Below, piece by piece: positions 1 through 64,000 of a stretch of 64,000 bases of DNA. Both the position numbers and the translations under genes were made by a program. The notes beneath the pieces were generated by a model. That model did no database searches. It was given only the letters and a program-made list of their open reading frames with translations, and was not told the origin of the DNA. Numbering within the stretch: the stretch's first letter is position 1; every line of letters begins with the position of its first letter. The DNA is from Bacteroides graminisolvens DSM 19988 = JCM 15093 (lineage in GTDB: Bacteria; Bacteroidota; Bacteroidia; Bacteroidales; Bacteroidaceae): assembly GCF_000428125.1 (NCBI RefSeq), contig NZ_ATZI01000001.1:434001-498000 (forward strand), written 5' to 3'.

Positions 1-61
1 CTGCAATCTTGTTTCCGGCAGGTAGCAATAAACATAAAAATAATAACTTTCGTAAATTCAT
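1..61 (-). CDS. Partial secreted protein, N-terminal signal peptide only
   Basis: An ATG on the minus strand at 61-59 opens a frame that runs off the left edge. The 20 visible residues (MNLRKLLFLCLLLPAGNKIA) have a basic start followed by a leucine-rich core, as in a signal peptide, so the product is probably exported. A TATCTTTG -7 box lies 26 bases upstream of the ATG (87-94, minus). It is read in the same direction as the AraC gene behind it, so it could be the first gene of the next unit of the same PUL. No function can be assigned from 20 residues. Confidence 0.55.
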   Translation of the reverse strand, partial: MNLRKLLFLCLLLPAGNKIA

Positions 62-86
62 AATACTTCGTTTTTTAGTGATGCAA

Positions 87-94
87 CAAAGATA
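87..94 (-). promoter_or_regulatory. Bacteroides -7 promoter box for the left-edge gene
   Basis: The minus strand reads TATCTTTG, an exact match to the Bacteroides -7 consensus TAnnTTTG. It lies 26 bases upstream of the ATG at 61. No clear -33 TTTG sits at the usual 19-21 base spacing, so strength is uncertain. Confidence 0.45.
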
Positions 95-146
95 CAGTCC
101 CGAAGATTTTAAATAACTGACATAATAATGGCAAAAATGGTACTTT

Positions 147-1022
147 TTATGGTTTTTCTTTTCTACGGAACTCTCCAGGTGTTTTCTTTGTCAGTTTTCG
201 GAAGAAACGAATGAAGTAAGAAGTATCCTCGAAGCCAAGTGTCATGCCGATTTCGTTAATGCTGTGATCCGTGTACAATAATAGCTTCTTTGCTTCAATC
301 AGCAGAGCATGCTGAATGTGTTTGGTAACCGGAATGCCTGTGTCGTTTTTAACCCGTTCGTTGAGATAATTGGGTGTAATGCACAGTTTGTTGGCATAGA
401 AACTAGTTGAATGATGTACCCTGCCTTCTATGGATAATAGCTCCATGAAACGGTTTGTACAGCTTGTTGCTATATGATTGGGCTGACAAGGTATTTTTTC
501 AGAATAGATTCTGTCCAGATATTTAAGTACCTGATACAGAATAGCGCGGAGTAGGTGCTTGTCTTTATGTTGATAATTACTGATTTCCTTTTTAATTTGC
601 CCCAATAGCTGGTAGATGAGTAGATATTCTTCCTCGTTGAGTGAAAGCGATGCCCGATTTCCCTGCGCATTGAAGAAAGCAATATTCTTTAGAAAATTCA
701 TATCGTTAAAAAACGTCAGCAGAAATTCTTCTTCGAATATCAGTGCCACCCCGTCTTTAATTCCCTTTACATCCCATTGTCTGTAATCTCCGGGGCGGGT
801 AAAAATCACGTCGCGGGTCTTAACTGGGTATTCTTGTTCGTTAATAGAAAAATGTCCTTCTCCTTCGGTAATGAATGTTATGTCGTAATAGGTGAGCCGG
901 TGCAAAAGCTTTTGAGGCAGGTATTTTTTGATATTCTTCAGCGCCACAATATCAATAAGTAGCTCTGCTCCATACTTTGTTTTGTGGAAATTATACTCGG
1001 GTATAGCATTGGGTAAGGTCAT
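147..1022 (-). CDS. AraC-family transcriptional regulator
   Basis: This 291-residue protein has an N-terminal AraC-type sensing domain (about 1-150, with FITEGEGHF and the RPGDYRQW segment) and a C-terminal pair of helix-turn-helix motifs. The second motif includes INEIGMTLGFEDTSYFIRFFRKLTKKTP, split here as INEIGMTLGFEDTSYF and IRFFRKLTKKTP, ending near residue 285. The reading frame extends to 1055 but starts there with TTG; the ATG at 1022 is preferred. It has no signal peptide, so it acts in the cytoplasm. It diverges from the GH2 gene and lies at the PUL border, so it probably controls local glycan genes. Its ligand is unknown, and a role unrelated to the PUL is possible. Confidence 0.85.
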   Translation of the reverse strand: MTLPNAIPEYNFHKTKYGAELLIDIVALKNIKKYLPQKLLHRLTYYDITFITEGEGHFSINEQEYPVKTRDVIFTRPGDYRQWDVKGIKDGVALIFEEEFLLTFFNDMNFLKNIAFFNAQGNRASLSLNEEEYLLIYQLLGQIKKEISNYQHKDKHLLRAILYQVLKYLDRIYSEKIPCQPNHIATSCTNRFMELLSIEGRVHHSTSFYANKLCITPNYLNERVKNDTGIPVTKHIQHALLIEAKKLLLYTDHSINEIGMTLGFEDTSYFIRFFRKLTKKTPGEFRRKEKP

Positions 1023-1155
1023 ATAATGATGCCGTTTTATGTTTTTGCCACGCAATTTATAAAAAAAATGAAGTAATAATCCTGGTTTTATTGAATATAA
1101 TGCTAAAGTTCTATTTATTGGTTGTATAATTCTATTTTATATAGTGGAATCGCTA

Positions 1156-1163
1156 TATATTTG
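1156..1163 (+). promoter_or_regulatory. -7 promoter box ahead of the GH2 gene
   Basis: TATATTTG matches TAnnTTTG exactly and lies 30 bases upstream of the ATG at 1194. It falls inside the N-terminal extension of the longest reading frame (from 1122), which supports the later start. A -33 element is not obvious. Confidence 0.4.
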
Positions 1164-1193
1164 CTTTATCTAAAACTAATTTATTGTAATACT

Positions 1194-3011
1194 ATGAGAA
1201 GATTTATTGTTTTTCTATTATTTTTTATGTTCGCTATTATTGAAACCTTTGCGCAATGGAAAGCTGTAGGAAGTAGAATTAAAACGGAATGGTCTTCTCA
1301 GGTTGATCCTTCAAATGTTCTTTCTGAATATCCTAGACCCATCATGGAACGGGATAAATGGAAAAATTTAAATGGTTTATGGAACTATGCAATCATTAAT
1401 AAAGGCGAATCTCTACCTATTAAATTTGAAGGAGAGATTCTTGTACCTTTTGCTATAGAATCTTCATTATCGGGAGTTGGAAAACTAATTACAGAACAGC
1501 AGGAGCTTGTTTACCAACGATATTTTGAGATACCTTCATCTTGGAAAGGAAAATCTATTTTACTACATTTTGGCGCTGTTGACTGGAAGGCTGATGTATG
1601 GGTTAACAATATTAAAGTGGGCAGTCATACTGGTGGCTTTACCCCATTTTCATTCAATATCACATCTGCCATTTTAGCAAAAGGCAAGAATTGTGTTGTG
1701 GTTAAAGTTTGGGATCCTACAGATAAATCATCTCAACCACGAGGTAAACAGGTGAGTAAGCCAGAGGGAATTTGGTATACGCCTGTTACTGGTATTTGGC
1801 AAACAGTATGGATAGAACCTGTTTCTAATGCATACATCGAAAGTTTACATATCACTCCTGATATTGATAATCACTTGCTTATTGTAAAGACAGAGTTGGA
1901 AGGAAGCATTAATGCTGATGTAATAGAAGTAGAAGTTTATGATGATGAGAACTTGATATTAACAGAGAAAAGTATTTATTCTCAGCCCGTAGAGATTGTA
2001 ATGCCTCAAAATGTAAAGTTATGGAGTCCGGATTCACCATTCCTTTATAAATTGAAGATTCGTTTGAAGAAGGGTAACGAAATACTAGATGCTGTTGAGA
2101 GTTATGCAGCGATGCGCAAGTATTCTGTACGTCGTGACTCTCATGGTATTGTTCGTCTGGAGTTGAATAATAAAGCATTATTCCAATTTGGAACTTTAGA
2201 TCAAGGTTGGTGGCCCGATGGACTTTATACAGCACCAACAGATGATGCCATGTTGTATGATATAAAAAAAACAAAAGATTTTGGATTTAATATGATTCGA
2301 AAGCATATTAAAGTAGAACCTGCTCGCTGGTATACACATTGTGACAGACTTGGTATTATAGTTTGGCAAGATATGCCTAGCGGTGATAGCAATCCTCAAT
2401 GGCAAAATCGAAAGTATTTTGATGGCATTGAAATGAAACGTTCATTATCATCTGAGGCTATTTATCGTAAAGAATGGAAAGAAATAATAGACTGTCTATA
2501 TTCATACCCTTGTATTAGTACTTGGGTACCATTTAATGAAGCATGGGGACAGTTCAAAACAGCTGAAGTTGCGGACTGGACGAAACAATATGACCCCACC
2601 CGTTTAGTAAATCCGGCCAGCGGAGGGAATCATTATACTTGTGGAGATATTCTTGATCTTCACAATTATCCGGCACCTGAATTGTATCTTTATGACGCTC
2701 AAAGGGCAACTGTACTTGGCGAATACGGAGGTATAGGTTTAGTTTTAAAAGATCATGTTTGGGAACCTGATAGAAACTGGGGATACGTGCAGTTTAATTC
2801 TTCAACAGAAGCAACTGATGAATATATAAAGTATGCTGAAAAGCTTTATCGACTTATTGAGAAAGGTTTTTCTGCTGCCGTTTACACCCAAATAACCGAT
2901 GTTGAAGTTGAAGTGAATGGCTTAATGACATATGATCGTAAAGTAATAAAACTGGATGAAGAACGGATTAAAAGAGTGAATTCTCGTATTTGTAATGCGT
3001 TAGAAAAATAA
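1194..3011 (+). CDS. GH2 family glycoside hydrolase (beta-galactosidase/glucuronidase-like)
   Basis: This is a secreted 605-residue GH2 enzyme. A signal peptide (MRRFIVFLLFFMFAIIETFA) precedes a sugar-binding jelly roll (about 25-180), an Ig-like domain (about 190-290) and a TIM barrel. The expected acid/base Glu lies in FNEAWGQ (E449) and the nucleophile in LGEYGG (E510). The frame extends to 1122, but the 24 extra residues precede the signal peptide and overlap a promoter box, so ATG 1194 is chosen. It ends 18 bases before the hybrid two-component gene, so the two are probably cotranscribed. GH2 covers beta-galactosidase, glucuronidase, mannosidase and arabinosidase; sequence reading alone does not settle which. 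Base composition is very AT-rich. Confidence 0.85.
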   Translation: MRRFIVFLLFFMFAIIETFAQWKAVGSRIKTEWSSQVDPSNVLSEYPRPIMERDKWKNLNGLWNYAIINKGESLPIKFEGEILVPFAIESSLSGVGKLITEQQELVYQRYFEIPSSWKGKSILLHFGAVDWKADVWVNNIKVGSHTGGFTPFSFNITSAILAKGKNCVVVKVWDPTDKSSQPRGKQVSKPEGIWYTPVTGIWQTVWIEPVSNAYIESLHITPDIDNHLLIVKTELEGSINADVIEVEVYDDENLILTEKSIYSQPVEIVMPQNVKLWSPDSPFLYKLKIRLKKGNEILDAVESYAAMRKYSVRRDSHGIVRLELNNKALFQFGTLDQGWWPDGLYTAPTDDAMLYDIKKTKDFGFNMIRKHIKVEPARWYTHCDRLGIIVWQDMPSGDSNPQWQNRKYFDGIEMKRSLSSEAIYRKEWKEIIDCLYSYPCISTWVPFNEAWGQFKTAEVADWTKQYDPTRLVNPASGGNHYTCGDILDLHNYPAPELYLYDAQRATVLGEYGGIGLVLKDHVWEPDRNWGYVQFNSSTEATDEYIKYAEKLYRLIEKGFSAAVYTQITDVEVEVNGLMTYDRKVIKLDEERIKRVNSRICNALEK

Positions 3012-3029
3012 TTTTTTGAAAATGACTAT

Positions 3030-6000
3030 ATGATATCAAAAATGGTAAGATTATTCCTTTTTTTGTGCATAATGGCTTCATTGCCTTCCTATGCGCAAAA
3101 TAATATTCATTATTATTTTAGAACTTTAGATATAAGAAACGGGCTCTCTCAAAATACTGTTTATCAGATTCTACAAGATAAAAATGGTTTCATGTGGGTA
3201 GGGACCAAAGATGGTTTGAATAGATATGACGGCCTTTCTTTTCGGGTTTATAAGAAGGAAAATTCAACCTTAGGAAAGAATTTTATCACGGCACTTTATG
3301 AGGACCATAAAGGGAATATTTGGGTGGGTACTGATGGGGGAGTTTATATCTATAACCCAAAATTAGATTCTTTTTCAGCTTTCAATCAAGTTAGTAACAG
3401 CGGAATATGTATAAAGGATTTTGTGACTATGATAGGAGGTGATGAACACAATAATATTTGGATATCAGTAGAAAATCAAGGCCTATTTTCCTATCGTGAT
3501 GTTGGTAAGGAGTTGACTAATTATTTGGGGAATTCAGGTTTAGCCAATGTGACTCGTTTTTGGCTTAGTGGAAAGACCTGTTGGCTAGCTTTATATGCTG
3601 ATAATCTTTACTATTCAAAAGATAATTTTAAAACAGCTTTAAAACCATTTAGAAATTCTGAAGGGGAAGAAATATTTAAAGGTGACATAATAAATTGGCA
3701 AGTAAATGGACCGCATAATTGTGTTTACGTTGCTTCAGTCAATGGCTTAACTGAAATAAATCAGACAAGCGGTAAAACCAGAAGGCTATTGAATGCATAC
3801 GTTCGTACGCTACAGTTTAAATCAGATGATGAGTTGTGGGCAGGAACAGAAACCGGCTTATACATTTATAACTTAACAAGAGATGTGTTAACTCATGTGA
3901 CGGTTCCCAATCAAGATGATTCTTATGCATTATCTGATAATGCCATTTATTCTCTTTGCCGTGACAAGGAAAACGGTATGTGGATTGGTTCATACTTTGG
4001 AGGAGTCAACTACTATCCCTATCAATGGACTTATTTTGAGAAGTTTTATCCCAGAGATGATTTGAAACATTTTGGTCGTAGAGTTCGAGAAATTTGTGAA
4101 AGTAATGATGGGACATTGTGGATTGGAACAGAAGATAAAGGTTTGTTTAACTTTAATCCAATGACAGGTAAGATTGAACCTTTCGAACATCCTGCGATTT
4201 ATAAAAACGTACATGGACTCTGCTTAGATGAAGATGAACTATGGGTTGGAACTTTCTCGGGGGGCTTGAATAGAGTGAATTTACGAACAAAGCAAGTTAA
4301 ACACTATTCCAAAGGTGATACTGAAAACTCAATGATGGCTAACGATGCTTTTACAATTTGTAAAACAGCCTCAAAAGATATTTGGATAGGAACAACCTCA
4401 GGCTTACTAAAATACAATCGAAGTACAGATGATTTTATGCGCATTCCTCAACTTAGAAACATGTTTACTTATGATATATTAGAAGATTTCAATGGTAATC
4501 TTTGGTTTGCTACTTTCTCTAATGGTGTATTTTGTTATAATGTACGTAACCGTAGATGGAAAAATTATCAATTTGATAAGAATAATCCTTCTTCATTGCC
4601 TTATAATAAGGTTATAGGTATTTATGAAGATAATAAGAAACGTTTATGGTTTATGACTTTAGGCGAAGGTTTTTGCCGATATAACCCTCAGACAGACAAT
4701 TTTACCCGCTACAATATGTCGCAAGGATTTCCTAGTAATACCATTTATGAAATGATTGATGACAACAAAGGGAATTTATGGATTACAACAAATAATGGCT
4801 TAGTCTGTTTTAACCCGGAAGCAGATACTAAACGAGTATATACAACTGCAAATGGCTTGTTAAGTAATCAATTCAATTTTCAATCGGCATTTCGAGATAA
4901 AAAAGGACGCATTTACTTAGGAAGCATAAATGGATTTATTGTTTTTGATCCTGAGACATTTGTCGAAAATAGTTTTCTTCCTCCTATCGTTATTACTGAT
5001 TTTTATTTGTTTAATAAACGTCTTTCAGTAGAGAGTCCAGACTCTCCTCTGAAAGGCAGCATTACATATTTGGACGAAATAGAACTTGACGCTAATCAGA
5101 ATTCATTTTCTCTTCAAGTTGCTGCACTAAGCTATCAGGCTCCTGAAATGAATCGTTTAGAATATAAATTGGAAGGGTTTGACCGTGAATGGTATGCTGT
5201 TGGACGCAATTCTATTATTAATTATTCAAACCTGCCTTACGGAACTTATGTACTTCACATCAAAGGCTCTAATAGTGATGGAAAGTGGAATGCGGTAGAG
5301 AAAATTTTAAATATACGTATTCGCCCGCCATTTTATTTATCGCCGTGGGCTTATGCTGTTTACATTATACTTACTCTTTGCTCTTTGTTGAGTCTTATTG
5401 TGTTTTTTAGAAAAAGAACACGGCAAAAACATGTTCAAACAATGGAGAGGTTTGAACGTGAAAAGGAGAGAGAATTATACACCGCAAAGATTGACTTTTT
5501 TACGAATGTAGCTCATGAAATTCGTACTCCACTTACATTAATTAAAAGTCCATTAGAAAATGTTTTGACTTCTCGTTCTATTTCTGAGGATATAAAGGAT
5601 GATCTTGAAATAATGGATCTTAATACTAATCGCCTGCTTGATCTAGTAAATCAGTTGCTTGACTTCCGTAAAACAGAGACACAAGGTTTTCAATTAAACC
5701 TTATAGAGTGTAATATTCCTGATATTTTGCAGAAAACATATAGGCGATTCAAACCTATGGCAAGACAGAAAGGTCTTGAACTTACTGTTGATTCTCCCGA
5801 AACATTATTTGCTTCTGTTGATGAGGAGGCTCTGACTAAAATAATTAGTAATTTGCTTACTAATGCTATTAAGTACTCTGATAAGCAAATATGGATTAAG
5901 CTTTATGCTGAAAACAGTGAACTATATTTATCGATGTGTAATGATGGGAATATAGTACCGTTGGAAATGCGTGATGAAATCTTTAAGCCATTTATACAAT

Positions 6001-6983
6001 ATAAAGCGGGAGTGCTGAATACGGCTTCTGGTACTGGCATCGGATTGGCTTTGGCGCGCTCTTTGGCTGAATTACACGGAGGAACGCTTCACATGAATAA
6101 TTCTTTAGATAATAATTGTTTTTTGTTGATGCTTCCGCTTGAGCATGTTCATTCAATGAATCTCAAGATCAATAAAACAGAATCAGATGAAGATAATTTG
6201 AAAGAATACGCATTACAAGTTCAGACCGGAATGTTCCGTTATACATTGTTGGTCGTTGAGGACAGTCTTGAAATGCAGGCTTTTATAGTCAAACAATTAT
6301 CTTCTGAGTATCAGGTGTTGACGGCAGAAAATGGTGTAGAAGCGTTGACAATTTTAGAAGAAAATACGATCAATCTTGTTATATCAGATATTATGATGCC
6401 TGAGATGGATGGACTAGAGCTGTGTGAGCGTTTGAAGTCCGAACTTGATTACAGTCATATCCCAATTATTCTGCTTACTGCTAAAACAACTCTTCAGGCA
6501 AAGATTGAAGGGATGAAACTAGGTGCTGATGCTTATATAGAAAAACCATTTTCAGTTGAGTACCTAAAAGTTTGTGTCTCTAATCTTTTAAATAATCGGG
6601 AGAAACTCCGGGCTTCATTTTTGCATTCTCCTTTTGTGCAAACTAATAGTATGGCCATGACCAAAGCTGATGAAGCTTTCCTAAAAACATTAAACGAAAT
6701 AGTTATTGCTAACTTGCAAAATCCCGATTTCTGTTTAGATGATATGTCTAGTCTGCTAAATATGAGCCGATCAAGCTTAAACAGAAAAATAAAAGGTATT
6801 TTAGATATGACTCCTAATGATTATATTCGTCTTGAACGTCTCAAAAAAGCGGCCCAGCTTTTGAATGAAGGTGAGTGCAAGATTAATGAAGTGTGCTACA
6901 TGACCGGATTTAATACACCGTCTTATTTTACTAAATGTTTTCAAAAACAGTTCGGTGTCTTACCTAAAGATTTTGTGAAATAA
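3030..6983 (+). CDS. Hybrid two-component system sensor/regulator (HTCS)
   Basis: This 1317-residue protein fuses sensor and response regulator in one chain, the standard PUL activator of Bacteroides. After a signal peptide come many beta-propeller (Reg_prop) repeats with the W-x-G-T pattern (about 30-650), a Y_Y_Y domain (about 690-760) and one membrane segment (about 770-790). Then come a HisKA domain with NVAHEIRTPL (H829), a HATPase with GTGIGLALA, a receiver with DIMMPEMDG (D1120) and a C-terminal AraC-type helix-turn-helix (about 1215-1315). The periplasmic propeller would bind a glycan breakdown product and the last domain would activate the adjacent SusC promoter. ATG 3042 is a possible alternative start. 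Confidence 0.95.
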   Translation: MISKMVRLFLFLCIMASLPSYAQNNIHYYFRTLDIRNGLSQNTVYQILQDKNGFMWVGTKDGLNRYDGLSFRVYKKENSTLGKNFITALYEDHKGNIWVGTDGGVYIYNPKLDSFSAFNQVSNSGICIKDFVTMIGGDEHNNIWISVENQGLFSYRDVGKELTNYLGNSGLANVTRFWLSGKTCWLALYADNLYYSKDNFKTALKPFRNSEGEEIFKGDIINWQVNGPHNCVYVASVNGLTEINQTSGKTRRLLNAYVRTLQFKSDDELWAGTETGLYIYNLTRDVLTHVTVPNQDDSYALSDNAIYSLCRDKENGMWIGSYFGGVNYYPYQWTYFEKFYPRDDLKHFGRRVREICESNDGTLWIGTEDKGLFNFNPMTGKIEPFEHPAIYKNVHGLCLDEDELWVGTFSGGLNRVNLRTKQVKHYSKGDTENSMMANDAFTICKTASKDIWIGTTSGLLKYNRSTDDFMRIPQLRNMFTYDILEDFNGNLWFATFSNGVFCYNVRNRRWKNYQFDKNNPSSLPYNKVIGIYEDNKKRLWFMTLGEGFCRYNPQTDNFTRYNMSQGFPSNTIYEMIDDNKGNLWITTNNGLVCFNPEADTKRVYTTANGLLSNQFNFQSAFRDKKGRIYLGSINGFIVFDPETFVENSFLPPIVITDFYLFNKRLSVESPDSPLKGSITYLDEIELDANQNSFSLQVAALSYQAPEMNRLEYKLEGFDREWYAVGRNSIINYSNLPYGTYVLHIKGSNSDGKWNAVEKILNIRIRPPFYLSPWAYAVYIILTLCSLLSLIVFFRKRTRQKHVQTMERFEREKERELYTAKIDFFTNVAHEIRTPLTLIKSPLENVLTSRSISEDIKDDLEIMDLNTNRLLDLVNQLLDFRKTETQGFQLNLIECNIPDILQKTYRRFKPMARQKGLELTVDSPETLFASVDEEALTKIISNLLTNAIKYSDKQIWIKLYAENSELYLSMCNDGNIVPLEMRDEIFKPFIQYKAGVLNTASGTGIGLALARSLAELHGGTLHMNNSLDNNCFLLMLPLEHVHSMNLKINKTESDEDNLKEYALQVQTGMFRYTLLVVEDSLEMQAFIVKQLSSEYQVLTAENGVEALTILEENTINLVISDIMMPEMDGLELCERLKSELDYSHIPIILLTAKTTLQAKIEGMKLGADAYIEKPFSVEYLKVCVSNLLNNREKLRASFLHSPFVQTNSMAMTKADEAFLKTLNEIVIANLQNPDFCLDDMSSLLNMSRSSLNRKIKGILDMTPNDYIRLERLKKAAQLLNEGECKINEVCYMTGFNTPSYFTKCFQKQFGVLPKDFVK

Positions 6984-7288
6984 CAAACGGATTGATTACA
7001 AAGATAGAACAATTGAGTCACATATCGTAGTATGCCCGACAAGAGGCGTTTTTTGGATTTATAGTTGTATAGATTGATAAGATATTTGCATCTTGTTTTA
7101 TTAGATGAAGATATCTTTGAATCCGAAAAACCAATCAAATTGTGATACTATGAACCAGAAGCCTATGACGTAAAATTCCAATCAAGTACCTGTCTCTAAC
7201 TAAATTATAAAGACAGGATTCTTTTCTCAAAATTGTAACCCAAAGCGGAATCTGTTTTCCGCATAGTTCAAAATCTAATTCTATAAAG
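6984..7288. other. Intergenic region between HTCS and susC, probable PUL promoter
   Basis: This 305-base AT-rich gap holds no gene. The best promoter signal is TATCTTTG at 7112-7119 (plus), an exact TAnnTTTG box about 170 bases before the SusC ATG, leaving a long leader. The HTCS would be expected to bind just upstream of it. A second TATCTTTG at 6999-7006 is on the minus strand, where no gene follows. Confidence 0.45.
7112..7119 (+). promoter_or_regulatory. -7 promoter box for the susC operon
   Basis: Exact TAnnTTTG match (TATCTTTG). The spacing to candidate -33 TTTG/TTG elements (16 or 23 bases) is off the usual 19-21, which suits an activator-dependent promoter. Confidence 0.4.
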
Positions 7289-10288
7289 ATGATCAGGAAA
7301 ATTTTATTCTTATTATTTGTTGTTTCCGCAGTTACAGTCTACGCACAAGAAGTGACGATTACGGGTACTGTAACAGATGTAAATAACGAGCCTTTGACAG
7401 GTGTAAATGTCATTGTCAAAGGTACTACGATGGGTGCTATTACTGATGTTGAGGGGAATTTCTCCCTTAATGGAAAGAAGGGCAGCATACTTGTTTTCTC
7501 CTATATCGGTATGCTTAATAGCGAACTACCCTACAAAGGCAGTCCAATGCGTGTTGTGATGAAAGACGATGCAAAGACATTAGAGGAAGTTGTCGTTATT
7601 GGATATCAAACCGTGAAAAAGTCAGATTTGACAGGAGCTGTAGCTGTTGTCGACACCAAGGAAATGAAGAAGAGTGCAGCAGGAACAATTGTAAGTCAGT
7701 TGCAAGGTTTGGCTAGTGGAGTGAATGTACGCAGTACCGGTAGAGCGGGTGCAGATGCCTCCATTGAAATCCGTGGTATAGGATCTTTAAGCAACAACTC
7801 TCCTTTATGGGTCGTTGACGGAATGATAACAGATCCGGGTGTGGACTTCAATCCTTCGGATGTAGAGTCTATTCAAATTCTAAAAGATGCTTCGGCTGCT
7901 GCAATTTACGGTTCAAGAGCTGCTAATGGAGTAATCATTGTTACTACTAAGAAAGGGACGAAAGGCCCGATGAAAGTGAATGTAAGTGCCAAGGAAACAT
8001 TTGAATGGAGTCCGAAATATGATTTGATGAATGCGGCAGAATACATTAAGTATAATGACATTGCTTATAAAGAAGCAATTAAAGATGGTATTGCTTCTGT
8101 TACTACTACTCAACAACATTCATCTTATGACACTAACTGGCAGGATGAAGTTTTGAAAACGGCTTTGGTTCAGGATTATAACGTGTCGCTCTCTGGTGGT
8201 GGTGATTCGGGAAGCTATTTCGTGTCGGCAGGATACTATAATAATGATGGCGTTTCTTATGGAAACACCTTTGATCGATACAGTTTCCGTGTAAACACGC
8301 AAGGGAAAAAAGGCTGGTTCTCTTTTGGCGAAAATATGGCTTATTCGCTTACAAATACAGATCCTAATCAGACAAATACATATAATGATTTCCTGCGCAT
8401 GATGCCTACTATTCCCTTGTATGATGAAAATAATCCCGGAGGATATGGCTACGGTGATGCTGCTAAGTATAATACATTTGGAACAAACCCTATTGCGCGT
8501 GAGAACCTGGAAGAACGTCATATCAGACAAAACCGACTGAATGGCTCTTTGTGGTTGGAATTCAAACCTTTCGATTTTCTGTCTTATAAGTTTAATGGAG
8601 GAGTTGATCTTTACTTCTATGAAAACTCATGGTTCCGGGGAGAAGGAAACTGGACTCAGAATCAGGAACATCGTGACCCTGAAGGGCAAAAAGCTCGTGA
8701 CAATACTTATAATATGTTAGTGGAGCACACGTTGAATTTCAATAAAGATTTTGGAAAACATCATGTTGATGCTGTATTAGGTACAACATATCAAAAGCAC
8801 GAGTGGGAAGGCTTGTGGGCTTCTCGTTTGAACTTTCCTCTTTTAGGTGATGGTAGCTATCTTGAAGTTTTGAATGCCGGACAAAGTAATCAACAAAATT
8901 CAAACAGTATTAGCAAGAATGCTATGATATCTTATTTGGGGCGTGCCAATTATAATTACGATGATAAGTACTATCTGACTGCAACTTTTCGGCGCGATGG
9001 AACTTCACGTTTAACCAAGGAAAATCGTTGGGGAACATTTCCTTCTTTTTCTGCTGCCTGGAGAATATCAAAAGAGAAATTTTTCAACTTACCTTGGGTG
9101 AATGATTTAAAAATAAGAGGAAACTGGGGCCGTTTAGGAAGTTCCTCCATTGGTGACTGGGATTATTTGGGAACCATAAACCAAAGTATTGTAACTGTCT
9201 TTGGCGGAGCGGTGGTTCCTGGGTCTACTCAAGTGAAAATAGTAAATAGTGGACTTGTTTGGGAAACAAAAGAAACCGTCAATATCGGTTTTGATGCTAG
9301 TTTTCTGAAACAGCGTCTTACACTTAGTGCTGAATATTATCATTCAAAGACGAAAGATGTACTGACAGATATGCCAATAGCAATATCTACTGGTAACCAA
9401 GGAGGAGCTCCGAAAGCCAATGCTGCTAGCCTTAAGAATCAGGGCTTCGAATTGAGTCTTGGTTGGAGAGATCAAATAGGAGATCTTAAATATAGTGCAA
9501 TAATGAATGTTACCACCTTAAGCAATAAGGTCATTGATTTAGGTTACGGAAAAGGACAAGTCGACTCAGGGCAAGCCAGAACCGTTCTTGGACAATCTTT
9601 AGCAGAGTTTTATTTATACAAGACTGATGGCATTTTTAAGTCACAAGAGGATATTGATAATTACATCACTTCGGGAGGGCAACCAATACTTATTAATGGT
9701 AAACGTCCTCAGCTTGGAGATGTGAAATATATGGATGAAGATGATAATGGCCAGATAACTGCTGAGGATCGTCAATTCTGTGGAAGTCCGTGGGCGAAGA
9801 TGCAACTATCACTTGTACTTAATGCTGAGTGGAGAAACTTTGATTTTAGTATGATGTGGAATGGGCAATTCGGAAATAAAATTTATAATGTAGCCCAATG
9901 GCAGGGACGTTTATTCTCTGATAATTCCAATTACATTCGCTTTAAGAAAGGAGAAGAACCGTATCAGGTCAATCCCAATTCAAATACACCTCGTATCATT
10001 TACGGAGATCAGCGTAATTCTATGGATGCCGACCGGTTCCTTGAAAATGGTTCTTATCTCAGAATGAAGAATGTTTCTGTGGGTTATAATTTCAAGAAAG
10101 AGTGGCTTACTAACTTGGGGATTGAGAAACTACGCCTGTTTGCAACCGGAAGTAACCTGATAACATTTACCGGATATTCAGGTCTCGACCCTGATTTCGT
10201 TAATACGAATATATGGAATAGTGGAACAGATAGTTTTTCATATCCTAATACTCGTTCTGTTATGTTCGGTCTTGATTTGACTTTTTAA
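7289..10288 (+). CDS. SusC-like TonB-dependent outer-membrane transporter
   Basis: This 999-residue outer-membrane protein imports oligosaccharides with the SusD partner. A signal peptide (ending ...TVYAQ) is followed by a carboxypeptidase-regulatory-like domain (about 22-100, GTVTDVNNEPLTGVNV). The plug starts with VVVIGYQTVKKSDLTGAV and includes the conserved IEIRGIGSL and ANGVIIVTTKKG segments, and a 22-strand barrel ends in a terminal Phe (GLDLTF). The length is normal for SusC. It lies 22 bases upstream of susD and downstream of the HTCS. Substrate cannot be read from the sequence; the neighbouring GH43 genes suggest an arabinosyl-containing chain. Confidence 0.95.
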   Translation: MIRKILFLLFVVSAVTVYAQEVTITGTVTDVNNEPLTGVNVIVKGTTMGAITDVEGNFSLNGKKGSILVFSYIGMLNSELPYKGSPMRVVMKDDAKTLEEVVVIGYQTVKKSDLTGAVAVVDTKEMKKSAAGTIVSQLQGLASGVNVRSTGRAGADASIEIRGIGSLSNNSPLWVVDGMITDPGVDFNPSDVESIQILKDASAAAIYGSRAANGVIIVTTKKGTKGPMKVNVSAKETFEWSPKYDLMNAAEYIKYNDIAYKEAIKDGIASVTTTQQHSSYDTNWQDEVLKTALVQDYNVSLSGGGDSGSYFVSAGYYNNDGVSYGNTFDRYSFRVNTQGKKGWFSFGENMAYSLTNTDPNQTNTYNDFLRMMPTIPLYDENNPGGYGYGDAAKYNTFGTNPIARENLEERHIRQNRLNGSLWLEFKPFDFLSYKFNGGVDLYFYENSWFRGEGNWTQNQEHRDPEGQKARDNTYNMLVEHTLNFNKDFGKHHVDAVLGTTYQKHEWEGLWASRLNFPLLGDGSYLEVLNAGQSNQQNSNSISKNAMISYLGRANYNYDDKYYLTATFRRDGTSRLTKENRWGTFPSFSAAWRISKEKFFNLPWVNDLKIRGNWGRLGSSSIGDWDYLGTINQSIVTVFGGAVVPGSTQVKIVNSGLVWETKETVNIGFDASFLKQRLTLSAEYYHSKTKDVLTDMPIAISTGNQGGAPKANAASLKNQGFELSLGWRDQIGDLKYSAIMNVTTLSNKVIDLGYGKGQVDSGQARTVLGQSLAEFYLYKTDGIFKSQEDIDNYITSGGQPILINGKRPQLGDVKYMDEDDNGQITAEDRQFCGSPWAKMQLSLVLNAEWRNFDFSMMWNGQFGNKIYNVAQWQGRLFSDNSNYIRFKKGEEPYQVNPNSNTPRIIYGDQRNSMDADRFLENGSYLRMKNVSVGYNFKKEWLTNLGIEKLRLFATGSNLITFTGYSGLDPDFVNTNIWNSGTDSFSYPNTRSVMFGLDLTF

Positions 10289-10310
10289 CTTATCAATTTA
10301 GCTTAATATT

Positions 10311-11885
10311 ATGAAGAAAATATATGGATTATTGATTGTCGGTGCATTGTCTTTGTGTACCGGATGTAGCTCCAGCCTGCTGGATATTGAAAATCCCAAT
10401 GAAACAACAATTCCTACTTTCTGGAAATCAGCTTCAGATGCTGAGACTGGAGTTAATGCTTGCTATAGCTTCTTGTATAAAGAAGGTACTTGGATGCGCT
10501 GGTTGTCTTTTCGCTATGACTTGGCGTCTGATGAAGGATGGAGTTCTTCTCCCTGGATAGAATTGGGCGATTGGACCCGTTTCCTTTATACAAATTATAA
10601 TTTTTACGAAGGGAATGTAGTACATTGGGAACATTTCTATGTCGGTATTTTCCGCTGTAACCAAGTATTGGCCAATGTTCCCGGTATTGAGATGGATGAG
10701 ACCGAGAAGAATCAGGTATTGGCTGAGGCCTCTTTTTTAAGGGCTTTATGGTATTTCCAGATAAATCTCTTGTGGGAAAAAGGGACGTTGGTACTAGAAC
10801 CTCAAGATGCTAATTACGTACCCAAAGATGCTTCTGAACAAGAAATATGGGATCAAATAGAGAAGGACCTGGTTTTTGCAGCAAGCAAATTACCCGAGTC
10901 ATGGGATGCTGCTAATTTAGGAAGAGCAACTAAGGGTGCTGCTAAAGCGTTGCTTGGAAAAGCATACATGCAACAACACAAATTTGATCTTGCAAAAGAA
11001 GAATTGAAATGGCTTGTTGATAAAGAAGGTTCTTTGTATGGACTATTGTCTAATCGGGAAGATAATTTTACTGATCTAAACGAAAACAACAAGGAAGGTA
11101 TCTTTGAAATTCAGTTCTCGGACCTGAACAAAGGGGGTACAGGTAATGATGCAAGCATGGCCTTTGGTTTTCAACGTACTCAATTCTATGCACCCAGTGG
11201 AATTGGTTGGGGCGACGGTAAGGCCCGTCGTTGGTTAGTTGATGAGTTCCTCAAAGAGAAAAGGGCAGATGGCAAGAATGATTTACGTTTATATAATAGT
11301 ATTCTTTATAAAGGTTTTGCAGCTGATTTCCCTGATCAGTCGGCCAAATATTACAACTATCAGGCTTCTAGCTGGCCCGCCGGCTGGGGACAAGATTCTC
11401 AGGATTGTTATATCCGTAAATACAACACCTCTTACTATCGTGAAAGAGAAGATTATTTTGCACGAAACAACTATCGCATCATGCGCTATGCCGACATTTT
11501 AATGAACTACGCAGAATGCCTTGTTGAAACAGGCAGTAGTGTGACCGATGCGGCAGTGTATGTTGATAAAGTGAGAGAACGAGCTGGCTTATCTAAACTG
11601 AAAGATAGTCCTTGGAAAGAAAGCTTGAACTCTAAAGAATCCTTTATGAAGCGCCTTCAGACAGAACGAACCTTAGAACTTTGTTTTGAAGGTTGGCGAT
11701 GGGCTGATATTAAAAGATGGGGATTACTTGATACGCAAGCCAGTATTGATGAACTGAAAGTTCGAGACAAAGACTTTACTAATTTCGTTATAGGCAAACA
11801 TAAACGTATGCCTATTCCTCAGAAAGAGGTGGATATCAGTAAAGTAAACGGTGAACCACAGCTTACTCAAAATCCAAGTTACTAA
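10311..11885 (+). CDS. SusD/RagB-like surface glycan-binding lipoprotein
   Basis: This 524-residue SusD-family lipoprotein forms the lid over the SusC channel. A signal sequence ends at a lipobox-like CTGC (Cys19). The N-terminal SSLLDIENPNE, the tetratricopeptide-like helical core and the C-terminal RTLELCFEGWRWADIKRWG segment are typical of RagB/SusD. It lies 22 bases after susC, and a strong hairpin follows its stop codon, separating it from the enzyme genes. Confidence 0.95.
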   Translation: MKKIYGLLIVGALSLCTGCSSSLLDIENPNETTIPTFWKSASDAETGVNACYSFLYKEGTWMRWLSFRYDLASDEGWSSSPWIELGDWTRFLYTNYNFYEGNVVHWEHFYVGIFRCNQVLANVPGIEMDETEKNQVLAEASFLRALWYFQINLLWEKGTLVLEPQDANYVPKDASEQEIWDQIEKDLVFAASKLPESWDAANLGRATKGAAKALLGKAYMQQHKFDLAKEELKWLVDKEGSLYGLLSNREDNFTDLNENNKEGIFEIQFSDLNKGGTGNDASMAFGFQRTQFYAPSGIGWGDGKARRWLVDEFLKEKRADGKNDLRLYNSILYKGFAADFPDQSAKYYNYQASSWPAGWGQDSQDCYIRKYNTSYYREREDYFARNNYRIMRYADILMNYAECLVETGSSVTDAAVYVDKVRERAGLSKLKDSPWKESLNSKESFMKRLQTERTLELCFEGWRWADIKRWGLLDTQASIDELKVRDKDFTNFVIGKHKRMPIPQKEVDISKVNGEPQLTQNPSY

Positions 11886-11894
11886 ATCATAAAT

Positions 11895-11940
11895 GGAGAC
11901 TATGCCAAGAATACTTTGAATGCTTTTGGGCATAGTCTCC
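11895..11940 (+). promoter_or_regulatory. Intercistronic hairpin after susD
   Basis: GGAGACTATGCC (11895-11906) and GGCATAGTCTCC (11929-11940) form a perfect 12-base-pair stem with a 22-base loop, starting 9 bases after the susD stop. It is not followed by a T run, so it is not a clean terminator. It probably protects the susCD message from decay or dampens read-through into the GH43 genes. Confidence 0.6.
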
Positions 11941-11962
11941 GTATATATAAACAAATACATTT

Positions 11963-14593
11963 ATGTTTGTTAGTCGAAAAGCAATATTGCCTTTTTTATT
12001 TGCTTGTTGTAACTCTTTATTTGCCCAGAACATTCAGAACCCTGTACTCACGGGAGTTGCAGATGCCGGAGTAATGAAATATAATGGCAAGTATTACCTT
12101 GGAGGAGTTCGTACAAACGGAGATTTCTATGTATCTAAAGATTTGACCCATTGGAGTAAACCCATTCATGTTGTGTCAATGAACAACGATTGGAGTCAAA
12201 ACACTGGGGCAGACAATAGTCAGATTCATGCAAATGACATGCTGTATTTAAATGGGCAGTTCCATTTATATTGGTCGGTTAATTATTGGGGCAAAGACAA
12301 GCATGCCGTCCATATTGTACATGCACAAAGTCAGCATGTATTGGGACCCTACGTGGAACCCGATAAAAAAAGTTGGATGGACAATCGCATAGATCCCAAG
12401 TTATTTAAGGATGATGATGGGCAACTTTATATGTATATGGTGCGGTTTACTGATGGAAATACCATCTGGGCACGCAAAATGAAAAACCCTTCACAGTTTG
12501 CCGGTGACCCTGTATGTTTATTTGCATCATTACCCAATACGTGGGAAACAATAGATAACAGAGTGGCAGAAGGCCCTTGGGTAATCAAGTATAGACAACG
12601 CTACTACATGATGTACAATGCAAATCATACCTCAACACATTGGGGTAATTATCAACTGGGAGTGGCTGAGGCCGACTCACCTTTAAGTTTTCAAAATGGT
12701 AACAAATATAGTTATCCGGTTGTAGAAAGTAACCAATCTATTCTGGAAGAAAATTACGTAGATGTTTTGAGATATGATGGTAAGTATAATCCTTTTTTTG
12801 CTTATACAGAAACAAAACCATTGGGAGGTTGGACGCTCCCTGTTTACAAGGATTCTGATTGGAAACAAGGAGAAGGAGGATTTGCTGCAGAAGAAATAGC
12901 AGGGTCGACCACCCGAAAATTTGGGACCAAGTGGGACTCTTCTTTTTTATGGCTTCGGAAGAACTTTACAGCACAGCAAACCAGAAATTTGGCTTTGCGT
13001 GTGTTGCACACGGGTGATACTAAAGTTTATTTGAATGGACTATTGATTTATGAAAAAGGGGGTAGCAATTATTGCATTGTAAATTTAGAACCCAAGCAAT
13101 GCGCTATTCTCAAAGAGGGCAATAATCTATTAGCTATTGAAACCCAAAGAGGGCATTCGCCGTTTTTTGACGTTTCTTTGTTTGACATGAGAAATGATAA
13201 AGCTGATGATATTCTCATGACACCCGGACAACCTAATATTCTCAGAGGACCCAATGGCTTTGAATGGTGGCTGGTTTACATGGCAAATAAGAACAACGAC
13301 CAAAGAGGGCAATACATTAATCGCGTTCAGTTCTTTGATAAAACCATGTATGTTGACGGAATAACCGGTCCTCAGACAGCCGGATATCATCCCACACCTT
13401 CTTTGCCAACGTTCTCAATGAATATGGAAACAACCTCGTTTGGTGTACTGAAACAATTAAAACCATCAAATGCCTATTTGTTCGAAACTGCCATTAAAAC
13501 TACCAGAAACGCAGGTGTGGTTGCTTGGTGGCAGGATGAAAATCATTATGCGCGGGTCGGTTTAGATGCTGGCAGTCAGTGCTGGTATTTACAAACATGC
13601 ATGGGTGGTTCTAAGTCCACACAAACTTTCCCCTTACCTACCGATTTTCGTTGGGGTGTATATCATCATTTTCGTGTGGAGAGAAATATGGGAATATTGA
13701 AGGTCTGGCTTGATGAAATACCGACCCCACAAAAACATCTTTTTTCAGATATAATTCCAGCTTTAACTCCCGGAGTTCCCGGAGTGTTTGATGAGTCGGG
13801 AAATGCGACTTTTGAAGGCGTAACTTACACCATCGGCTTCGACGACGAAGAGGTTGCACTACCTGCCGAAAGAGAGATACTGAAAGGAGAATTGCTTTGC
13901 CAATACGAATTGAGTTTTCAACTGTCCGGTTTATCCGAACAATCTGTTTCGGGTTCATATCCGATATATGTTGATAAGGACAATTATGTGAAAGCATTTT
14001 TTAATGGCTCCACCCGGATGTTTGAAGTGACTGCTGTAAAGAAAGGACAGAGTTTGTGGCACAAAAAATATTCTCTAAGTTGTATACAAACAGTTTATCC
14101 TGATGTGAAGTATACTGATTTTATAGAGAAGAACTATCGTTTCTCATCTCCTTGTTTAATTGATACCCTTTATTTAAATCGTCATGATGCAGATCATAAA
14201 TCGACATTCGTTGATGATATGTTCAGCTTATTTACAATTGAATATTTACAAGAAGGTAAATGGCTGCCCATTAAGAATCAACTGGTGGAGATTGCAGCTC
14301 ATCCGGCTTTTAATCGTTTGTCAGTAGAGCCAGTAAAAGCAGAGGGCATTCGTTTCACAAATAAAAACGCAGAAGACATTCAAAGGCACATTTATAAGTT
14401 GCGAGTTCATCAACAATTTAAAGACTCTTATAATTTTCGTGCAGTGAGGCGAAATGACAAACTCTATTTATTTGTTGATGGAAAAGAAATTGATGAAATT
14501 GAGATTCAATATCCGGCATCACGTATTGGTCTTTGCACAGGAAAGACACCGGTTACTTATAACGGAATATTATATTATCACATAGAAAAATAA
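11963..14593 (+). CDS. Large GH43-type glycoside hydrolase with inserted domain
   Basis: This secreted 876-residue protein has a signal peptide (about 1-21) and starts as a five-bladed GH43 propeller. The three expected acids can be placed: D34 in VADAGV, D144 in RIDPKLF and E203 in VAEGPW. Around residues 282-412 the propeller is interrupted by a beta-sandwich (DSDWKQGEGGF, LRKNFT, VYLNGLLI, GNNLLAIET) resembling the jelly-roll domains of GH2 and GH78 enzymes. Near 421 the fold resumes with GQPNILRGPNGFEWW. Two laminin-G-like or DUF1080-like sandwiches fill roughly 465-640 and 670-876. Likely an exo-acting enzyme on arabinosyl, xylosyl or galactosyl residues; specificity is not readable. The next gene follows after 5 bases. 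Confidence 0.75.
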   Translation: MFVSRKAILPFLFACCNSLFAQNIQNPVLTGVADAGVMKYNGKYYLGGVRTNGDFYVSKDLTHWSKPIHVVSMNNDWSQNTGADNSQIHANDMLYLNGQFHLYWSVNYWGKDKHAVHIVHAQSQHVLGPYVEPDKKSWMDNRIDPKLFKDDDGQLYMYMVRFTDGNTIWARKMKNPSQFAGDPVCLFASLPNTWETIDNRVAEGPWVIKYRQRYYMMYNANHTSTHWGNYQLGVAEADSPLSFQNGNKYSYPVVESNQSILEENYVDVLRYDGKYNPFFAYTETKPLGGWTLPVYKDSDWKQGEGGFAAEEIAGSTTRKFGTKWDSSFLWLRKNFTAQQTRNLALRVLHTGDTKVYLNGLLIYEKGGSNYCIVNLEPKQCAILKEGNNLLAIETQRGHSPFFDVSLFDMRNDKADDILMTPGQPNILRGPNGFEWWLVYMANKNNDQRGQYINRVQFFDKTMYVDGITGPQTAGYHPTPSLPTFSMNMETTSFGVLKQLKPSNAYLFETAIKTTRNAGVVAWWQDENHYARVGLDAGSQCWYLQTCMGGSKSTQTFPLPTDFRWGVYHHFRVERNMGILKVWLDEIPTPQKHLFSDIIPALTPGVPGVFDESGNATFEGVTYTIGFDDEEVALPAEREILKGELLCQYELSFQLSGLSEQSVSGSYPIYVDKDNYVKAFFNGSTRMFEVTAVKKGQSLWHKKYSLSCIQTVYPDVKYTDFIEKNYRFSSPCLIDTLYLNRHDADHKSTFVDDMFSLFTIEYLQEGKWLPIKNQLVEIAAHPAFNRLSVEPVKAEGIRFTNKNAEDIQRHIYKLRVHQQFKDSYNFRAVRRNDKLYLFVDGKEIDEIEIQYPASRIGLCTGKTPVTYNGILYYHIEK

Positions 14594-14598
14594 ACCAC

Positions 14599-15567
14599 AT
14601 GAAAAAACATTTGATTTTTATTTATCTGTTGGCTTTGGGAACACTAACTCCTTGCCACTCGTGCGCCTCTGAATATACGAACATTGACGATGTTATTGTT
14701 GATGAAGTAGAACTTCCTGTCCCTTTGGGTGATCCGTTTATATTGTTGCATGAAGGTATTTATTATGCTTACGGAACGCATGCTGCCGATGGAATAGAGG
14801 TGTATACCTCCAATGATTTGTTGACTTGGAAATACAGTGGGATGGCTCTTGATAAAAAGAATTCATATGCCGATCGCTGGTTTTGGGCACCGGAAGTTTA
14901 TGCTGTAAACGGGAAGTTTTATATGTATTATTCTGCAGATGAGCATATTTGTGTTGCTACGGCAGATTCACCGGCCGGACCTTTTGTGCAAGCAAAACAA
15001 GAACCAATGATTGCTGATGAAAAGTGCATAGATAATTCTTTGTTTATAGATGAAGACGGGACTCCTTATCTCTCTTTTGTTCGATTTAATGATGGCAATA
15101 ATGTGTGGATTGCTGAATTAGACAACGATTTGGTAACGCTGAAAAAGGAGACGATGCACCCATGCATTCACGTTTCTCAGTCGTGGGAGGAAGTATGGCC
15201 CCGGGTAAATGAAGGTTCCTTTATCATCAAACATAAAGGTCTTTATTACCTGACCTATTCTGCCAATAGTTATGAAAGTCCCTTCTATGGTGTTGGGTGT
15301 GCTACTGCTGCAAATCTTATGGGTAATTGGAGCAAATATGAGGAAAATCCTTTGTTGCAGAAACCAGGAGATTTAACAGGAGTGGGTCATAGTGCCTTGT
15401 TTACTGATAAATCGGGGAAATTACGCATTGTTTATCATGCTCATAAAGATAAAAACAATATCCATCCGCGTGCTATGTACATTGGCGAAGTGTTTTTTGA
15501 TAATGTGAATGGAGTTGACCGTATGAGAATCAGTCATGAATACATAACCCCTAAATTAATAAAATGA
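14599..15567 (+). CDS. GH43 family glycoside hydrolase
   Basis: This 322-residue protein is a single GH43 five-bladed propeller after a signal peptide with two early cysteines (PCHSC), possibly a lipoprotein with a weak lipobox. The catalytic trio is present: D45 in LGDPFI (base), D145 in CIDNSLFIDEDG (pKa modulator) and E205 in VNEGSF (acid). WAPEVY and GVGHSALF are family landmarks. The stop overlaps the start of the next GH43 gene by 4 bases (ATGA), indicating translational coupling. Probable alpha-L-arabinofuranosidase or beta-xylosidase; the activity is inferred from family only. Confidence 0.85.
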   Translation: MKKHLIFIYLLALGTLTPCHSCASEYTNIDDVIVDEVELPVPLGDPFILLHEGIYYAYGTHAADGIEVYTSNDLLTWKYSGMALDKKNSYADRWFWAPEVYAVNGKFYMYYSADEHICVATADSPAGPFVQAKQEPMIADEKCIDNSLFIDEDGTPYLSFVRFNDGNNVWIAELDNDLVTLKKETMHPCIHVSQSWEEVWPRVNEGSFIIKHKGLYYLTYSANSYESPFYGVGCATAANLMGNWSKYEENPLLQKPGDLTGVGHSALFTDKSGKLRIVYHAHKDKNNIHPRAMYIGEVFFDNVNGVDRMRISHEYITPKLIK

Positions 15568-16559
15568 AAAAAGATTTATTCGTATTGGCTTGTTTTTGTT
15601 TGGCATCCTGTTCGTCATCGGCACAAGATGAACGGCCAGAAGAAAAAGGGGATTATTATAAAAACCCTGTTGTAAATTATAGCTTGCCAGATCCTTCGGT
15701 CATACAAGGCGACGATGGTTATTACTATTTGTATGCGACCGAGAATATTCGTAACCTGCCCATTCATCGATCTAAAAATCTTGTTGATTGGGAGTTTGTT
15801 GGAACTGCTTTTACTGAAAGTACTCGTCCTTCCTTTGAACCTAAAGGAGGACTGTGGGCACCTGATATTAATAAAATAGGCAATCTGTATGTACTATATT
15901 ATTCTATGTCGGTATGGGGCGGGGAATGGACTTGCGGCATCGGGTGTGCTACTGCCGATAAACCTGAAGGTCCCTTTACTGATCACGGTAAAATGTTTCG
16001 TAGCAATGAAATAAATGTGCAAAATTCCATCGATCCTTTTTATATAGAGGAAGGTGGTAAAAAGTACCTCTTTTGGGGTAGTTTCAGTGGTATATATGCC
16101 ATTGAACTTTCGGATGACGGGTTGGCTCTTCAGAAAGATGCTGTTCCGCAACAAATAGCCGGAACGGCTTACGAAGGGACTTATATTCATAAGAAAAACG
16201 GTTATTATTACCTTTTTGCTTCTATCGGAACTTGTTGCGAAGGTCTCAAAAGCACCTACACCACGGTTGTTGGACGATCAGAAAGCCTCTTAGGCCCTTA
16301 CGTGAACAAAAGCGGGGCGAGCATGATGAACAACAAATACGAAATATTGATTCAGAAAAATAACACTTTCGTTGGTGCCGGGCATAATTCAGAGATTGTG
16401 ACTGATAAAGTTGGGGATGACTGGATGTTTTATCATGCAGTAAGTACAAAGAATCCCGAAGGACGCGTACTGATGATGGACCGGGTAGAATGGAAAGACG
16501 GCTGGCCCGTAGTATCCGGAGGATCTCCTTCAACAACATCCAACAAACCGGTATTTTAA
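15564..16559 (+). CDS. GH43 family lipoprotein, arabinanase/arabinofuranosidase-like
   Basis: This 331-residue lipoprotein has a CLASC lipobox near residue 16 and a GH43 propeller. Catalytic residues are D43 (LPDPSVI), D157 (SIDPFYI) and E204 (AYEGTYI). GLWAPDI and VGAGHNSEI are typical of the endo-arabinanase-like branch. Being lipid-anchored, it may work at the cell surface or in the periplasm. It is translationally coupled to the upstream GH43 gene, which suggests a fixed ratio of the two. Confidence 0.85.
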   Translation: MKKDLFVLACFCLASCSSSAQDERPEEKGDYYKNPVVNYSLPDPSVIQGDDGYYYLYATENIRNLPIHRSKNLVDWEFVGTAFTESTRPSFEPKGGLWAPDINKIGNLYVLYYSMSVWGGEWTCGIGCATADKPEGPFTDHGKMFRSNEINVQNSIDPFYIEEGGKKYLFWGSFSGIYAIELSDDGLALQKDAVPQQIAGTAYEGTYIHKKNGYYYLFASIGTCCEGLKSTYTTVVGRSESLLGPYVNKSGASMMNNKYEILIQKNNTFVGAGHNSEIVTDKVGDDWMFYHAVSTKNPEGRVLMMDRVEWKDGWPVVSGGSPSTTSNKPVF

Positions 16560-16583
16560 TAATTACATAAAATAAAAATAAAA

Positions 16584-18614
16584 ATGAGAGTAAAAAGATT
16601 GTTCTGGGGATTTATGCTTCTGGTAGGTATTACTAATACAGAAGTTCTTGCTTATGCTCAGGAAGGTGTTTCGGCTTCCGTTTCCCTAAAAACGCCGGGT
16701 AATGATGCCCGGCATTATTCGCTGTCTCTTTTGAAGCAACCTGATGGTTCGTATATTTGCCAGTTGCCTGAGAAATTGCCGCTGATCATTAGTCGTCAGG
16801 TGTTTGATATGAATGGCCGACAGCGTATCACTGTTGTTATCAAAGCGTTGGATAATGTGTATTTTAATTACGGTGAACAACTTAAAACGGGCTATAATCA
16901 TACTGATTGCCAATTTTATATGCCTGGGTTTTGGTATCGCCGCAACTTACGTTCTCCTAAAGAAGCACCTTCTTTTCATTCTTCGGACAGTTGGCTGGTT
17001 CGGGAGGATCGTTTAAGTACACCGCTTACGGCTGTCTATAATACAACAAATGGGAAGTCGGCTTCGGTTATTCGCATAGATGCATTCAATAAAGAGGCAC
17101 TTACAACTCATAAAGAAGGCGAAATTATTCTGTCGGGCGCAACCTCTATTGGTTACACAGGATTCCAGAATCTGAATGGCATGACAGTGCTTTCTTACGG
17201 TTTTCCTTATAAAGAGGCTCCTAAAACTTACATTCGTAAATTAACACTAGCTCCTGCCGTTGAAGCTTTTCAATTACTAAAAAAAGGTGAAAGCGTTCAA
17301 TTAACGTGGGAACTGGCTCATGGTGAGTCTGCTGATTTTTCCGAATTTGTTCAGCATACTTGGGAATATAGCTATGACACTAACCGTCCGAAGCCTGTTG
17401 AAACTCTATTTTCCGTTGACCGCATGAAAGAAGTTATGAGTAATTTTTTTGTGGAAAGCTATGTGGGGGAAACTCCGACTCATTATTATTCAGGCGTTGA
17501 ACTAGAAACTTCTACTTGCGCTAATACAGACGTTGCCGAAGTTGGCTTTGTGGGACGCACCTTGCTTAATGCTTATAATGCGTTGGAATACGGCGAGCTG
17601 CAGAATCGTGCCGACTTAATTAATAATGCTGTGAATATATTCAATACCTATTTGCAAAATGGTTTTTCTGCTGCGGGCTTTTTTAACGAAGTAGTTCACT
17701 ACAAACGCGGTAATATAGAAAGTAATCACAGCATTCGTCGTCAGTCCGAGGGGGTATATGCAGTGCTGCATTACCTGAATTACGAAAAACAACACAAACG
17801 CAAACATCTTGAGTGGGAAAAACGCGTAAAAGCAATGCTTGATAGTTTTTTACGTTTACAAAATGTCGATGGAAGTTTTCCACGTAAATTCAAAGATGAT
17901 TTCTCTATAGTTGATGAAAGTGGTGGCAGCACACCATCGGCCACGTTACCATTGGTTTTGGGATACAAGTATTTCAAAGATAAACGCTATTTAGCCAGCG
18001 CCAAACGTACGGTCGATTATTTGGAAAAGGAATTGATATCGAAAGCCGATTATTTTTCATCGACTCTTGATGCCAATTGTGAAGACAAAGAGGCCTCCTT
18101 GTATGCCGCTACTGCGGCTTATTATCTGGCTTTGGCTACTAAAGGAACCGAACGGTTGCATTATACTGAATTAGCTAAAAAAGCCACTTATTTTGCGCTT
18201 TCATGGTATTACACCTGGGATGTTCCTTTTGCTGAAGGACAGATGTTGGGTGACATAGGACTGAAGACGCGCGGCTGGGGCAATGTTTCTGTGGAGAATA
18301 ATCATATTGATGTGTTTGTTTTTGAATTTGCCGATGTGCTGCGCTGGCTTTCCAAAGAATGCAACGAACCTCGATTTGGTGAGTTTGCCGCTGTTATTTC
18401 AACTTCTATGCGTCAGTTGTTGCCTTACGAAGGTCATATGTGCGGCATTGCTAAAGTAGGTTACTATCCTGAAGTTGTTCAACATACCAACTGGGATTAT
18501 GGACGCAATGGCAAAGGGTACTATAATAATATATTTGCCCCGGGTTGGACAGTCGCTTCCTTATGGGAGCTGTTTACTCCCGGACGTGCTGAAAAGTTTA
18601 TATTAAACCGATAA
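16584..18614 (+). CDS. Uncharacterised secreted (alpha/alpha)6-barrel protein
   Basis: This 676-residue protein has a signal peptide (ending near AYAQ). A beta-rich N-terminal part (about 30-270) precedes a helical region with repeating Y/L-rich hairpins typical of six-hairpin glycosidases (about 280-670). Acidic segments that could carry catalysis include SGVELETSTC, VDESGGSTPSA, TLDANCEDKEAS and SVENNHIDVF. I cannot place it in a numbered glycoside hydrolase family. It is 24 bases behind the GH43 pair and is the last gene of the PUL, so a role in cutting the same glycan is the simplest reading. A polysaccharide lyase or a non-catalytic role is not excluded. Confidence 0.65.
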   Translation: MRVKRLFWGFMLLVGITNTEVLAYAQEGVSASVSLKTPGNDARHYSLSLLKQPDGSYICQLPEKLPLIISRQVFDMNGRQRITVVIKALDNVYFNYGEQLKTGYNHTDCQFYMPGFWYRRNLRSPKEAPSFHSSDSWLVREDRLSTPLTAVYNTTNGKSASVIRIDAFNKEALTTHKEGEIILSGATSIGYTGFQNLNGMTVLSYGFPYKEAPKTYIRKLTLAPAVEAFQLLKKGESVQLTWELAHGESADFSEFVQHTWEYSYDTNRPKPVETLFSVDRMKEVMSNFFVESYVGETPTHYYSGVELETSTCANTDVAEVGFVGRTLLNAYNALEYGELQNRADLINNAVNIFNTYLQNGFSAAGFFNEVVHYKRGNIESNHSIRRQSEGVYAVLHYLNYEKQHKRKHLEWEKRVKAMLDSFLRLQNVDGSFPRKFKDDFSIVDESGGSTPSATLPLVLGYKYFKDKRYLASAKRTVDYLEKELISKADYFSSTLDANCEDKEASLYAATAAYYLALATKGTERLHYTELAKKATYFALSWYYTWDVPFAEGQMLGDIGLKTRGWGNVSVENNHIDVFVFEFADVLRWLSKECNEPRFGEFAAVISTSMRQLLPYEGHMCGIAKVGYYPEVVQHTNWDYGRNGKGYYNNIFAPGWTVASLWELFTPGRAEKFILNR

Positions 18615-18720
18615 AGTGTTTGTTCTCGGTCTCTTTATCAGTGGCTTCTCCACTGCTGAAGGAGGCTTAGCTCCTTACTTTATCTGAGTAAACAGTTTAC
18701 AGCTGGTTGCAAAACTTCTT

Positions 18721-18759
18721 GTAGACCCGGGTGTAGGGCATTGGTACACCCGGGTCTAC
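18721..18759. repeat. Perfect 15-bp inverted repeat
   Basis: GTAGACCCGGGTGTA (18721-18735) and its exact reverse complement (18745-18759) flank a 9-base loop. The following 50 bases carry degenerate copies of the same arm (TGTACATGGGGGTGTAC, TGTACATCTGGGTG). No T run follows, so it is not an ordinary terminator. Confidence 0.75.
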
Positions 18760-18911
18760 AGACCGTGTACATGGGGGTGTACAAACTGTGTACATCTGGG
18801 TGGAGACGAAATTTGCTCACCTGCAAAATAAATCGCAGAATCGTGCTGATGGAAAACCTTATATATAAGAGATAAATAGCTATATGCTTGTAAGGAATCA
18901 CTGCAGAAAAG

Positions 18912-18941
18912 TTGGTGATACTTGGTGATACTTGGTGAGGC
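18912..18941 (+). repeat. Tandem TTGGTGATAC decamers, block 1
   Basis: Three consecutive 10-base units: TTGGTGATAC, TTGGTGATAC and TTGGTGAGGC. The same decamer recurs in a second block about 55 bases downstream. Confidence 0.75.
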
Positions 18942-18995
18942 TTTTTTTTAGCCAAGTGTCACACGAAATGGTTTGATTATCAGTGTGTTATAAGG

Positions 18996-19015
18996 TTGGT
19001 GATACTTGGTGATAC
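18996..19015 (+). repeat. Tandem TTGGTGATAC decamers, block 2
   Basis: Two exact copies of TTGGTGATAC followed by a T run. A partial copy (TTTGGTGATTTT) lies near 19060. The shared decamer with block 1 suggests duplication or a multi-site binding element. Confidence 0.7.
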
Positions 19016-19079
19016 TTTTTTTCATACTTTTTATGTAGAGATTAGGTCATTACTAGTCCGTTTGGTGATTTTGTCCAGA

Positions 19080-19103
19080 GCCATAAAAAGATCATTTTAT
19101 GGC
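19080..19103. other. Hairpin beyond the tRNA-Phe terminator
   Basis: GCCATAAAA and TTTTATGGC form a perfect 9-base-pair stem with a 6-base loop. It lies directly beyond the tRNA-Phe terminator on the minus strand and may act as a back-up stop. Confidence 0.4.
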
Positions 19104-19135
19104 ACAAAAAAAGCAGTTACTTGTTGTAACTGCTT
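19104..19135 (-). terminator. Rho-independent terminator of tRNA-Phe
   Basis: On the minus strand AAGCAGTTAC and GTAACTGCTT form a perfect 10-base-pair stem with a 5-base loop, followed at once by a T run. It starts 11 bases after the tRNA 3' end. Confidence 0.85.
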
Positions 19136-19146
19136 GATTTGTAAGG

Positions 19147-19219
19147 TGGTGCCACCAGGAATCGAACCGGGGACACAAGGATTTTCAGTCCTTTGCTCTA
19201 CCAACTGAGCTATGGCACC
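19147..19219 (-). tRNA. tRNA-Phe (GAA)
   Basis: A 73-base cloverleaf on the minus strand. The acceptor arms GGTGCCA and TGGCACC pair perfectly, the anticodon loop CTGAAAA reads GAA, and the T-arm contains GGTTCGATTCC. The 3' CCA is not encoded (CCT follows the discriminator A), so it must be added after transcription. It diverges from tRNA-Pro. Confidence 0.97.
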
Positions 19220-19236
19220 TTGCGTGATTGCGGGTG

Positions 19237-19266
19237 CAAAGATAGATATATTTTTTAATACTGCAA
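19237..19266 (-). promoter_or_regulatory. Promoter of tRNA-Phe
   Basis: On the minus strand a -7 box TATCTTTG (19237-19244) is separated by 19 bases from a -33 TTG (19264-19266). It lies 17 bases upstream of the tRNA 5' end. Confidence 0.75.
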
Positions 19267-19304
19267 TATCTGCGTGGATTTTTTGCAAGAAATTTAGTCG
19301 ATTC

Positions 19305-19335
19305 TTTGCCTATTTAATTTTTTGATTTACCTTTG
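19305..19335 (+). promoter_or_regulatory. Promoter of tRNA-Pro
   Basis: TTTG (19305-19308), a 19-base spacer and TACCTTTG (19328-19335) match the Bacteroides -33/-7 consensus exactly, 14 bases before the tRNA. Confidence 0.8.
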
Positions 19336-19349
19336 TGCCCGCAATTGAT

Positions 19350-19422
19350 CGGAATGTAGCGCAGTTGGTAGCGCACTACGTTCGGGACGTAGGGGTCGGG
19401 CGTTCGAGTCGCCTCATTCCGA
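19350..19422 (+). tRNA. tRNA-Pro (CGG)
   Basis: A 73-base cloverleaf: CGGAATG pairs with CATTCCG, the anticodon stem CTACG/CGTAG encloses TTCGGGA (anticodon CGG), and the T-arm holds CGTTCGAGTCG. It starts with C at position 1, as is usual for bacterial tRNA-Pro. CCA is not encoded. Confidence 0.96.
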
Positions 19423-19494
19423 CATATAAGGTCTGGTTCTCAATGAATTAGGCCTTATTTTATTATGTAGCATATTCTTTGTGTCTCTATTTAA

Positions 19495-19524
19495 TTGTTT
19501 TTTAAGTGAATATGCATACATTTG
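19495..19524 (+). promoter_or_regulatory. Promoter of the PAS histidine kinase
   Basis: TTG (19495-19497), a 19-base spacer and TACATTTG (19517-19524) match the Bacteroides promoter form. They lie 73 bases before ATG 19598 and downstream of the GTG that opens the longest frame (19481), which argues for the later start. Confidence 0.6.
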
Positions 19525-19597
19525 CGTGTATCATTTGTTATATCTTAAAGCTCAAACAATCAGACAGGTTATTTTGCAACTTAGCGGTCCACATAAT

Positions 19598-21952
19598 ATG
19601 AACTTTATTTCCGAAGAACGGTTAAATCAGCTAATGGCTGACGAACTTGATTTCCTCTTTATCATGGATATGGACGGAAAAATACTCTTTACCAATATTG
19701 CTACACATTCTTTGCTGGGTTATGGTAATGAAATAGTGGGTTGTAATTTCATATCATTGTATCTACCGCAACATCGTGAGGAAGTGGGAGTCATGTTTCC
19801 GTTGGCGGCCAAAGGTGATGTGGAACATTGTCCGTTTCCATTGCAGAAAAAAGGACGAGGTGTGGTGCCGGTTGATACCAAATTCTACGTGGGATGGTGG
19901 AATGAAGAAAATGTATTGGTTGCTGTAGCGACTAACCTTTCGGCTCACCACTTTACTCAGGAGGTCTTTTATCACATCTTTAATTCGGCAGAAATAATGA
20001 TGGTTCTGACTTCAACCGATGGCAGATACATCTATAATGCCAATCAAACTTTTCGTAAGGCTAGCGGTTATACTATTGAAGAGTTGTCTGGTCAGGAACT
20101 GACGGATATTGGTTTGTTTCTGAATGAAGAACGTTTCCACAGAATTATGACTAGGTATGTGAAGACGGGTACGGCAAAAGGGGAGGCGACTGTAAAAACC
20201 AAATCGGGTGAGTTAATGACTTGTCTCTTTTCCATTGAAAATATTAAGATTAGTGATAAAGACTATCTGTTTGCTGTTGCAACAGATATTACCGGAAGGA
20301 AGCAGGTGGAAACTAAGATGCGCTATCTTCTCTACCGACAAAAGCTGTTAGCAGATGTTGCGCAGTTATTTAATACAACTGTTGATTTCAATGATACGAT
20401 AAATAAAGTGCTCCATTTGGTAGGAATGCATTCCGGAGTTAGTCGGATTAATATAACAAAGGTCATTGATGACGGAAAGTACTATTCTACTATTTATGAA
20501 TGGTGTGCCGAAGGAATTAGTCCTTTAATAGAGTTGACAAAACGAGTTTCTGTTGATTCAATTCCAGATTGGAGCAAGCAACTATCAGAGTTGGGTAGTG
20601 TCTTGATTGACTTTAAGAATGTGACTGATATCTCTGATGATTTGAAATCTTTTCTGCAACAAATAGGGGTAAAATCAGTATTAGCCTATCCGCTTTATGT
20701 ACAAAACATATTTTGGGGATTTATAGCTTTTGACGATTGTGTGAGATGCAAAGTGTGGCAGCCCGAAGAACGCCATCTGATGCATGTTATTTCTAGTAAC
20801 ATTGCCAGTGCTCTCGACAGAAAGGCGTATATTGAACAGTATAAAAACAGTGAACTACGCTTGCGGATGGCTTTAGCCGGTGCTAAGGAGGGTATGTGGG
20901 ATTGGAATCTTATAACCGATGAAGTCTATTTTACGGATAGTTGTTTCACCATGTTGGGATTTGATGCCGGTGAGGTGGAGCCTACAAGCCGTCATTGGAA
21001 TGAATTGGTGCACCCAGATGATTGGCCGCTGGCACAAAAAGCTTTTGCAGAACATCGGTTGGGTGGTACTGAATTCTACGAGATTGTATTTCGGGTAAGG
21101 ACCAAAGATGGGGGATGGAAGTGGATACTTGACCATGGTAAGATTGTTGAAAGCGATACTAACGGGGTACCTACACGGGCTGTTGGAACGCATATTGACA
21201 TGACTCAACAGAAAGAAACAGAACACAAGCTTCAAGAGTTGCTTACTACTAAGGATAAGCTTTTCTCTATCATTTCTCATGATTTGAGGGGACCAATAGG
21301 TAGTTTCATGCAAGTAATTGAATTGTTGACCAGCGACGTGGAGATTGCTCCGGAAATGCAGGCTGAATTGTTGAATGAACTGAAAAGTATGTCGCGCAAT
21401 ACTTATTATTTGCTTGAGAATTTGCTCAACTGGTCGCGTTCGCAGCGAAGTGAAATTGAGTATGCGCCGCGCATGATACTAGTGAATGATGTGGTAACCG
21501 AGAACATTTCTTTGCTAAAAGGTACAGCATTGCAAAAGGATATCATCCTGAAATTTGATACAGAAGTTTACGTGAATGCTTTTGCTGATTACAATATGGT
21601 GAATCTTATTTTGCGTAATTTGCTTTCAAATGCTATAAAATTTACTCCGCAGGGAGGCATTATTGAGGTGTTACTGACTCATGATGATGAATGGGTAGCG
21701 GTTACCGTGAAAGATAGTGGAGTGGGAATGTCGCAGGAGGTAGTTGAAAAGTTGTTTGAACGCGATCATTATCATTCTACTTATGGCACGAATAATGAAA
21801 AAGGTTCGGGATTGGGTTTAATGCTTTGTAGTGACTTTGTTAAAAGAAACGGTGGTTCATTAAGGGTTGAGAGTCAATTAGGCAAGGGGAGCTCTTTTAT
21901 CTTTACGCTTCCATTGCATGGCATACCCGAAGGTGAATCTTTGGTCTTATAA
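19598..21952 (+). CDS. Multi-PAS/GAF sensor histidine kinase
   Basis: This 784-residue soluble kinase has no membrane segment. In order it has a PAS domain (about 10-120), a second PAS (about 125-245, ending ATDITGRKQVE), a GAF-like domain (about 255-410) and a third PAS with PAC motif (about 420-550, ending GTHIDMTQQKETE). Then come a HisKA domain with IISHDLRGPIGS (H561) and a HATPase with N-box NLLSNAIKFT and G-box GSGLGLMLC. It would autophosphorylate in response to a cytoplasmic signal. No response regulator is next to it, so its partner lies elsewhere. The longer frame starts at a GTG upstream of the promoter box and is rejected. Confidence 0.9.
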   Translation: MNFISEERLNQLMADELDFLFIMDMDGKILFTNIATHSLLGYGNEIVGCNFISLYLPQHREEVGVMFPLAAKGDVEHCPFPLQKKGRGVVPVDTKFYVGWWNEENVLVAVATNLSAHHFTQEVFYHIFNSAEIMMVLTSTDGRYIYNANQTFRKASGYTIEELSGQELTDIGLFLNEERFHRIMTRYVKTGTAKGEATVKTKSGELMTCLFSIENIKISDKDYLFAVATDITGRKQVETKMRYLLYRQKLLADVAQLFNTTVDFNDTINKVLHLVGMHSGVSRINITKVIDDGKYYSTIYEWCAEGISPLIELTKRVSVDSIPDWSKQLSELGSVLIDFKNVTDISDDLKSFLQQIGVKSVLAYPLYVQNIFWGFIAFDDCVRCKVWQPEERHLMHVISSNIASALDRKAYIEQYKNSELRLRMALAGAKEGMWDWNLITDEVYFTDSCFTMLGFDAGEVEPTSRHWNELVHPDDWPLAQKAFAEHRLGGTEFYEIVFRVRTKDGGWKWILDHGKIVESDTNGVPTRAVGTHIDMTQQKETEHKLQELLTTKDKLFSIISHDLRGPIGSFMQVIELLTSDVEIAPEMQAELLNELKSMSRNTYYLLENLLNWSRSQRSEIEYAPRMILVNDVVTENISLLKGTALQKDIILKFDTEVYVNAFADYNMVNLILRNLLSNAIKFTPQGGIIEVLLTHDDEWVAVTVKDSGVGMSQEVVEKLFERDHYHSTYGTNNEKGSGLGLMLCSDFVKRNGGSLRVESQLGKGSSFIFTLPLHGIPEGESLVL

Positions 21953-22100
21953 TTAGTTTTTCTTAATATGCTGACATTCGTAATTGGAATGTTTGCTTGA
22001 TTTTATTTCATGGGGGGATTTGTTTTTAATGACTTATGGCAAGGTTTATGGGCTCTGCCGAGTTATAGTCATGTGTGTTATTCAGAGCCCCTGTGATAAT

Positions 22101-23729
22101 ATGTTACGTAAACTTTTAATTATGATTTCTTTTGTGTGTAATATCGGTTTGTCTGCACAAGTTCTTTCAAATGTTCATATCATTCCGCAGCCTCGGGAAA
22201 TGTCGGTGGCTCATGGAACGTTTCGAGTAACCCGCGAAACATTCGTCGTTACGGGGCAGAAAGAGTTGCTATCGGTTGCAGATTATTTTTGCAAGTATAC
22301 TACTGATTTGCTAGGGCTTTCACTGTCTGCTCGAAAAGTAAAGAGTAAAGAGATTGATTCGATCCGTAAAGCCATTGTTTTGCAAAATCTAAATAATGGA
22401 AGGGTTTCGGGAGGTTATCAGCTGGAGGTTACCAACGAGGGTATTGTCATTAAAGGAAATGATGCGGCGGGGGTATTTTATGGAGTGCAGACATTAATTC
22501 AATTATTGCCTGTGAAAGCTGGCGTGTTGGCTGACATTCCACTCGTAACGATACATGATGAACCTCGTTTTGCGTATCGGGGAATGCACTTGGATGTGGT
22601 AAGACATTTCTTTCCAATTGCCTATATCAAACGTTATATTGATTACATGGCACTACATAAAATGAATTATTTTCATTGGCATTTGACTGATGACCAGGGT
22701 TGGCGTATTGAAATGAAGTCTTATCCTAAGCTGACCCAGATCGGGGCTTATCGAAAAGGGGAAATAGAGGGAATATATCCTGGTTTATATAAGGAATTGC
22801 CTTATGGTGGCTTTTACACACAAGAGGAGATTAAGGAAGTTATAGCTTATGCCGCCGAACGTTTTATAACGATCATACCCGAAATTGACATACCGGGTCA
22901 TTGTATGTCAGTGTTGGCCGCTTATCCTGAATTTGGTACTGTAAACGATGCATCAAAGGAGTGTGCATTAACATGGGGTATATATAATAAATTTAATAAT
23001 GTACTGGCTCCCAAATCAGAGGTGTTCAGCTTTTTGAAGGGTGTCTTTTCTGAATTATGCAGTTTATTCCCTTCGCCTTATATCCATGTGGGTGGTGATG
23101 AGTGTGCTGTTCGATGGTGGAAAGAATCTGACGAAACTCAGTCTTTCATGCGTGCTCATCGTTTAAAGAATGAAAAAGAATTGCATCGCTATTTTATTCA
23201 TTATGTTCAGGAGGTGGTAAATGCCAAAGGCAAAACATTGGTTGGATGGGATGAAATACTTGAAGGAGGTGTGTCAGCAGATTGTGTTGTGATGAATTGG
23301 AGAAAGTCGGCCCAAGCTGTTAAAGCTTTGAAGAATGGGCATCAGGTAATTGTTACTCCATCGGCTTATACTTATCTTAATATAAAAGAGTCACGCCGTC
23401 AGAAGGAGTTAGGCTTTCCGGGCTTTCTTCCACTAGAAAAAGTATATGATTTGCCTATATTACCCGATAGTTTGTCTGATGAACAGAAAAGTAGAGTGCT
23501 GGGTGGACAGGGGTGTATGTGGACTGAATATGTTTCTACTCCTGCAGAGTTGGAATTTGCTTTGTTTCCCCGTATGTCTGCTCTCGCTGAGCGGTTGTGG
23601 AGCTTTGATAAAGACTGGGTTCGGTTTACACAGAAACTTCAAACTCAGTTTGATCGTTATGATTTATGGGGAGCCAATTATTCGGAAGCGGTTTTTCGGA
23701 TGCTTGATTTAGAACATTCATATAGATAA
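22101..23729 (+). CDS. GH20 beta-N-acetylhexosaminidase
   Basis: This 542-residue secreted exo-enzyme removes terminal GlcNAc or GalNAc. A signal peptide (MLRKLLIMISFVCNIGLSAQ) precedes the GH20b alpha/beta domain (about 22-145) and the TIM barrel. HWHLTDDQGWRIE and the catalytic pair in HVGGDEC (D333-E334) are diagnostic; the pair serves substrate-assisted catalysis. The frame extends to 21984, but the extra 39 residues precede the signal peptide, so ATG 22101 is chosen. A terminator follows the stop by 2 bases. It is probably used on host or bacterial glycans. Confidence 0.95.
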   Translation: MLRKLLIMISFVCNIGLSAQVLSNVHIIPQPREMSVAHGTFRVTRETFVVTGQKELLSVADYFCKYTTDLLGLSLSARKVKSKEIDSIRKAIVLQNLNNGRVSGGYQLEVTNEGIVIKGNDAAGVFYGVQTLIQLLPVKAGVLADIPLVTIHDEPRFAYRGMHLDVVRHFFPIAYIKRYIDYMALHKMNYFHWHLTDDQGWRIEMKSYPKLTQIGAYRKGEIEGIYPGLYKELPYGGFYTQEEIKEVIAYAAERFITIIPEIDIPGHCMSVLAAYPEFGTVNDASKECALTWGIYNKFNNVLAPKSEVFSFLKGVFSELCSLFPSPYIHVGGDECAVRWWKESDETQSFMRAHRLKNEKELHRYFIHYVQEVVNAKGKTLVGWDEILEGGVSADCVVMNWRKSAQAVKALKNGHQVIVTPSAYTYLNIKESRRQKELGFPGFLPLEKVYDLPILPDSLSDEQKSRVLGGQGCMWTEYVSTPAELEFALFPRMSALAERLWSFDKDWVRFTQKLQTQFDRYDLWGANYSEAVFRMLDLEHSYR

Positions 23730-23731
23730 AT

Positions 23732-23761
23732 AAAAAGGTGTCAGTAAACTGGCACCTTTTT
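23732..23761 (+). terminator. Rho-independent terminator of the GH20 gene
   Basis: AAAAAGGTGTCA and TGGCACCTTTTT form a 12-base-pair stem with one G-U pair and a 6-base loop, ending in T residues. The A-run on the other side would also allow function in the opposite direction. Confidence 0.8.
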
Positions 23762-23811
23762 CTCACTTTTAGTTGTGAGCATTCATGTAGACTTCTTCTC
23801 TCTTGTCTGTC

Positions 23812-24012
23812 TTAGAATATTTTTTTCCCGTCAATCAACTGAATGGCTGCGGTGTATTGGTCGTATGGAACAGAAAGACGTATGCTGTTGAGGTCTTTGT
23901 CTTTTATGGATACTTTTATATAGGATGCAGTGAGTAACTCAATGACTGAGTTTACTTCCCAAGGGCTACCTGCAAAAACATCTACTAAAGACTTTTTTTT
24001 ATTTGTTACCAT
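23812..24012 (-). CDS. Small DUF2007-like protein
   Basis: This 66-residue protein has no signal peptide. Its pattern VFAGSPWEVNSVIELLTASYIKV followed by a short beta-hairpin (IRLSVPYDQYTAAIQLI) resembles the DUF2007 'putative signal transducing' fold, where FxGSPWEA is the landmark; here that landmark is VFAGSPWEV. It is transcribed alone from its own promoter. Biochemical role unknown. Confidence 0.7.
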   Translation of the reverse strand: MVTNKKKSLVDVFAGSPWEVNSVIELLTASYIKVSIKDKDLNSIRLSVPYDQYTAAIQLIDGKKIF

Positions 24013-24040
24013 TGTTTTAATGCTGACTTAGTTACGGCTG

Positions 24041-24070
24041 CAAATATAGATGTTTTTTTTGTACTGCAAA
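24041..24070 (-). promoter_or_regulatory. Promoter of the DUF2007-like gene
   Basis: On the minus strand TATATTTG (24041-24048) and TTTG (24067-24070) are spaced by 18 bases, close to consensus, 28 bases upstream of the ATG. Confidence 0.6.
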
Positions 24071-24150
24071 TAAATCCGTTTTATATTCTGAAACAAAAAT
24101 GTAGTGCAAACGTTACCGAAACATCGTTTTGCTACATATTTTAACAATAA

Positions 24151-24188
24151 AAGGCTGCAAATTACTATTTTTAAGTATTTGCAGCCTT
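24151..24188 (-). terminator. Terminator of the acyl-CoA synthetase transcript
   Basis: AAGGCTGCAAAT and ATTTGCAGCCTT form a perfect 12-base-pair stem with a 14-base loop. On the minus strand it is followed by TTTTATTG. It lies 30 bases beyond the stop of the synthetase gene. Confidence 0.8.
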
Positions 24189-24218
24189 GAGATAGGGCTA
24201 ATTGCCGACAGTATGTTT

Positions 24219-25874
24219 TTATTTCACATCGTTCTCTCGGATTTCAACTCGTCTTATTTTACCGCTAATCGTTTTGGGAAGTTCGTTTACAAACTCAATG
24301 ACCCGCGGGTATTTATAGGGTGCAGTTACTTTTTTTACGTGATCTTGCAATTCCTTAATTAAATCTTCTCCGGCAAGATGCTTATAATCATGCGCCAAAA
24401 CAATAGTCGCTTTTACTACTTGTCCGCGGATGTCATCAGGTACACCCGTAATAGCGCATTCAACTACTGCCGGATGTGTCATTAAAGCGCTTTCTACTTC
24501 AAAAGGACCAATTCGGTATCCTGAACTCTTAATCACATCATCGGCACGGCCTACAAACCAATAATAACCGTCTTCGTCTTTCCATGCCACGTCTCCCGTA
24601 TAATAGATATGATCATGCCAAGCTTCTTGTGTACGTTTTGCATCGCGGTAATACTCTTTAAATAATCCCAAAGGCTTTCCTTTATCGGTGCGGATTACAA
24701 TCTCTCCTTGTTCACCGGCTTCTACTGAACGGCCTTCTGCATCAATCAAATCCATTTCGTACTGAGGATTTGGTACTCCCATACTTCCAGGCTTAGGTTC
24801 CATCCAAGGGAATGTTCCAATGGTGAGTGTCGTTTCTGTTTGTCCGAAACCTTCCATCAGCTTAATTCCTGTTAGGTTCTTAAAAGTCTCGTACACAGCA
24901 GGGTTTAATGCTTCACCAGCAATGGTGCAATATTTGAGCGACGACAGATCATATTTGGTAAGATCTTCGCGAATGAGAAAACGAAATATGGTGGGAGGTG
25001 CACAGAGTGATGTGATGTGGTAATCGTGTATCTTTTTGAGTATTTCCGCTGGTGTGAATTTCTCATGATCGTAAACGAATACATTGGCTCCTGCTATCCA
25101 TTGTCCGTAGAGTTTCCCCCAAACGGCTTTTCCCCATCCTGTATCGGCTATCGTTAGGTGTAAACTTTGTTCGTTGAGATTGTGCCAAAAACTTGCCGTA
25201 ACAATATGCCCCAATGGATAAGTGAAGTCGTGTGCTACCATTTTGGGCTGGCCGGTTGTTCCTGAGGTGAAGTACATTAAAGAGATATCATCATTCTTGT
25301 TTGCTTCTTTAGGGCGGGTGAAAAGAGTAGCTTTTTCAATTCCTTCATGAAAATCAAGAAAACCTTCTGGTATTTCGGGACCTACACTAACCAACTTTTG
25401 AACGGTTGGTGAGTCAGGCATGGCATCGACAATGTGTTTGGTAACGCTTTCTTCACCTGCTGCAACAATCATCTTGATACTTGCAGCGTTGCAACGATAC
25501 GCAATATCCTTTTTAGTGAGCAGATGAGTTGCTGGAATTACCACAGCGCCAAGTTTATGCAGAGCTACTATGCTAAACCAAAACTCATAGCGTCTTTTCA
25601 GAATCAACATAACCATATCGCCGTGTCCAATGCCTAAGCTTTGAAAATATGATGCAGTTTGGTCTGTATAATGCTTCATTTCGCCGAATGTGAATTGACG
25701 GTGTTCACCCTTATCGTTGGTCCACATCAATGCGGGTTTTTCAGGCTGTTCGGTAGCCCATGCATCCACTATATCGTAACCGAAGTTAAAAGAGTCAGGC
25801 ACATTGATTTTAAGATTCTCAATAAAGTCTTCCTGTGAAGTAAAGGAGGTTTTTGATAAGAACTTTTCTATCAT
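24219..25874 (-). CDS. AMP-forming acyl-CoA synthetase
   Basis: This 551-residue ANL-superfamily enzyme activates a carboxylic acid with ATP and joins it to CoA. Motifs seen: the phosphate loop [12 protein letters not shown] (near residue 203), [27 protein letters not shown], the hinge [16 protein letters not shown] and the C-terminal catalytic lysine in [10 protein letters not shown]. Similarity in layout to medium-chain and acetyl-CoA-type synthetases suggests a short or medium acyl or aromatic acid; the substrate is not readable. It lies 32 bases behind an XRE-cupin regulator, a pairing that is common in Bacteroides and suggests control by that protein. Confidence 0.9.
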
Positions 25875-25906
25875 AATGATTGATTGTTTGGATTATCGGA
25901 AGTTAT

Positions 25907-26461
25907 TTACATGATAACTGCCAAGAATTTTACGGTTTGTTGATTGAGGGCTTTCATTCCGTGAGGTATCTTTGAGTCAAAATAGATGCTGTCACCTTCA
26001 TTTAGGATAAGCTCTTTTCCTCCTATACAAAAAAGCATACTACCTTTAAGTACAAGATTAAATTCTTGTCCGTTATGGCTGTTCTGTTGCATCGGTTCGT
26101 CATCATTTTTAGGTTCTACGGTGACGATAAACGGATCGGCATGGCGATTCATAAATCCTGCAGCAAGAGATTGGTATTTGTATGCCTTACGGCGTTCAAT
26201 AGATGTTCCTTTGCCACTTCTGGTAATAAAATAGGTGCTCATTTTGGGTTCCTCACCAAACATGAGTGCCTCAAGAGCAATATTATATCGGCGGGCTATT
26301 TTTTGGAGCATACTTACCGATATATCATATTGTCCGCTTTCTGCATGAAGGTATTCTTCTTTAGTTAATTCGCATTCTTCTACGAGAGTGTCTACACTTA
26401 GCTCCAGCACATCTCGCAACCCGCGAAGACGTTCTGCTATCTGTTTAATTTGTTCATCCAT
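25907..26461 (-). CDS. XRE-family regulator with cupin domain
   Basis: This 184-residue protein has an N-terminal helix-turn-helix (about 10-65, LSVDTLVEECELTKEEYLHAE) and a C-terminal cupin barrel (about 110-184, NGQEFNLVLKGSMLF, GDSIYFDSKIPHGMKA). This two-domain layout is a small-ligand-responsive repressor or activator. It sits between proC (12-base gap) and the acyl-CoA synthetase (32-base gap) on the same strand, so it most likely regulates the synthetase. Confidence 0.88.
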   Translation of the reverse strand: MDEQIKQIAERLRGLRDVLELSVDTLVEECELTKEEYLHAESGQYDISVSMLQKIARRYNIALEALMFGEEPKMSTYFITRSGKGTSIERRKAYKYQSLAAGFMNRHADPFIVTVEPKNDDEPMQQNSHNGQEFNLVLKGSMLFCIGGKELILNEGDSIYFDSKIPHGMKALNQQTVKFLAVIM

Positions 26462-26473
26462 GGTTTGATTGTT

Positions 26474-27250
26474 TTATTTTAAACTAGCTTTCATTGCATT
26501 GATAATGGCCGATGTGAATCCTCCATGCTCAAGCTCGTTAATTCCCTTTATAGTGAGTCCGCCCGGTGTGGTAACTTTATCTATCTCAACTGACGGATGG
26601 CTTTCATTGGTAAGAATCAGTTCTGCCGCTCCTTTTACAGATTGGGCTACCATGCGAGCGGCGTCTTTCGGATAAATACCCATTTCTACTCCGGCTTGCA
26701 TCGCTGCCTGTATATATTTTAATACATAAGCAATGCCGCAAGATGTTAGAGCCGTGGCTGCGCCCATTTGTTTTTCATCAATAAGCATGGCTACTCCCAT
26801 TTCATTGAAGATGTTGGCAAGTAGTGCTTCTTGTTCTTTGCTTGCATTGTGTGAAGCCAATAGGGTCATACTTTGCATCTGTGATATTGCCGTGTTCGGT
26901 ATGATACGGAAGATTGTAGCCTTTTCTCCGATCCATTGCTCGTATTCAGCGAAAGGTATTCCTGCTGCAACGGAAGCGATAATCTGTTTTTCGGTTTGTA
27001 GAGTTAGTCCTTCAATGACTTCTTTTATGAACCATGGCTTGACTGCTAGAATTATAAGATCGGCTTCATTGATTGCCTCCTGGTTATTGCAGGTGGTTTT
27101 AATTTGTGGATTGAATTCCTTGATAGCGCGTAGTTTGCCTTCCGATGGATTTGAAACGGTGATATCTACGGGCCGAATAAGGCTGCCTTGCGCCATTCCT
27201 CTTGCTATGGCACCACCCATATTTCCTGCGCCGATAATTGCTACTTTCAT
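26474..27250 (-). CDS. proC: Pyrroline-5-carboxylate reductase
   Basis: This 258-residue NADPH-dependent enzyme makes the last step of proline synthesis. The N-terminal Rossmann motif VAIIGAGNMGGAIARGM and the C-terminal dimer domain with TTPGGLTIKGINELEHGGF are diagnostic. The frame extends to 27337, but conservation starts at MKVAIIGAG, so ATG 27250 is used. It lies 168 bases after argD, and that gap carries promoter-like elements, so it may head its own unit with the XRE and synthetase genes. Confidence 0.95.
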   Translation of the reverse strand: MKVAIIGAGNMGGAIARGMAQGSLIRPVDITVSNPSEGKLRAIKEFNPQIKTTCNNQEAINEADLIILAVKPWFIKEVIEGLTLQTEKQIIASVAAGIPFAEYEQWIGEKATIFRIIPNTAISQMQSMTLLASHNASKEQEALLANIFNEMGVAMLIDEKQMGAATALTSCGIAYVLKYIQAAMQAGVEMGIYPKDAARMVAQSVKGAAELILTNESHPSVEIDKVTTPGGLTIKGINELEHGGFTSAIINAMKASLK

Positions 27251-27362
27251 GTATTTAAATTTTAGTTCCAACATGTTCTTTATGAAGAATGTGCCAATAG
27301 CCATGCTGCAATAGCAAGATGATGACCATTGACACATCTGTCATTTATTACTGCCATAGCGG

Positions 27363-27398
27363 CAAAGTTACAAGATTTATGTGCAAATGATAACTTTG
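27363..27398. promoter_or_regulatory. Inverted TAACTTTG promoter-like palindrome upstream of proC
   Basis: CAAAGTTA (27363-27370) and TAACTTTG (27391-27398) are exact inverted copies of a TAnnTTTG box, 20 bases apart. The left copy, read on the minus strand, could be the -7 of proC. The opposing copy has no gene to serve and may instead form an operator. Confidence 0.35.
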
Positions 27399-27418
27399 CA
27401 GCAAAAAAAATCAGCTTC

Positions 27419-28543
27419 TCAGCCTAAAACTTTTTTGAATCGTTGTAAGAATTCATCTGCCTGTTCTATGCTCAAGCAAAGCGGTGGCAACAAGCGAATT
27501 ACATTGGTTCCACTCACTCCCGTAAAGACTTTCTCTTCATAAAGAAGTTTGTTGCGGATTTCTTTTACCGGTTCCTCAAATTCTAATCCTATCATTAACC
27601 CACGACCTCTCACGTCTTTGATTTGTGGGAAGCTTTTAAGTTGTTGTAGCAGGTATTGCCCCACTTGTGCTGCGTTTTCTGTTAAATGATCTTTTTCAAT
27701 GACATCTATTACCGCTAAAGCAGCTGCACAAGCTAAATGGTTGCCTCCAAACGTTGTTCCCAACATGCCGTAAACCGGTTTAAATATAGGTGATATAAGT
27801 ACTCCCGCAATTGGAAATCCGTTGCCAATTCCTTTAGCAACAGTGATTATGTCGGGCTTGATTCCGGCATATTGATGTGCAAAAAACTTGCCACTTCGTC
27901 CGTAGCCGCTTTGTATTTCATCAAGAATTAACACGGTATTTGTGGCAGTACATGCTTCACGAAGTTCTTTTAAAAAATCATTGTCGGGTAATTTAATACC
28001 TCCTACTCCCTGTATACCTTCTATAATGACAGCGCATACATCATTCATAGACAGTTCTGCTTTGACTACCTCTATGTCGTTAAGCGGCAAGTAGGTGGTA
28101 TGAGCATTATTGTTGATTGGAGCGATAATTTTAGGATTATCTGTAGCCTCAACAGCCAAAGAGGTGCGTCCGTGAAAAGATTTGGAAAAAGAAATGATTC
28201 GTGTTCTTCCGTTATGAAAAGATGCCAGTTTTAAGGCATTTTCATTTGCTTCTGCACCTGTGTTGATCAAAAAGAGTGAATAATCGTCGTAACCGGACAG
28301 AACTCCTAGTCGAGTTGCAACTTCTTGCTGTAATTTGTTAATCACAGAGTTTGAATAGAATCCCAACTGGGCGACTTGCTTTGTTATCATATCCACATAA
28401 TGGGGATGACTATGTCCGATGGATATAACTGCATGTCCGCCATAGAGATCGAGGTATTTAGTACCGGTTTCATCCCATACGTAACAACCTTCTCCTTTTA
28501 CAATGTTGATGTTAAATAACGGATAAACATCGAATAATTTCAT
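27419..28543 (-). CDS. argD: Acylornithine aminotransferase
   Basis: This 374-residue class III PLP aminotransferase makes N-acylornithine from N-acylglutamate semialdehyde. Motifs: NTGAEANENALKLA, FHGRT, ILDEIQSGYGRSGKFFA and the PLP lysine in VAKGIGNGFPIAG (about K236). It lies in the argRGCD cluster. In Bacteroides the arginine intermediates are succinylated rather than acetylated, so the true substrate is probably N-succinylglutamate semialdehyde (known for the genus, inferred here). Confidence 0.95.
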   Translation of the reverse strand: MKLFDVYPLFNINIVKGEGCYVWDETGTKYLDLYGGHAVISIGHSHPHYVDMITKQVAQLGFYSNSVINKLQQEVATRLGVLSGYDDYSLFLINTGAEANENALKLASFHNGRTRIISFSKSFHGRTSLAVEATDNPKIIAPINNNAHTTYLPLNDIEVVKAELSMNDVCAVIIEGIQGVGGIKLPDNDFLKELREACTATNTVLILDEIQSGYGRSGKFFAHQYAGIKPDIITVAKGIGNGFPIAGVLISPIFKPVYGMLGTTFGGNHLACAAALAVIDVIEKDHLTENAAQVGQYLLQQLKSFPQIKDVRGRGLMIGLEFEEPVKEIRNKLLYEEKVFTGVSGTNVIRLLPPLCLSIEQADEFLQRFKKVLG

Positions 28544-28630
28544 GATAAAATCCTCCTTTGCACCTGCCTGATATTCTGGAAACAGGAGGCAGGTGATTAA
28601 TAACTATTTGTTTTAATATTAATATAATTC

Positions 28631-29599
28631 TTAAAAAGCAGCTGGCTTCAGTCGAAGACCAACTGTCTCTTCAAGATTAAACATGAGGTTCATATTGTGA
28701 ACGGCTTGTCCTGATGCTCCCTTTAGCAAGTTGTCGATGCAGGAGATTATGAGTAATTTATCACCATGTTTCTCTAGGTGAATAAGACATTTGTTGGTGT
28801 TTACAACTTGTTTAAGATCAATGTTTTTGTCGACAATGTGTACAAATGAATCTCTTTCGTAATATTCTTCGTAAATACGGGTAATTTCATGGAGATCGAC
28901 TTTCGTTTTTACTACCAATGTCGCAAAGATTCCTCGAGGAAAATCTCCACGATATGGGATAAAGTCAATTTCAGCATTGAAACTGGTTTGTAATTGTGTT
29001 AATGATTGCTTAATTTCAGGAATATGCTGATGATCAAATGCTTTATATATACTCATGTTATTGTTGCGCCAGCTAAAATGACTGGTTGAACTTGGTTTTA
29101 CACCAGCACCTGTGCTACCCGTAATAGCATTTACACTGATGTCTGAGTTAAGCATTAGGTGTTTGGCTAACGGAAGCAATCCTAACTCAATGCATGTGGC
29201 AAAACAACCGGGATTAGCCACCCGGCTGGCTTTGCAGATAGCCCGGCGGTTAAGCTCAGGAAGTCCATAAAGAAAGTTGTGCTCACTGCTTGCTATGCGA
29301 TAGTCCATTGATAGGTCAATGATCTTCAGACTTTCGGGAATGTTGTGGCTTTCCATAAACTTCCGTGTATCTCCGTGGGCAGTACAGAAGAATAATACAT
29401 CGATTTTGTCCAATGGTAATTCATCTGTGAAGACCAAATCGCATTCACCATACAAACCTCCATGTACATCGGTTATTCTATTCCCTGCATTACTGCTGCT
29501 ATTGACAAATACAATTTCTGCTTCAGGATGGTTGACTAGTAGACGAATAAGTTCACCTGCTGTATAACCTGCCCCACCTATAATTCCTGCTCTAATCAT
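28631..29599 (-). CDS. argC: N-acylglutamyl-phosphate reductase
   Basis: This 322-residue NADPH-dependent enzyme makes the semialdehyde of acylglutamate. The Rossmann start AGIIGGAGYTAGELIRLL and the catalytic cysteine in NPGCFATC (about C132) are clear, as is HQHIPEI in the C-terminal domain. It lies 18 bases after argG and 87 before argD. As for ArgD, the acyl group is probably succinyl in this genus. Confidence 0.96.
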   Translation of the reverse strand: MIRAGIIGGAGYTAGELIRLLVNHPEAEIVFVNSSSNAGNRITDVHGGLYGECDLVFTDELPLDKIDVLFFCTAHGDTRKFMESHNIPESLKIIDLSMDYRIASSEHNFLYGLPELNRRAICKASRVANPGCFATCIELGLLPLAKHLMLNSDISVNAITGSTGAGVKPSSTSHFSWRNNNMSIYKAFDHQHIPEIKQSLTQLQTSFNAEIDFIPYRGDFPRGIFATLVVKTKVDLHEITRIYEEYYERDSFVHIVDKNIDLKQVVNTNKCLIHLEKHGDKLLIISCIDNLLKGASGQAVHNMNLMFNLEETVGLRLKPAAF

Positions 29600-29617
29600 A
29601 CTTAATTGTGTTGGATA

Positions 29618-30826
29618 TTATTTAATTTCTTTGCCGTTCTTTTTTTGGTTGGCATAATATACGCGTAATGGAGTTGAAAGTATTTTGGTAAAACCTTTAG
29701 CATCCTCTGCTGTCCATCCTTTTTGTACTTCACCATATTCGCCGAAGTCCGTTTTAACAAGATCATAAGTTGATTCTACTCCAACAAGAGTGTAGCTATA
29801 AGGACGAAGAATAATACTAACTGTTCCGTTCACATTACGTTGTGAACTCTCAAGCATTGCTTCAATATCGCGCATAACAGGCTCAAGGTATTGAGCTTCG
29901 TGCAGAAACATGCCATACCATGTGCCAACCTGATCTTTCCAATATTGCTGCCATTTACTTAGGGTATGTTTTTCAAGCATTTTATGTGCATTGATAATTA
30001 GCATAGGAGCAGCAGCTTCGAATCCTACTCGACCTTTGATACCAATGATTGTATCTCCGATGTGCATGTCTCGTCCGATGCCGTACTTGCTTCCAATTTC
30101 TTCTACTTTATTAATAGCTTTTACTTTGTCTGAAAAGACTTCTCCATTAACTGCATGAAGCTCTCCTTCTTTAAACTCGAGTTTGAGTGTCTGATTGTCT
30201 GTAGTACTTACTTGGCTAGGGTATGCTGATTCGGGAAGAGTTTGATTGCTTTGCAATGTCTCTTTTCCTCCGATGCTTGTTCCCCATAGACCTTTATTGA
30301 TAGAGTATTCCATTTTTACGAAATCGGCAACAAATCCGTGTTCACGAAGATAGTTTATTTCGTATTCACGAGTCAGTACCATGTCACGTGTAGGGGTAAT
30401 AATCTCAATTCCCGGTGCAAGCACATCAAATGTAAGGTCAAAACGAATTTGGTCGTTCCCTGCGCCGGTACTTCCATGAGCGATGGCATCAGCTCCTATC
30501 TCACGAGCATAGTTAGCTATAGCAATTGCTTGGAAAATGCGTTCAGAGCTGACTGAAATCGGATAGGTTCCGTTTCGCAATACATTTCCAAATATCATAT
30601 ATTTGATGCTCTTATTATAGTAATCTTGAGTAACATCTAATGTAGCATGCTTAACTGCTCCTAGTTTGTATGCTTTATCTTCAATAGTTTTTAAATCTTC
30701 TTCACTGAATCCACCGGTATTTGCAATAGCAGTGTATATTTCGTATCCCTTTTCCTTTGATAAATACATAGCACAAAACGAGGTGTCCAAACCACCGCTG
30801 AATGCTAAAACAACTTTCTTTTTCAT
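29618..30826 (-). CDS. argG: Argininosuccinate synthase
   Basis: This 402-residue enzyme joins citrulline and aspartate using ATP. The N-terminal P-loop VLAFSGGLDTSFCAMYL and the segments HGSTGAGNDQIRFDL and NKGLWGTSIGGKE identify the family. It sits between the GNAT gene (39-base gap) and argC (18-base gap) in one transcription unit, probably repressed by ArgR. Confidence 0.97.
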   Translation of the reverse strand: MKKKVVLAFSGGLDTSFCAMYLSKEKGYEIYTAIANTGGFSEEDLKTIEDKAYKLGAVKHATLDVTQDYYNKSIKYMIFGNVLRNGTYPISVSSERIFQAIAIANYAREIGADAIAHGSTGAGNDQIRFDLTFDVLAPGIEIITPTRDMVLTREYEINYLREHGFVADFVKMEYSINKGLWGTSIGGKETLQSNQTLPESAYPSQVSTTDNQTLKLEFKEGELHAVNGEVFSDKVKAINKVEEIGSKYGIGRDMHIGDTIIGIKGRVGFEAAAPMLIINAHKMLEKHTLSKWQQYWKDQVGTWYGMFLHEAQYLEPVMRDIEAMLESSQRNVNGTVSIILRPYSYTLVGVESTYDLVKTDFGEYGEVQKGWTAEDAKGFTKILSTPLRVYYANQKKNGKEIK

Positions 30827-30865
30827 AATTATTTTATTTTGGTAGATGACCTTTTTTGAATTTGT

Positions 30866-31444
30866 TTATTTGATATCTTCAATATCATTTTGTTCGCCGT
30901 CCTTTTGATGTTTTGTAGGATCATAAAGCATAGCAGTGCAGATACAGTATTTTCTACCTGTACGTTCTAATATGTCATGATTACAACATCCTTCACAACC
31001 TTTCCAAAAGGCATCGTCGGTTGTTAGTTCAGAGAAAGGAACCGGTACATAACCTAGTTCGGTGTTGATCTTCATTACAGCTCCTCCACTAGTTAATCCG
31101 AACAACTTGGCATTAGGCCATCGGAGGCGTGAAAGCTGAAATGCAGCTTTTTTTATTCGCTTAGCTAGCCCTTGACCACGGAATTTTTCAACAACAATAA
31201 GCCCAGAATTAGCTACATATTGTTTGTTTCCCCATGACTCAATATAGCAAAAACCTGCAAATTCATTACCGCAGAGGGCAATGATCGCTTTTCCTTCACG
31301 CATCTTTTGCGCTACATATTCATGCGAACGCTTTGCAATTCCCGTGCCTCTTACTTTTGCGGCGGTCGTAATTGTTTCTAATATAGTGTCAACGTAAACC
31401 TCATGGGATGCGTCGGCTACCATGACTTCAATTTGATTGTCCAT
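30866..31444 (-). CDS. GNAT N-acyltransferase, probable N-acylglutamate synthase
   Basis: This 192-residue GNAT enzyme has the acyl-CoA binding motif A (VEKFRGQGLAKRIKKAA, about 86-102). The C-terminal tail is rich in Cys and aromatic residues (WKGCEGCCNHDIL, YCICTAMLYDP). It lies between argR and argG. The equivalent position in B. thetaiotaomicron holds a protein identified genetically, as I recall, as the first arginine enzyme, making N-succinylglutamate. That role is inferred here from position and family. Confidence 0.8.
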   Translation of the reverse strand: MDNQIEVMVADASHEVYVDTILETITTAAKVRGTGIAKRSHEYVAQKMREGKAIIALCGNEFAGFCYIESWGNKQYVANSGLIVVEKFRGQGLAKRIKKAAFQLSRLRWPNAKLFGLTSGGAVMKINTELGYVPVPFSELTTDDAFWKGCEGCCNHDILERTGRKYCICTAMLYDPTKHQKDGEQNDIEDIK

Positions 31445-31519
31445 TTCCTGAAATAAGCTTTAAGCTTTAAAATTAAATTCTGATTCTATTTTTTGAGTTT
31501 AGGTTGCTAAGCTCTTTGT

Positions 31520-31999
31520 TTACTCTTTCTTTTGTATCGGAATAATTGATGATAAAAACTTACGCACATCATTGTGAACAGCTCCTTCGCGAAGAACCAG
31601 CATAATTGTATCGTCTCCGGCAATGGTACCTAATATATCAATACCTTCACGGTTGTCTATGTCATATGCAATACTGCTGGCATATCCTGGGCGTGTTTTG
31701 ATAACTGCTATATTAGCCGAAAACTGTAGTGAAACGAAACCATTATTAGATAGCATTTCGGAAGCCTTTTGGTCAGTTTGGCGTTTGTACATGATGTCAT
31801 TGGGTAAAACATAGACATACTTTCCATTCATGCTTGCTGCCTTGGCTACCTTAAGTTGTTTCAAGTCACGGGAGAGTGTGGCTTGAGTCAATTCAAAACC
31901 TTCGCTGTTAAGTTCCTGCAAGAGTTCATCTTGTGAACCTATTTCTTTGCTGGAAATAATCATCTTAATGGCATCTAATCTGCTTGCTTTCTTCTTCAT
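31520..31999 (-). CDS. argR: Arginine repressor
   Basis: This 159-residue repressor has an N-terminal winged helix (about 1-70, SQDELLQELNSEGFELTQATLSRDLKQL, seen as LTQATLSRDLKQLKV) and a C-terminal oligomerisation/arginine-binding domain with GTIAGDDTIMLVLRE. It heads the arginine cluster and would bind ARG-box-like ATGCAT sites just upstream, giving autoregulation and control of the arg genes. Confidence 0.95.
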   Translation of the reverse strand: MKKKASRLDAIKMIISSKEIGSQDELLQELNSEGFELTQATLSRDLKQLKVAKAASMNGKYVYVLPNDIMYKRQTDQKASEMLSNNGFVSLQFSANIAVIKTRPGYASSIAYDIDNREGIDILGTIAGDDTIMLVLREGAVHNDVRKFLSSIIPIQKKE

Positions 32000-32025
32000 C
32001 TTGTATAATTATTCTAGAGACTTTG

Positions 32026-32096
32026 CAAAAGTATGCATTATTTTGGTGATAAGATGCATAAATGCGTCATTTTTTTATTCATTTATGCTAAAACAA
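32026..32096 (-). promoter_or_regulatory. argR promoter with candidate ArgR operators
   Basis: A minus-strand -7 box TACTTTTG lies at 32026-32033, 26 bases before argR. Next to it are repeated ARG-box-like half sites: TATGCATTA (32032-32040), GATGCATAAATGCG and TTCATTTATGC, within about 65 bases. This spacing suits a hexameric ArgR. The operator assignment is by pattern only. Confidence 0.5.
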
Positions 32097-32162
32097 GAAT
32101 AAAACGACAAAAACTATAAGATAACAGTCAAAAAATCAACCTCGAATAAAAAGTTTTATTGT

Positions 32163-32170
32163 TATTTTTG
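32163..32170 (+). promoter_or_regulatory. -7 box of the GH105-GH106-GH28 operon
   Basis: TATTTTTG matches TAnnTTTG exactly, 47 bases before the GH105 ATG. No good -33 element is visible, which suits an activator-dependent promoter such as one controlled by RhaR. Confidence 0.45.
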
Positions 32171-32217
32171 TAAAATGAATCATTCTTTATTTTTTAAACC
32201 ATAAAAGCACATTCATA

Positions 32218-33468
32218 ATGAGAAAACTTATTGAAATCCTCTTTGTCTTTTTATTTGTTACATTAGTATCTGTTCATGCTAAGTTGAACCCTTATGATAT
32301 GGTACACCGAGATATTCGAAAAGAAAGCGCTTTATCTTCGAGTGACAAAAAGAAAAAAACATCTGTACCCGAAAGGTATGCTCAGTGGTTTGCTGATTCT
32401 GAAATGCAGCGCTTTCCCGAAGCGTGGCAGTTGGATCATGGGAAAGCTCCGTTTTTTGGTTATGCTCAAGGAGTAGGTTGTTGTGCAATGTTGCAAATGT
32501 GGAAATCTACCGGAGATAAACGATATTTTGATTATGTTGAAAAGTGGGCAGATTCGTTGATAGATGATAAAGGTGATATCCATTTATATCGTGTTGAAAC
32601 GTATAATATCGATTATGTTAATTCAGGTAAAGTCTTGTTTGATTTGTATCGTGAGACCCATAAAGATAAGTATAAATTGGCGATGGATCTACTTGTTAAA
32701 CAAATGAAAAATCACCCACGTACCCTTGAAGGTGCATATTGGCATAAACTCATTTACCAGCATCAAATATGGTTAGACGGTTTGTATATGGCTTCTCCCT
32801 TTTTGGCTCAATATGGTGCAGAGTTCAATAAACCCGAGTGGATTGATGAAGCAGTAAAGCAGTTTACTTTATGTCATAAACATACTTATGATGGCAAAAC
32901 AGGTTTGTATCACCATGCATGGGATGAGAGTAAAAGTCAGCGTTGGGCCGATCCTAAAACAGGGCATTCTCCTAACTTCTGGGGAAGAAGTATCGGTTGG
33001 TGGTTTATGGCATTGGTGGATGCACTCGATTATATACCTCAGACCCATCAGGGAAGAGCTGACATGATTATTTGGATTCAAAACTTGGCAGAAGTATTAC
33101 CTAAATATCAGGATAATGATGGTTTGTGGTATCAAGTTCTTGATCAGCCAATGCGTGAAGGTAATTTCCCTGAGGCATCAGTCACTACACAGTTTATGTA
33201 TGCTTATGCCAAAGCAGTAAACAAAGGTTATGTTGATAAAAAGTATAAAGTTTATGCGGAAAAGGCTTTCAAAGGACTTAAAGAAAAGCTTTTAGTTGAG
33301 AATGCTGATGGCACATTGACCTTGACTCGTTGTTGTCAAGTTGGAGGATTAGGTGGTAATCCCTACCGCGACGGGAGTTTTGAATATTATATAGGTGAGA
33401 AAATGAGAGATAACGATGCTAAAGCAACAGGACCTTTTATTATGGGGTGTCTTGAATTAGCAAAATAA
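32218..33468 (+). CDS. GH105 unsaturated rhamnogalacturonyl hydrolase
   Basis: This 416-residue secreted (alpha/alpha)6-barrel enzyme removes the unsaturated galacturonate left by rhamnogalacturonan lyases. A signal peptide (to about residue 21) precedes the barrel. The family catalytic Asp is in IWLDGLYMA (D187), with WGRSIGWW and QVLDQP as supporting landmarks. It starts a three-gene unit with GH106 (28-base gap) and GH28 (38-base gap) inserted between argR and the rhamnose operon. Its products feed uronate and rhamnose metabolism. Confidence 0.92.
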   Translation: MRKLIEILFVFLFVTLVSVHAKLNPYDMVHRDIRKESALSSSDKKKKTSVPERYAQWFADSEMQRFPEAWQLDHGKAPFFGYAQGVGCCAMLQMWKSTGDKRYFDYVEKWADSLIDDKGDIHLYRVETYNIDYVNSGKVLFDLYRETHKDKYKLAMDLLVKQMKNHPRTLEGAYWHKLIYQHQIWLDGLYMASPFLAQYGAEFNKPEWIDEAVKQFTLCHKHTYDGKTGLYHHAWDESKSQRWADPKTGHSPNFWGRSIGWWFMALVDALDYIPQTHQGRADMIIWIQNLAEVLPKYQDNDGLWYQVLDQPMREGNFPEASVTTQFMYAYAKAVNKGYVDKKYKVYAEKAFKGLKEKLLVENADGTLTLTRCCQVGGLGGNPYRDGSFEYYIGEKMRDNDAKATGPFIMGCLELAK

Positions 33469-33496
33469 TGAAATGAAAAATGCAATTTGATAACCT

Positions 33497-36247
33497 ATGA
33501 ATCGTAATAAGTGGCTTTTAGTAATAGCTTTTGTGATATCATGTGTGCGTTCTTATGCTCAAGTGACAAGCTGGCCGAATATAAATGTGGAAGCTAAACC
33601 TGCAACTCGCTGGTGGTGGATGGGTAGTGCGGTAGATAAAGAGAATTTAACTCGTAATATTAAGAGTTATGCAGAAGCTGGTATGGGTACTTTGGAAATA
33701 ACTCCTATATATGGAGTTCAAGGAAATGATGCCAATGAGATTCCGTTTCTCTCACCACAATGGATGGAGATGTTGCGCCATACCCAGAGCGAAGCGCATA
33801 GGAACGGAATGCAAATTGATATGAATACGGGTACCGGTTGGCCTTTTGGCAGCCCTGAAGTTAGTCTTGAAGATGCTGCATCTTGCTTGATTATTAGCGA
33901 ATATAAGCTAAAGGGTGGTGAGCGTTTAAGGGTGAAAGTAGAGCCGGGAGATAAGACTCAAAAAGCACATGCTGTTTTAAGCCGTCTGATGGGTTTTTCT
34001 GATAAAGGGATTTGTTTGGATTTAACATTAAAGGTGGATAGCAAAGGGATGCTGAATTGGAAGGCTTCCAAGGAAAACTGGCGGCTTATTGCAGCTTTTA
34101 CCGGCAAAACACTTCAAAAGGTAAAAAGAGCAGCTCCAGGTGGAGAAGGATATGTGATGGACCACTTTTCTGAAAAATCAGTAGAAAACTATCTGGCTCG
34201 TTTTGATAAAGCTTTCTCGAATAGTAAAGTCTCTTACCCTCATAATTTTTTTAATGATTCTTATGAAGTCTATAAGGCTGATTGGACACCCGGCTTCTTT
34301 GAAGAGTTTGCATTAAGAAGAGGATATAAATTAGAAGAACATTTGCCCGAATTTCTGTCGGAAGTGCGTTCTGATAATACAGCTCGTATTATTTCTGATT
34401 ATAGAGAAACGATGGCTGAACTGTTGCAGGAGAATTTTACAAAACAGTGGACGGAATGGGCTCATAGCCATGGTGCTAAGACTCGTAACCAAGCACATGG
34501 TTCGCCAGGTAACTTAATTGATTTGTATGCAACTGTTGATGTTCCTGAATGTGAAGGTTTTGGTATCTCAGATTTTAATATTAAAGGCTTGAGAAAAGAT
34601 TCGCTTACTCGTTCTAATGATTCAGACCTGTCAATGCTTAAATATGCTTCGTCTGCTGCGCATATTGCGGGAAAACCCTATATCTCGTCTGAAACCTTTA
34701 CCTGGCTTACCGAACATTTTCGCACTTCATTGTCGCAGTGTAAACCTGATATCGATTTAATGTTCGTATCGGGAGTAAATCATGCTTATTTTCACGGTTG
34801 TACTTATTCACCTAAAGAGGCCGAGTGGCCTGGTTGGAAGTTTTATGCGTCTATAGACATGAGCCCTACTAATAGTATTTGGAAAGATGCACCTTCCTTT
34901 TTTGACTATATATCTCGTTGTCAAAGTTTTCTGCAGATGGGTGCACCGGATAATGACTTTTTGTTATATCTTCCGATATATGATATGTGGCAAGAACAAG
35001 ACGGCCGATTATTAATGTTCGACATTCATAAAATGTCTCAGAGAGCCCCTCGTTTTATTGAAGCAGTGCACCGGATATATAATGCAGGATATGATGTGGA
35101 TTATATTTCTGATAATTTTATACGTAATGCACAATGTGTAGACGGTAAGATCGTTACGAGCGGTGGAATTTCTTTCAAAGCTTTAATTATCCCCGGTGTG
35201 AAATTGATGCCAGATGATGTGCTTGCTAAGTTAGTGAAATTGGCCAGTGAAGGAGCGACCCTTGTTTTTCTAGACCGTTTTCCTGAGGATGTTCCAGGTT
35301 ATAATGCCTTAGATTTGCGTAGGGAGAATTTTAATCAATGGTTAGAAAAACTCAAGTCGCAAAATAAAGAGCGTATTTTGTTTGGTCATGATTATGCCGA
35401 GACTTTGAGACAGACAGGTGTACGGCCTGAAATAATGAAGAGGGATTGGGGACTAAGTTGTATCAGGCGTTGTAATGAAGATGGTTATCATTATTTTATA
35501 TCGGCTTTGAAAAGCGAAGATACGGAGGGATGGATTCCGTTGGGAGTGAAAGCTAAATCGGCACTCTTCTTTGACCCAATGACTGGTGAACAAGGTAAGG
35601 CTGCTTTGCGAAATGTAAACGGACAGACAGAAGTTTATATGCAACTGTCTTCAGGATCTTCAATTATTCTAAAAACATTTTCAGCATATGATGTTGATGT
35701 TAAAGCATGGAAATATTTCAAGACGTCTCGAGAGGGGATTTCAATTGGAATAGACAAATTTGACTTTTGCTTTTCCACATCGCTGCCGGAGGTCCATGGA
35801 ACATTGAAACAGGTACAAGTAGGAACGTGGACTAATTATAATTTGCCGGAGGTGAAAAATACTATGGGAACAGGTGTTTATAAAACAACTTTTGTAATCA
35901 ATCCCCTTTCAGCGCCTGAATGGATGCTTGACTTGGGTGATGTCAGAGAAAGTGCAAAGGTTATTATTAATAACAAATCTGTTGCGACATTATGGGCTGT
36001 TCCATTTCGTTGTATGATAGGCAAATATTTGAAATCGGGTATCAATACAATTGAGATTGAAGTCACTAATCTTCCAGCCAATAGAATTGCCGATCTGGAC
36101 AGGAGAGGTAAGGAATGGCGTGTCTTTAAAGAAATCAATATGGTGGATCGGAACTATAATAAAACTGGATATGCAAACTGGGAATCAGTACCAAGTGGTC
36201 TTCTGACTCCAGTAAGACTTATTCCTATGGAACCAATAACGCATTGA
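33497..36247 (+). CDS. GH106 alpha-L-rhamnosidase
   Basis: This 916-residue secreted protein releases terminal alpha-L-rhamnose from pectic chains. After a signal peptide (ending SYAQ), the family start PATRWWWMGSAVDKENLTRN and AGMGTLEITPIYG are typical of GH106. A TIM barrel with NTGTGWPFG, NQAHGSPGN and SSETFTWLTE follows, with acidic residues suited to catalysis, and a C-terminal galactose-binding-like sandwich (LDLGDVRESAKVIINNK) ends the chain. It sits directly upstream of the rhamnose operon. Confidence 0.93.
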   Translation: MNRNKWLLVIAFVISCVRSYAQVTSWPNINVEAKPATRWWWMGSAVDKENLTRNIKSYAEAGMGTLEITPIYGVQGNDANEIPFLSPQWMEMLRHTQSEAHRNGMQIDMNTGTGWPFGSPEVSLEDAASCLIISEYKLKGGERLRVKVEPGDKTQKAHAVLSRLMGFSDKGICLDLTLKVDSKGMLNWKASKENWRLIAAFTGKTLQKVKRAAPGGEGYVMDHFSEKSVENYLARFDKAFSNSKVSYPHNFFNDSYEVYKADWTPGFFEEFALRRGYKLEEHLPEFLSEVRSDNTARIISDYRETMAELLQENFTKQWTEWAHSHGAKTRNQAHGSPGNLIDLYATVDVPECEGFGISDFNIKGLRKDSLTRSNDSDLSMLKYASSAAHIAGKPYISSETFTWLTEHFRTSLSQCKPDIDLMFVSGVNHAYFHGCTYSPKEAEWPGWKFYASIDMSPTNSIWKDAPSFFDYISRCQSFLQMGAPDNDFLLYLPIYDMWQEQDGRLLMFDIHKMSQRAPRFIEAVHRIYNAGYDVDYISDNFIRNAQCVDGKIVTSGGISFKALIIPGVKLMPDDVLAKLVKLASEGATLVFLDRFPEDVPGYNALDLRRENFNQWLEKLKSQNKERILFGHDYAETLRQTGVRPEIMKRDWGLSCIRRCNEDGYHYFISALKSEDTEGWIPLGVKAKSALFFDPMTGEQGKAALRNVNGQTEVYMQLSSGSSIILKTFSAYDVDVKAWKYFKTSREGISIGIDKFDFCFSTSLPEVHGTLKQVQVGTWTNYNLPEVKNTMGTGVYKTTFVINPLSAPEWMLDLGDVRESAKVIINNKSVATLWAVPFRCMIGKYLKSGINTIEIEVTNLPANRIADLDRRGKEWRVFKEINMVDRNYNKTGYANWESVPSGLLTPVRLIPMEPITH

Positions 36248-36285
36248 TTATCTCACATGAATATATAATCTTCAAATAATAACTT

Positions 36286-37812
36286 ATGAAATTGCTGAAT
36301 ACTAGTCTCGTGCTATGCGGTATGTTGATAGGATTGTTTTCTTGTCAGCATTCGGAACCGTATAAGTACGAATATTTATATAAAAATCTGCCTTTTGATA
36401 TGCCTCGTGTGAAGGAACCCGTTTTCGCTGCTAATGAGGTTAACTTGAAAGACTATGGAGCTATTGGAAATGGAGAACATCTCTGTACCGAGTCATTTGC
36501 CCAGGCTATTGATGCTTTGGTTGATAAAGGGGGTGGTAAATTGATTGTCCCTGCTGGAGTTTGGTTTACGGGTCCCATCATTCTTAAAAGCAATATTAAC
36601 CTGCATCTGGAGAAGGGAGCAGTTATTCTGTTCTCACCAGATGTCGATTTATACCCATTGGTTGAAACTTCTTTTGAAGGTTTGGATACTCGGCGTTGCC
36701 AATCACCTATATCGGGTAGGGCTTTAATGAACGTAGCTATTACCGGTCATGGAGCAATTGACGGAAATGGTCATTTTTGGCGTCCGTTGAAACGCGAAAA
36801 AGTAAATGAAAGTACTTGGAAAGAGACAATATCTAGAGGTGGTGTTTTTAAACGTCCTACTTATTGGTTTCCATATCCCGAGTCTTTGAAAGGTGATAGC
36901 ATTAGTGATATGAATGTTCCGCGTAATTTGAAAACAGAAGAGGAATGGCAGAGTATACGCCATTTCTTACGCCCTGTGATGTTAAGCCTTATTGATTGCA
37001 AAAATGTCTTGCTTGAGGGAGTGATATTTCAAAATTCTCCAGCTTGGAATCTACATCCATTGATGTGCGAGAACATAATAATTGATGATATACAAGTCCG
37101 TAACCCTAGTTATGCACAAAATGGAGACGGTTTAGATTTGGAATCGTGTAAGAATGTACTCATTATAAATTCGACTTTCGATGTGGGGGATGATGGTATT
37201 TGTATTAAAAGTGGGAAGGATGAAGATGGACGTAAGCGTGGGTGTCCCACGGAAAATGTTATTGTTGATGGTTGTACTGTTTTTAAAGGGCATGGAGGCT
37301 TTGTTGTAGGAAGTGAAATGAGTGGAGGTGTTCGTAATATATCAGTCGCTAATTGTCAGTTTCTTGGCACAGATGTGGGACTGCGGTTTAAAAGTAAACG
37401 AGGTCGTGGGGGAGTTGTAGAAAATATATGGGTTAAAAATGTTTCGATGATGGATATTGCTACCGAACCAGTTACATTTAATTTGTATTATGGCGGTCTT
37501 TCAGCAGTGGAGCTACTTGAAAGTGGAATAAAGCAACCCGATGAGGTTACGCCTATGTCTGTTGATGAAACTACACCGGTTTTTAAGAATATTTATATTG
37601 ATAACTTGGTGTGTTCAGGCGCGCGTAGAGCATTATTCTTTAATGGTATTCCTGAGATGCCTATAGATGGTATCACACTACAGAATATTGATATTACATC
37701 AACCTACGGAGCCGAATTTGTTTACAGCAAAAATATAACACTCAAGAATGTTAATATACATAATAAAAAGGGTGAGAAAATAACAAGTCGTTTCTGCGAT
37801 AAAATTCACTAA
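36286..37812 (+). CDS. GH28 polygalacturonase-family lipoprotein
   Basis: This 508-residue right-handed beta-helix enzyme belongs to GH28. A lipobox-like LFSC near residue 20 suggests lipid anchoring. The four family motifs are present: NGDGLDLESC (D281), GDDGICIKSG (D302-D303), GHGGFVVGSE (H336) and LRFKSKRGRGG (R367). GH28 includes endo- and exo-polygalacturonases and rhamnogalacturonan hydrolases; the GH105/GH106 neighbours favour rhamnogalacturonan-type pectin. A terminator follows 45 bases after the stop. Confidence 0.93.
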   Translation: MKLLNTSLVLCGMLIGLFSCQHSEPYKYEYLYKNLPFDMPRVKEPVFAANEVNLKDYGAIGNGEHLCTESFAQAIDALVDKGGGKLIVPAGVWFTGPIILKSNINLHLEKGAVILFSPDVDLYPLVETSFEGLDTRRCQSPISGRALMNVAITGHGAIDGNGHFWRPLKREKVNESTWKETISRGGVFKRPTYWFPYPESLKGDSISDMNVPRNLKTEEEWQSIRHFLRPVMLSLIDCKNVLLEGVIFQNSPAWNLHPLMCENIIIDDIQVRNPSYAQNGDGLDLESCKNVLIINSTFDVGDDGICIKSGKDEDGRKRGCPTENVIVDGCTVFKGHGGFVVGSEMSGGVRNISVANCQFLGTDVGLRFKSKRGRGGVVENIWVKNVSMMDIATEPVTFNLYYGGLSAVELLESGIKQPDEVTPMSVDETTPVFKNIYIDNLVCSGARRALFFNGIPEMPIDGITLQNIDITSTYGAEFVYSKNITLKNVNIHNKKGEKITSRFCDKIH

Positions 37813-37857
37813 GATATTATTGAAATTTAGAAGTTTACCAGTTTTTGCTAATAAATA

Positions 37858-37895
37858 AAAGTGTGTACGGAATCTATATTCTTTGTACACACTTT
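37858..37895 (+). terminator. Terminator after the GH28 gene
   Basis: AAAGTGTGTAC and GTACACACTTT form a perfect 11-base-pair stem with a 16-base loop, followed by TATTTATTTG. It separates the hydrolase unit from the rhamnose operon. Confidence 0.75.
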
Positions 37896-37980
37896 ATTTA
37901 TTTGATATGGACAATAAGTTATTGCCAAATATGCTATCTTTTCCATCAAAATACACATAAACGATTATTTATATTCTTGT

Positions 37981-37988
37981 TAGTTTTG
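37981..37988 (+). promoter_or_regulatory. -7 box of the rhamnose operon
   Basis: TAGTTTTG matches TAnnTTTG, 74 bases before the kinase ATG. The -33 region is poor, as expected for an operon that needs the activator RhaR. The RhaR site itself was not located. Confidence 0.45.
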
Positions 37989-38062
37989 TAATATGCTATG
38001 TTAAACGACTAGTATTCAGAGTAAATTTCTTATTCTAACAATAATTCATCACAACACGTATT

Positions 38063-39529
38063 ATGAAACAGTGTTTTTTTGCAGTTGACCTTGGAGCTAC
38101 GAGTGGACGCACCATATTGGGAGCTTTTACAGATAAAGGGTTCGAATTGGAAGAGGTTAATCGTTTTCCAAATCATTTGATTGAAGTTAGTGGTCATGTT
38201 TATTGGGATATAAATGCTTTGTATCAGCACATCATTGAAGGACTGAAAATCGCGGCTCAAAAGCAAATAGAAATCACTTCAATCGGTATTGATACTTGGG
38301 GGGTAGATTTTGTTTGTATTGGTAAAGATGGTCATATACTTCGTCAGCCTTATGCATACCGTGATCCCCATACTATCGGTGCTCCTGAAACCTATTTTAA
38401 TAGGATTTCAAGGACTAGGGTGTATGAACTTACGGGCATTCAAGTGATGAATTTTAACTCGTTATTTCAACTAGATACTCTACGCCGGAATAATGATAGT
38501 TCGTTGGAGTCTGCAGATAAAATCTTGTTTATCCCTGATGCTTTATCGTATATGTTGTCCGGTAAAATGGTAACTGAGTATACCATCGCATCTACAGCTC
38601 AGTTGGTGAATGCTCACACTCGTAAGTTAGAGCCAGAATTGCTGTCTTCTTTGGGCTTGACAGAAGATAATTTTGGCCGTTTCGTATACCCTGGAGAATT
38701 GATTGGAACCTTAACTGCTGAAGTACAAAAGTTAACTGGTCTCGGCGCTATTCCTGTGGTAGCTGTGGCTGGCCATGATACAGGTTCTGCTGTGGCTGCA
38801 GTCCCAGCATTGACTAAGAATTTTGCTTATTTAAGCAGTGGAACTTGGTCACTTATGGGAATTGAAATAGATAAGCCTGTTATTAACGCACAAACTGAAT
38901 TATTTAACTTTACAAATGAAGGTGGTGTTGAGGGTACTATTCGTTTGCTTAAAAACATTTGTGGTATGTGGCTGCTTGAGCGCTGCAGAAGCGAGTGGGA
39001 GGAAACATCTTACCCTGAATTAATTTCTGAAGCACAGAAATCGGAGGCTTTCCGGAGCATTATTAATCCAGATGATGCACTGTTTAGTAATCCTTCAAAC
39101 ATGGAAAGTGCAATCTGCGAGTATTGTGCTTTAACCAATCAGCCAATTCCAGATACTCGTGCGCGTGTTGTACGCTGTATTTTTGAAAGTCTTGCATTGC
39201 GCTATCGACATGTTCTCGACTCACTGATAGCTCTTTCTCCCCGTCCGATAGAAGTACTTCACGTGATTGGTGGTGGAAGTCGTAATGACTTATTGAATCA
39301 ATTTACAGCAAATTCTACCGGCATTACAGTTGTCGCAGGCCCGTCGGAGGCTACGGCAATCGGGAATATAATGGTTCAGGCAATGGCAGCCGAAAAGTCA
39401 TCCGGCATGGATGAAATGAGAAAATTAATAAATTCATCGATTCCTTTGACAATATTTGCCCCTCAGGATACAGAAGAATGGAATTGCGCATATAAGAGGT
39501 TTTTGCAGATTATTGATCTAAAAAAATAG
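38063..39529 (+). CDS. rhaB: L-rhamnulokinase
   Basis: This 488-residue FGGY-family kinase phosphorylates L-rhamnulose at C1. The N-terminal ATPase motif FFAVDLGATSGRTILG, IGIDTWGVDF, AVAGHDTGSAVAAVP, YLSSGTWSLMG and HVIGGGSRNDLLNQ are diagnostic of RhaB. It is the first gene of the rhamnose operon (called rhaK in B. thetaiotaomicron) and is followed after 27 bases by the isomerase. Confidence 0.96.
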   Translation: MKQCFFAVDLGATSGRTILGAFTDKGFELEEVNRFPNHLIEVSGHVYWDINALYQHIIEGLKIAAQKQIEITSIGIDTWGVDFVCIGKDGHILRQPYAYRDPHTIGAPETYFNRISRTRVYELTGIQVMNFNSLFQLDTLRRNNDSSLESADKILFIPDALSYMLSGKMVTEYTIASTAQLVNAHTRKLEPELLSSLGLTEDNFGRFVYPGELIGTLTAEVQKLTGLGAIPVVAVAGHDTGSAVAAVPALTKNFAYLSSGTWSLMGIEIDKPVINAQTELFNFTNEGGVEGTIRLLKNICGMWLLERCRSEWEETSYPELISEAQKSEAFRSIINPDDALFSNPSNMESAICEYCALTNQPIPDTRARVVRCIFESLALRYRHVLDSLIALSPRPIEVLHVIGGGSRNDLLNQFTANSTGITVVAGPSEATAIGNIMVQAMAAEKSSGMDEMRKLINSSIPLTIFAPQDTEEWNCAYKRFLQIIDLKK

Positions 39530-39556
39530 TTTATTTACATAAAAAGAATTTGTGTT

Positions 39557-40810
39557 ATGAAAGAAGAATTAGTAAAGAAAGCCTATGATATAGCTCTTGA
39601 ACGCTATGCTGCTGTAGGTGTAGATGCCAATGAGGCTATTGAAAAATTACAAAAGATTTCGTTGTCACTTCATTGCTGGCAAGCTGATGATGTTACAGGT
39701 TTTGAAAACCCTGATGGACAGTTGTCTGGCGGAATCCAAGCTACAGGTAATCATCCGGGTAAAGCAAGGAATATAGAGGAGCTACGTCAAGACATATTGA
39801 AGGCTGCAAGCTATATTCCTGGAACTCACCGTTTGAATTTGCATGCAACATATGGCGATTTCGGAGGAAAGTTTGTTGATCGCGACGAAATTGAACCGAA
39901 GCATTTCCAAAGTTGGATGGAGTGGGCTAAGGAGAATGGAATGAAACTTGATTTTAACTCTACTTCTTTTTCTCACCCCAAAAGTGGAAGTCTTACCTTA
40001 GGCAATCCTGATAATGACATACGCAATTTCTGGATTGAGCATACCAAACGTAGTCGTGCTATAGCAGAAGCGATGGGGCAGTTTCAAGGAGATCCTTGTA
40101 TTATGAATCTTTGGATTCATGACGGAAGTAAGGATCAAACCGTAAATCGTTTACGCTATCGCGAACTTTTAAAACAATCGTTAGATGAAATTTTTGCGAC
40201 TAAATATGATAATATGAAAGACTGTATCGAAGCCAAATTATTTGGTATCGGAGCAGAAAGCTACACCGTTGGCTCATATGATTTCTATTTAGGTTATGGT
40301 TCAAAGAATAACAAGATGGTAACGCTTGATACAGGCCATTTCCATCTGACAGAAAGCATTGCGGATAAAATTTCTTCGCTGCTGCTTTTCACTCCTGAAA
40401 TCATGTTGCATGTGAGTCGTCCAATTCGTTGGGATAGTGACCACGTAACAATCATGAACGATGATACATTGGACTTGGCAAAAGAAATTGTACGTTGTGG
40501 TGCTTTAGATAAAGTACACATCGGACTTGATTACTTTGACGCAAGTATCAACCGTATTGGTGCATACGTAGTTGGTAGTCGTGCTACGCAAAAATGTTTC
40601 TTGCAGGGACTACTTGAACCGATTGCTAAATTGCGTGAATATGAAGCAAACGATCAGTTGTTTGAGCGTCTGGCACTTCTTGAAGAATCAAAGACTTTAC
40701 CTTGGAATGCTGTTTGGGATATGTTCTGTTTGAAAAATAATGTTCCGGTTGGGGAAACATTTATTTCTGAGATACAGAAATACGAACAAGAAGTTACTTC
40801 AAAAAGATAA
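39557..40810 (+). CDS. rhaA: L-rhamnose isomerase
   Basis: This 417-residue TIM-barrel metalloenzyme converts L-rhamnose to L-rhamnulose. The segments LHCWQADDV, NLHATYGDF, LDFNSTSFSHP, WIHDGSKD, LDTGHFHLTE and HVSRPIRWDSDHV hold the usual metal-binding Glu/Asp/His residues. The length matches the family. It is the second gene of the operon (rhaI in the Bacteroides naming). Confidence 0.97.
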   Translation: MKEELVKKAYDIALERYAAVGVDANEAIEKLQKISLSLHCWQADDVTGFENPDGQLSGGIQATGNHPGKARNIEELRQDILKAASYIPGTHRLNLHATYGDFGGKFVDRDEIEPKHFQSWMEWAKENGMKLDFNSTSFSHPKSGSLTLGNPDNDIRNFWIEHTKRSRAIAEAMGQFQGDPCIMNLWIHDGSKDQTVNRLRYRELLKQSLDEIFATKYDNMKDCIEAKLFGIGAESYTVGSYDFYLGYGSKNNKMVTLDTGHFHLTESIADKISSLLLFTPEIMLHVSRPIRWDSDHVTIMNDDTLDLAKEIVRCGALDKVHIGLDYFDASINRIGAYVVGSRATQKCFLQGLLEPIAKLREYEANDQLFERLALLEESKTLPWNAVWDMFCLKNNVPVGETFISEIQKYEQEVTSKR

Positions 40811-40844
40811 ATTGACGAGCGTTATTTAAACAACAATACATATC

Positions 40845-41876
40845 ATGAACACACTTATCGGACTTTTTATTATTGCTATAGGCAGTTTTGGGCAAAGCAG
40901 TTCCTATGTTCCTATTAATAAAGTGAAACAATGGAGTTGGGAAAACTTTTGGCTAGTACAAGGAGTATTCGCTTGGTTAGTTTTTCCTTTCTTAGGAGCA
41001 CTATTAGGAGTTCCCGCCGGAAGTGATTTGTTCCAATTGTGGGCTTCAGGTGGAGCCTTGCCATCTATTATTTATGGTGTACTATGGGGAGTCGGAGGAT
41101 TGACTTTTGGACTTAGTATGCGTTATTTAGGTGTGGCATTGGGACAAAGTATTGCATTGGGTACTTGTGCCGGGTTCGGTACCTTATTTCCTGCCATATT
41201 TTCTGGAAAAGATCTGTTTCAAGGTGAAGGATTGATGCTATTAATTGGTGTCTGTATTACCTTGGCCGGTATAGCAATCATAGGTTATGCAGGAAGTCTG
41301 CGTTCCAAGAACATGACTGAAGAGGAAAGAAAAGCTGCTGTTAAAGATTTTGCTTTAACTAAAGGCTTGCTTGTGGCGCTTCTTGCAGGCGTAATGAGTG
41401 CATGTTTCGCTTTAGGACTTGAAGCTGGAACCCCTATTAAAGAAGCTGCCATATCTGCAGGAGTAGAAGGACTATATGCAGGTTTGCCTGTTATTTTTCT
41501 AGTCACGTTTGGTGGTTTTATGACCAATGCAGCATATTGTTTGCAACAGAACATTAAGAATAAAACAGGTAAAGAATACTTTAGTGTGAGTCGTTCAACA
41601 TGGATTAATAATGTATTGTTCTGTGCTTTGGCGGGTGGTCTTTGGTATTCTCAGTTTTTTGGATTGGAAATGGGTAAAAGCTTTCTTGAAGAAAGTCCGG
41701 TTTTACTCGCTTTTTCATGGAGTATTTTGATGTCTCTCAATGTTACATTTAGTAACGTATGGGGTATGATATTAAAAGAATGGAAGGGCGCTAACAAATT
41801 CACGATTATGGTCTTACTTTCCGGTTTGGTGGTATTGGTCTCTTCTATTATTGTTGTGGCAATGGCGCAAGCTTAA
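40845..41876 (+). CDS. rhaT: L-rhamnose permease, RhaT family
   Basis: This 343-residue inner-membrane protein has about ten hydrophobic segments, beginning with a helix-forming N-terminus (LIGLFIIAIGSFGQSSSYVPI). WLVFPFLGALLGVP, GVLWGVGGLTFGLSMRYLG and the final LSGLVVLVSSIIVVAMA fit the RhaT sugar-proton symporter family (length near 344 in E. coli). It is the operon's rhamnose importer (rhaP in the Bacteroides naming), 34 bases after the isomerase. Confidence 0.94.
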   Translation: MNTLIGLFIIAIGSFGQSSSYVPINKVKQWSWENFWLVQGVFAWLVFPFLGALLGVPAGSDLFQLWASGGALPSIIYGVLWGVGGLTFGLSMRYLGVALGQSIALGTCAGFGTLFPAIFSGKDLFQGEGLMLLIGVCITLAGIAIIGYAGSLRSKNMTEEERKAAVKDFALTKGLLVALLAGVMSACFALGLEAGTPIKEAAISAGVEGLYAGLPVIFLVTFGGFMTNAAYCLQQNIKNKTGKEYFSVSRSTWINNVLFCALAGGLWYSQFFGLEMGKSFLEESPVLLAFSWSILMSLNVTFSNVWGMILKEWKGANKFTIMVLLSGLVVLVSSIIVVAMAQA

Positions 41877-41892
41877 AAAATACAGATTTATT

Positions 41893-42702
41893 ATGAAATC
41901 AATTTTAGATAATCGTCCTGAACTGGCAAGACAGGTTGCTAATGTAGCTGAGGTTGCCGGATATCTGTGGCAAAAAGGATGGGCTGAACGCAATGGTGGA
42001 AATATCACCATCAACGTTACAGAATTTGTAGATGATGAAATCAAAGGAATGGAACCTATTAGTGATATTATGCAGATAGGAACTACTTTGCCGCATCTCA
42101 AAGGCTGCTATTTCTTTTGCAAAGGCACTAATAAAAGAATGCGTGACTTGGCCAGATGGCCAATGGAAAACGGTTCTGTTATACGTATTAATGATGACTG
42201 TGCAAGTTATGTAATCATAGCGGACAATCCGGTGAAACCGACTTCAGAGTTGGCATCTCATTTGTCTATGCATAATTATCTTATTGGAAGTGGTTCTACT
42301 TATAAAGCGGCTGTTCATACTCACCCGATTGATTTAGTTGCAATGACTCACAATCCGGCCTTCCTCAAGAAAGATGTATTGACAAAACTTCTTTGGAGTA
42401 TGATTCCTGAAACAAGAGCTTTCTGCCCCCGAGGTTTAGGTATCATTCCCTACGCTCTGCCAAGTTCAGTTGAATTAGCAGAAGCTACAGTTAAGGAATT
42501 GGCAGAGTATGACGTTGTTATGTGGGAGAAACATGGTGTTTGCGCTGTTGGTGAAAATGTCATGGAGGCTTTTGACATGATTGATACGCTTTCAAAATCC
42601 GCTCAAATCTACCTGACTGCAAAATCTATGGGTTTTGAACCCGATGGAATGTCTGAAGCTTTAATGGAAGAGCTTAAAGTAGCCTTTAATTTGCCCAAAT
42701 AA
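41893..42702 (+). CDS. rhaD: L-rhamnulose-1-phosphate aldolase
   Basis: This 269-residue class II (zinc) aldolase splits rhamnulose-1-phosphate into dihydroxyacetone phosphate and L-lactaldehyde. The zinc-binding HTH pair is in AAVHTHPIDL (H142, H144), with a third His in WEKHGVCAVG and the substrate-binding GGNITINV near the start. The frame extends to 41851, overlapping the permease gene, but homology starts at MKSILDNRPE, so ATG 41893 is used. The gene is called rhaA in B. thetaiotaomicron. A terminator follows, and the usual rhaO oxidoreductase is missing. Confidence 0.96.
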   Translation: MKSILDNRPELARQVANVAEVAGYLWQKGWAERNGGNITINVTEFVDDEIKGMEPISDIMQIGTTLPHLKGCYFFCKGTNKRMRDLARWPMENGSVIRINDDCASYVIIADNPVKPTSELASHLSMHNYLIGSGSTYKAAVHTHPIDLVAMTHNPAFLKKDVLTKLLWSMIPETRAFCPRGLGIIPYALPSSVELAEATVKELAEYDVVMWEKHGVCAVGENVMEAFDMIDTLSKSAQIYLTAKSMGFEPDGMSEALMEELKVAFNLPK

Positions 42703-42730
42703 GAATATCTTTTCTTATATACCATTTTAT

Positions 42731-42762
42731 AATAAGTGTGCTGTACATATGGCACACTTATT
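42731..42762 (+). terminator. Terminator of the rhamnose operon
   Basis: AATAAGTGTGC and GCACACTTATT form a perfect 11-base-pair stem with a 10-base loop, followed by ATTTCT. It starts 28 bases after the aldolase stop and lies just before the second GH105 gene, so that gene is either expressed by read-through or from its own start. Confidence 0.75.
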
Positions 42763-42805
42763 ATTTCTACGAATCTACATTGTTAAGTTTAAAAATCTGA
42801 TAATT

Positions 42806-44110
42806 ATGAAAGTCAATAAATGCTTGTTCCTTAGCATATTTCCTCTTTTACACCTGTCGCTTAGTGCCCAGACTAATATGTCTCCAAAAGAAGTGGCCAT
42901 GAAGATAGCCGATCGTATATTAAATACTACTACTTATGACTTTAAAAACGTCAAAACAGGTGAAGAATACAATTCGGTGAAGGGTATTCCCGTTAATCAA
43001 GATGTGAAAGTGGTGTCAAAATACACACAGTGGCATTATACAAATGGGGTGACTAACATGGCTCTGATGGAATTAGGGAATAAACTGGGCGACCTTAAGT
43101 ATGAAAAGTATGTACTTAAAAATATGAATTTTGTTTTTAATGAAGGAAATCTTGAATTCTTCCGTAAGCAATATGATCAGGCATTTAAAGATGGAGGATG
43201 GGAAGCCATACGCAAATTAAGTTGGCACATGATTTTTCGTGCTAAACGTCTAGATGATAATGGTCCGATGGGAGCTAGTTTGATTGAATTACAGTTGAAA
43301 TACCCTCATAAATCATTCTTGAACTATATAAATGAAACAGCCAGCCATTTGAATTACGCTGAACCGCGTTTGGTAGATGGTACAATCGCTCGCATTTGGC
43401 CTCACGAGAATACTATATGGGCAGATGATGCCTTCATGGCGATCTCTTTTCTTTCTAGAATGGGCAAATTGACTGCTGACAGTAAATATTATGACGATGC
43501 TGCCAATCAAGTTCTTAATTATACTCGTTATCTGTGGTGTCCGGAGAAAAGCATTTATTATCATTGTTATCATACAGACAATAAGGAACATGGAGTTGCT
43601 CACTGGAGCAGAGCAAATGGTTGGGTTTTTATGGCGCAAGCGGATTTGTTGGCTGTGTTACCCAAAGAGCATCCTCTACGCGAAGAGTTGCTTCGGAACT
43701 TTCGTCAACAGGCAAGTGGTGTAGCTCGGTATCAAGGGAAAAATGGTTTGTGGCATCAATTATTGGATAAAGAAGATTCTTATGAAGAGATAACCGGCAC
43801 GGCCATGTTTGTTTTTGGAATAGCCAAGGGGGTTAAAGAAGGTTGGTTACATCCAGACTTTATTTATGTTGCAGAACAAGGCCTTAAAGGAATGATGCGC
43901 CTCATCTCTGATCAGGGCGATGTAAAAGGTATATGTGTTGGTACGGGCATCATGCCTTCATTGGCATATTATTATAATCGTCCGGTGCAAGAAAATGATC
44001 CAATGGGAGAGGGACCGGTATTACGTGCTCTTGTTGAAATGATTGATGCGCCTAAATACAGTGAAATCAAAGCCGAAGAGCAATATGATAAAATTGTTAT
44101 GAAAAAATGA
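42806..44110 (+). CDS. GH105-type unsaturated glucuronyl/rhamnogalacturonyl hydrolase
   Basis: This 434-residue secreted (alpha/alpha)6-barrel protein has a signal peptide ending near LSAQ. WADDAFMAISFLSRMG (D207/D208) holds the expected catalytic Asp, and HWSRANGWVFMAQADLL and GLWHQLLDKEDSYEE are family landmarks. Homology and the signal peptide start at ATG 42806; the longer frame (42749) begins inside the terminator stem. It takes the place where B. thetaiotaomicron has rhaO. Its divergence from the other GH105 gene suggests a different substrate or linkage. Confidence 0.88.
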   Translation: MKVNKCLFLSIFPLLHLSLSAQTNMSPKEVAMKIADRILNTTTYDFKNVKTGEEYNSVKGIPVNQDVKVVSKYTQWHYTNGVTNMALMELGNKLGDLKYEKYVLKNMNFVFNEGNLEFFRKQYDQAFKDGGWEAIRKLSWHMIFRAKRLDDNGPMGASLIELQLKYPHKSFLNYINETASHLNYAEPRLVDGTIARIWPHENTIWADDAFMAISFLSRMGKLTADSKYYDDAANQVLNYTRYLWCPEKSIYYHCYHTDNKEHGVAHWSRANGWVFMAQADLLAVLPKEHPLREELLRNFRQQASGVARYQGKNGLWHQLLDKEDSYEEITGTAMFVFGIAKGVKEGWLHPDFIYVAEQGLKGMMRLISDQGDVKGICVGTGIMPSLAYYYNRPVQENDPMGEGPVLRALVEMIDAPKYSEIKAEEQYDKIVMKK

Positions 44111-44262
44111 TGTTATTTGCATAGCGATGCGAGAAAATACTTTGTATTTGCAAGGTTATATATGAAGTGTTTTCTCGTTTCTCTACCATACTCTTGCTTT
44201 TTATCGATTTAAAAGAAGATGTTTTTTTTATTGTAATATACTAGTTTATAGGATTTAATGTT

Positions 44263-44270
44263 TATTTTTG
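44263..44270 (+). promoter_or_regulatory. -7 box of rhaR
   Basis: TATTTTTG matches TAnnTTTG and lies 28 bases before the regulator's ATG. No -33 TTTG is found at the right spacing. Confidence 0.4.
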
Positions 44271-44298
44271 CTCCTTAGACCAATGTGACTTTTCGGAT

Positions 44299-45207
44299 AT
44301 GACTAAGAGTTTTAATGATTTAGGAGTAGAATTCAAGTACCTTATTGTAAATGACAAAGATCACCAGTTTGGTCTTTGGGTAAACACGGTCGGCTATCAA
44401 GCAATACAACCCAACTCTCCTTATCCCCTCAAGGATCACCCCTCTGGATATTTTTTTAATGCATCGAAAGGCCGTATCCTGCCTGAATATCAAATTGTTT
44501 ATATAACCAAAGGGCGCGGATTATTTGCTTCTGACTCCACTCCCGAGCGGCAAGTCTGTAAGGGAAGGCTGATGATTCTGTTTCCAGATCAGTGGCATAC
44601 CTATCATCCTCTTCAACAGACAGGTTGGAACGAATATTATATCGGTTTCGAAGGGACAATCATTGATAACATAATTAAAAACTCATTCATTACCCGTGAA
44701 AATCAAGTCTTGGAGGTCGGTCTTAATGAAGAATTAGTTTCTCTATTTACCCGAGCAATAGAAATTGCAGAATCTGATAAGATCTCGGCACAGCAGTATC
44801 TTTCGGGAATTGTACTTCACATGATTGGTTTAATTCTTTCTATCTCCAAAAATAAGATATTTGAGATGGGAGATGTTGATCAAAAAATAGAGCAGGCTAA
44901 AATTATAATGAACGAAAACGTTTTTAAAAACATTGATCCTGAGGAACTAGCTATGCGACTTAATATAAGCTATTCATGGTTTCGAAAAGTTTTTAAGGAC
45001 TATACAGGCTACGCTCCGGCCAAATATTTTCAAGAATTGAAGCTTCGAAAGGCCAAGCAGTTACTTGCCGGCACATCTCAATCAGTGAAAGAAATTTCTT
45101 TCATGCTTGATTATAAATCGACAGAACACTTCTTCTCTCTTTTCAAGAAACGTACCGGTTTTACTCCTCTAGAATACCGTACGTATGCAAGAGGTGGTGA
45201 AGAATAA
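44299..45207 (+). CDS. rhaR: AraC-family regulator of rhamnose genes
   Basis: This 302-residue AraC-type activator has an N-terminal cupin-like sensor domain (about 30-150, IVYITKGRGLF and LFPDQWHTYHP) and a C-terminal double helix-turn-helix (about 200-300, LAMRLNISYSWFRKVFKDYT and EISFMLDYKSTEHFFSLFKK). Position directly downstream of the rhamnose genes matches RhaR of B. thetaiotaomicron, which controls that operon. By extension it may also control the adjoining GH105/GH106/GH28 and GH2 genes, which is an inference. Confidence 0.88.
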   Translation: MTKSFNDLGVEFKYLIVNDKDHQFGLWVNTVGYQAIQPNSPYPLKDHPSGYFFNASKGRILPEYQIVYITKGRGLFASDSTPERQVCKGRLMILFPDQWHTYHPLQQTGWNEYYIGFEGTIIDNIIKNSFITRENQVLEVGLNEELVSLFTRAIEIAESDKISAQQYLSGIVLHMIGLILSISKNKIFEMGDVDQKIEQAKIIMNENVFKNIDPEELAMRLNISYSWFRKVFKDYTGYAPAKYFQELKLRKAKQLLAGTSQSVKEISFMLDYKSTEHFFSLFKKRTGFTPLEYRTYARGGEE

Positions 45208-45327
45208 ACCGAAAATCTTCTTAAAACGTCATTATTACTAATGATTATGACATTTTAATTACCTTATTTCTCTTTTATATTCATGATCTTTACGCTTTAT
45301 GAACTTTGAAACTATAATGCTAATATC

Positions 45328-47706
45328 ATGAAATTTGTAAGCGCATGCTTTCTTCTTTTCTTTTCACTCTGTGTGTACGCTCAAAAGACAGAGACACTCT
45401 ATTTATCAGGTAAAGGTCTAGGTAATACAATTACATGGAATTTTTTCTGCTCTAATGGTCACAAAAGCGGTAAATGGAGTAAGATTGAGGTCCCTTCTCA
45501 ATGGGAACTTCAAGGGTTTGGTGAATATACTTATGGTAGATGGTACAAGACAAAAGGTGCTGTGCCAAGTATGGAAACAGGTTTATATCGTTATTCTTTT
45601 AAGGTTCCTGCAGCATGGAAGGGCAAAATTATCCGCATTTATTTTGATGGAGTGATGACCGACACAGATGTGAAGATCAATGGAATGTCTGCCGGAGATA
45701 CGCATCAAGGAGGGTTTTACCGTTTCTCATACGATATAACAGATAAAATAAAATATGGTGCAAAAAATCAATTGGAGGTTTTTGTTCGCAAGCACTCTCT
45801 AAATAAAAGCGTCAATGCTGCAGAGCGAATGGCTGACTGGTGGACTTTCGGAGGTATTTATCGTCCGGTGTGGCTCGAAGCGAAACCAACCTCACACATT
45901 CAGCACGTTGCTGTTGATGCTTCTTCGCAGGGAATTCTTTCAGCCAAAATACAATTTAATAACCTGAAGAAAGGATGCCATCTCGTTGCTTTAATTGCTC
46001 CTGTAGGGACTGACAGAGGTACCTTTCTTCCACAATCCATATCTCTGCAAGACACTGTTTCTGTGCAGCGAATATCGGTGAATTGGAAGGGGGTTAAAAC
46101 ATGGACTCCGGAGACTCCTAATCTTTATCTGATGACACTGAGCTTACTTAATGAAAAAGGCGAAATGATACATACTTATCAGGAACGCATTGGTTTCAGA
46201 ACGGTAGAGTTCAAACCTAAAGACGGTCTTTATGTGAATGGCACGAAAGTGACCATGAAAGGTATTAACCGACATTCTTTTCATCCCGATGGCGGAAGGA
46301 CTACAAACAGGGAAATAAGTTTGCAGGATGCACTTCTCATAAAAGAAATGAATATGAATGCGGTTCGTTTTCATTATCCTCCCGATACTCATTTTTTAGA
46401 GATGTGCGATTCGTTAGGATTGTTTGTCATCGACGAACTGGCTGGTTGGCAGAATTCCTATGATACTTCTACCGGACTTAAATTGCAGCGTGAGATGTTG
46501 CTTCGTGACGTAAATCATCCTTCCATTGTTTTATGGAGTAATGGTAACGAGGGAGGTTGGAACAATGCTCTAGATCAGCATTTTGCTGATTATGATATAC
46601 AAAAAAGACACGTCATACACCCTTGGGCTGATTTCAACCAACTTGATACGCACCACTATCCGGCCTATTTAACAGGTGTGGCTCGTTTTACTAACGGGTA
46701 TAATGTATTTATGCCAACCGAATTCATGCATGGTCAATATGATCAGGGACACGGAGCCGGTTTGCAAGATTTTTGGGACAACTATACTCGTCATCCATTG
46801 TTTGCAGGCGGTTTCATGTGGGATTTTTGCGATAATGCAGTGAAGCGTGCTGACAAAGGGGGAATACTTGACTCTGAAACTTTTAATGCACCAGATGGAA
46901 TTCTGGGACCCTATCGTGAGAAAGAGGGAAGCTATTATACTGTACGCGAGGTATGGTCGCCTATCCAAATCAAGAAACAATACATAACATCTTCATTCAA
47001 AGGTGAATTCATGTTGAGCAACAACTATTTGTTTACGAACTTAAGTCAGTGTACTATGAAGTATCAAATATATGCGGCTCCGTCTCCTTTAAAAGGGGGG
47101 CAACAATCTTTGCTTGCATCTGGAGAGGTTGTATTACCTTCGCTTCATCCGGGTGAGACCGGACGTGCTGTGATGCAAGTTCCTGAAAATTTCTTCGAAG
47201 GAGATGTTCTTCAACTAGAGGCATTTGATGCTACAGGCAAAAGCATTTGTAACTGGACGTGGCCCATACATTATGCGGCTGATTATTTTCAGAAGCAGCG
47301 TGCCCTAATTTCTTCTGATGAAACGGCTCTTTTAACTGAATCAGACTCCACGGTCACTTTGTCTGCTAAGCATGTAACTGTTACATTTACAAAGCAAGAT
47401 GGGAAGATTATCAGCGTGTTGAACTCTTTAAATAAACAAGTCCCTTTCAAAGAAGGACCGGTTGCTGTTGGAATGAAAATGAAGCCAATACGTTCAACTT
47501 GCAGGATGGATGGTACCGATGCGGTGTTTTGTGTCAATTATGTAGGCGGTGTTGACTCCATCGTGTGGCGTATGTCGGCCGACGGCCTCCTTAATATGAA
47601 TGCGGTACTGCTTAATCGTGCCTCTGGGGGAGGTGGTTTCGATGATGCGTTTATGGATGAGCAAGTCTATAATTTGGGATTGACCTTCTCATATCCGGAA
47701 AAGTAG
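45328..47706 (+). CDS. GH2 beta-galactosidase, interrupted by in-frame TAG
   Basis: This 792-residue stretch codes for a secreted GH2 enzyme: signal peptide (ending VYAQ), sugar-binding domain (VPSQWELQGFG), Ig-like domain and TIM barrel. The acid/base Glu is in NGNEGGWN (E408) and a likely nucleophile in PTEFMHG (E465). The start of a large Bgal_small_N domain follows. It stops at TAG 47704-47706, but the same frame continues without a break through family-conserved sequence (CTGMRWFGRGPYRVW). The complete gene would be 944 codons up to 48162. Either this is a recent nonsense mutation (or base-calling error), or the protein is made in two parts. Confidence 0.85.
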   Translation: MKFVSACFLLFFSLCVYAQKTETLYLSGKGLGNTITWNFFCSNGHKSGKWSKIEVPSQWELQGFGEYTYGRWYKTKGAVPSMETGLYRYSFKVPAAWKGKIIRIYFDGVMTDTDVKINGMSAGDTHQGGFYRFSYDITDKIKYGAKNQLEVFVRKHSLNKSVNAAERMADWWTFGGIYRPVWLEAKPTSHIQHVAVDASSQGILSAKIQFNNLKKGCHLVALIAPVGTDRGTFLPQSISLQDTVSVQRISVNWKGVKTWTPETPNLYLMTLSLLNEKGEMIHTYQERIGFRTVEFKPKDGLYVNGTKVTMKGINRHSFHPDGGRTTNREISLQDALLIKEMNMNAVRFHYPPDTHFLEMCDSLGLFVIDELAGWQNSYDTSTGLKLQREMLLRDVNHPSIVLWSNGNEGGWNNALDQHFADYDIQKRHVIHPWADFNQLDTHHYPAYLTGVARFTNGYNVFMPTEFMHGQYDQGHGAGLQDFWDNYTRHPLFAGGFMWDFCDNAVKRADKGGILDSETFNAPDGILGPYREKEGSYYTVREVWSPIQIKKQYITSSFKGEFMLSNNYLFTNLSQCTMKYQIYAAPSPLKGGQQSLLASGEVVLPSLHPGETGRAVMQVPENFFEGDVLQLEAFDATGKSICNWTWPIHYAADYFQKQRALISSDETALLTESDSTVTLSAKHVTVTFTKQDGKIISVLNSLNKQVPFKEGPVAVGMKMKPIRSTCRMDGTDAVFCVNYVGGVDSIVWRMSADGLLNMNAVLLNRASGGGGFDDAFMDEQVYNLGLTFSYPEK

Positions 47707-47715
47707 TGTACGGGC

Positions 47716-48162
47716 ATGCGTTGGTTTGGCCGAGGCCCTTACAGAGTTTGGAAGAATCGTGTTCCGGGAACGAATTATGGAATATGGCATAAGGATTACA
47801 ACAATACAATTACCGGTGAATCCTTTGAAAATCTCGTCTATCCCGAGTTTAAAGGCTATCATGCTAATTTATATTGGGCGACTATAGAGAATAAAGAAAC
47901 TCCTTTTACTGTTTATTCGGCTAGCGATGGAGTTTTCCTCCGCCTTTTTACACCGGAAGAGCCTAAAGGCAGACAAGATGGTGTGAATACCATGCCCGAC
48001 TTCCCAGCCGGCGATATTTCTTTTTTGTTTGATATTCCTGCCATACGTTCCTTTAAGCCGGTTTCTCAGCATGGGCCTCAGAGCCAGCCCGGAAATATCC
48101 GTATTAAGAAAGGAGACGAAGGCATACGTTTGAACTTATACTTTGATTTTAGAAATAAATAA
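47716..48162 (+). pseudogene. C-terminal Bgal_small_N fragment of the interrupted GH2 gene
   Basis: These 148 residues are in the same frame as the upstream GH2 gene and separated from it only by TAG and three codons. GRGPYRVWKNR, YPEFKGYHANLYWA and the closing LNLYFDFRNK are the normal C-terminus of large GH2 beta-galactosidases (Bgal_small_N/domain 5). The ATG at 47716 is an internal Met with no start signal, so independent translation is doubtful. Confidence 0.8.
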
Positions 48163-48178
48163 TTCGAATGATAATACC

Positions 48179-50287
48179 ATGAAAAAACTATTTTATTCAT
48201 TGGCTGCTCTGATCCTCGGAGCATGTGGTGCGGGCAAGCAATCTCCTATTGACAGAGAGGCCCTTGTTACAAGGAATAATCCTCAGGTTAGTTCCTTTGA
48301 TTCTTTGGCTTCACTTTCTGTTGGCAACGGAGAGTTTGCCTATACAGTTGATGCAACTGGGTTACAAACTTTTCCGGCCATGTATTCCAATGGCGTGCCC
48401 CTTGGAACTCAAAGTCAGTGGGGATGGCATGCATTCGCCAACCCTGAAGGATATCGTCACGAAGAAACTCTTAAGAATTATGATTTCGGTCGTGGGCGCT
48501 TGGAACCCTATTCTACTCAATTTAATGAAAAAGGTCGTCAGCAAGATGCAGCCAATTGGTTTCGAGTAAACCCACATCGTCTGCATTTGGGTATTGTTGG
48601 CTTAGAACTATCAGAGAGAGTAACCCCGACTGATTTTACAGATATTCACCAGACACTGGATATGTGGAAAGGGGTTATTCACAGTAGTTACAAGATAGCA
48701 GGTGTTCCCTATGAAGTAGAGACAGCCGTTCATCCTAAGGCAGACCTGATTGCTGCGCGTATCACTAGTACCGGGCATTCGGGTGTTAAGTTTCACTTCC
48801 CTTATCCTACCGGAGGCCATTGTGATGATGCCTGTTTATGGAATGTGAATGATAAACATTCAACGACAATCATCGCTCAAGATGCACAATCGGCCGTATT
48901 GAAACGAGTTTTGGATGCTACCACCTATTACGTGACTATCCGTTGGGAAGGCAATGCAACTATAAAAGAGAAGGAAAAGAACTATTTCGTTTTGACTCCT
49001 CAAGGTGATTCTTTGGCCTTTACTTGCGAGTTTACTTCTGACGCTCCATCTAAGGAGAAAGTAAATGTGGACCAAACCCTGTCTGCCGCTGCTGAATATT
49101 GGGTTTCCTTCTGGAAAAAAGGAGGTGCGGTTGACTTCTCATTGTGCACAGATTCCCGTGCCAAAGAACTGGAACGTCGCGTGGTACTTAGCCAGTATCT
49201 ATTGGCTATCCAGTGCGCAGGGACCACCCCGCCGCAGGAAACAGGGCTGACTTACAATTCGTGGTTTGGCAAGTTCCATTTAGAAATGATTTGGTGGCAT
49301 CAGGCACAGTTTGCGCTTTGGAACCGAGCTGACTTGCTTGACCGTACTCTCGGATGGTATGAAAAGGCTGAACCCATAGCCCGTGAAATAGCAAGACGCC
49401 AAGGGTTTCAAGGAGTTCGATGGATGAAGATGACTGATCCCGGAGCATTGGAAGCGCCATCAAAGGTAGGAAGCTTTCTTATCTGGCAGCAACCTCACCT
49501 TATTTATTTGGCCGAACTGATTTATCGTGCCAACCCCAGTGAAGAAGTGATTAAGAAATACAATCGTTTGGTGCAGGAAACAGCTAAGTTCATGTATTCT
49601 TTTGCCACGTACGATGAGTTGGAAGGTCGCTTTGTGCTTAAAGGAGCTATCCCGGCTCAAGAAACATTGCGTGCGGCCGAGACAGTGAACCCTCCTTTTG
49701 AACTTTCTTATTGGCATTTTGCCATGGAAACGGCACAAAAATGGCGCGAACGTTCCGGAGAAAAGCGTAACCTGCAGTGGGATGAGATGATTGATAAACT
49801 CTCTCCTTTGGCTTACAATGAAGATAAGTTATACTTGGCAGCTGAAACAGCTGTCGATACCTATAAAGATATCCGTTTTACTTCAGACCACATGGCGGTG
49901 CTTGGCTCTGTCGGTGTTTTGCCCATGTGCAAATTGATTCGGGAAGACTATATGAAGAATACGCTTCATTGGATTTGGGATAATTGGAACTGGGGTAAAA
50001 CTTGGGGATGGGATTATCCTATGACCGCAATGAACGCCGCTCGTTTAGGAGAACCTGAAAAAGCAGTGGGAGCCTTACTGATGGAGAAACGAACAAATAC
50101 GTATTTGGTAAACGGACATAATTACCAGGACGGGCGTCTCAGAGTTTATCTACCCGGCAATGGCGGTCTGCTTACGGCTGTGGCTATGATGTGTGCAGGT
50201 TGGGACGGTTGCAAAGAGCAGACCCCCGGTTTCCCGAAAGACGGAAAGTGGAACGTGCGATGGGAAGGCCTTAATCCCATGCCTTAA
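48179..50287 (+). CDS. Six-hairpin glycosidase-like lipoprotein, unassigned family
   Basis: This 702-residue lipoprotein has a lipobox LGAC near residue 14. A beta-sandwich N-terminal half (about 25-310; LASLSVGNGEFAYTVDATGL) is joined to an (alpha/alpha)6 barrel (about 320-700). The barrel includes WFGKFHLEMIWWHQAQFALW and WNWGKTWGWDYPMTAMNAAR, aromatic- and acid-rich segments as in clan GH-L type enzymes such as GH65 and GH15. Family and substrate are not identified. It follows the interrupted GH2 after 16 bases and precedes the next barrel protein by 21, so the three were one operon. The upstream frame to 48143 overlaps the GH2 remnant and is not used. Confidence 0.7.
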   Translation: MKKLFYSLAALILGACGAGKQSPIDREALVTRNNPQVSSFDSLASLSVGNGEFAYTVDATGLQTFPAMYSNGVPLGTQSQWGWHAFANPEGYRHEETLKNYDFGRGRLEPYSTQFNEKGRQQDAANWFRVNPHRLHLGIVGLELSERVTPTDFTDIHQTLDMWKGVIHSSYKIAGVPYEVETAVHPKADLIAARITSTGHSGVKFHFPYPTGGHCDDACLWNVNDKHSTTIIAQDAQSAVLKRVLDATTYYVTIRWEGNATIKEKEKNYFVLTPQGDSLAFTCEFTSDAPSKEKVNVDQTLSAAAEYWVSFWKKGGAVDFSLCTDSRAKELERRVVLSQYLLAIQCAGTTPPQETGLTYNSWFGKFHLEMIWWHQAQFALWNRADLLDRTLGWYEKAEPIAREIARRQGFQGVRWMKMTDPGALEAPSKVGSFLIWQQPHLIYLAELIYRANPSEEVIKKYNRLVQETAKFMYSFATYDELEGRFVLKGAIPAQETLRAAETVNPPFELSYWHFAMETAQKWRERSGEKRNLQWDEMIDKLSPLAYNEDKLYLAAETAVDTYKDIRFTSDHMAVLGSVGVLPMCKLIREDYMKNTLHWIWDNWNWGKTWGWDYPMTAMNAARLGEPEKAVGALLMEKRTNTYLVNGHNYQDGRLRVYLPGNGGLLTAVAMMCAGWDGCKEQTPGFPKDGKWNVRWEGLNPMP

Positions 50288-50308
50288 TTCTTTTGTTTGG
50301 AAACTATT

Positions 50309-53300
50309 ATGAGAAAAAGAAAGATTACTGCGCTTTGTACCCTTTTCATTCTGTTGTGTATTCTTTCCAGTGAAGCATTGGGCCAGCCTCTTGCTTCATT
50401 GAACGAAGGAAAACATACGTCTGCCCGAAAGTTGCGTTACCATCCGGATGGGGAAGACTTTGTAATCGTTAATGGCGATCGCAAGTTTAACCGTGCCTTA
50501 TATGGCAGTCATTCCGGTTTCCGCCTGGAGACAAGTGATGTGCCTGAATTCGCATTGTATTTACCCCGCATGGGAGGAAATCTGACTTTAGGACTGCGAT
50601 TGAAAAACCGTGTTCTGTCACTCAATCATGCATCGCGTATTGAATCTCGTTATCGGGCGGGAAGTCGTATATATAAGATAACCGATCCGATATTGGGTAA
50701 AAACGGTGTTCTTGTCATTACTGCGCTGGCATTACCCGATACCGATGGAGCTATCTGGAAAATTGAGAGTAAGAATATTCCTTCGGGTATTGAGTTGACT
50801 TGGTTATTTGGAGGTGCGGCCGACAAACGTTTCAGTCGGGAAGGCGATATGGGAGTAGATCCTGCTGATTGTTTCGACTTGAAGCCCGAATATTGTTCGG
50901 GCAATGTATATGCCATCAAAAACAATCAGTTCCAAGTTACTTTCGGACAAAAATCCAAAACGGGTGCTCGTGTACTGAGTGGGTTATTCCCTTCCGGATC
51001 CAAGCTTACCACCGATGAATTACCTCGTTTACACGGAAGTGTGCTACTCCAAAAAGAACAGTACTTTCTGTTGCATTCCGGAGAACCGTCCGATTCTCCC
51101 GTGATTCTTTCCGCTTTGTTTGATAAAGCAGAAAGGACTCGTCGTACCTTGGCCGAGCGCATTCGTATTTCAACTCCTGATCCTTATTTTAATACCTTGG
51201 GAGGCGCGTTAAGCGTTGCGGCCGACGGTATATGGGATGGTGAAGTCTGGTTACACGGAGCCATAGGCTGGCGCATGCCTTTGAGCGGTTGGCGCGCAGC
51301 TTACACAGGCGATGTTCTGGGCTGGCACGACCGGGCACGAAAGCATTTTGATGCGTATGCGGCGAGTCAGGTCACCCATAAACCACAGGTTAAACAGCAT
51401 CCCGCGCAAGATCCAGAGATGAATCTGGCCCGTTCCATCAAAGAGTGGGGTACACCGCAGTATAGTAACGGATACATTTGCCGGAACCCAAACCGCAATG
51501 ATCAGATGCATCACTACGACATGAACTTATGTTATACAGATGAATTGCTGTGGCATTTCAATTGGACGGGCGATTTGGCTTATGCTCGCAAGATGTGGCC
51601 CGTTTTGGTTCGTCATCTTGACTGGGAGAAACGCAATTTCGATCCCGATAACGATGGATTGTATGATGCTTACGCTTGTATATGGGCCAGTGACGCACTC
51701 TATTATAATTCGGGTGCAGTAACACATTCGTCGGCCTACAACTATCGAGCGAATAAGATGGCTGCCGAGATAGCCCGGCTCATTGGCGAAGACCCGTCAC
51801 CTTATGCTTCGGAGGCTGCCCAAATACTCAAGGCCATGAACGAACAACTTTGGATACCATCCAAAGGACATTGGGCAGAATACAAAGACTTCATGGGGCA
51901 TAAACGGGTGCATGAAAGTGCAGCGGTCTGGACTGTTTATCATGCTATTGATAGTGAAACGGCCGATCCTTTTCAGGCGTATCAGGCTACTCGGTATGTA
52001 GATACAGCTATTCCCCATATTCCCGTCCGTGCCGAAGGGCTTAAAGATGAGCAGTTCGAAACGATCTCTACTACGAATTGGTTGCCTTATTCATGGAGTA
52101 TCAATAATGTGGCATTTGCCGAAGTGATGCACACCTCGTTGGCTTATTGGCAGGCCGGACGCAATGATGAGGCTTTTAAACTTCTTAAAAGCTCCGTTCT
52201 CGATGGTATGTACTTGGGAGGAAGCCCGGGTAATTTTGGTCAGGTTAGCTTTTATGATGCGGCACGCGGTGAGTGTTACCGAGATTTCGGCGATCCCATA
52301 GGAGTTGCCTCACGTGCTTTGATTCAAGGACTTTACGGCATTGTTCCCGACTTGTTGAATAACCGTTTGCTGCTTCGCCCGGGATTCCCGGTTGAATGGC
52401 CTTACGCTTCGCTCGAAACGCCTGACATTTCATTTGTTTACCAACAAGAAGGCCCAAGTGACGTGTACCGGGTGTCCACCCGCTTTGATAAACCGTTAAC
52501 CATTGAGTTGCAATGTCGTGCCCGTATGGATCGTGTGGTAACTGTTACGGTGAATGGCAAAAAAACTCAGTGGAAACAAAATGAAACGTCCGTTGGCTAT
52601 CCTTGCTTGCTTATTGAAATTCCTTCGGCTAAAACCGCGGAAATAAAAATTGAATGGGCAGGTCGTCCTGTTGAGGCCGGTTTGTTGCAAACGGGCAAGG
52701 CATACAAAAAAGGTGACGTAGCCAAAATCTCCTTCCAATCATTGACTATGGAGGAACTATATGATCCTCAAAACGTTTTCTTGAAAACTCGTATTCCCAT
52801 CAATCCCAAAGAGTTTGTGGCAGTGGTTACCGGTGCTCCCGGAGGGCGAACAGCCTTTGCACGCGTGCGGCAAGGTGATCTGTCTTGGTGGTTACCCATA
52901 GAAATACAAGTGGAGGAGGAGAGTAAAGACGCTGCGGCAGCCTTCTCGAAGGTAGTGTCTGCACATTGCCGACCGGTCAACATGGATAGTTTGTGGAACG
53001 CACCGGTTACTGCCATTTTTAAGAATGAATATTTAACTCCCCGCTCTCCGTATACAACATTGCAATTGCCCAAACAAGGAATAGGTGAGTGGTGTCATCC
53101 TAAAACTACAGCGGTGATAGACGATTCGGGACTTCGGAAGAAAGTGCGAAACCAGTTGTTTGCTACACCGTTCGGGGTCAACTTCCGAACACCGTCGGAG
53201 GGAAACAACATTGCATTTACTTCTTTGTGGGATAATTATCCCGATAGCATTCGGGTGCCGCTTACGGGTAGTGCATCGCATGCTTACTTATTAATGGCGG

Positions 53301-53677
53301 GCAGTACCAATCACATGCAATGCCACATCGTTAACGGAATTGTAAAGGTACATTATACAGATGGCAGTTGCGATTCTTTGGAATTGATTAATCCGGAAAA
53401 CTGGTGTCCTATTGAGCAAGACTTTTTCGTTGATAACGTTGCTTTCAGTATCAAGGCGCCACGCCCTTATCGGGTGCATTTGCTTTCGGGGTTGGTAAGC
53501 AACAACCTAGAGAAGGATTTGACTATTAAAGGCGTGTATGGTCGTGAAATTCCCGGTGGAGCAGGCGTATTGCTCGATATGCCCTTGAATCCCAAGAAAA
53601 CATTAAGTCATCTTACTTTGGAAACCCTCTCAAACGATGTGGTGATAGGCTTAATGAGTATAACGCTGCAGCAGTAG
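50309..53677 (+). CDS. DUF4450-like large (alpha/alpha)6-barrel protein
   Basis: This 1122-residue protein has a signal peptide (ending SSEALGQ). The N-terminal region (about 35-290; YHPDGEDFVIVNGDRKFNRA, EFALYLPRMGGN) resembles proteins annotated DUF4450. The central barrel (about 300-720) carries the calcium-loop-like DPDNDGLYDAY and WASDALYYNSGAVTHSSAYNY, as in GH78/GH63-type glycosidases. The C-terminal part (about 860-1122) looks like a beta-sandwich. The frame extends to 50297 but begins with TTG; ATG 50309 is chosen. Probably a glycosidase acting with the GH2; activity unproven. The gene is more GC-rich than the 5' half of the window. Confidence 0.7.
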   Translation: MRKRKITALCTLFILLCILSSEALGQPLASLNEGKHTSARKLRYHPDGEDFVIVNGDRKFNRALYGSHSGFRLETSDVPEFALYLPRMGGNLTLGLRLKNRVLSLNHASRIESRYRAGSRIYKITDPILGKNGVLVITALALPDTDGAIWKIESKNIPSGIELTWLFGGAADKRFSREGDMGVDPADCFDLKPEYCSGNVYAIKNNQFQVTFGQKSKTGARVLSGLFPSGSKLTTDELPRLHGSVLLQKEQYFLLHSGEPSDSPVILSALFDKAERTRRTLAERIRISTPDPYFNTLGGALSVAADGIWDGEVWLHGAIGWRMPLSGWRAAYTGDVLGWHDRARKHFDAYAASQVTHKPQVKQHPAQDPEMNLARSIKEWGTPQYSNGYICRNPNRNDQMHHYDMNLCYTDELLWHFNWTGDLAYARKMWPVLVRHLDWEKRNFDPDNDGLYDAYACIWASDALYYNSGAVTHSSAYNYRANKMAAEIARLIGEDPSPYASEAAQILKAMNEQLWIPSKGHWAEYKDFMGHKRVHESAAVWTVYHAIDSETADPFQAYQATRYVDTAIPHIPVRAEGLKDEQFETISTTNWLPYSWSINNVAFAEVMHTSLAYWQAGRNDEAFKLLKSSVLDGMYLGGSPGNFGQVSFYDAARGECYRDFGDPIGVASRALIQGLYGIVPDLLNNRLLLRPGFPVEWPYASLETPDISFVYQQEGPSDVYRVSTRFDKPLTIELQCRARMDRVVTVTVNGKKTQWKQNETSVGYPCLLIEIPSAKTAEIKIEWAGRPVEAGLLQTGKAYKKGDVAKISFQSLTMEELYDPQNVFLKTRIPINPKEFVAVVTGAPGGRTAFARVRQGDLSWWLPIEIQVEEESKDAAAAFSKVVSAHCRPVNMDSLWNAPVTAIFKNEYLTPRSPYTTLQLPKQGIGEWCHPKTTAVIDDSGLRKKVRNQLFATPFGVNFRTPSEGNNIAFTSLWDNYPDSIRVPLTGSASHAYLLMAGSTNHMQCHIVNGIVKVHYTDGSCDSLELINPENWCPIEQDFFVDNVAFSIKAPRPYRVHLLSGLVSNNLEKDLTIKGVYGREIPGGAGVLLDMPLNPKKTLSHLTLETLSNDVVIGLMSITLQQ

Positions 53678-53697
53678 TTGCAGAAGTATGTATATAC

Positions 53698-53733
53698 AAA
53701 AAGAGGTTTGCCACTTGTGACAAACCTCTTTTT
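53698..53733. terminator. Bidirectional terminator between DUF4450-like gene and tRNA-Leu
   Basis: AAAAAGAGGTTTG and CAAACCTCTTTTT form a perfect 13-base-pair stem with a 10-base loop. Its A and T flanks allow it to stop the plus-strand operon and the minus-strand tRNA-Leu, whose 3' end is 4 bases away. Confidence 0.85.
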
Positions 53734-53736
53734 ATG

Positions 53737-53818
53737 TGCGGATGATAGGACTCGAACCTACACGTCTCACGACACCAGATCCTAAGTCTGGCGCGGCTAC
53801 CAATTACGCCACATCCGC
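53737..53818 (-). tRNA. tRNA-Leu (TAG)
   Basis: An 82-base class II tRNA on the minus strand. GCGGATG pairs with CATCCGC, the anticodon stem CCAGA/TCTGG encloses CTTAGGA (anticodon TAG), a long variable arm (TGTCGTGAGACG) follows, and the T-arm holds GGTTCGAGTCC. CCA is not encoded. Confidence 0.97.
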
Positions 53819-53851
53819 TCATGCAGGCAATAGTTACCTTGTTTTGCGGTG

Positions 53852-53882
53852 CAAAGATAAGTACTTTTTCCGGTTTCGCAAA
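53852..53882 (-). promoter_or_regulatory. Promoter of tRNA-Leu
   Basis: On the minus strand TTTG (53879-53882), a 19-base spacer and TATCTTTG (53852-53859) match the Bacteroides consensus exactly. The box lies between the tRNA and the S41 peptidase stop. Confidence 0.8.
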
Positions 53883-53898
53883 CAATTTGCTTATAAAG

Positions 53899-54897
53899 TT
53901 AATTTTTTATTAGTTTCCGGGCTGTTTCAATGATTGTATCAATCCCTTTATCTTCGTCATTCTTTTCCATATTAACAGTAACATCGGGATCAATACCAAA
54001 TTCAATCTGGTTCATTTCCGCGTCAAAATGCGGACTGGCCGAGTAGCGTACCGACCATCCGTTGGGCAATTCCGAAGAGAAAGGCATGCCCGATCCGCCT
54101 CCGGTTTGATCGCCTACAGTAGTTACCAAAGGCAGGTATCTCATGGAGTTGACGAAATCATTGGTCGCACTGTATGCATGACGGTTGGTCAGCACCACCA
54201 CCTTCTTTTGCCACCTGATCTGTTTGGAAGACTCCAGATAAATAGGTTCCGGATCAGAGAAATCACTATGCCCTTTCCCCGTTTTGTGTCTGATGTAACC
54301 GGTCAGTACTTTTTCGTTGGTAAAGCGCGATGCCAGAGTAGACGAATTGCTTAAATTTCCTCCTCCATTATTGCGAACATCAATGATGATTCCGTCGCAA
54401 ATGGCCATGTATTGCAATATTTCATTTAAGTTTCCATTGCCTATCGGATTACTGAAACTCTCGTAATAGATGTAACCCACGTTGTCATCTAAAATAGTGT
54501 ATTTGGCTCCTCCCGCAATGCGATAGTCGGTTTCCAGGTATTTTTCAACAATGGCTTCATTAAAATTCCTCGGATAATCCTCGTACCAATTCCAGTAGCG
54601 CGCCACGTCGCTGGAAGAGTAAAGGTTCACGTGCCCGTCTTTTAGTTCATCGAGCATATCGCCCAATACCTCAAAAAGATTCTCGTCACTCATGGTAGGA
54701 GTCAGTTTCTTCTGATAAACGGTGTAGATGCTATCCCAATTTATTCCTTTGTAATCAAGGAAACAATATTTCTCATCAATGATAGTCCATAAGGCATCGA
54801 AGTTACCTTGCGGAGAGTTATCGTATTCTTCTTCTCCTATGCAGGAAGAGAACAACACAACAGTGAGCAGAATCAAGTATTTGATATGTCGTTTCAT
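53899..54897 (-). CDS. S41-family peptidase lipoprotein
   Basis: This 332-residue lipoprotein has a lipobox FSSC (Cys19). A helical N-terminal region (about 25-110, FDALWTIIDEKYCFLD) precedes a short PDZ-less linker and the S41 core. GIIIDVRNNGGG and NRHAYSATNDFVNSM are the family signatures; the probable catalytic Ser is S243, with a downstream GDQTGGGSG loop. It would cleave unfolded proteins or process C-termini in the periplasm. It is the third gene behind topoisomerase subunit A and the DUF3316 gene (12-base gap). Confidence 0.9.
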   Translation of the reverse strand: MKRHIKYLILLTVVLFSSCIGEEEYDNSPQGNFDALWTIIDEKYCFLDYKGINWDSIYTVYQKKLTPTMSDENLFEVLGDMLDELKDGHVNLYSSSDVARYWNWYEDYPRNFNEAIVEKYLETDYRIAGGAKYTILDDNVGYIYYESFSNPIGNGNLNEILQYMAICDGIIIDVRNNGGGNLSNSSTLASRFTNEKVLTGYIRHKTGKGHSDFSDPEPIYLESSKQIRWQKKVVVLTNRHAYSATNDFVNSMRYLPLVTTVGDQTGGGSGMPFSSELPNGWSVRYSASPHFDAEMNQIEFGIDPDVTVNMEKNDEDKGIDTIIETARKLIKN

Positions 54898-54909
54898 TTC
54901 TGTCTTTCT

Positions 54910-55797
54910 TTAATATGCCCGCACGGAAGGCGGCAAAGGAGCTCCTTTTTTATTCTTAATGCGATAGAGGTCTTTAACGAATCCCACCATAAACACATGC
55001 GAGTAAATATGTGTCTGTATCTCGTTGACATCAGATTGCTGTATGTCGCACACATAGCTCATTCTTACTTTGGAACTCCCCACCGGGAAGTCCACCGAAA
55101 GCATCTGCCGGAATGACGGTTGGTTGTGCAAAGAAGTAAACCGCACTACCCCGTCACTGTTACCCAACGTAAATATTTCGTAGTAAGACTGTCCGTAGTT
55201 GGGCGAAAACAGCACACCCGCTACCGGAACATTGAGCTGATAGCGCAGCGTTAAGGGCACATTTTTCACTTTGACGTGCCAGATTGCCATGCCCGAAGCG
55301 TCGAGATTGATATAAGCCTTGGCAGAAGCCGGATTGTTTGTATTACGCAGATTATATACAAAGCCACCGTTAAAGTCGGCTAGTCCACCTGCCAGCAATT
55401 TGAAGTTTTCCGTTATCCTGAATTGATAATGCAAACCATAATTCCAGTTCACTAATCCGGCAAACGTATTGTTATTGTCGGCTCTGTTGTGCGTGTACGA
55501 CAAGTTAGCCTGAAAAAAGTTTTGCGCAGATACATTCCCGTCAAATAGCGTGGTCATCCGCATGGTTTCGCGAGTTACCCTGAAGTCCATCCCCTTATAT
55601 TCCTGCGGAGAAAGATACGTGTCATACACATTAGAGTATCCTACTCCGTAAAGAGTGGCACGCATCAGGTACCTGCTAGCTTTTAGCGAATCTTCTTGTG
55701 CTTGCAATGCAGTCTGTGCAAATACACAAATGCCCCAAACCATAAATAATCTCTTTATGGTTTGGGACATACGTTTTATCATGGCTTTATGTGTCAT
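54910..55797 (-). CDS. DUF3316-type outer-membrane protein
   Basis: This 295-residue protein has a signal peptide ending at TALQAQ and a beta-rich body with alternating aromatic residues, in keeping with a small outer-membrane barrel or periplasmic beta protein. The pattern (YLMRATLYGVGYSNVYDTYLSP and ETMRMTTLFDG) fits proteins annotated DUF3316. Met10 is an alternative start. It lies 12 bases after the topoisomerase gene. Function unknown. Confidence 0.75.
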   Translation of the reverse strand: MTHKAMIKRMSQTIKRLFMVWGICVFAQTALQAQEDSLKASRYLMRATLYGVGYSNVYDTYLSPQEYKGMDFRVTRETMRMTTLFDGNVSAQNFFQANLSYTHNRADNNNTFAGLVNWNYGLHYQFRITENFKLLAGGLADFNGGFVYNLRNTNNPASAKAYINLDASGMAIWHVKVKNVPLTLRYQLNVPVAGVLFSPNYGQSYYEIFTLGNSDGVVRFTSLHNQPSFRQMLSVDFPVGSSKVRMSYVCDIQQSDVNEIQTHIYSHVFMVGFVKDLYRIKNKKGAPLPPSVRAY

Positions 55798-55809
55798 TTC
55801 ATATCTGAC

Positions 55810-58461
55810 TTAAAAGAGCTTCATTTGCCCTGTTATTTCATCAATAATATCGTCTTCACTCTTACCGTTGTCAGGGTCTAGGTTCTCTATTTCCTCCGTT
55901 TCATCGTCACCTTCATTTGCCTCCTGCTTTTCTTCAGGGAAGCGTACCGGCTCCAATTCATTGATGGCCTCTATGTTAAAAGTCGAAATTCTTTTCCCTT
56001 TCGCCTTGAATCCTTTGACGGCAATAAACTCATCGGCATCAATGATTAGTTTTTCGCGGAAACTGTCGTGTCCTCCGAAGATAACCTCCAGACGGGGGTA
56101 ATATTCATCCGTCAGGAGAATGAGCTTGCTCTCTTTGTTGTCGCCCAGGTAATTCTGTTTGCGTGATCCGGCTTCAAAACAGAAACGTTTCAGGTACGGA
56201 TAATTCTGTTGGTCGGCATCATACAAAGCAGCACTCCACACCTTATTCGGGTCGTACTTCTCTACAATCTGCACATTGTCTTCGTAATGATTGCTCAGGT
56301 CGAAGTTGGTTGTGTAGAACTCTCCGTTATTGAGAATTACCAATATGCTGTCTTCGCTTTGGAATTCGCCCAGATATTCCCCTCTGCCATCATAATTGAG
56401 GCGGAGCACATCACGGTCAAACCAAACCTTTCGTCCGCCCAGCGTAGAGCCTCCTTTTTGTTTGAGTGCAATTTTGTGCACATCATATTTAGAAAGAATA
56501 ACTCCCATGGCCTGCCTTCCCTTGATGGCAATCTCACTAAAGTCTTTCTCAAATATGATTTTGCGTATGCGCGGGTTTGGTTTCAGGGTTACTTTGATAA
56601 CCTCAGCCTCTCCGTTGGGGTTTGCTGTGAAATAAACCACGCGCGATCCGGGTGTTCCCTGTGTCAAGTCATATTCACGGTCGCGGGTAACAGAAGTTAC
56701 GGCAAAACGCTTCATATAATGAATGCCGTCTTTCCCGTCGCGGTACACGGCGTTGTAAATGGTTCGTTTGTCGTTCTTCTTAAAGATGTTGATATAGAGA
56801 ATGTTCTTACCGATAAACTTCTTCTCGGCAACCGGCGTAATGAGATACCTTCCGTCGCGATAGAAAATAATCACATCATCCAAATCCGAACAGTTGGCAA
56901 TAAACTCATCCTTCTTCAGTGCCGTACCAATGAATCCTTCGTCGCGGTTAATGTATAACTTCTCGTTGGCTTCCACCACTTTGGCTGCTTCAATGGTATC
57001 AAAGTTGCGTAACTCCGTGCGTCGGGGAAATCCTTTTCCGTATTTCTCTTTCAGCATCTTGAACCAGTTGGTGGTGTACTCCACGATGTTGGCCAAGTGA
57101 TTGTTGATGGTTTCAATCTCTTCTTTGGTTCGTGCAATGAAATCTTCCGCTTTGTCCGAATTGAATTTCAAGATACGTCCCATCTTTATTTCCATGAGCT
57201 TGAGAATATCCTCTTTGGTCACCTCACGAATGAACGTCGGATAAAAGGGAGTCAGCCTATCATCAATGTGCGCGCAGGCAGCATCCATGTCTTTGGCTTG
57301 TTCAAACTCCTTATCCTTATATATACGCTCTTCGATGAATATCTTTTCGAGCGATGCAAAGTGCAGACTCTCCTGCAGCTCGTTTTTGTGAATCTCCAGT
57401 TCGAGACGTAAAAGAGCCAGGGTGTTATCGACCGATTTCTTCAGTACGTCGCTCACTGTCAGGAAGTGAGGTTTGCTTTCGTCAATGACGCAACAGTTGG
57501 GCGATATGCTCACTTCACAATCCGTAAAGGCATAAAGCGCATCAATCGTTTTGTCGGACGAAACGCCCGGTGCCAAGTGAATTAATATCTCGACCTGAGC
57601 CGACGTGTTATCGTCAACCTTGCGGACTTTGATCTTCCCTTTGTCGACCGCTTTCAGTATGGATTCAATGACACTGGTCGTTGTTTTACCGTAAGGAATC
57701 TCGGTGATGGCCAGCGTTTTGTTATCAATCTTGTTTATTTTGGCTCTGACTTTGACTACGCCTCCTCGTTCACCGTCATTGTATCTGGATACATCAATGG
57801 AACCGCCCGTCTGAAAATCCGGGTAAAGTCTGAACTCCCTTTGGTGAAGATACTCAACCGCAGCATCGCACAGCTCGTTGAAATTATGAGGCAGAATCTT
57901 TGACGAAAGTCCCACTGCAATACCTTCCACACCCTGTGCCAGCAGTAACGGGAACTTCACCGGCAAGGTAACCGGTTCTTTGTTACGGCCGTCGTATGAA
58001 AGTTTCCATTCGGTTGTTTTGGGGTTGAATACAACCTCCAGTCCGAACTTAGACAAACGCGCTTCAATGTAACGGGGAGCAGCGGCACCATCGCCTGTTA
58101 ATATATTACCCCAGTTTCCCTGGCAGTCAACCAACAAGTCCTTTTGCCCCAGCTGTACCAACGCGTCGCCTATGGAAGCGTCGCCGTGAGGGTGAAACTG
58201 CATGGTGTGCCCCACAATGTTGGCCACCTTATTGTAGCGTCCGTCGTCCATTCGTTTCATGGAATGGAGAATGCGTCGTTGTACGGGCTTTAATCCGTCG
58301 TTAATATGAGGCACGGCACGTTCTAATATAACGTAAGAAGCATAATCCAGAAACCAGTTCTGGTACATGCCAGACAGTTGGTGTTTTATGCTTTGGTCGT
58401 GTGTGTCGGCCGGTCTGTAATCAGAATGTCCTTCCGTAATCTCGTTAATCTCGTCGCTCAT
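55810..58461 (-). CDS. parC: DNA topoisomerase IV/gyrase subunit A-like
   Basis: This 883-residue type IIA topoisomerase subunit cuts and rejoins DNA. The N-terminal block DYASYVILERAVPHINDGLKPVQRR, split here as DYASYVILERAVPHI and NDGLKPVQRR, and the active-site Tyr in APRYIEAR (Y131) are diagnostic. GPGG-type coiled tower sequence and C-terminal beta-pinwheel strands follow, with an acidic tail (EGDDETEEIENLDPDNG). The Bacteroides ParC-type arrangement is inferred; a second gyrase A-like paralogue is possible, so the symbol is tentative. It heads an operon with the DUF3316 and S41 genes. Confidence 0.9.
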   Translation of the reverse strand: MSDEINEITEGHSDYRPADTHDQSIKHQLSGMYQNWFLDYASYVILERAVPHINDGLKPVQRRILHSMKRMDDGRYNKVANIVGHTMQFHPHGDASIGDALVQLGQKDLLVDCQGNWGNILTGDGAAAPRYIEARLSKFGLEVVFNPKTTEWKLSYDGRNKEPVTLPVKFPLLLAQGVEGIAVGLSSKILPHNFNELCDAAVEYLHQREFRLYPDFQTGGSIDVSRYNDGERGGVVKVRAKINKIDNKTLAITEIPYGKTTTSVIESILKAVDKGKIKVRKVDDNTSAQVEILIHLAPGVSSDKTIDALYAFTDCEVSISPNCCVIDESKPHFLTVSDVLKKSVDNTLALLRLELEIHKNELQESLHFASLEKIFIEERIYKDKEFEQAKDMDAACAHIDDRLTPFYPTFIREVTKEDILKLMEIKMGRILKFNSDKAEDFIARTKEEIETINNHLANIVEYTTNWFKMLKEKYGKGFPRRTELRNFDTIEAAKVVEANEKLYINRDEGFIGTALKKDEFIANCSDLDDVIIFYRDGRYLITPVAEKKFIGKNILYINIFKKNDKRTIYNAVYRDGKDGIHYMKRFAVTSVTRDREYDLTQGTPGSRVVYFTANPNGEAEVIKVTLKPNPRIRKIIFEKDFSEIAIKGRQAMGVILSKYDVHKIALKQKGGSTLGGRKVWFDRDVLRLNYDGRGEYLGEFQSEDSILVILNNGEFYTTNFDLSNHYEDNVQIVEKYDPNKVWSAALYDADQQNYPYLKRFCFEAGSRKQNYLGDNKESKLILLTDEYYPRLEVIFGGHDSFREKLIIDADEFIAVKGFKAKGKRISTFNIEAINELEPVRFPEEKQEANEGDDETEEIENLDPDNGKSEDDIIDEITGQMKLF

Positions 58462-58543
58462 AAATAACTGGTCCTCTAATCTATTCTATCTTGTTTTAAC
58501 AACAAATTATCTTTTTTACATCATTATTTGGATGATGTGCAGG

Positions 58544-58551
58544 CAAAAATA
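58544..58551 (-). promoter_or_regulatory. -7 box of the topoisomerase operon
   Basis: The minus strand reads TATTTTTG, matching TAnnTTTG, 82 bases before the ATG at 58461. The -33 is unclear. Confidence 0.4.
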
Positions 58552-58657
58552 CGAATTTAATTGAAAAAAATCATTTACTTTGCACTTTATTTCAGTAACC
58601 TGTAACGGGTAAATGCACAGAAGATTAAAAGTAAACGCATAAATTGTAAACAGAAAG

Positions 58658-60199
58658 ATGGCACAGGAAGATGTTTTTAAGAAATTAGTATCACACTGTA
58701 AAGAGTATGGTTTTGTATTCCCCTCAAGCGACATCTATGACGGGCTTGGTGCGGTGTATGATTACGGTCAGATGGGAGTTGAGTTAAAGAACAATATCAA
58801 GAAGTACTGGTGGGACAGTATGGTCTTGTTGCATGAAAACATTGTGGGCATTGATTCTGCTATCTTTATGCACCCAACTATCTGGAAAGCTTCGGGCCAC
58901 GTTGATGCATTTAACGATCCGTTGATTGACAACAAAGACTCCAAGAAACGTTATCGTGCCGATGTACTGATTGAAGACCAACTTGCCAAATACGATGATA
59001 AAATCAACAAAGAGGTAGCCAAAGCCGCTAAGAAGTTCGGCGAATCGTTTGACGAGGAGCAGTTCCGCACGACCAACGGCCGCGTGCTTGAGCATCATGC
59101 TAAACGTGACGCTTTGCACACGCGCTTTGCCCAAGCGTTGAACGACGGTAACCTCGAAGAATTACGTCAGATCATCATTGACGAAGAAATCGTTTGTCCC
59201 ATTTCGGGCACAAAGAACTGGACGGAAGTTCGTCAGTTCAACCTGATGTTCTCTACCGAGATGGGTTCTACTTCGGATGGAGCGATGAAAGTATATCTTC
59301 GTCCGGAAACGGCGCAAGGTATTTTTGTTAACTACCTCAATGTGCAGAAGACAGGTCGTATGAAGATTCCTTTCGGTATTGCACAGATCGGTAAAGCCTT
59401 CCGTAATGAGATTGTAGCCCGTCAGTTCATTTTCCGCATGCGCGAGTTCGAACAGATGGAGATGCAATTCTTTGTTCGCCCCGGTGAAGAACTGGATTGG
59501 TTTGCCAAGTGGAAAGCCATTCGTTTGAAATGGCACAAAGCGCTAGGCTTCGGCGATTCACAATACCGTTACCACGATCACGATAAATTGGCCCATTACG
59601 CCAATGCGGCAACAGACATTGAGTTCTTAATGCCCTTTGGTTTCAAAGAAGTGGAAGGAATCCATTCCAGAACAAACTTTGACCTGAGCCAGCACGAGAA
59701 GTATTGCGGAAAGAGCATCAAGTACTTCGATCCCGAACTGAACGAGTCATATACTCCGTATGTTATTGAAACATCGATTGGTGTTGACCGTATGTTCCTC
59801 AGCATCATGTCGGCTTCTTACTGCGAAGAGCAACTCGAAAACGGTGAAAGCCGCGTTGTTTTGAAACTGCCTGCCGCACTTGCACCGGTGAAACTGGCTG
59901 TGATGCCTTTGGTTAAGAAAGACGGATTGCCCGAGAAAGCACGCGAAATCATTGACGAGCTGAAGTTCCACTTCAACTGTCAGTATGACGAAAAAGACAG
60001 TATTGGTAAACGTTACAGACGCCAAGACGCCATTGGTACACCTTACTGTGTGACCATTGACCACCAGACACTGGAAGACAACTGTGTTACATTGCGTAAC
60101 AGAGATACCATGCAGCAGGAAAGAGTTGCTATCTCGGAACTAAACAATATTATTGCAGACCGCGTAAGTCTTACTACGCTACTTAAAACCTTAATTTAA
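58658..60199 (+). CDS. glyS: Glycyl-tRNA synthetase (dimeric type)
   Basis: This 513-residue class II synthetase charges tRNA-Gly. It is the single-chain (alpha2) type: VSHCKEYGFVFPSSDIYDGL, the motif 2 region FRNEIVARQFIFRMREFEQMEMQ (seen as FRNEIVARQFIFRMREFEQ), motif 3 ETSIGVDRMFL and a C-terminal anticodon domain with GKRYRRQDAIGTPYC. The length is typical. Its stop abuts the ATG of the FKBP gene, so both are cotranscribed. Confidence 0.97.
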   Translation: MAQEDVFKKLVSHCKEYGFVFPSSDIYDGLGAVYDYGQMGVELKNNIKKYWWDSMVLLHENIVGIDSAIFMHPTIWKASGHVDAFNDPLIDNKDSKKRYRADVLIEDQLAKYDDKINKEVAKAAKKFGESFDEEQFRTTNGRVLEHHAKRDALHTRFAQALNDGNLEELRQIIIDEEIVCPISGTKNWTEVRQFNLMFSTEMGSTSDGAMKVYLRPETAQGIFVNYLNVQKTGRMKIPFGIAQIGKAFRNEIVARQFIFRMREFEQMEMQFFVRPGEELDWFAKWKAIRLKWHKALGFGDSQYRYHDHDKLAHYANAATDIEFLMPFGFKEVEGIHSRTNFDLSQHEKYCGKSIKYFDPELNESYTPYVIETSIGVDRMFLSIMSASYCEEQLENGESRVVLKLPAALAPVKLAVMPLVKKDGLPEKAREIIDELKFHFNCQYDEKDSIGKRYRRQDAIGTPYCVTIDHQTLEDNCVTLRNRDTMQQERVAISELNNIIADRVSLTTLLKTLI

Positions 60200-60793
60200 A
60201 TGAAGAAATATATTCTGTTGAGCCTGCTGTTCACCCAATGCTTGCTGCTGTTTACTTCCTGTGATGAAACAGAGGAAGTGAATAAGTACGCTGATTGGCG
60301 CAATCGTAACGAGGCTTTCATTGATTCATTAAAGAGAGTGTATGATGCAAAGACGGATCCTGAGTTAATTCAGATCATTCCTTATGCAGAGAAGAACTAT
60401 CCTATTTATGCCAAAAAGCTGAAGACGGTAACCAGTGGTGAAACCCCGCTTTACACTGACTCGGTAACTGCATTTTATAGAGGTATGTTGATTAACGAAG
60501 CCGTGTTTGGTGCCGCAACAACTCCGCGTTACTATACCAAACTCTATCAGTCGCTGGATGTGTTCGATAAGAACTTTGAAGGAGAAGAGCCTAACGCGTT
60601 TGAATCGCCAACGACGTTTTTCGTTAACGGTGTGGTAGCCGGCTGGACCGAAGTACTGCAACGCATGAAGGTTGGTGAGCGTTGGGAGATTTATATTCCC
60701 TGGCAGCAAGGATACGGCTCTTCAGTGAGCGCTGCTCCCGCTTATTCGACGTTGATCTTTGATCTTAATTTGGTCAGTATCATAAAGAAATAA
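60200..60793 (+). CDS. FKBP-type peptidyl-prolyl cis-trans isomerase lipoprotein
   Basis: This 197-residue lipoprotein has a lipobox FTSC (about Cys21), a helical linker and a C-terminal FKBP fold (about 95-197). GVVAGWTEVLQRMKVGERWEIYIPW and GYGSSVSAAPAYSTLIFDLNLV (seen as YSTLIFDLNLV) are the conserved FKBP segments. It helps protein folding in the periplasm or at the outer membrane. It follows glyS directly and ends at a strong terminator. Confidence 0.93.
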   Translation: MKKYILLSLLFTQCLLLFTSCDETEEVNKYADWRNRNEAFIDSLKRVYDAKTDPELIQIIPYAEKNYPIYAKKLKTVTSGETPLYTDSVTAFYRGMLINEAVFGAATTPRYYTKLYQSLDVFDKNFEGEEPNAFESPTTFFVNGVVAGWTEVLQRMKVGERWEIYIPWQQGYGSSVSAAPAYSTLIFDLNLVSIIKK

Positions 60794-60811
60794 TTCTTTT
60801 GATTATATGCT

Positions 60812-60838
60812 AAAGGCTGCCTTCGGGCGGCCTTTTTT
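60812..60838 (+). terminator. Terminator of the glyS-FKBP transcript
   Basis: AAAGGCTGCC, a TTCG tetraloop and GGCGGCCTTT (one G-U pair) are followed by three or more T residues. It is 18 bases after the FKBP stop. Confidence 0.93.
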
Positions 60839-60991
60839 GGTAAGTACCTTTGCGAACCGGAGATTCTCTGACTACCGTTTCATGGAAATAACCTTACTCA
60901 CACACGCTTTTCAGTGGATTCTTGTCAAGAGCAGGTTTATATATTATTAACGAACGAAGAGACCTCCACTACCCATCGGCAAAAGTTGAGC

Positions 60992-61054
60992 AAAACATAA
61001 CCAACTTTTTGAAAAACATAACGGCCGATTTGAAAAAGATAACGAGCAATTTGA
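60992..61054 (+). repeat. Three 21-bp tandem repeats
   Basis: Three 21-base units share AAAA(C/G)ATAAC at the start and TTTGA at the end, with a variable centre of about six bases; a degenerate fourth unit follows. The period is a multiple of three. Confidence 0.7.
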
Positions 61055-61186
61055 AAAGAGAAACCGTCTTTTGGGGCATGAGCAACCGTCTTACGGCCAA
61101 GAGACGGTTTGTCGCGGACCATTTGCTACCGTGCAAACCGGCATGAGCTACCGTCTCAGTGAGAAATTGAACCGACAGAAAACAAA

Positions 61187-61214
61187 AAAGGCAAGAGTTG
61201 GAACTCCTGCCTTT
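61187..61214. terminator. Terminator-like hairpin
   Basis: AAAGGCAAGAGTT and AACTCCTGCCTTT form a 13-base stem with one mismatch and a 2-base loop, flanked by A residues on the left and TACCCC on the right. The A-rich left side makes it more effective on the minus strand. Confidence 0.5.
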
Positions 61215-61307
61215 ACCCCTATATTAATTTGAATGTACTATAGGATTACTTTGACAAAGATAATACATTATATTACCAAAGTCAAGTATTTAACCCATTA
61301 TTTTTAT

Positions 61308-61315
61308 TACTTTTG
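61308..61315 (+). promoter_or_regulatory. -7 box ahead of the outer-membrane protein gene
   Basis: TACTTTTG matches TAnnTTTG, 55 bases before the ATG at 61371. The -33 region lacks TTTG. Confidence 0.45.
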
Positions 61316-61370
61316 TATTCTCAACCGGACTTAACCGGCTATTCTTATGATTGACTAAATTTAATAAACC

Positions 61371-62135
61371 ATGAAGACTAAATTACTACTTGTTTCTCTG
61401 TTGCTAACTTCCGCATTGAGTTATTCACAAAACAAATTTATTAGTATAAACAATGAATTAAAGCCTTATAGTAAGTATGCGCTTATTGATTTATACGCCG
61501 GCGCCAATTTTGATTTGAGTCATTCCGGCTCCAGTCCCAATGCCGGTTTATTAGGTACCCGCCCCGATGTGGCACCTCTGTTGGGCATTAAGTTCACGCA
61601 TCTGTTCTCGAAAAGAGTAGGGTGGTATGCCAATATACAAATGAACTTCTATAAAGACAAACAGGCTGAGGCCGTGGATCAGGGCTTTCTAGGCAGTTTT
61701 ACCGAGAATCTTGCTGATGCTCTCTTCTGGCCGGTTTCTATTATGCGTCCCTCTGTTGATGCCGGTTTAGTCTACCGCTTTGAACAACAGAAATGGAGAA
61801 TATATCCTTCTTTCGGTGTGGGTTACGTGTATCATTTGCGCGACAGGGGGTTTATTAAAAGTTCTACCGGCTCCGATGAGGTTCTCCATACCGTGGAGTA
61901 CAAACAACGGGCTTCATCGTTGACATTGAACATGGGCGTATCGGCCAATTACTATTTTTCCTCACGCAAGTACTTGTTTCTCAGCACCAACTTCGTGCAG
62001 CCTTTGCAGAAATCAAGCGGGGAACTGGTGCGAATGGACAACGATGTAGAGACGGAACGTCTCTCTTATAAGACCATTACCGGCGGCCGCGCCTTGAATG
62101 TGAGTGTGGGGATTGGGTTTGCTATTGGGCGATAA
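61371..62135 (+). CDS. Outer-membrane beta-barrel protein
   Basis: This 254-residue protein has a signal peptide (ending LSYSQ) and a body of alternating amphipathic strands with turns (KFTHLFSKRVGWYANIQMNFY, YPSFGVGYVYHLRD, LNVSVGIGFAIGR as the closing strand), consistent with an OmpA-like or porin-family small barrel. It lies 106 bases upstream of a LytTR regulator and could be part of the same response. No more specific function is supported. Confidence 0.75.
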   Translation: MKTKLLLVSLLLTSALSYSQNKFISINNELKPYSKYALIDLYAGANFDLSHSGSSPNAGLLGTRPDVAPLLGIKFTHLFSKRVGWYANIQMNFYKDKQAEAVDQGFLGSFTENLADALFWPVSIMRPSVDAGLVYRFEQQKWRIYPSFGVGYVYHLRDRGFIKSSTGSDEVLHTVEYKQRASSLTLNMGVSANYYFSSRKYLFLSTNFVQPLQKSSGELVRMDNDVETERLSYKTITGGRALNVSVGIGFAIGR

Positions 62136-62241
62136 GCCGGATACTGAGCCGGTGTTCTGCATCACAGAAACCGGCACTAATTTGGTTGCACAAAGAATTA
62201 TTCTTAACTTGCGCCCCATCTAGAGTGTTGTTGTCTAAAGA

Positions 62242-63009
62242 ATGACTGCTATGAGGGTGTTAATAGTTGAAGATGAATACTTGTTGGCCTTGGAATTGGC
62301 CGATAGGCTGGCTAGTCTGGATAAAGAAATAGAAATTGCCGGCCGAACGGATAGCATCTTGTCGACCGTGGAATGGTTACAGCATCATGAGTGCGACCTG
62401 ATGTTTCTGGATGTACATTTGAGTGACGGGCTTTCTTTTTCTATTTTCGACCGGGTAGAAGTAAAGTGCCCCGTTATATTTACCACAGCTTACGATCACT
62501 ATGCCATCAAAGCCTTTGAGGTGAACAGCATAGGCTACCTGCTGAAACCCATTGATGAGGAAGACCTCCGGAAAGCACTGCTTAAATACAAACAAATGCG
62601 TAGCCTCTTTCGGGCCGACCTCGATAACTTACTCAATTATTTGGGCAAACCTACGGGGGAAGAAAAAGCACCCATCAGTCGCATTATGCTTAGCACCGGC
62701 AAAGCGCAGATGGCTATGAATGTGGATGAAATAGCTTATTTCCTGGCTAACGGCAGGTATCTGTATGCCGTTGACCGTAAAGGTGATAAATACTTCTGCG
62801 ACGGTACTCTCTATAAGCTTGAAGAAGAACTTGATACGCGTATGTTTTTCCGGCTAAATAGGAAATACATCGTCAACTTCTCGAGTGTGGCTTACTTTAC
62901 GCATTACTCAAAAAGCAGAGTGAAGGTGAAGCTGATACCTCAGGCTGAAGAAGAAATCATTGTCAGCGCCGACAAAGTAAAAGAATTCAAGAAATGGTTG
63001 GTAAGGTAA
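62242..63009 (+). CDS. LytTR-family response regulator
   Basis: This 255-residue regulator has a receiver domain (about 1-125; VLIVEDEYLLALEL, phosphoacceptor D57 in MFLDVHLSDG, Thr in TTAYDHYAIKAFE, Lys in YLLKPI) and a C-terminal LytTR DNA-binding domain (about 155-255; VDEIAYFLANGRYLYAVDRKG and FFRLNRKYIVNF). It is the LytR/AlgR type, which binds DNA by beta strands. Met4 is an alternative start. It overlaps the histidine kinase gene by 16 bases, so the two form a pair. Confidence 0.95.
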   Translation: MTAMRVLIVEDEYLLALELADRLASLDKEIEIAGRTDSILSTVEWLQHHECDLMFLDVHLSDGLSFSIFDRVEVKCPVIFTTAYDHYAIKAFEVNSIGYLLKPIDEEDLRKALLKYKQMRSLFRADLDNLLNYLGKPTGEEKAPISRIMLSTGKAQMAMNVDEIAYFLANGRYLYAVDRKGDKYFCDGTLYKLEEELDTRMFFRLNRKYIVNFSSVAYFTHYSKSRVKVKLIPQAEEEIIVSADKVKEFKKWLVR

Positions 63010-64000
63010 CCGAAGGGGTCTTTAAAAGTATTCACTTCAGAATCAGCATACTGGTTCTGCTTTTGTTCTTTACTGCAATATGGTATGTCAATAACCTCAT
63101 TGAGAAGGAGACAGTTGATAGGGTCAATGCCATTACGGAAGACGTGGCAATCAACAATGTGTATCTGATAACCAGCCTGCTCAACGGTTATGAAGAACAG
63201 CTACGTTCGGTACAATCTGTCTTAAACACCGATCAAAGAAGTAAGTTGGAAGCTGTTTTTGAACAAATGCATCAACGTGATTCTTCCATTTGTGCCTTGT
63301 ATGTGGAACCGTTCAACGGCAGTCCCGCCGATAGTTCTGCGGTACACAGAACCTATCAACTCCGAAAAGGCGGCGGAACATTAACTTACTCTTTGCCCTT
63401 TTATCCGTACGGAAAGCTCTGCCTGACTGTTGATCTTATGGGTTTTCATCAACGCATTGCCGGCATGGAGGGGCTCAATTATGCATACGTCACCATCACT
63501 TGCGGAGGTGTGTACCTGTATCATCCCGACGAACATAAGATTGGCACTTCTCTGGGCGAACAAGACTTGATGAACGAGCGTCTGGCAGCATCGGGCAACC
63601 GGTTCGTTGAAAAAATACATTCCGATTATCTGAATATTCCTGTGAGTCGCTATTATCATCCGCAGCAAGTAAGCGGACAACGGTGGGTGTTTACCGCCAG
63701 CATGCCCAACATCGGACTCAGTGAATCGTTCCGCAAAACCGGCATGAACTTTTTCATCATTTCCCTGCTGGCCATGTTCTCTTTCATAGCCGTGTTCAGC
63801 CTAGGCGTTATTCGTTGGCGAAAAGAGTTCGTCCGCCGCCAGGAAATAGAGCAGCAAAACCTAAACCTGTTGCTGAAAGACGAGAAGCGTAAACAAATGA
63901 TGGTGACCACCGAACTGGAACGGTTGAAGAGCGGACTGAATCCTCACTTTTTGTTCAATTCACTCAGCAGTCTCAGGGTATTGGTTGGCCTCAATCCGGA
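62994..64000 (+). CDS. LytS/YehU-type sensor histidine kinase, 3' end missing
   Basis: The frame opens at ATG 62994 inside the end of the response regulator gene and runs to the right edge without a stop (335 residues seen). A transmembrane helix (about 15-32, ISILVLLLFFTAIWYV), an extracytoplasmic sensor region (about 36-249) and a second helix (about 250-275, FIISLLAMFSFIAVFSLGV) are followed by a coiled linker. The His_kinase motif LNPHFLFNSLSSL (H318) then marks the LytS family. The ATPase domain would follow beyond the window. It would phosphorylate the adjacent LytTR regulator. Confidence 0.9.
   Translation, partial: MVGKVTEGVFKSIHFRISILVLLLFFTAIWYVNNLIEKETVDRVNAITEDVAINNVYLITSLLNGYEEQLRSVQSVLNTDQRSKLEAVFEQMHQRDSSICALYVEPFNGSPADSSAVHRTYQLRKGGGTLTYSLPFYPYGKLCLTVDLMGFHQRIAGMEGLNYAYVTITCGGVYLYHPDEHKIGTSLGEQDLMNERLAASGNRFVEKIHSDYLNIPVSRYYHPQQVSGQRWVFTASMPNIGLSESFRKTGMNFFIISLLAMFSFIAVFSLGVIRWRKEFVRRQEIEQQNLNLLLKDEKRKQMMVTTELERLKSGLNPHFLFNSLSSLRVLVGLNP

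Follow-up and report, generated by a model that had tools for sequence, protein, structure and literature searches.

Two conserved, probably secreted glycosidase-like proteins with predicted (alpha/alpha)6 barrels beside pectin genes in Bacteroides graminisolvens

We analysed a 64,000-nucleotide stretch of Bacteroides graminisolvens DSM 19988 (the window; contig NZ_ATZI01000001.1, positions 434,001–498,000) in which two large open reading frames follow one another directly on the forward strand, where the original prediction had placed them. The first, P1 (48179–50287; ATG at 48179, TAA at 50287), encodes a lipoprotein-like polypeptide of 702 residues with the N-terminus MKKLFYSLAALILGAC, in which a lipobox was read by eye. 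The second, P2 (50309–53677, forward strand; ATG at 50309), begins after a gap of 21 nt and encodes 1122 residues, including an N-terminal signal peptide that was likewise read by eye; both products are probably secreted enzymes. Residues 85–244 of P2 (50561–51040, forward strand) form a DUF4450 domain (PF14614, E 2.4e-40; 138.7 bits, cut-off 27), and we found no mention of either DUF4450 or PF14614 in the open-access literature searched. That both proteins would be glycosidase-like without a clear match to a known family is what we observed: Pfam glycoside hydrolase models gave only borderline matches, NCBIfam gave none to P1 or P2 at E up to 1, and PDB sequence searches with each protein, alone and as a profile, returned nothing significant (best E 0.039).

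Several gene groups lie upstream on the same strand. A GH88/105-type gene (PF07470), a GH106 gene of the BT4145 equivalog type and a GH28 gene occupy 32218–37812 (Pfam, NCBIfam), followed by genes for L-rhamnose catabolism at 38063–42702 (FGGY kinase, RhaA, RhaT and a class II aldolase; Pfam) and by a second GH88/105-type enzyme with an AraC-type regulator at 42749–45207 (Pfam). The GH106 product scores 1553.9 bits with the NCBIfam model AlphaRhamBT4145 (cut-off 1300), and the combination of a BT4145-type GH106 with GH28 and GH88/105-type genes marks a locus of the rhamnogalacturonan I (RG-I) type within the window. Neither PL11 nor PL9 was seen among the window proteins scanned, which represent part of its open reading frames.

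We then turned to P1 loci in other genomes, taking the best 80 of 262, of which 45 have full flanks. Counted raw, without correction for shared ancestry (as are the counts of neighbours below), P2 was found in 58 of these best 80 of 262 loci, and in 55 of those 58 it starts at most 520 nt from the end of P1; it is absent from 11 of the 45 loci with full flanks. Among 60 genomes, 22 carry both genes, 3 and 2 carry only one of the pair, and 33 carry neither (Fisher p 4e-11). In a 148-genome sample, DUF4450 was matched in five other genomes, each of which carries P1 on the same contig, 3–15 kb away. P1 and P2 are a conserved pair, and their expected co-occurrence is confirmed. B. thetaiotaomicron is not named among the best 80 of 262 P1 loci. 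In one locus (L059) a single gene lies between P1 and P2.

The gene immediately ahead of P1 (45328–48162, forward strand; open reading frame calls, NCBIfam) is a GH2 gene of the BT4156 type. It adjoins P1 as predicted, but it is not one intact open reading frame: its two pieces (45328–47706 and 47716–48162) share a frame and are separated by one TAG (47704–47706). They match positions 6–798 (1345 bits) and 803–946 (295 bits) of the NCBIfam BT4156 exo-beta-1,4-galactosidase model, whose cut-off for the whole protein is 1700 bits, and a related GH2 gene in another P1 locus (L074) is open where the window gene has its TAG. The position of this gene directly upstream of the pair, and the presence of a relative ending about 2 kb or less upstream of P1 in L004, L007, L009, L011, L012, L016 and L017, could be taken to mean that P1 and P2 are partners of the galactosidase, acting on galactosylated side chains or on small plant glycosides. 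We consider this very unlikely, since just 9 of the best 80 of 262 P1 loci, and 5 of those 45 with full flanks, have a GH2 relative within the stretch retrieved, and the window copy is itself broken by a stop. P1 and GH2 as one fixed operon was rejected on the same count; GH2 is an occasional neighbour, outside the P1–P2 pair. The original prediction had let its link to GH2 stand or fall with co-occurrence elsewhere, and that link is in part refuted; of its description of the pair as unassigned glycosidases near pectin genes and as partners of a galactosidase, the first half is supported and the second is not.

Pectin-type genes are the more regular company. They occur in 58 of the best 80 of 262 P1 loci and in 38 of the 45 with full flanks, so that the proximity to a pectin block predicted for this genome extends far beyond it. 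GH28, GH105/88 and PL1 genes recur near P1, PL11 less often; GH106 lies at most 50 kb from P1 in 14 of 25 genomes, where 1.3 would be expected, and rhamnose genes are present in 8 of the best 80 of 262 loci. No pectin-type gene was found in 22 of the best 80 of 262 loci, some of them short contigs, nor was a labelled one found in 6 of 19 stretches around distant P1 genes, one of the six having a GH78 gene. Given the score of the window GH106, above the cut-off for a BT4145 equivalog, and the repeated presence of GH28, GH105/88 and PL1 genes, the neighbours of the pair point to RG-I, and they favour RG-I oligosaccharides as substrate over galactosylated side chains or flavonoid and terpene glycosides.

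GH88/GH105 and GH106 are not RG-I-specific families, and the pair might act on some other glycan containing both rhamnose and uronate that shares these families and GH28 with RG-I, such as arabinogalactan-protein side chains, RG-II, a gum or an exopolysaccharide. The order P1, P2, GH106, GH88 occurs in 3 of the best 80 of 262 loci (L059, L064 and L070) in stretches that lack a GH28, PL1 or PL11 cluster, and a sulfatase lies beside GH88 in the distant locus L242. Against this, an excerpt of PMC8002723 describes BT4145, whose equivalog cut-off the window GH106 exceeds, as RG-I-specific, and a PL11 RG-I lyase lies near P1 in 4 of the best 80 of 262 loci and in 5 of 19 more distant P1 genomes. On balance, we regard another glycan as unlikely and retain RG-I.

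The AlphaFold2 model of P1 (pLDDT 86.5, good confidence) comprises an N-terminal beta-sandwich and an (alpha/alpha)6 toroid, an architecture also indicated by structure and profile matches. Foldseek with this model gave a best E of about 1e-21. Whole-protein VIA matches were obtained to GH65 (7fe3; Z 31.2, 579 residues, rmsd 3.2), GH95 (8zbv; Z 25.8) and GH139 (9hmb, Z 24.9; 9HYQ, Z 23.6). Profile alignments, each with the E-value of a single comparison, agree with GH95 (E 4.9e-10, 584 columns) and with GH65 hydrolases (E 4.9e-9), and the N-terminal domain scores 25.9 bits with PF14498 (cut-off 27.7), rising above the cut-off to 28.8 bits with its neighbours. The whole-protein fold of P1 is thus predicted to be of the GH65/GH95/GH139 type, and the six-hairpin barrels foreseen for both P1 and P2 are supported by the models and their structure matches. 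GH95 enzymes (alpha-L-fucosidase/alpha-L-galactosidase; AfcA 2EAC, BACOVA_03438 4UFC) have this whole-protein fold in common with P1 at 13–15% identity in structural alignments. GH65 hydrolases (FjGH65A 7FE3, human PGGHG) give the highest structural Z and share a C-terminal TGAGG/PGNGG loop with P1, yet identity to 7FE3 is 12%. GH139 (BT0984, an RG-II 2-O-methyl-fucosidase), like P1 in its context, concerns a pectic polysaccharide; the comparison with this family, whose residues of interest are Gln411-Asn412 and Asp723/Asn729, was one of fold. In the excerpted text of PMC12282258 its -1 site departs from that of GH95 and its Asn base is kept, whereas P1 has no Asn-x-Asn there.

Residue conservation in P1 was scored over 55 relatives and 27 divergent sequences, the latter excluding L239, a fragment, and L240, which looks GH65-type at 16% identity. 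Glu495 (49661–49663, forward strand) is the putative general acid: profile alignment places it, ungapped, at the Glu of the GH65 'DE' motif, and it is invariant (55/55 and 27/27). The GH95 profile alignment sets the GH95 acid (Glu566) opposite Ala493, two columns away, and the model has pLDDT below 50 in loop 491–496. A base is harder to place. Residues 640–659 of P1, around the position of the GH65 'ET' base Glu in the profile alignment, include no Glu; in GH65 hydrolases we take this base to be E616 of FjGH65A, and E574 mutants of PGGHG appear in the titles of the Foldseek matches of P1. The column of the GH95 Asp766 (in IDGN) that activates the base holds Pro659 in P1 (50153–50155, forward strand; 55/55 and 27/27). 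Asp651 was rejected as base, being Asp in only 16 of the 27 divergent sequences. In an ungapped motif reading, the LEM of P1 aligns with GH95 Asn421-x-Asn423-x-E-M, the two Asn acting as acid helper and base in the part of PMC12282258 that treats them; P1 instead has Lys365-Phe366-His367 (49271–49279, forward strand) directly ahead of LEM. In the GH95 profile alignment no P1 residues face the Asn pair, which falls at a gap, and N-x-N-x-(E/Q)-M is present in 18 of 25 PF14498 matches and hence not universal there. His367 is kept in 27/27 divergent relatives and Lys365 in 24/27, with Arg in the other three. No clear catalytic base therefore remains in P1, and Glu495 is its candidate catalyst; more speculatively, the Lys/His replacements could adapt the -1 subsite to a charged sugar (a uronic acid).

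The presence of Pro659 and the lack of both Asn-x-Asn and the GH65 base Glu are also what one might see if P1 were no hydrolase at all, but a binding protein, an inactive enzyme, or a phosphorylase- or lyase-like one, with P2 as the active partner, and the titles of the structure matches show the fold to be common to phosphorylases. This possibility, which overlaps the other readings, seems to us decidedly unlikely. Six residues (E354, E369, E495, D612, H367 and H647) are invariant in the 27 divergent sequences, a pattern that speaks for retention of the active site; a phosphorylase would sit poorly with a lipoprotein signal; and GH139, in an excerpt of PMC12282258, illustrates that the base can change on this fold. 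We therefore continue to treat P1 as a probable hydrolase.

P2 is modelled with similar confidence (AlphaFold2, pLDDT 88.4, good) as a beta-sandwich and an (alpha/alpha)6 barrel with an extra C-terminal region. Its highest structural Z is to GH78: model residues 48–781 match A. niger Rha-2 (8iwf; Z 29.9, 430 residues, rmsd 2.9) over both the (alpha/alpha)6 barrel and the C-terminal beta-domain. We take 8IWF and 8HMM (AoRhaA) to be GH78 alpha-L-rhamnosidases. The top Foldseek matches are GH94 phosphorylases (E 2e-22), and GH94 8bou gives Z 25.0. Profile alignments, again as single comparisons, gave E 3.2e-7 over 389 columns for GH78 and E 9.8e-12 over 183 columns for MGH1-like proteins; PF22422 (MGH1-like, cut-off 27) scored 25 bits and, above the cut-off, 28.2 in a second search, and Pfam Bac_rhamnosid6H (GH78) did not match P2 at E up to 1. 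The model of P2 thus resembles GH78 and GH94. Unlike GH78, P2 carries DUF4450 and about 330 additional C-terminal residues; what distinguishes it from GH94 phosphorylases and MGH1-like proteins is, besides DUF4450 and its long C-terminus, the N-terminal signal peptide seen by eye.

In GH78 the catalytic acid is presumably the Glu of RERLGWTGD and the base the Glu of TTxWE. The RERLGWTGD motif is not clearly present in P2; in our reading of the alignments, Asp335 falls opposite its Glu and Asp650 opposite the TTxWE Glu. Two of the five distant relatives have Asn in place of Asp335, which weakens the case for it as a GH78-type acid. The predicted acidic loop DPDNDGLYDAY is present at residues 445–455, but its DPDNDG half varies among distant relatives and was rejected as a catalytic motif, being lost in one of the five (L086); LYDAY is kept in four of them and reads LFDAY in the other. 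Conservation points to Asp462 (WASDAL; 51692–51694, forward strand) as candidate general acid and to Asp650–Glu655 (DAARGE; 52256–52273, forward strand) as candidate general base region, Asp462, Asp650 and Glu655 each being found in 45/45 relatives and in all five distant ones. Asp462 with Glu655 or Asp650 would then be the candidate catalysts and, more speculatively, P2 could be an alpha-L-rhamnosidase-like enzyme.

Taken together, we propose that P1 and P2 probably represent two candidate families of exo-acting glycoside hydrolases with an (alpha/alpha)6 barrel and a probable inverting mechanism, forming a periplasmic pair that would act together on oligosaccharides cut from RG-I. The GH106, GH28 and GH105/GH88 enzymes would work alongside them, and the rhamnose released would pass to the adjoining rhamnose pathway. 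We recognised no new RG-I enzyme family of this kind in the open-access literature searched. A more specific version is put forward tentatively, as possible rather than probable: P1 would found a family that keeps the GH65/GH95 scaffold and acid but has a cationic Lys/His site in place of the entire base system, whether Asn-Asn-Asp or Glu, freeing a uronic acid or other unusual sugar from RG-I, and P2 would found a DUF4450 family taking the next sugar in the chain.

What has been described of pectin breakdown by gut bacteria comes mostly from a small number of Bacteroides strains. Because P1 and P2 are usually found together, mostly beside pectin genes, they probably represent a step of pectin digestion still to be assigned, and their conservation as a pair in the pectin/RG-I-type loci of many Bacteroidota suggests that the current scheme lacks a pectin linkage or an RG-I route. 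P1 would add another base supply for inverting glycosidases on one scaffold, after GH65 (Glu) and GH95/GH139 (Asn).

The two open reading frames of the original prediction were found as described, both on the + strand and 21 nt apart: P1, a lipoprotein-like protein of 702 aa (48179-50287), and P2, of 1122 aa (50309-53677). A Pfam search placed DUF4450 (PF14614) within P2 (E 2.4e-40). Two other matches were borderline: P1 scored 25.9 bits against PF14498 (GH65N_2; cut-off 27.7), or 28.8 when searched with its neighbours, and P2 scored 25 bits against PF22422 (MGH1-like; cut-off 27), or 28.2 in another search. Neither protein was matched in an NCBIfam search. An open-access literature search for DUF4450 or PF14614, with most subscription journals outside its scope, found no paper; an assignment of P1 or P2 may already be in print or in CAZy.

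P1 and P2 were found together repeatedly. A six-peptide-pattern scan of genome contigs found 262 P1 relatives, the best 80 of which (64-85% identity) were kept. Among these 80, a P2 relative was present at 58 loci, starting at most 520 nt past the end of P1 in 55 of them (the exceptions are L011, L027 and L074); five of the 22 P2-less loci (L034, L046, L052, L063 and L066) have less than 5 kb downstream of P1. Across 60 genomes of the genus, raw presence was 26 for P1 and 27 for P2. P1 was then set absent in G166, which holds P1 fragments, and P2 in G191 and G195 (weak matches) and G197 (a short DUF4450 protein only), while G203 was retained despite a broken P1. This left 22 genomes with both, 3 with P1 only, 2 with P2 only and 33 with neither (Fisher p 4e-11, ignoring kinship and counting incomplete genomes). 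DUF4450 occurred in 6 of 148 sampled genomes of the phylum, including the window's own, and each of the other five carried P1 on the contig of its DUF4450 match, at a distance of 2.9-15.4 kb. A search of 395 genomes of the phylum (E limit 1e-5) matched P1 itself in 29, two of these matches being a fragment and a GH65-type protein.

The broken P1 of G203 (G203:C143:120035-122177) consists of two fragments, one of which contains an in-frame TGA, and P2 still adjoins. Downstream of P1 at five of the P2-less loci (L030, L034, L041, L051 and L052) come a fasciclin-type gene (c23; median length 731 aa) and one of SusC type (c10). A stand-alone DUF4450 protein with an open frame of about 248 aa is encoded elsewhere in the window's genome (G000:C1:99647-100171; L002, L088), and similar short proteins recur in the genus; DUF4450 thus exists without the barrel.

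The surroundings of the pair point to pectin. Its neighbours in the window are two GH88/105-type genes, a GH106, a GH28 and an AraC regulator, with rhamnose kinase, isomerase, transporter and aldolase genes. The GH106 exceeds the NCBIfam equivalog cut-off for the BT4145 alpha-L-rhamnosidase (1553.9 versus 1300 bits); a passage of a review names BT4145 as the rhamnogalacturonan I (RG-I)-specific GH106, and lists BT4156 with RG-I galactosidases (PMC8002723). Pectin-type genes (GH28, GH105, GH88, GH106, PL1-like or PL11) were present at 58 of the best 80 P1 loci, and at 38 of the 45 with full flanks; PL1-like genes were found at 19, PL11 at 4 and rhamnose genes at 8 of the 80. With kinship ignored, 14 of 25 genomes had a GH106 at most 50 kb from P1, where 1.3 would be expected, and 10 had one at most 20 kb away, against an expected 0.55; in eight genomes all GH106 matches were on contigs other than that of P1. 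Genes were also labelled, by best BLASTP match, in the P1 stretches of 19 genomes that are more distant. PL11 accompanied P1 in 5 of these, and P2 and a GH28-like gene each did so in 8; further neighbours included a sulfatase, GDSL esterases and one GH2 slightly below the BT4151 cut-off. Six of the 19 (L247, L254 and L258-L261) carry no labelled pectin gene, and L247 has a GH78. Elsewhere in the window, three GH43 genes precede an ORF of 676 aa (16584-18614) that had no match in Pfam (E up to 0.001), PHROGs or PDB sequences.

The proposed tie of P1 and P2 to the galactosidase directly upstream was not borne out: a relative of this GH2 was found at only 9 of the best 80 P1 loci and 5 of the 45 with full flanks. 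The gene is split by a single in-frame TAG (47704-47706) into pieces of 792 aa, with the TIM barrel, and 148 aa, the latter with its own ATG three codons past the TAG. The BT4156 exo-beta-1,4-galactosidase model (whole-protein cut-off 1700) matches the pieces at 6-798 (1345 bits) and 803-946 (295 bits), and the relative in L074 has an open frame at the TAG position. The TAG may reflect a recent nonsense change or an assembly error, or the enzyme may be tolerated in two parts.

AlphaFold2 models, built from alignments of 55 (P1) and 45 (P2) sequences drawn from the window and loci, had pLDDT values of 86.5 and 88.4. Foldseek matched P1 over nearly its full length to GH95 structures (best E about 1e-21), and VIA-align, again nearly full length, gave best Z values of 31.2 for GH65 hydrolases, 25.8 for GH95 and 24.9 for GH139. 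P2 was matched by Foldseek to GH94 phosphorylases (E 2e-22), and its best Z, 29.9, was to GH78-type rhamnosidases (430 residues, rmsd 2.9, essentially before residue 790 or so). A predicted fold in common with known families is not proof of function.

We compared P1 with profiles, built from matches in genomes, of GH95 (25 PF14498 matches), GH65 hydrolases (9) and a broader GH65 set (20), obtaining E-values, each for a single comparison, of 4.9e-10 (584 columns), 4.9e-9 (472 columns) and a weaker 1.8e-5. In the GH65-hydrolase alignment E495 lies opposite the acid Glu, whereas the GH95 acid falls two columns off E495; the acid loop of the model (491-496) has pLDDT below 50. An Asn base, besides an acid Glu, is proposed for GH95 and GH139 in a passage of PMC12282258, with activation by Asp766 in GH95 and in another way in GH139, so the scaffold does allow different base systems. 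Where 18 of the 25 GH95 matches have N-x-N-x-(E/Q)-M, P1 has K-F-H-L-E-M in an ungapped reading by eye, which would put K365 and H367 at the Asn-pair positions; the profile alignment, at odds with this, has a gap in P1 there. It also sets LPGN of P1 against GH95 IDGN, so that P659 takes the place of the Asp, and P1 640-659 holds no counterpart of the GH65 base Glu. The same P1 positions are invariant across 55 sequences, to which we give little weight because identity is at least 65%. Across 27 sequences with identity down to 36%, E354, H367, E369, E495, E508, D612, H647 and P659 are invariant, position 365 holds Lys 24 times and Arg three times, and D651 and R653 vary. The most divergent member, L241, has the acid motif VSEN, resembling GH95 SPEN.

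P2 aligned with profiles of GH78 (E 3.2e-7, 389 columns) and MGH1-like proteins (E 9.8e-12, 183 columns), and D650, read by eye, lies opposite the Glu of the GH78 TTxWE motif. D462, D650, E655, D659 and D662 are invariant in 45 P2 sequences, and the first three are kept in all five distant relatives; D335 is Asn in two of the five and DPDNDG is missing from one. We infer that D462 may be the acid, and E655 or D650 the base.

We found no support for the predicted action on flavonoid or terpene glycosides. A rhamnosidase-like role for P2 is thinkable, given the structures that it matches best and the rhamnose-related surroundings, and a uronic acid is thinkable as the P1 target from its Lys/His site; both are guesses. 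Most likely, the pair would act in the periplasm (P1, read by eye, has a lipobox and no obvious surface-export motif) and would remove single sugars from RG-I oligosaccharides.
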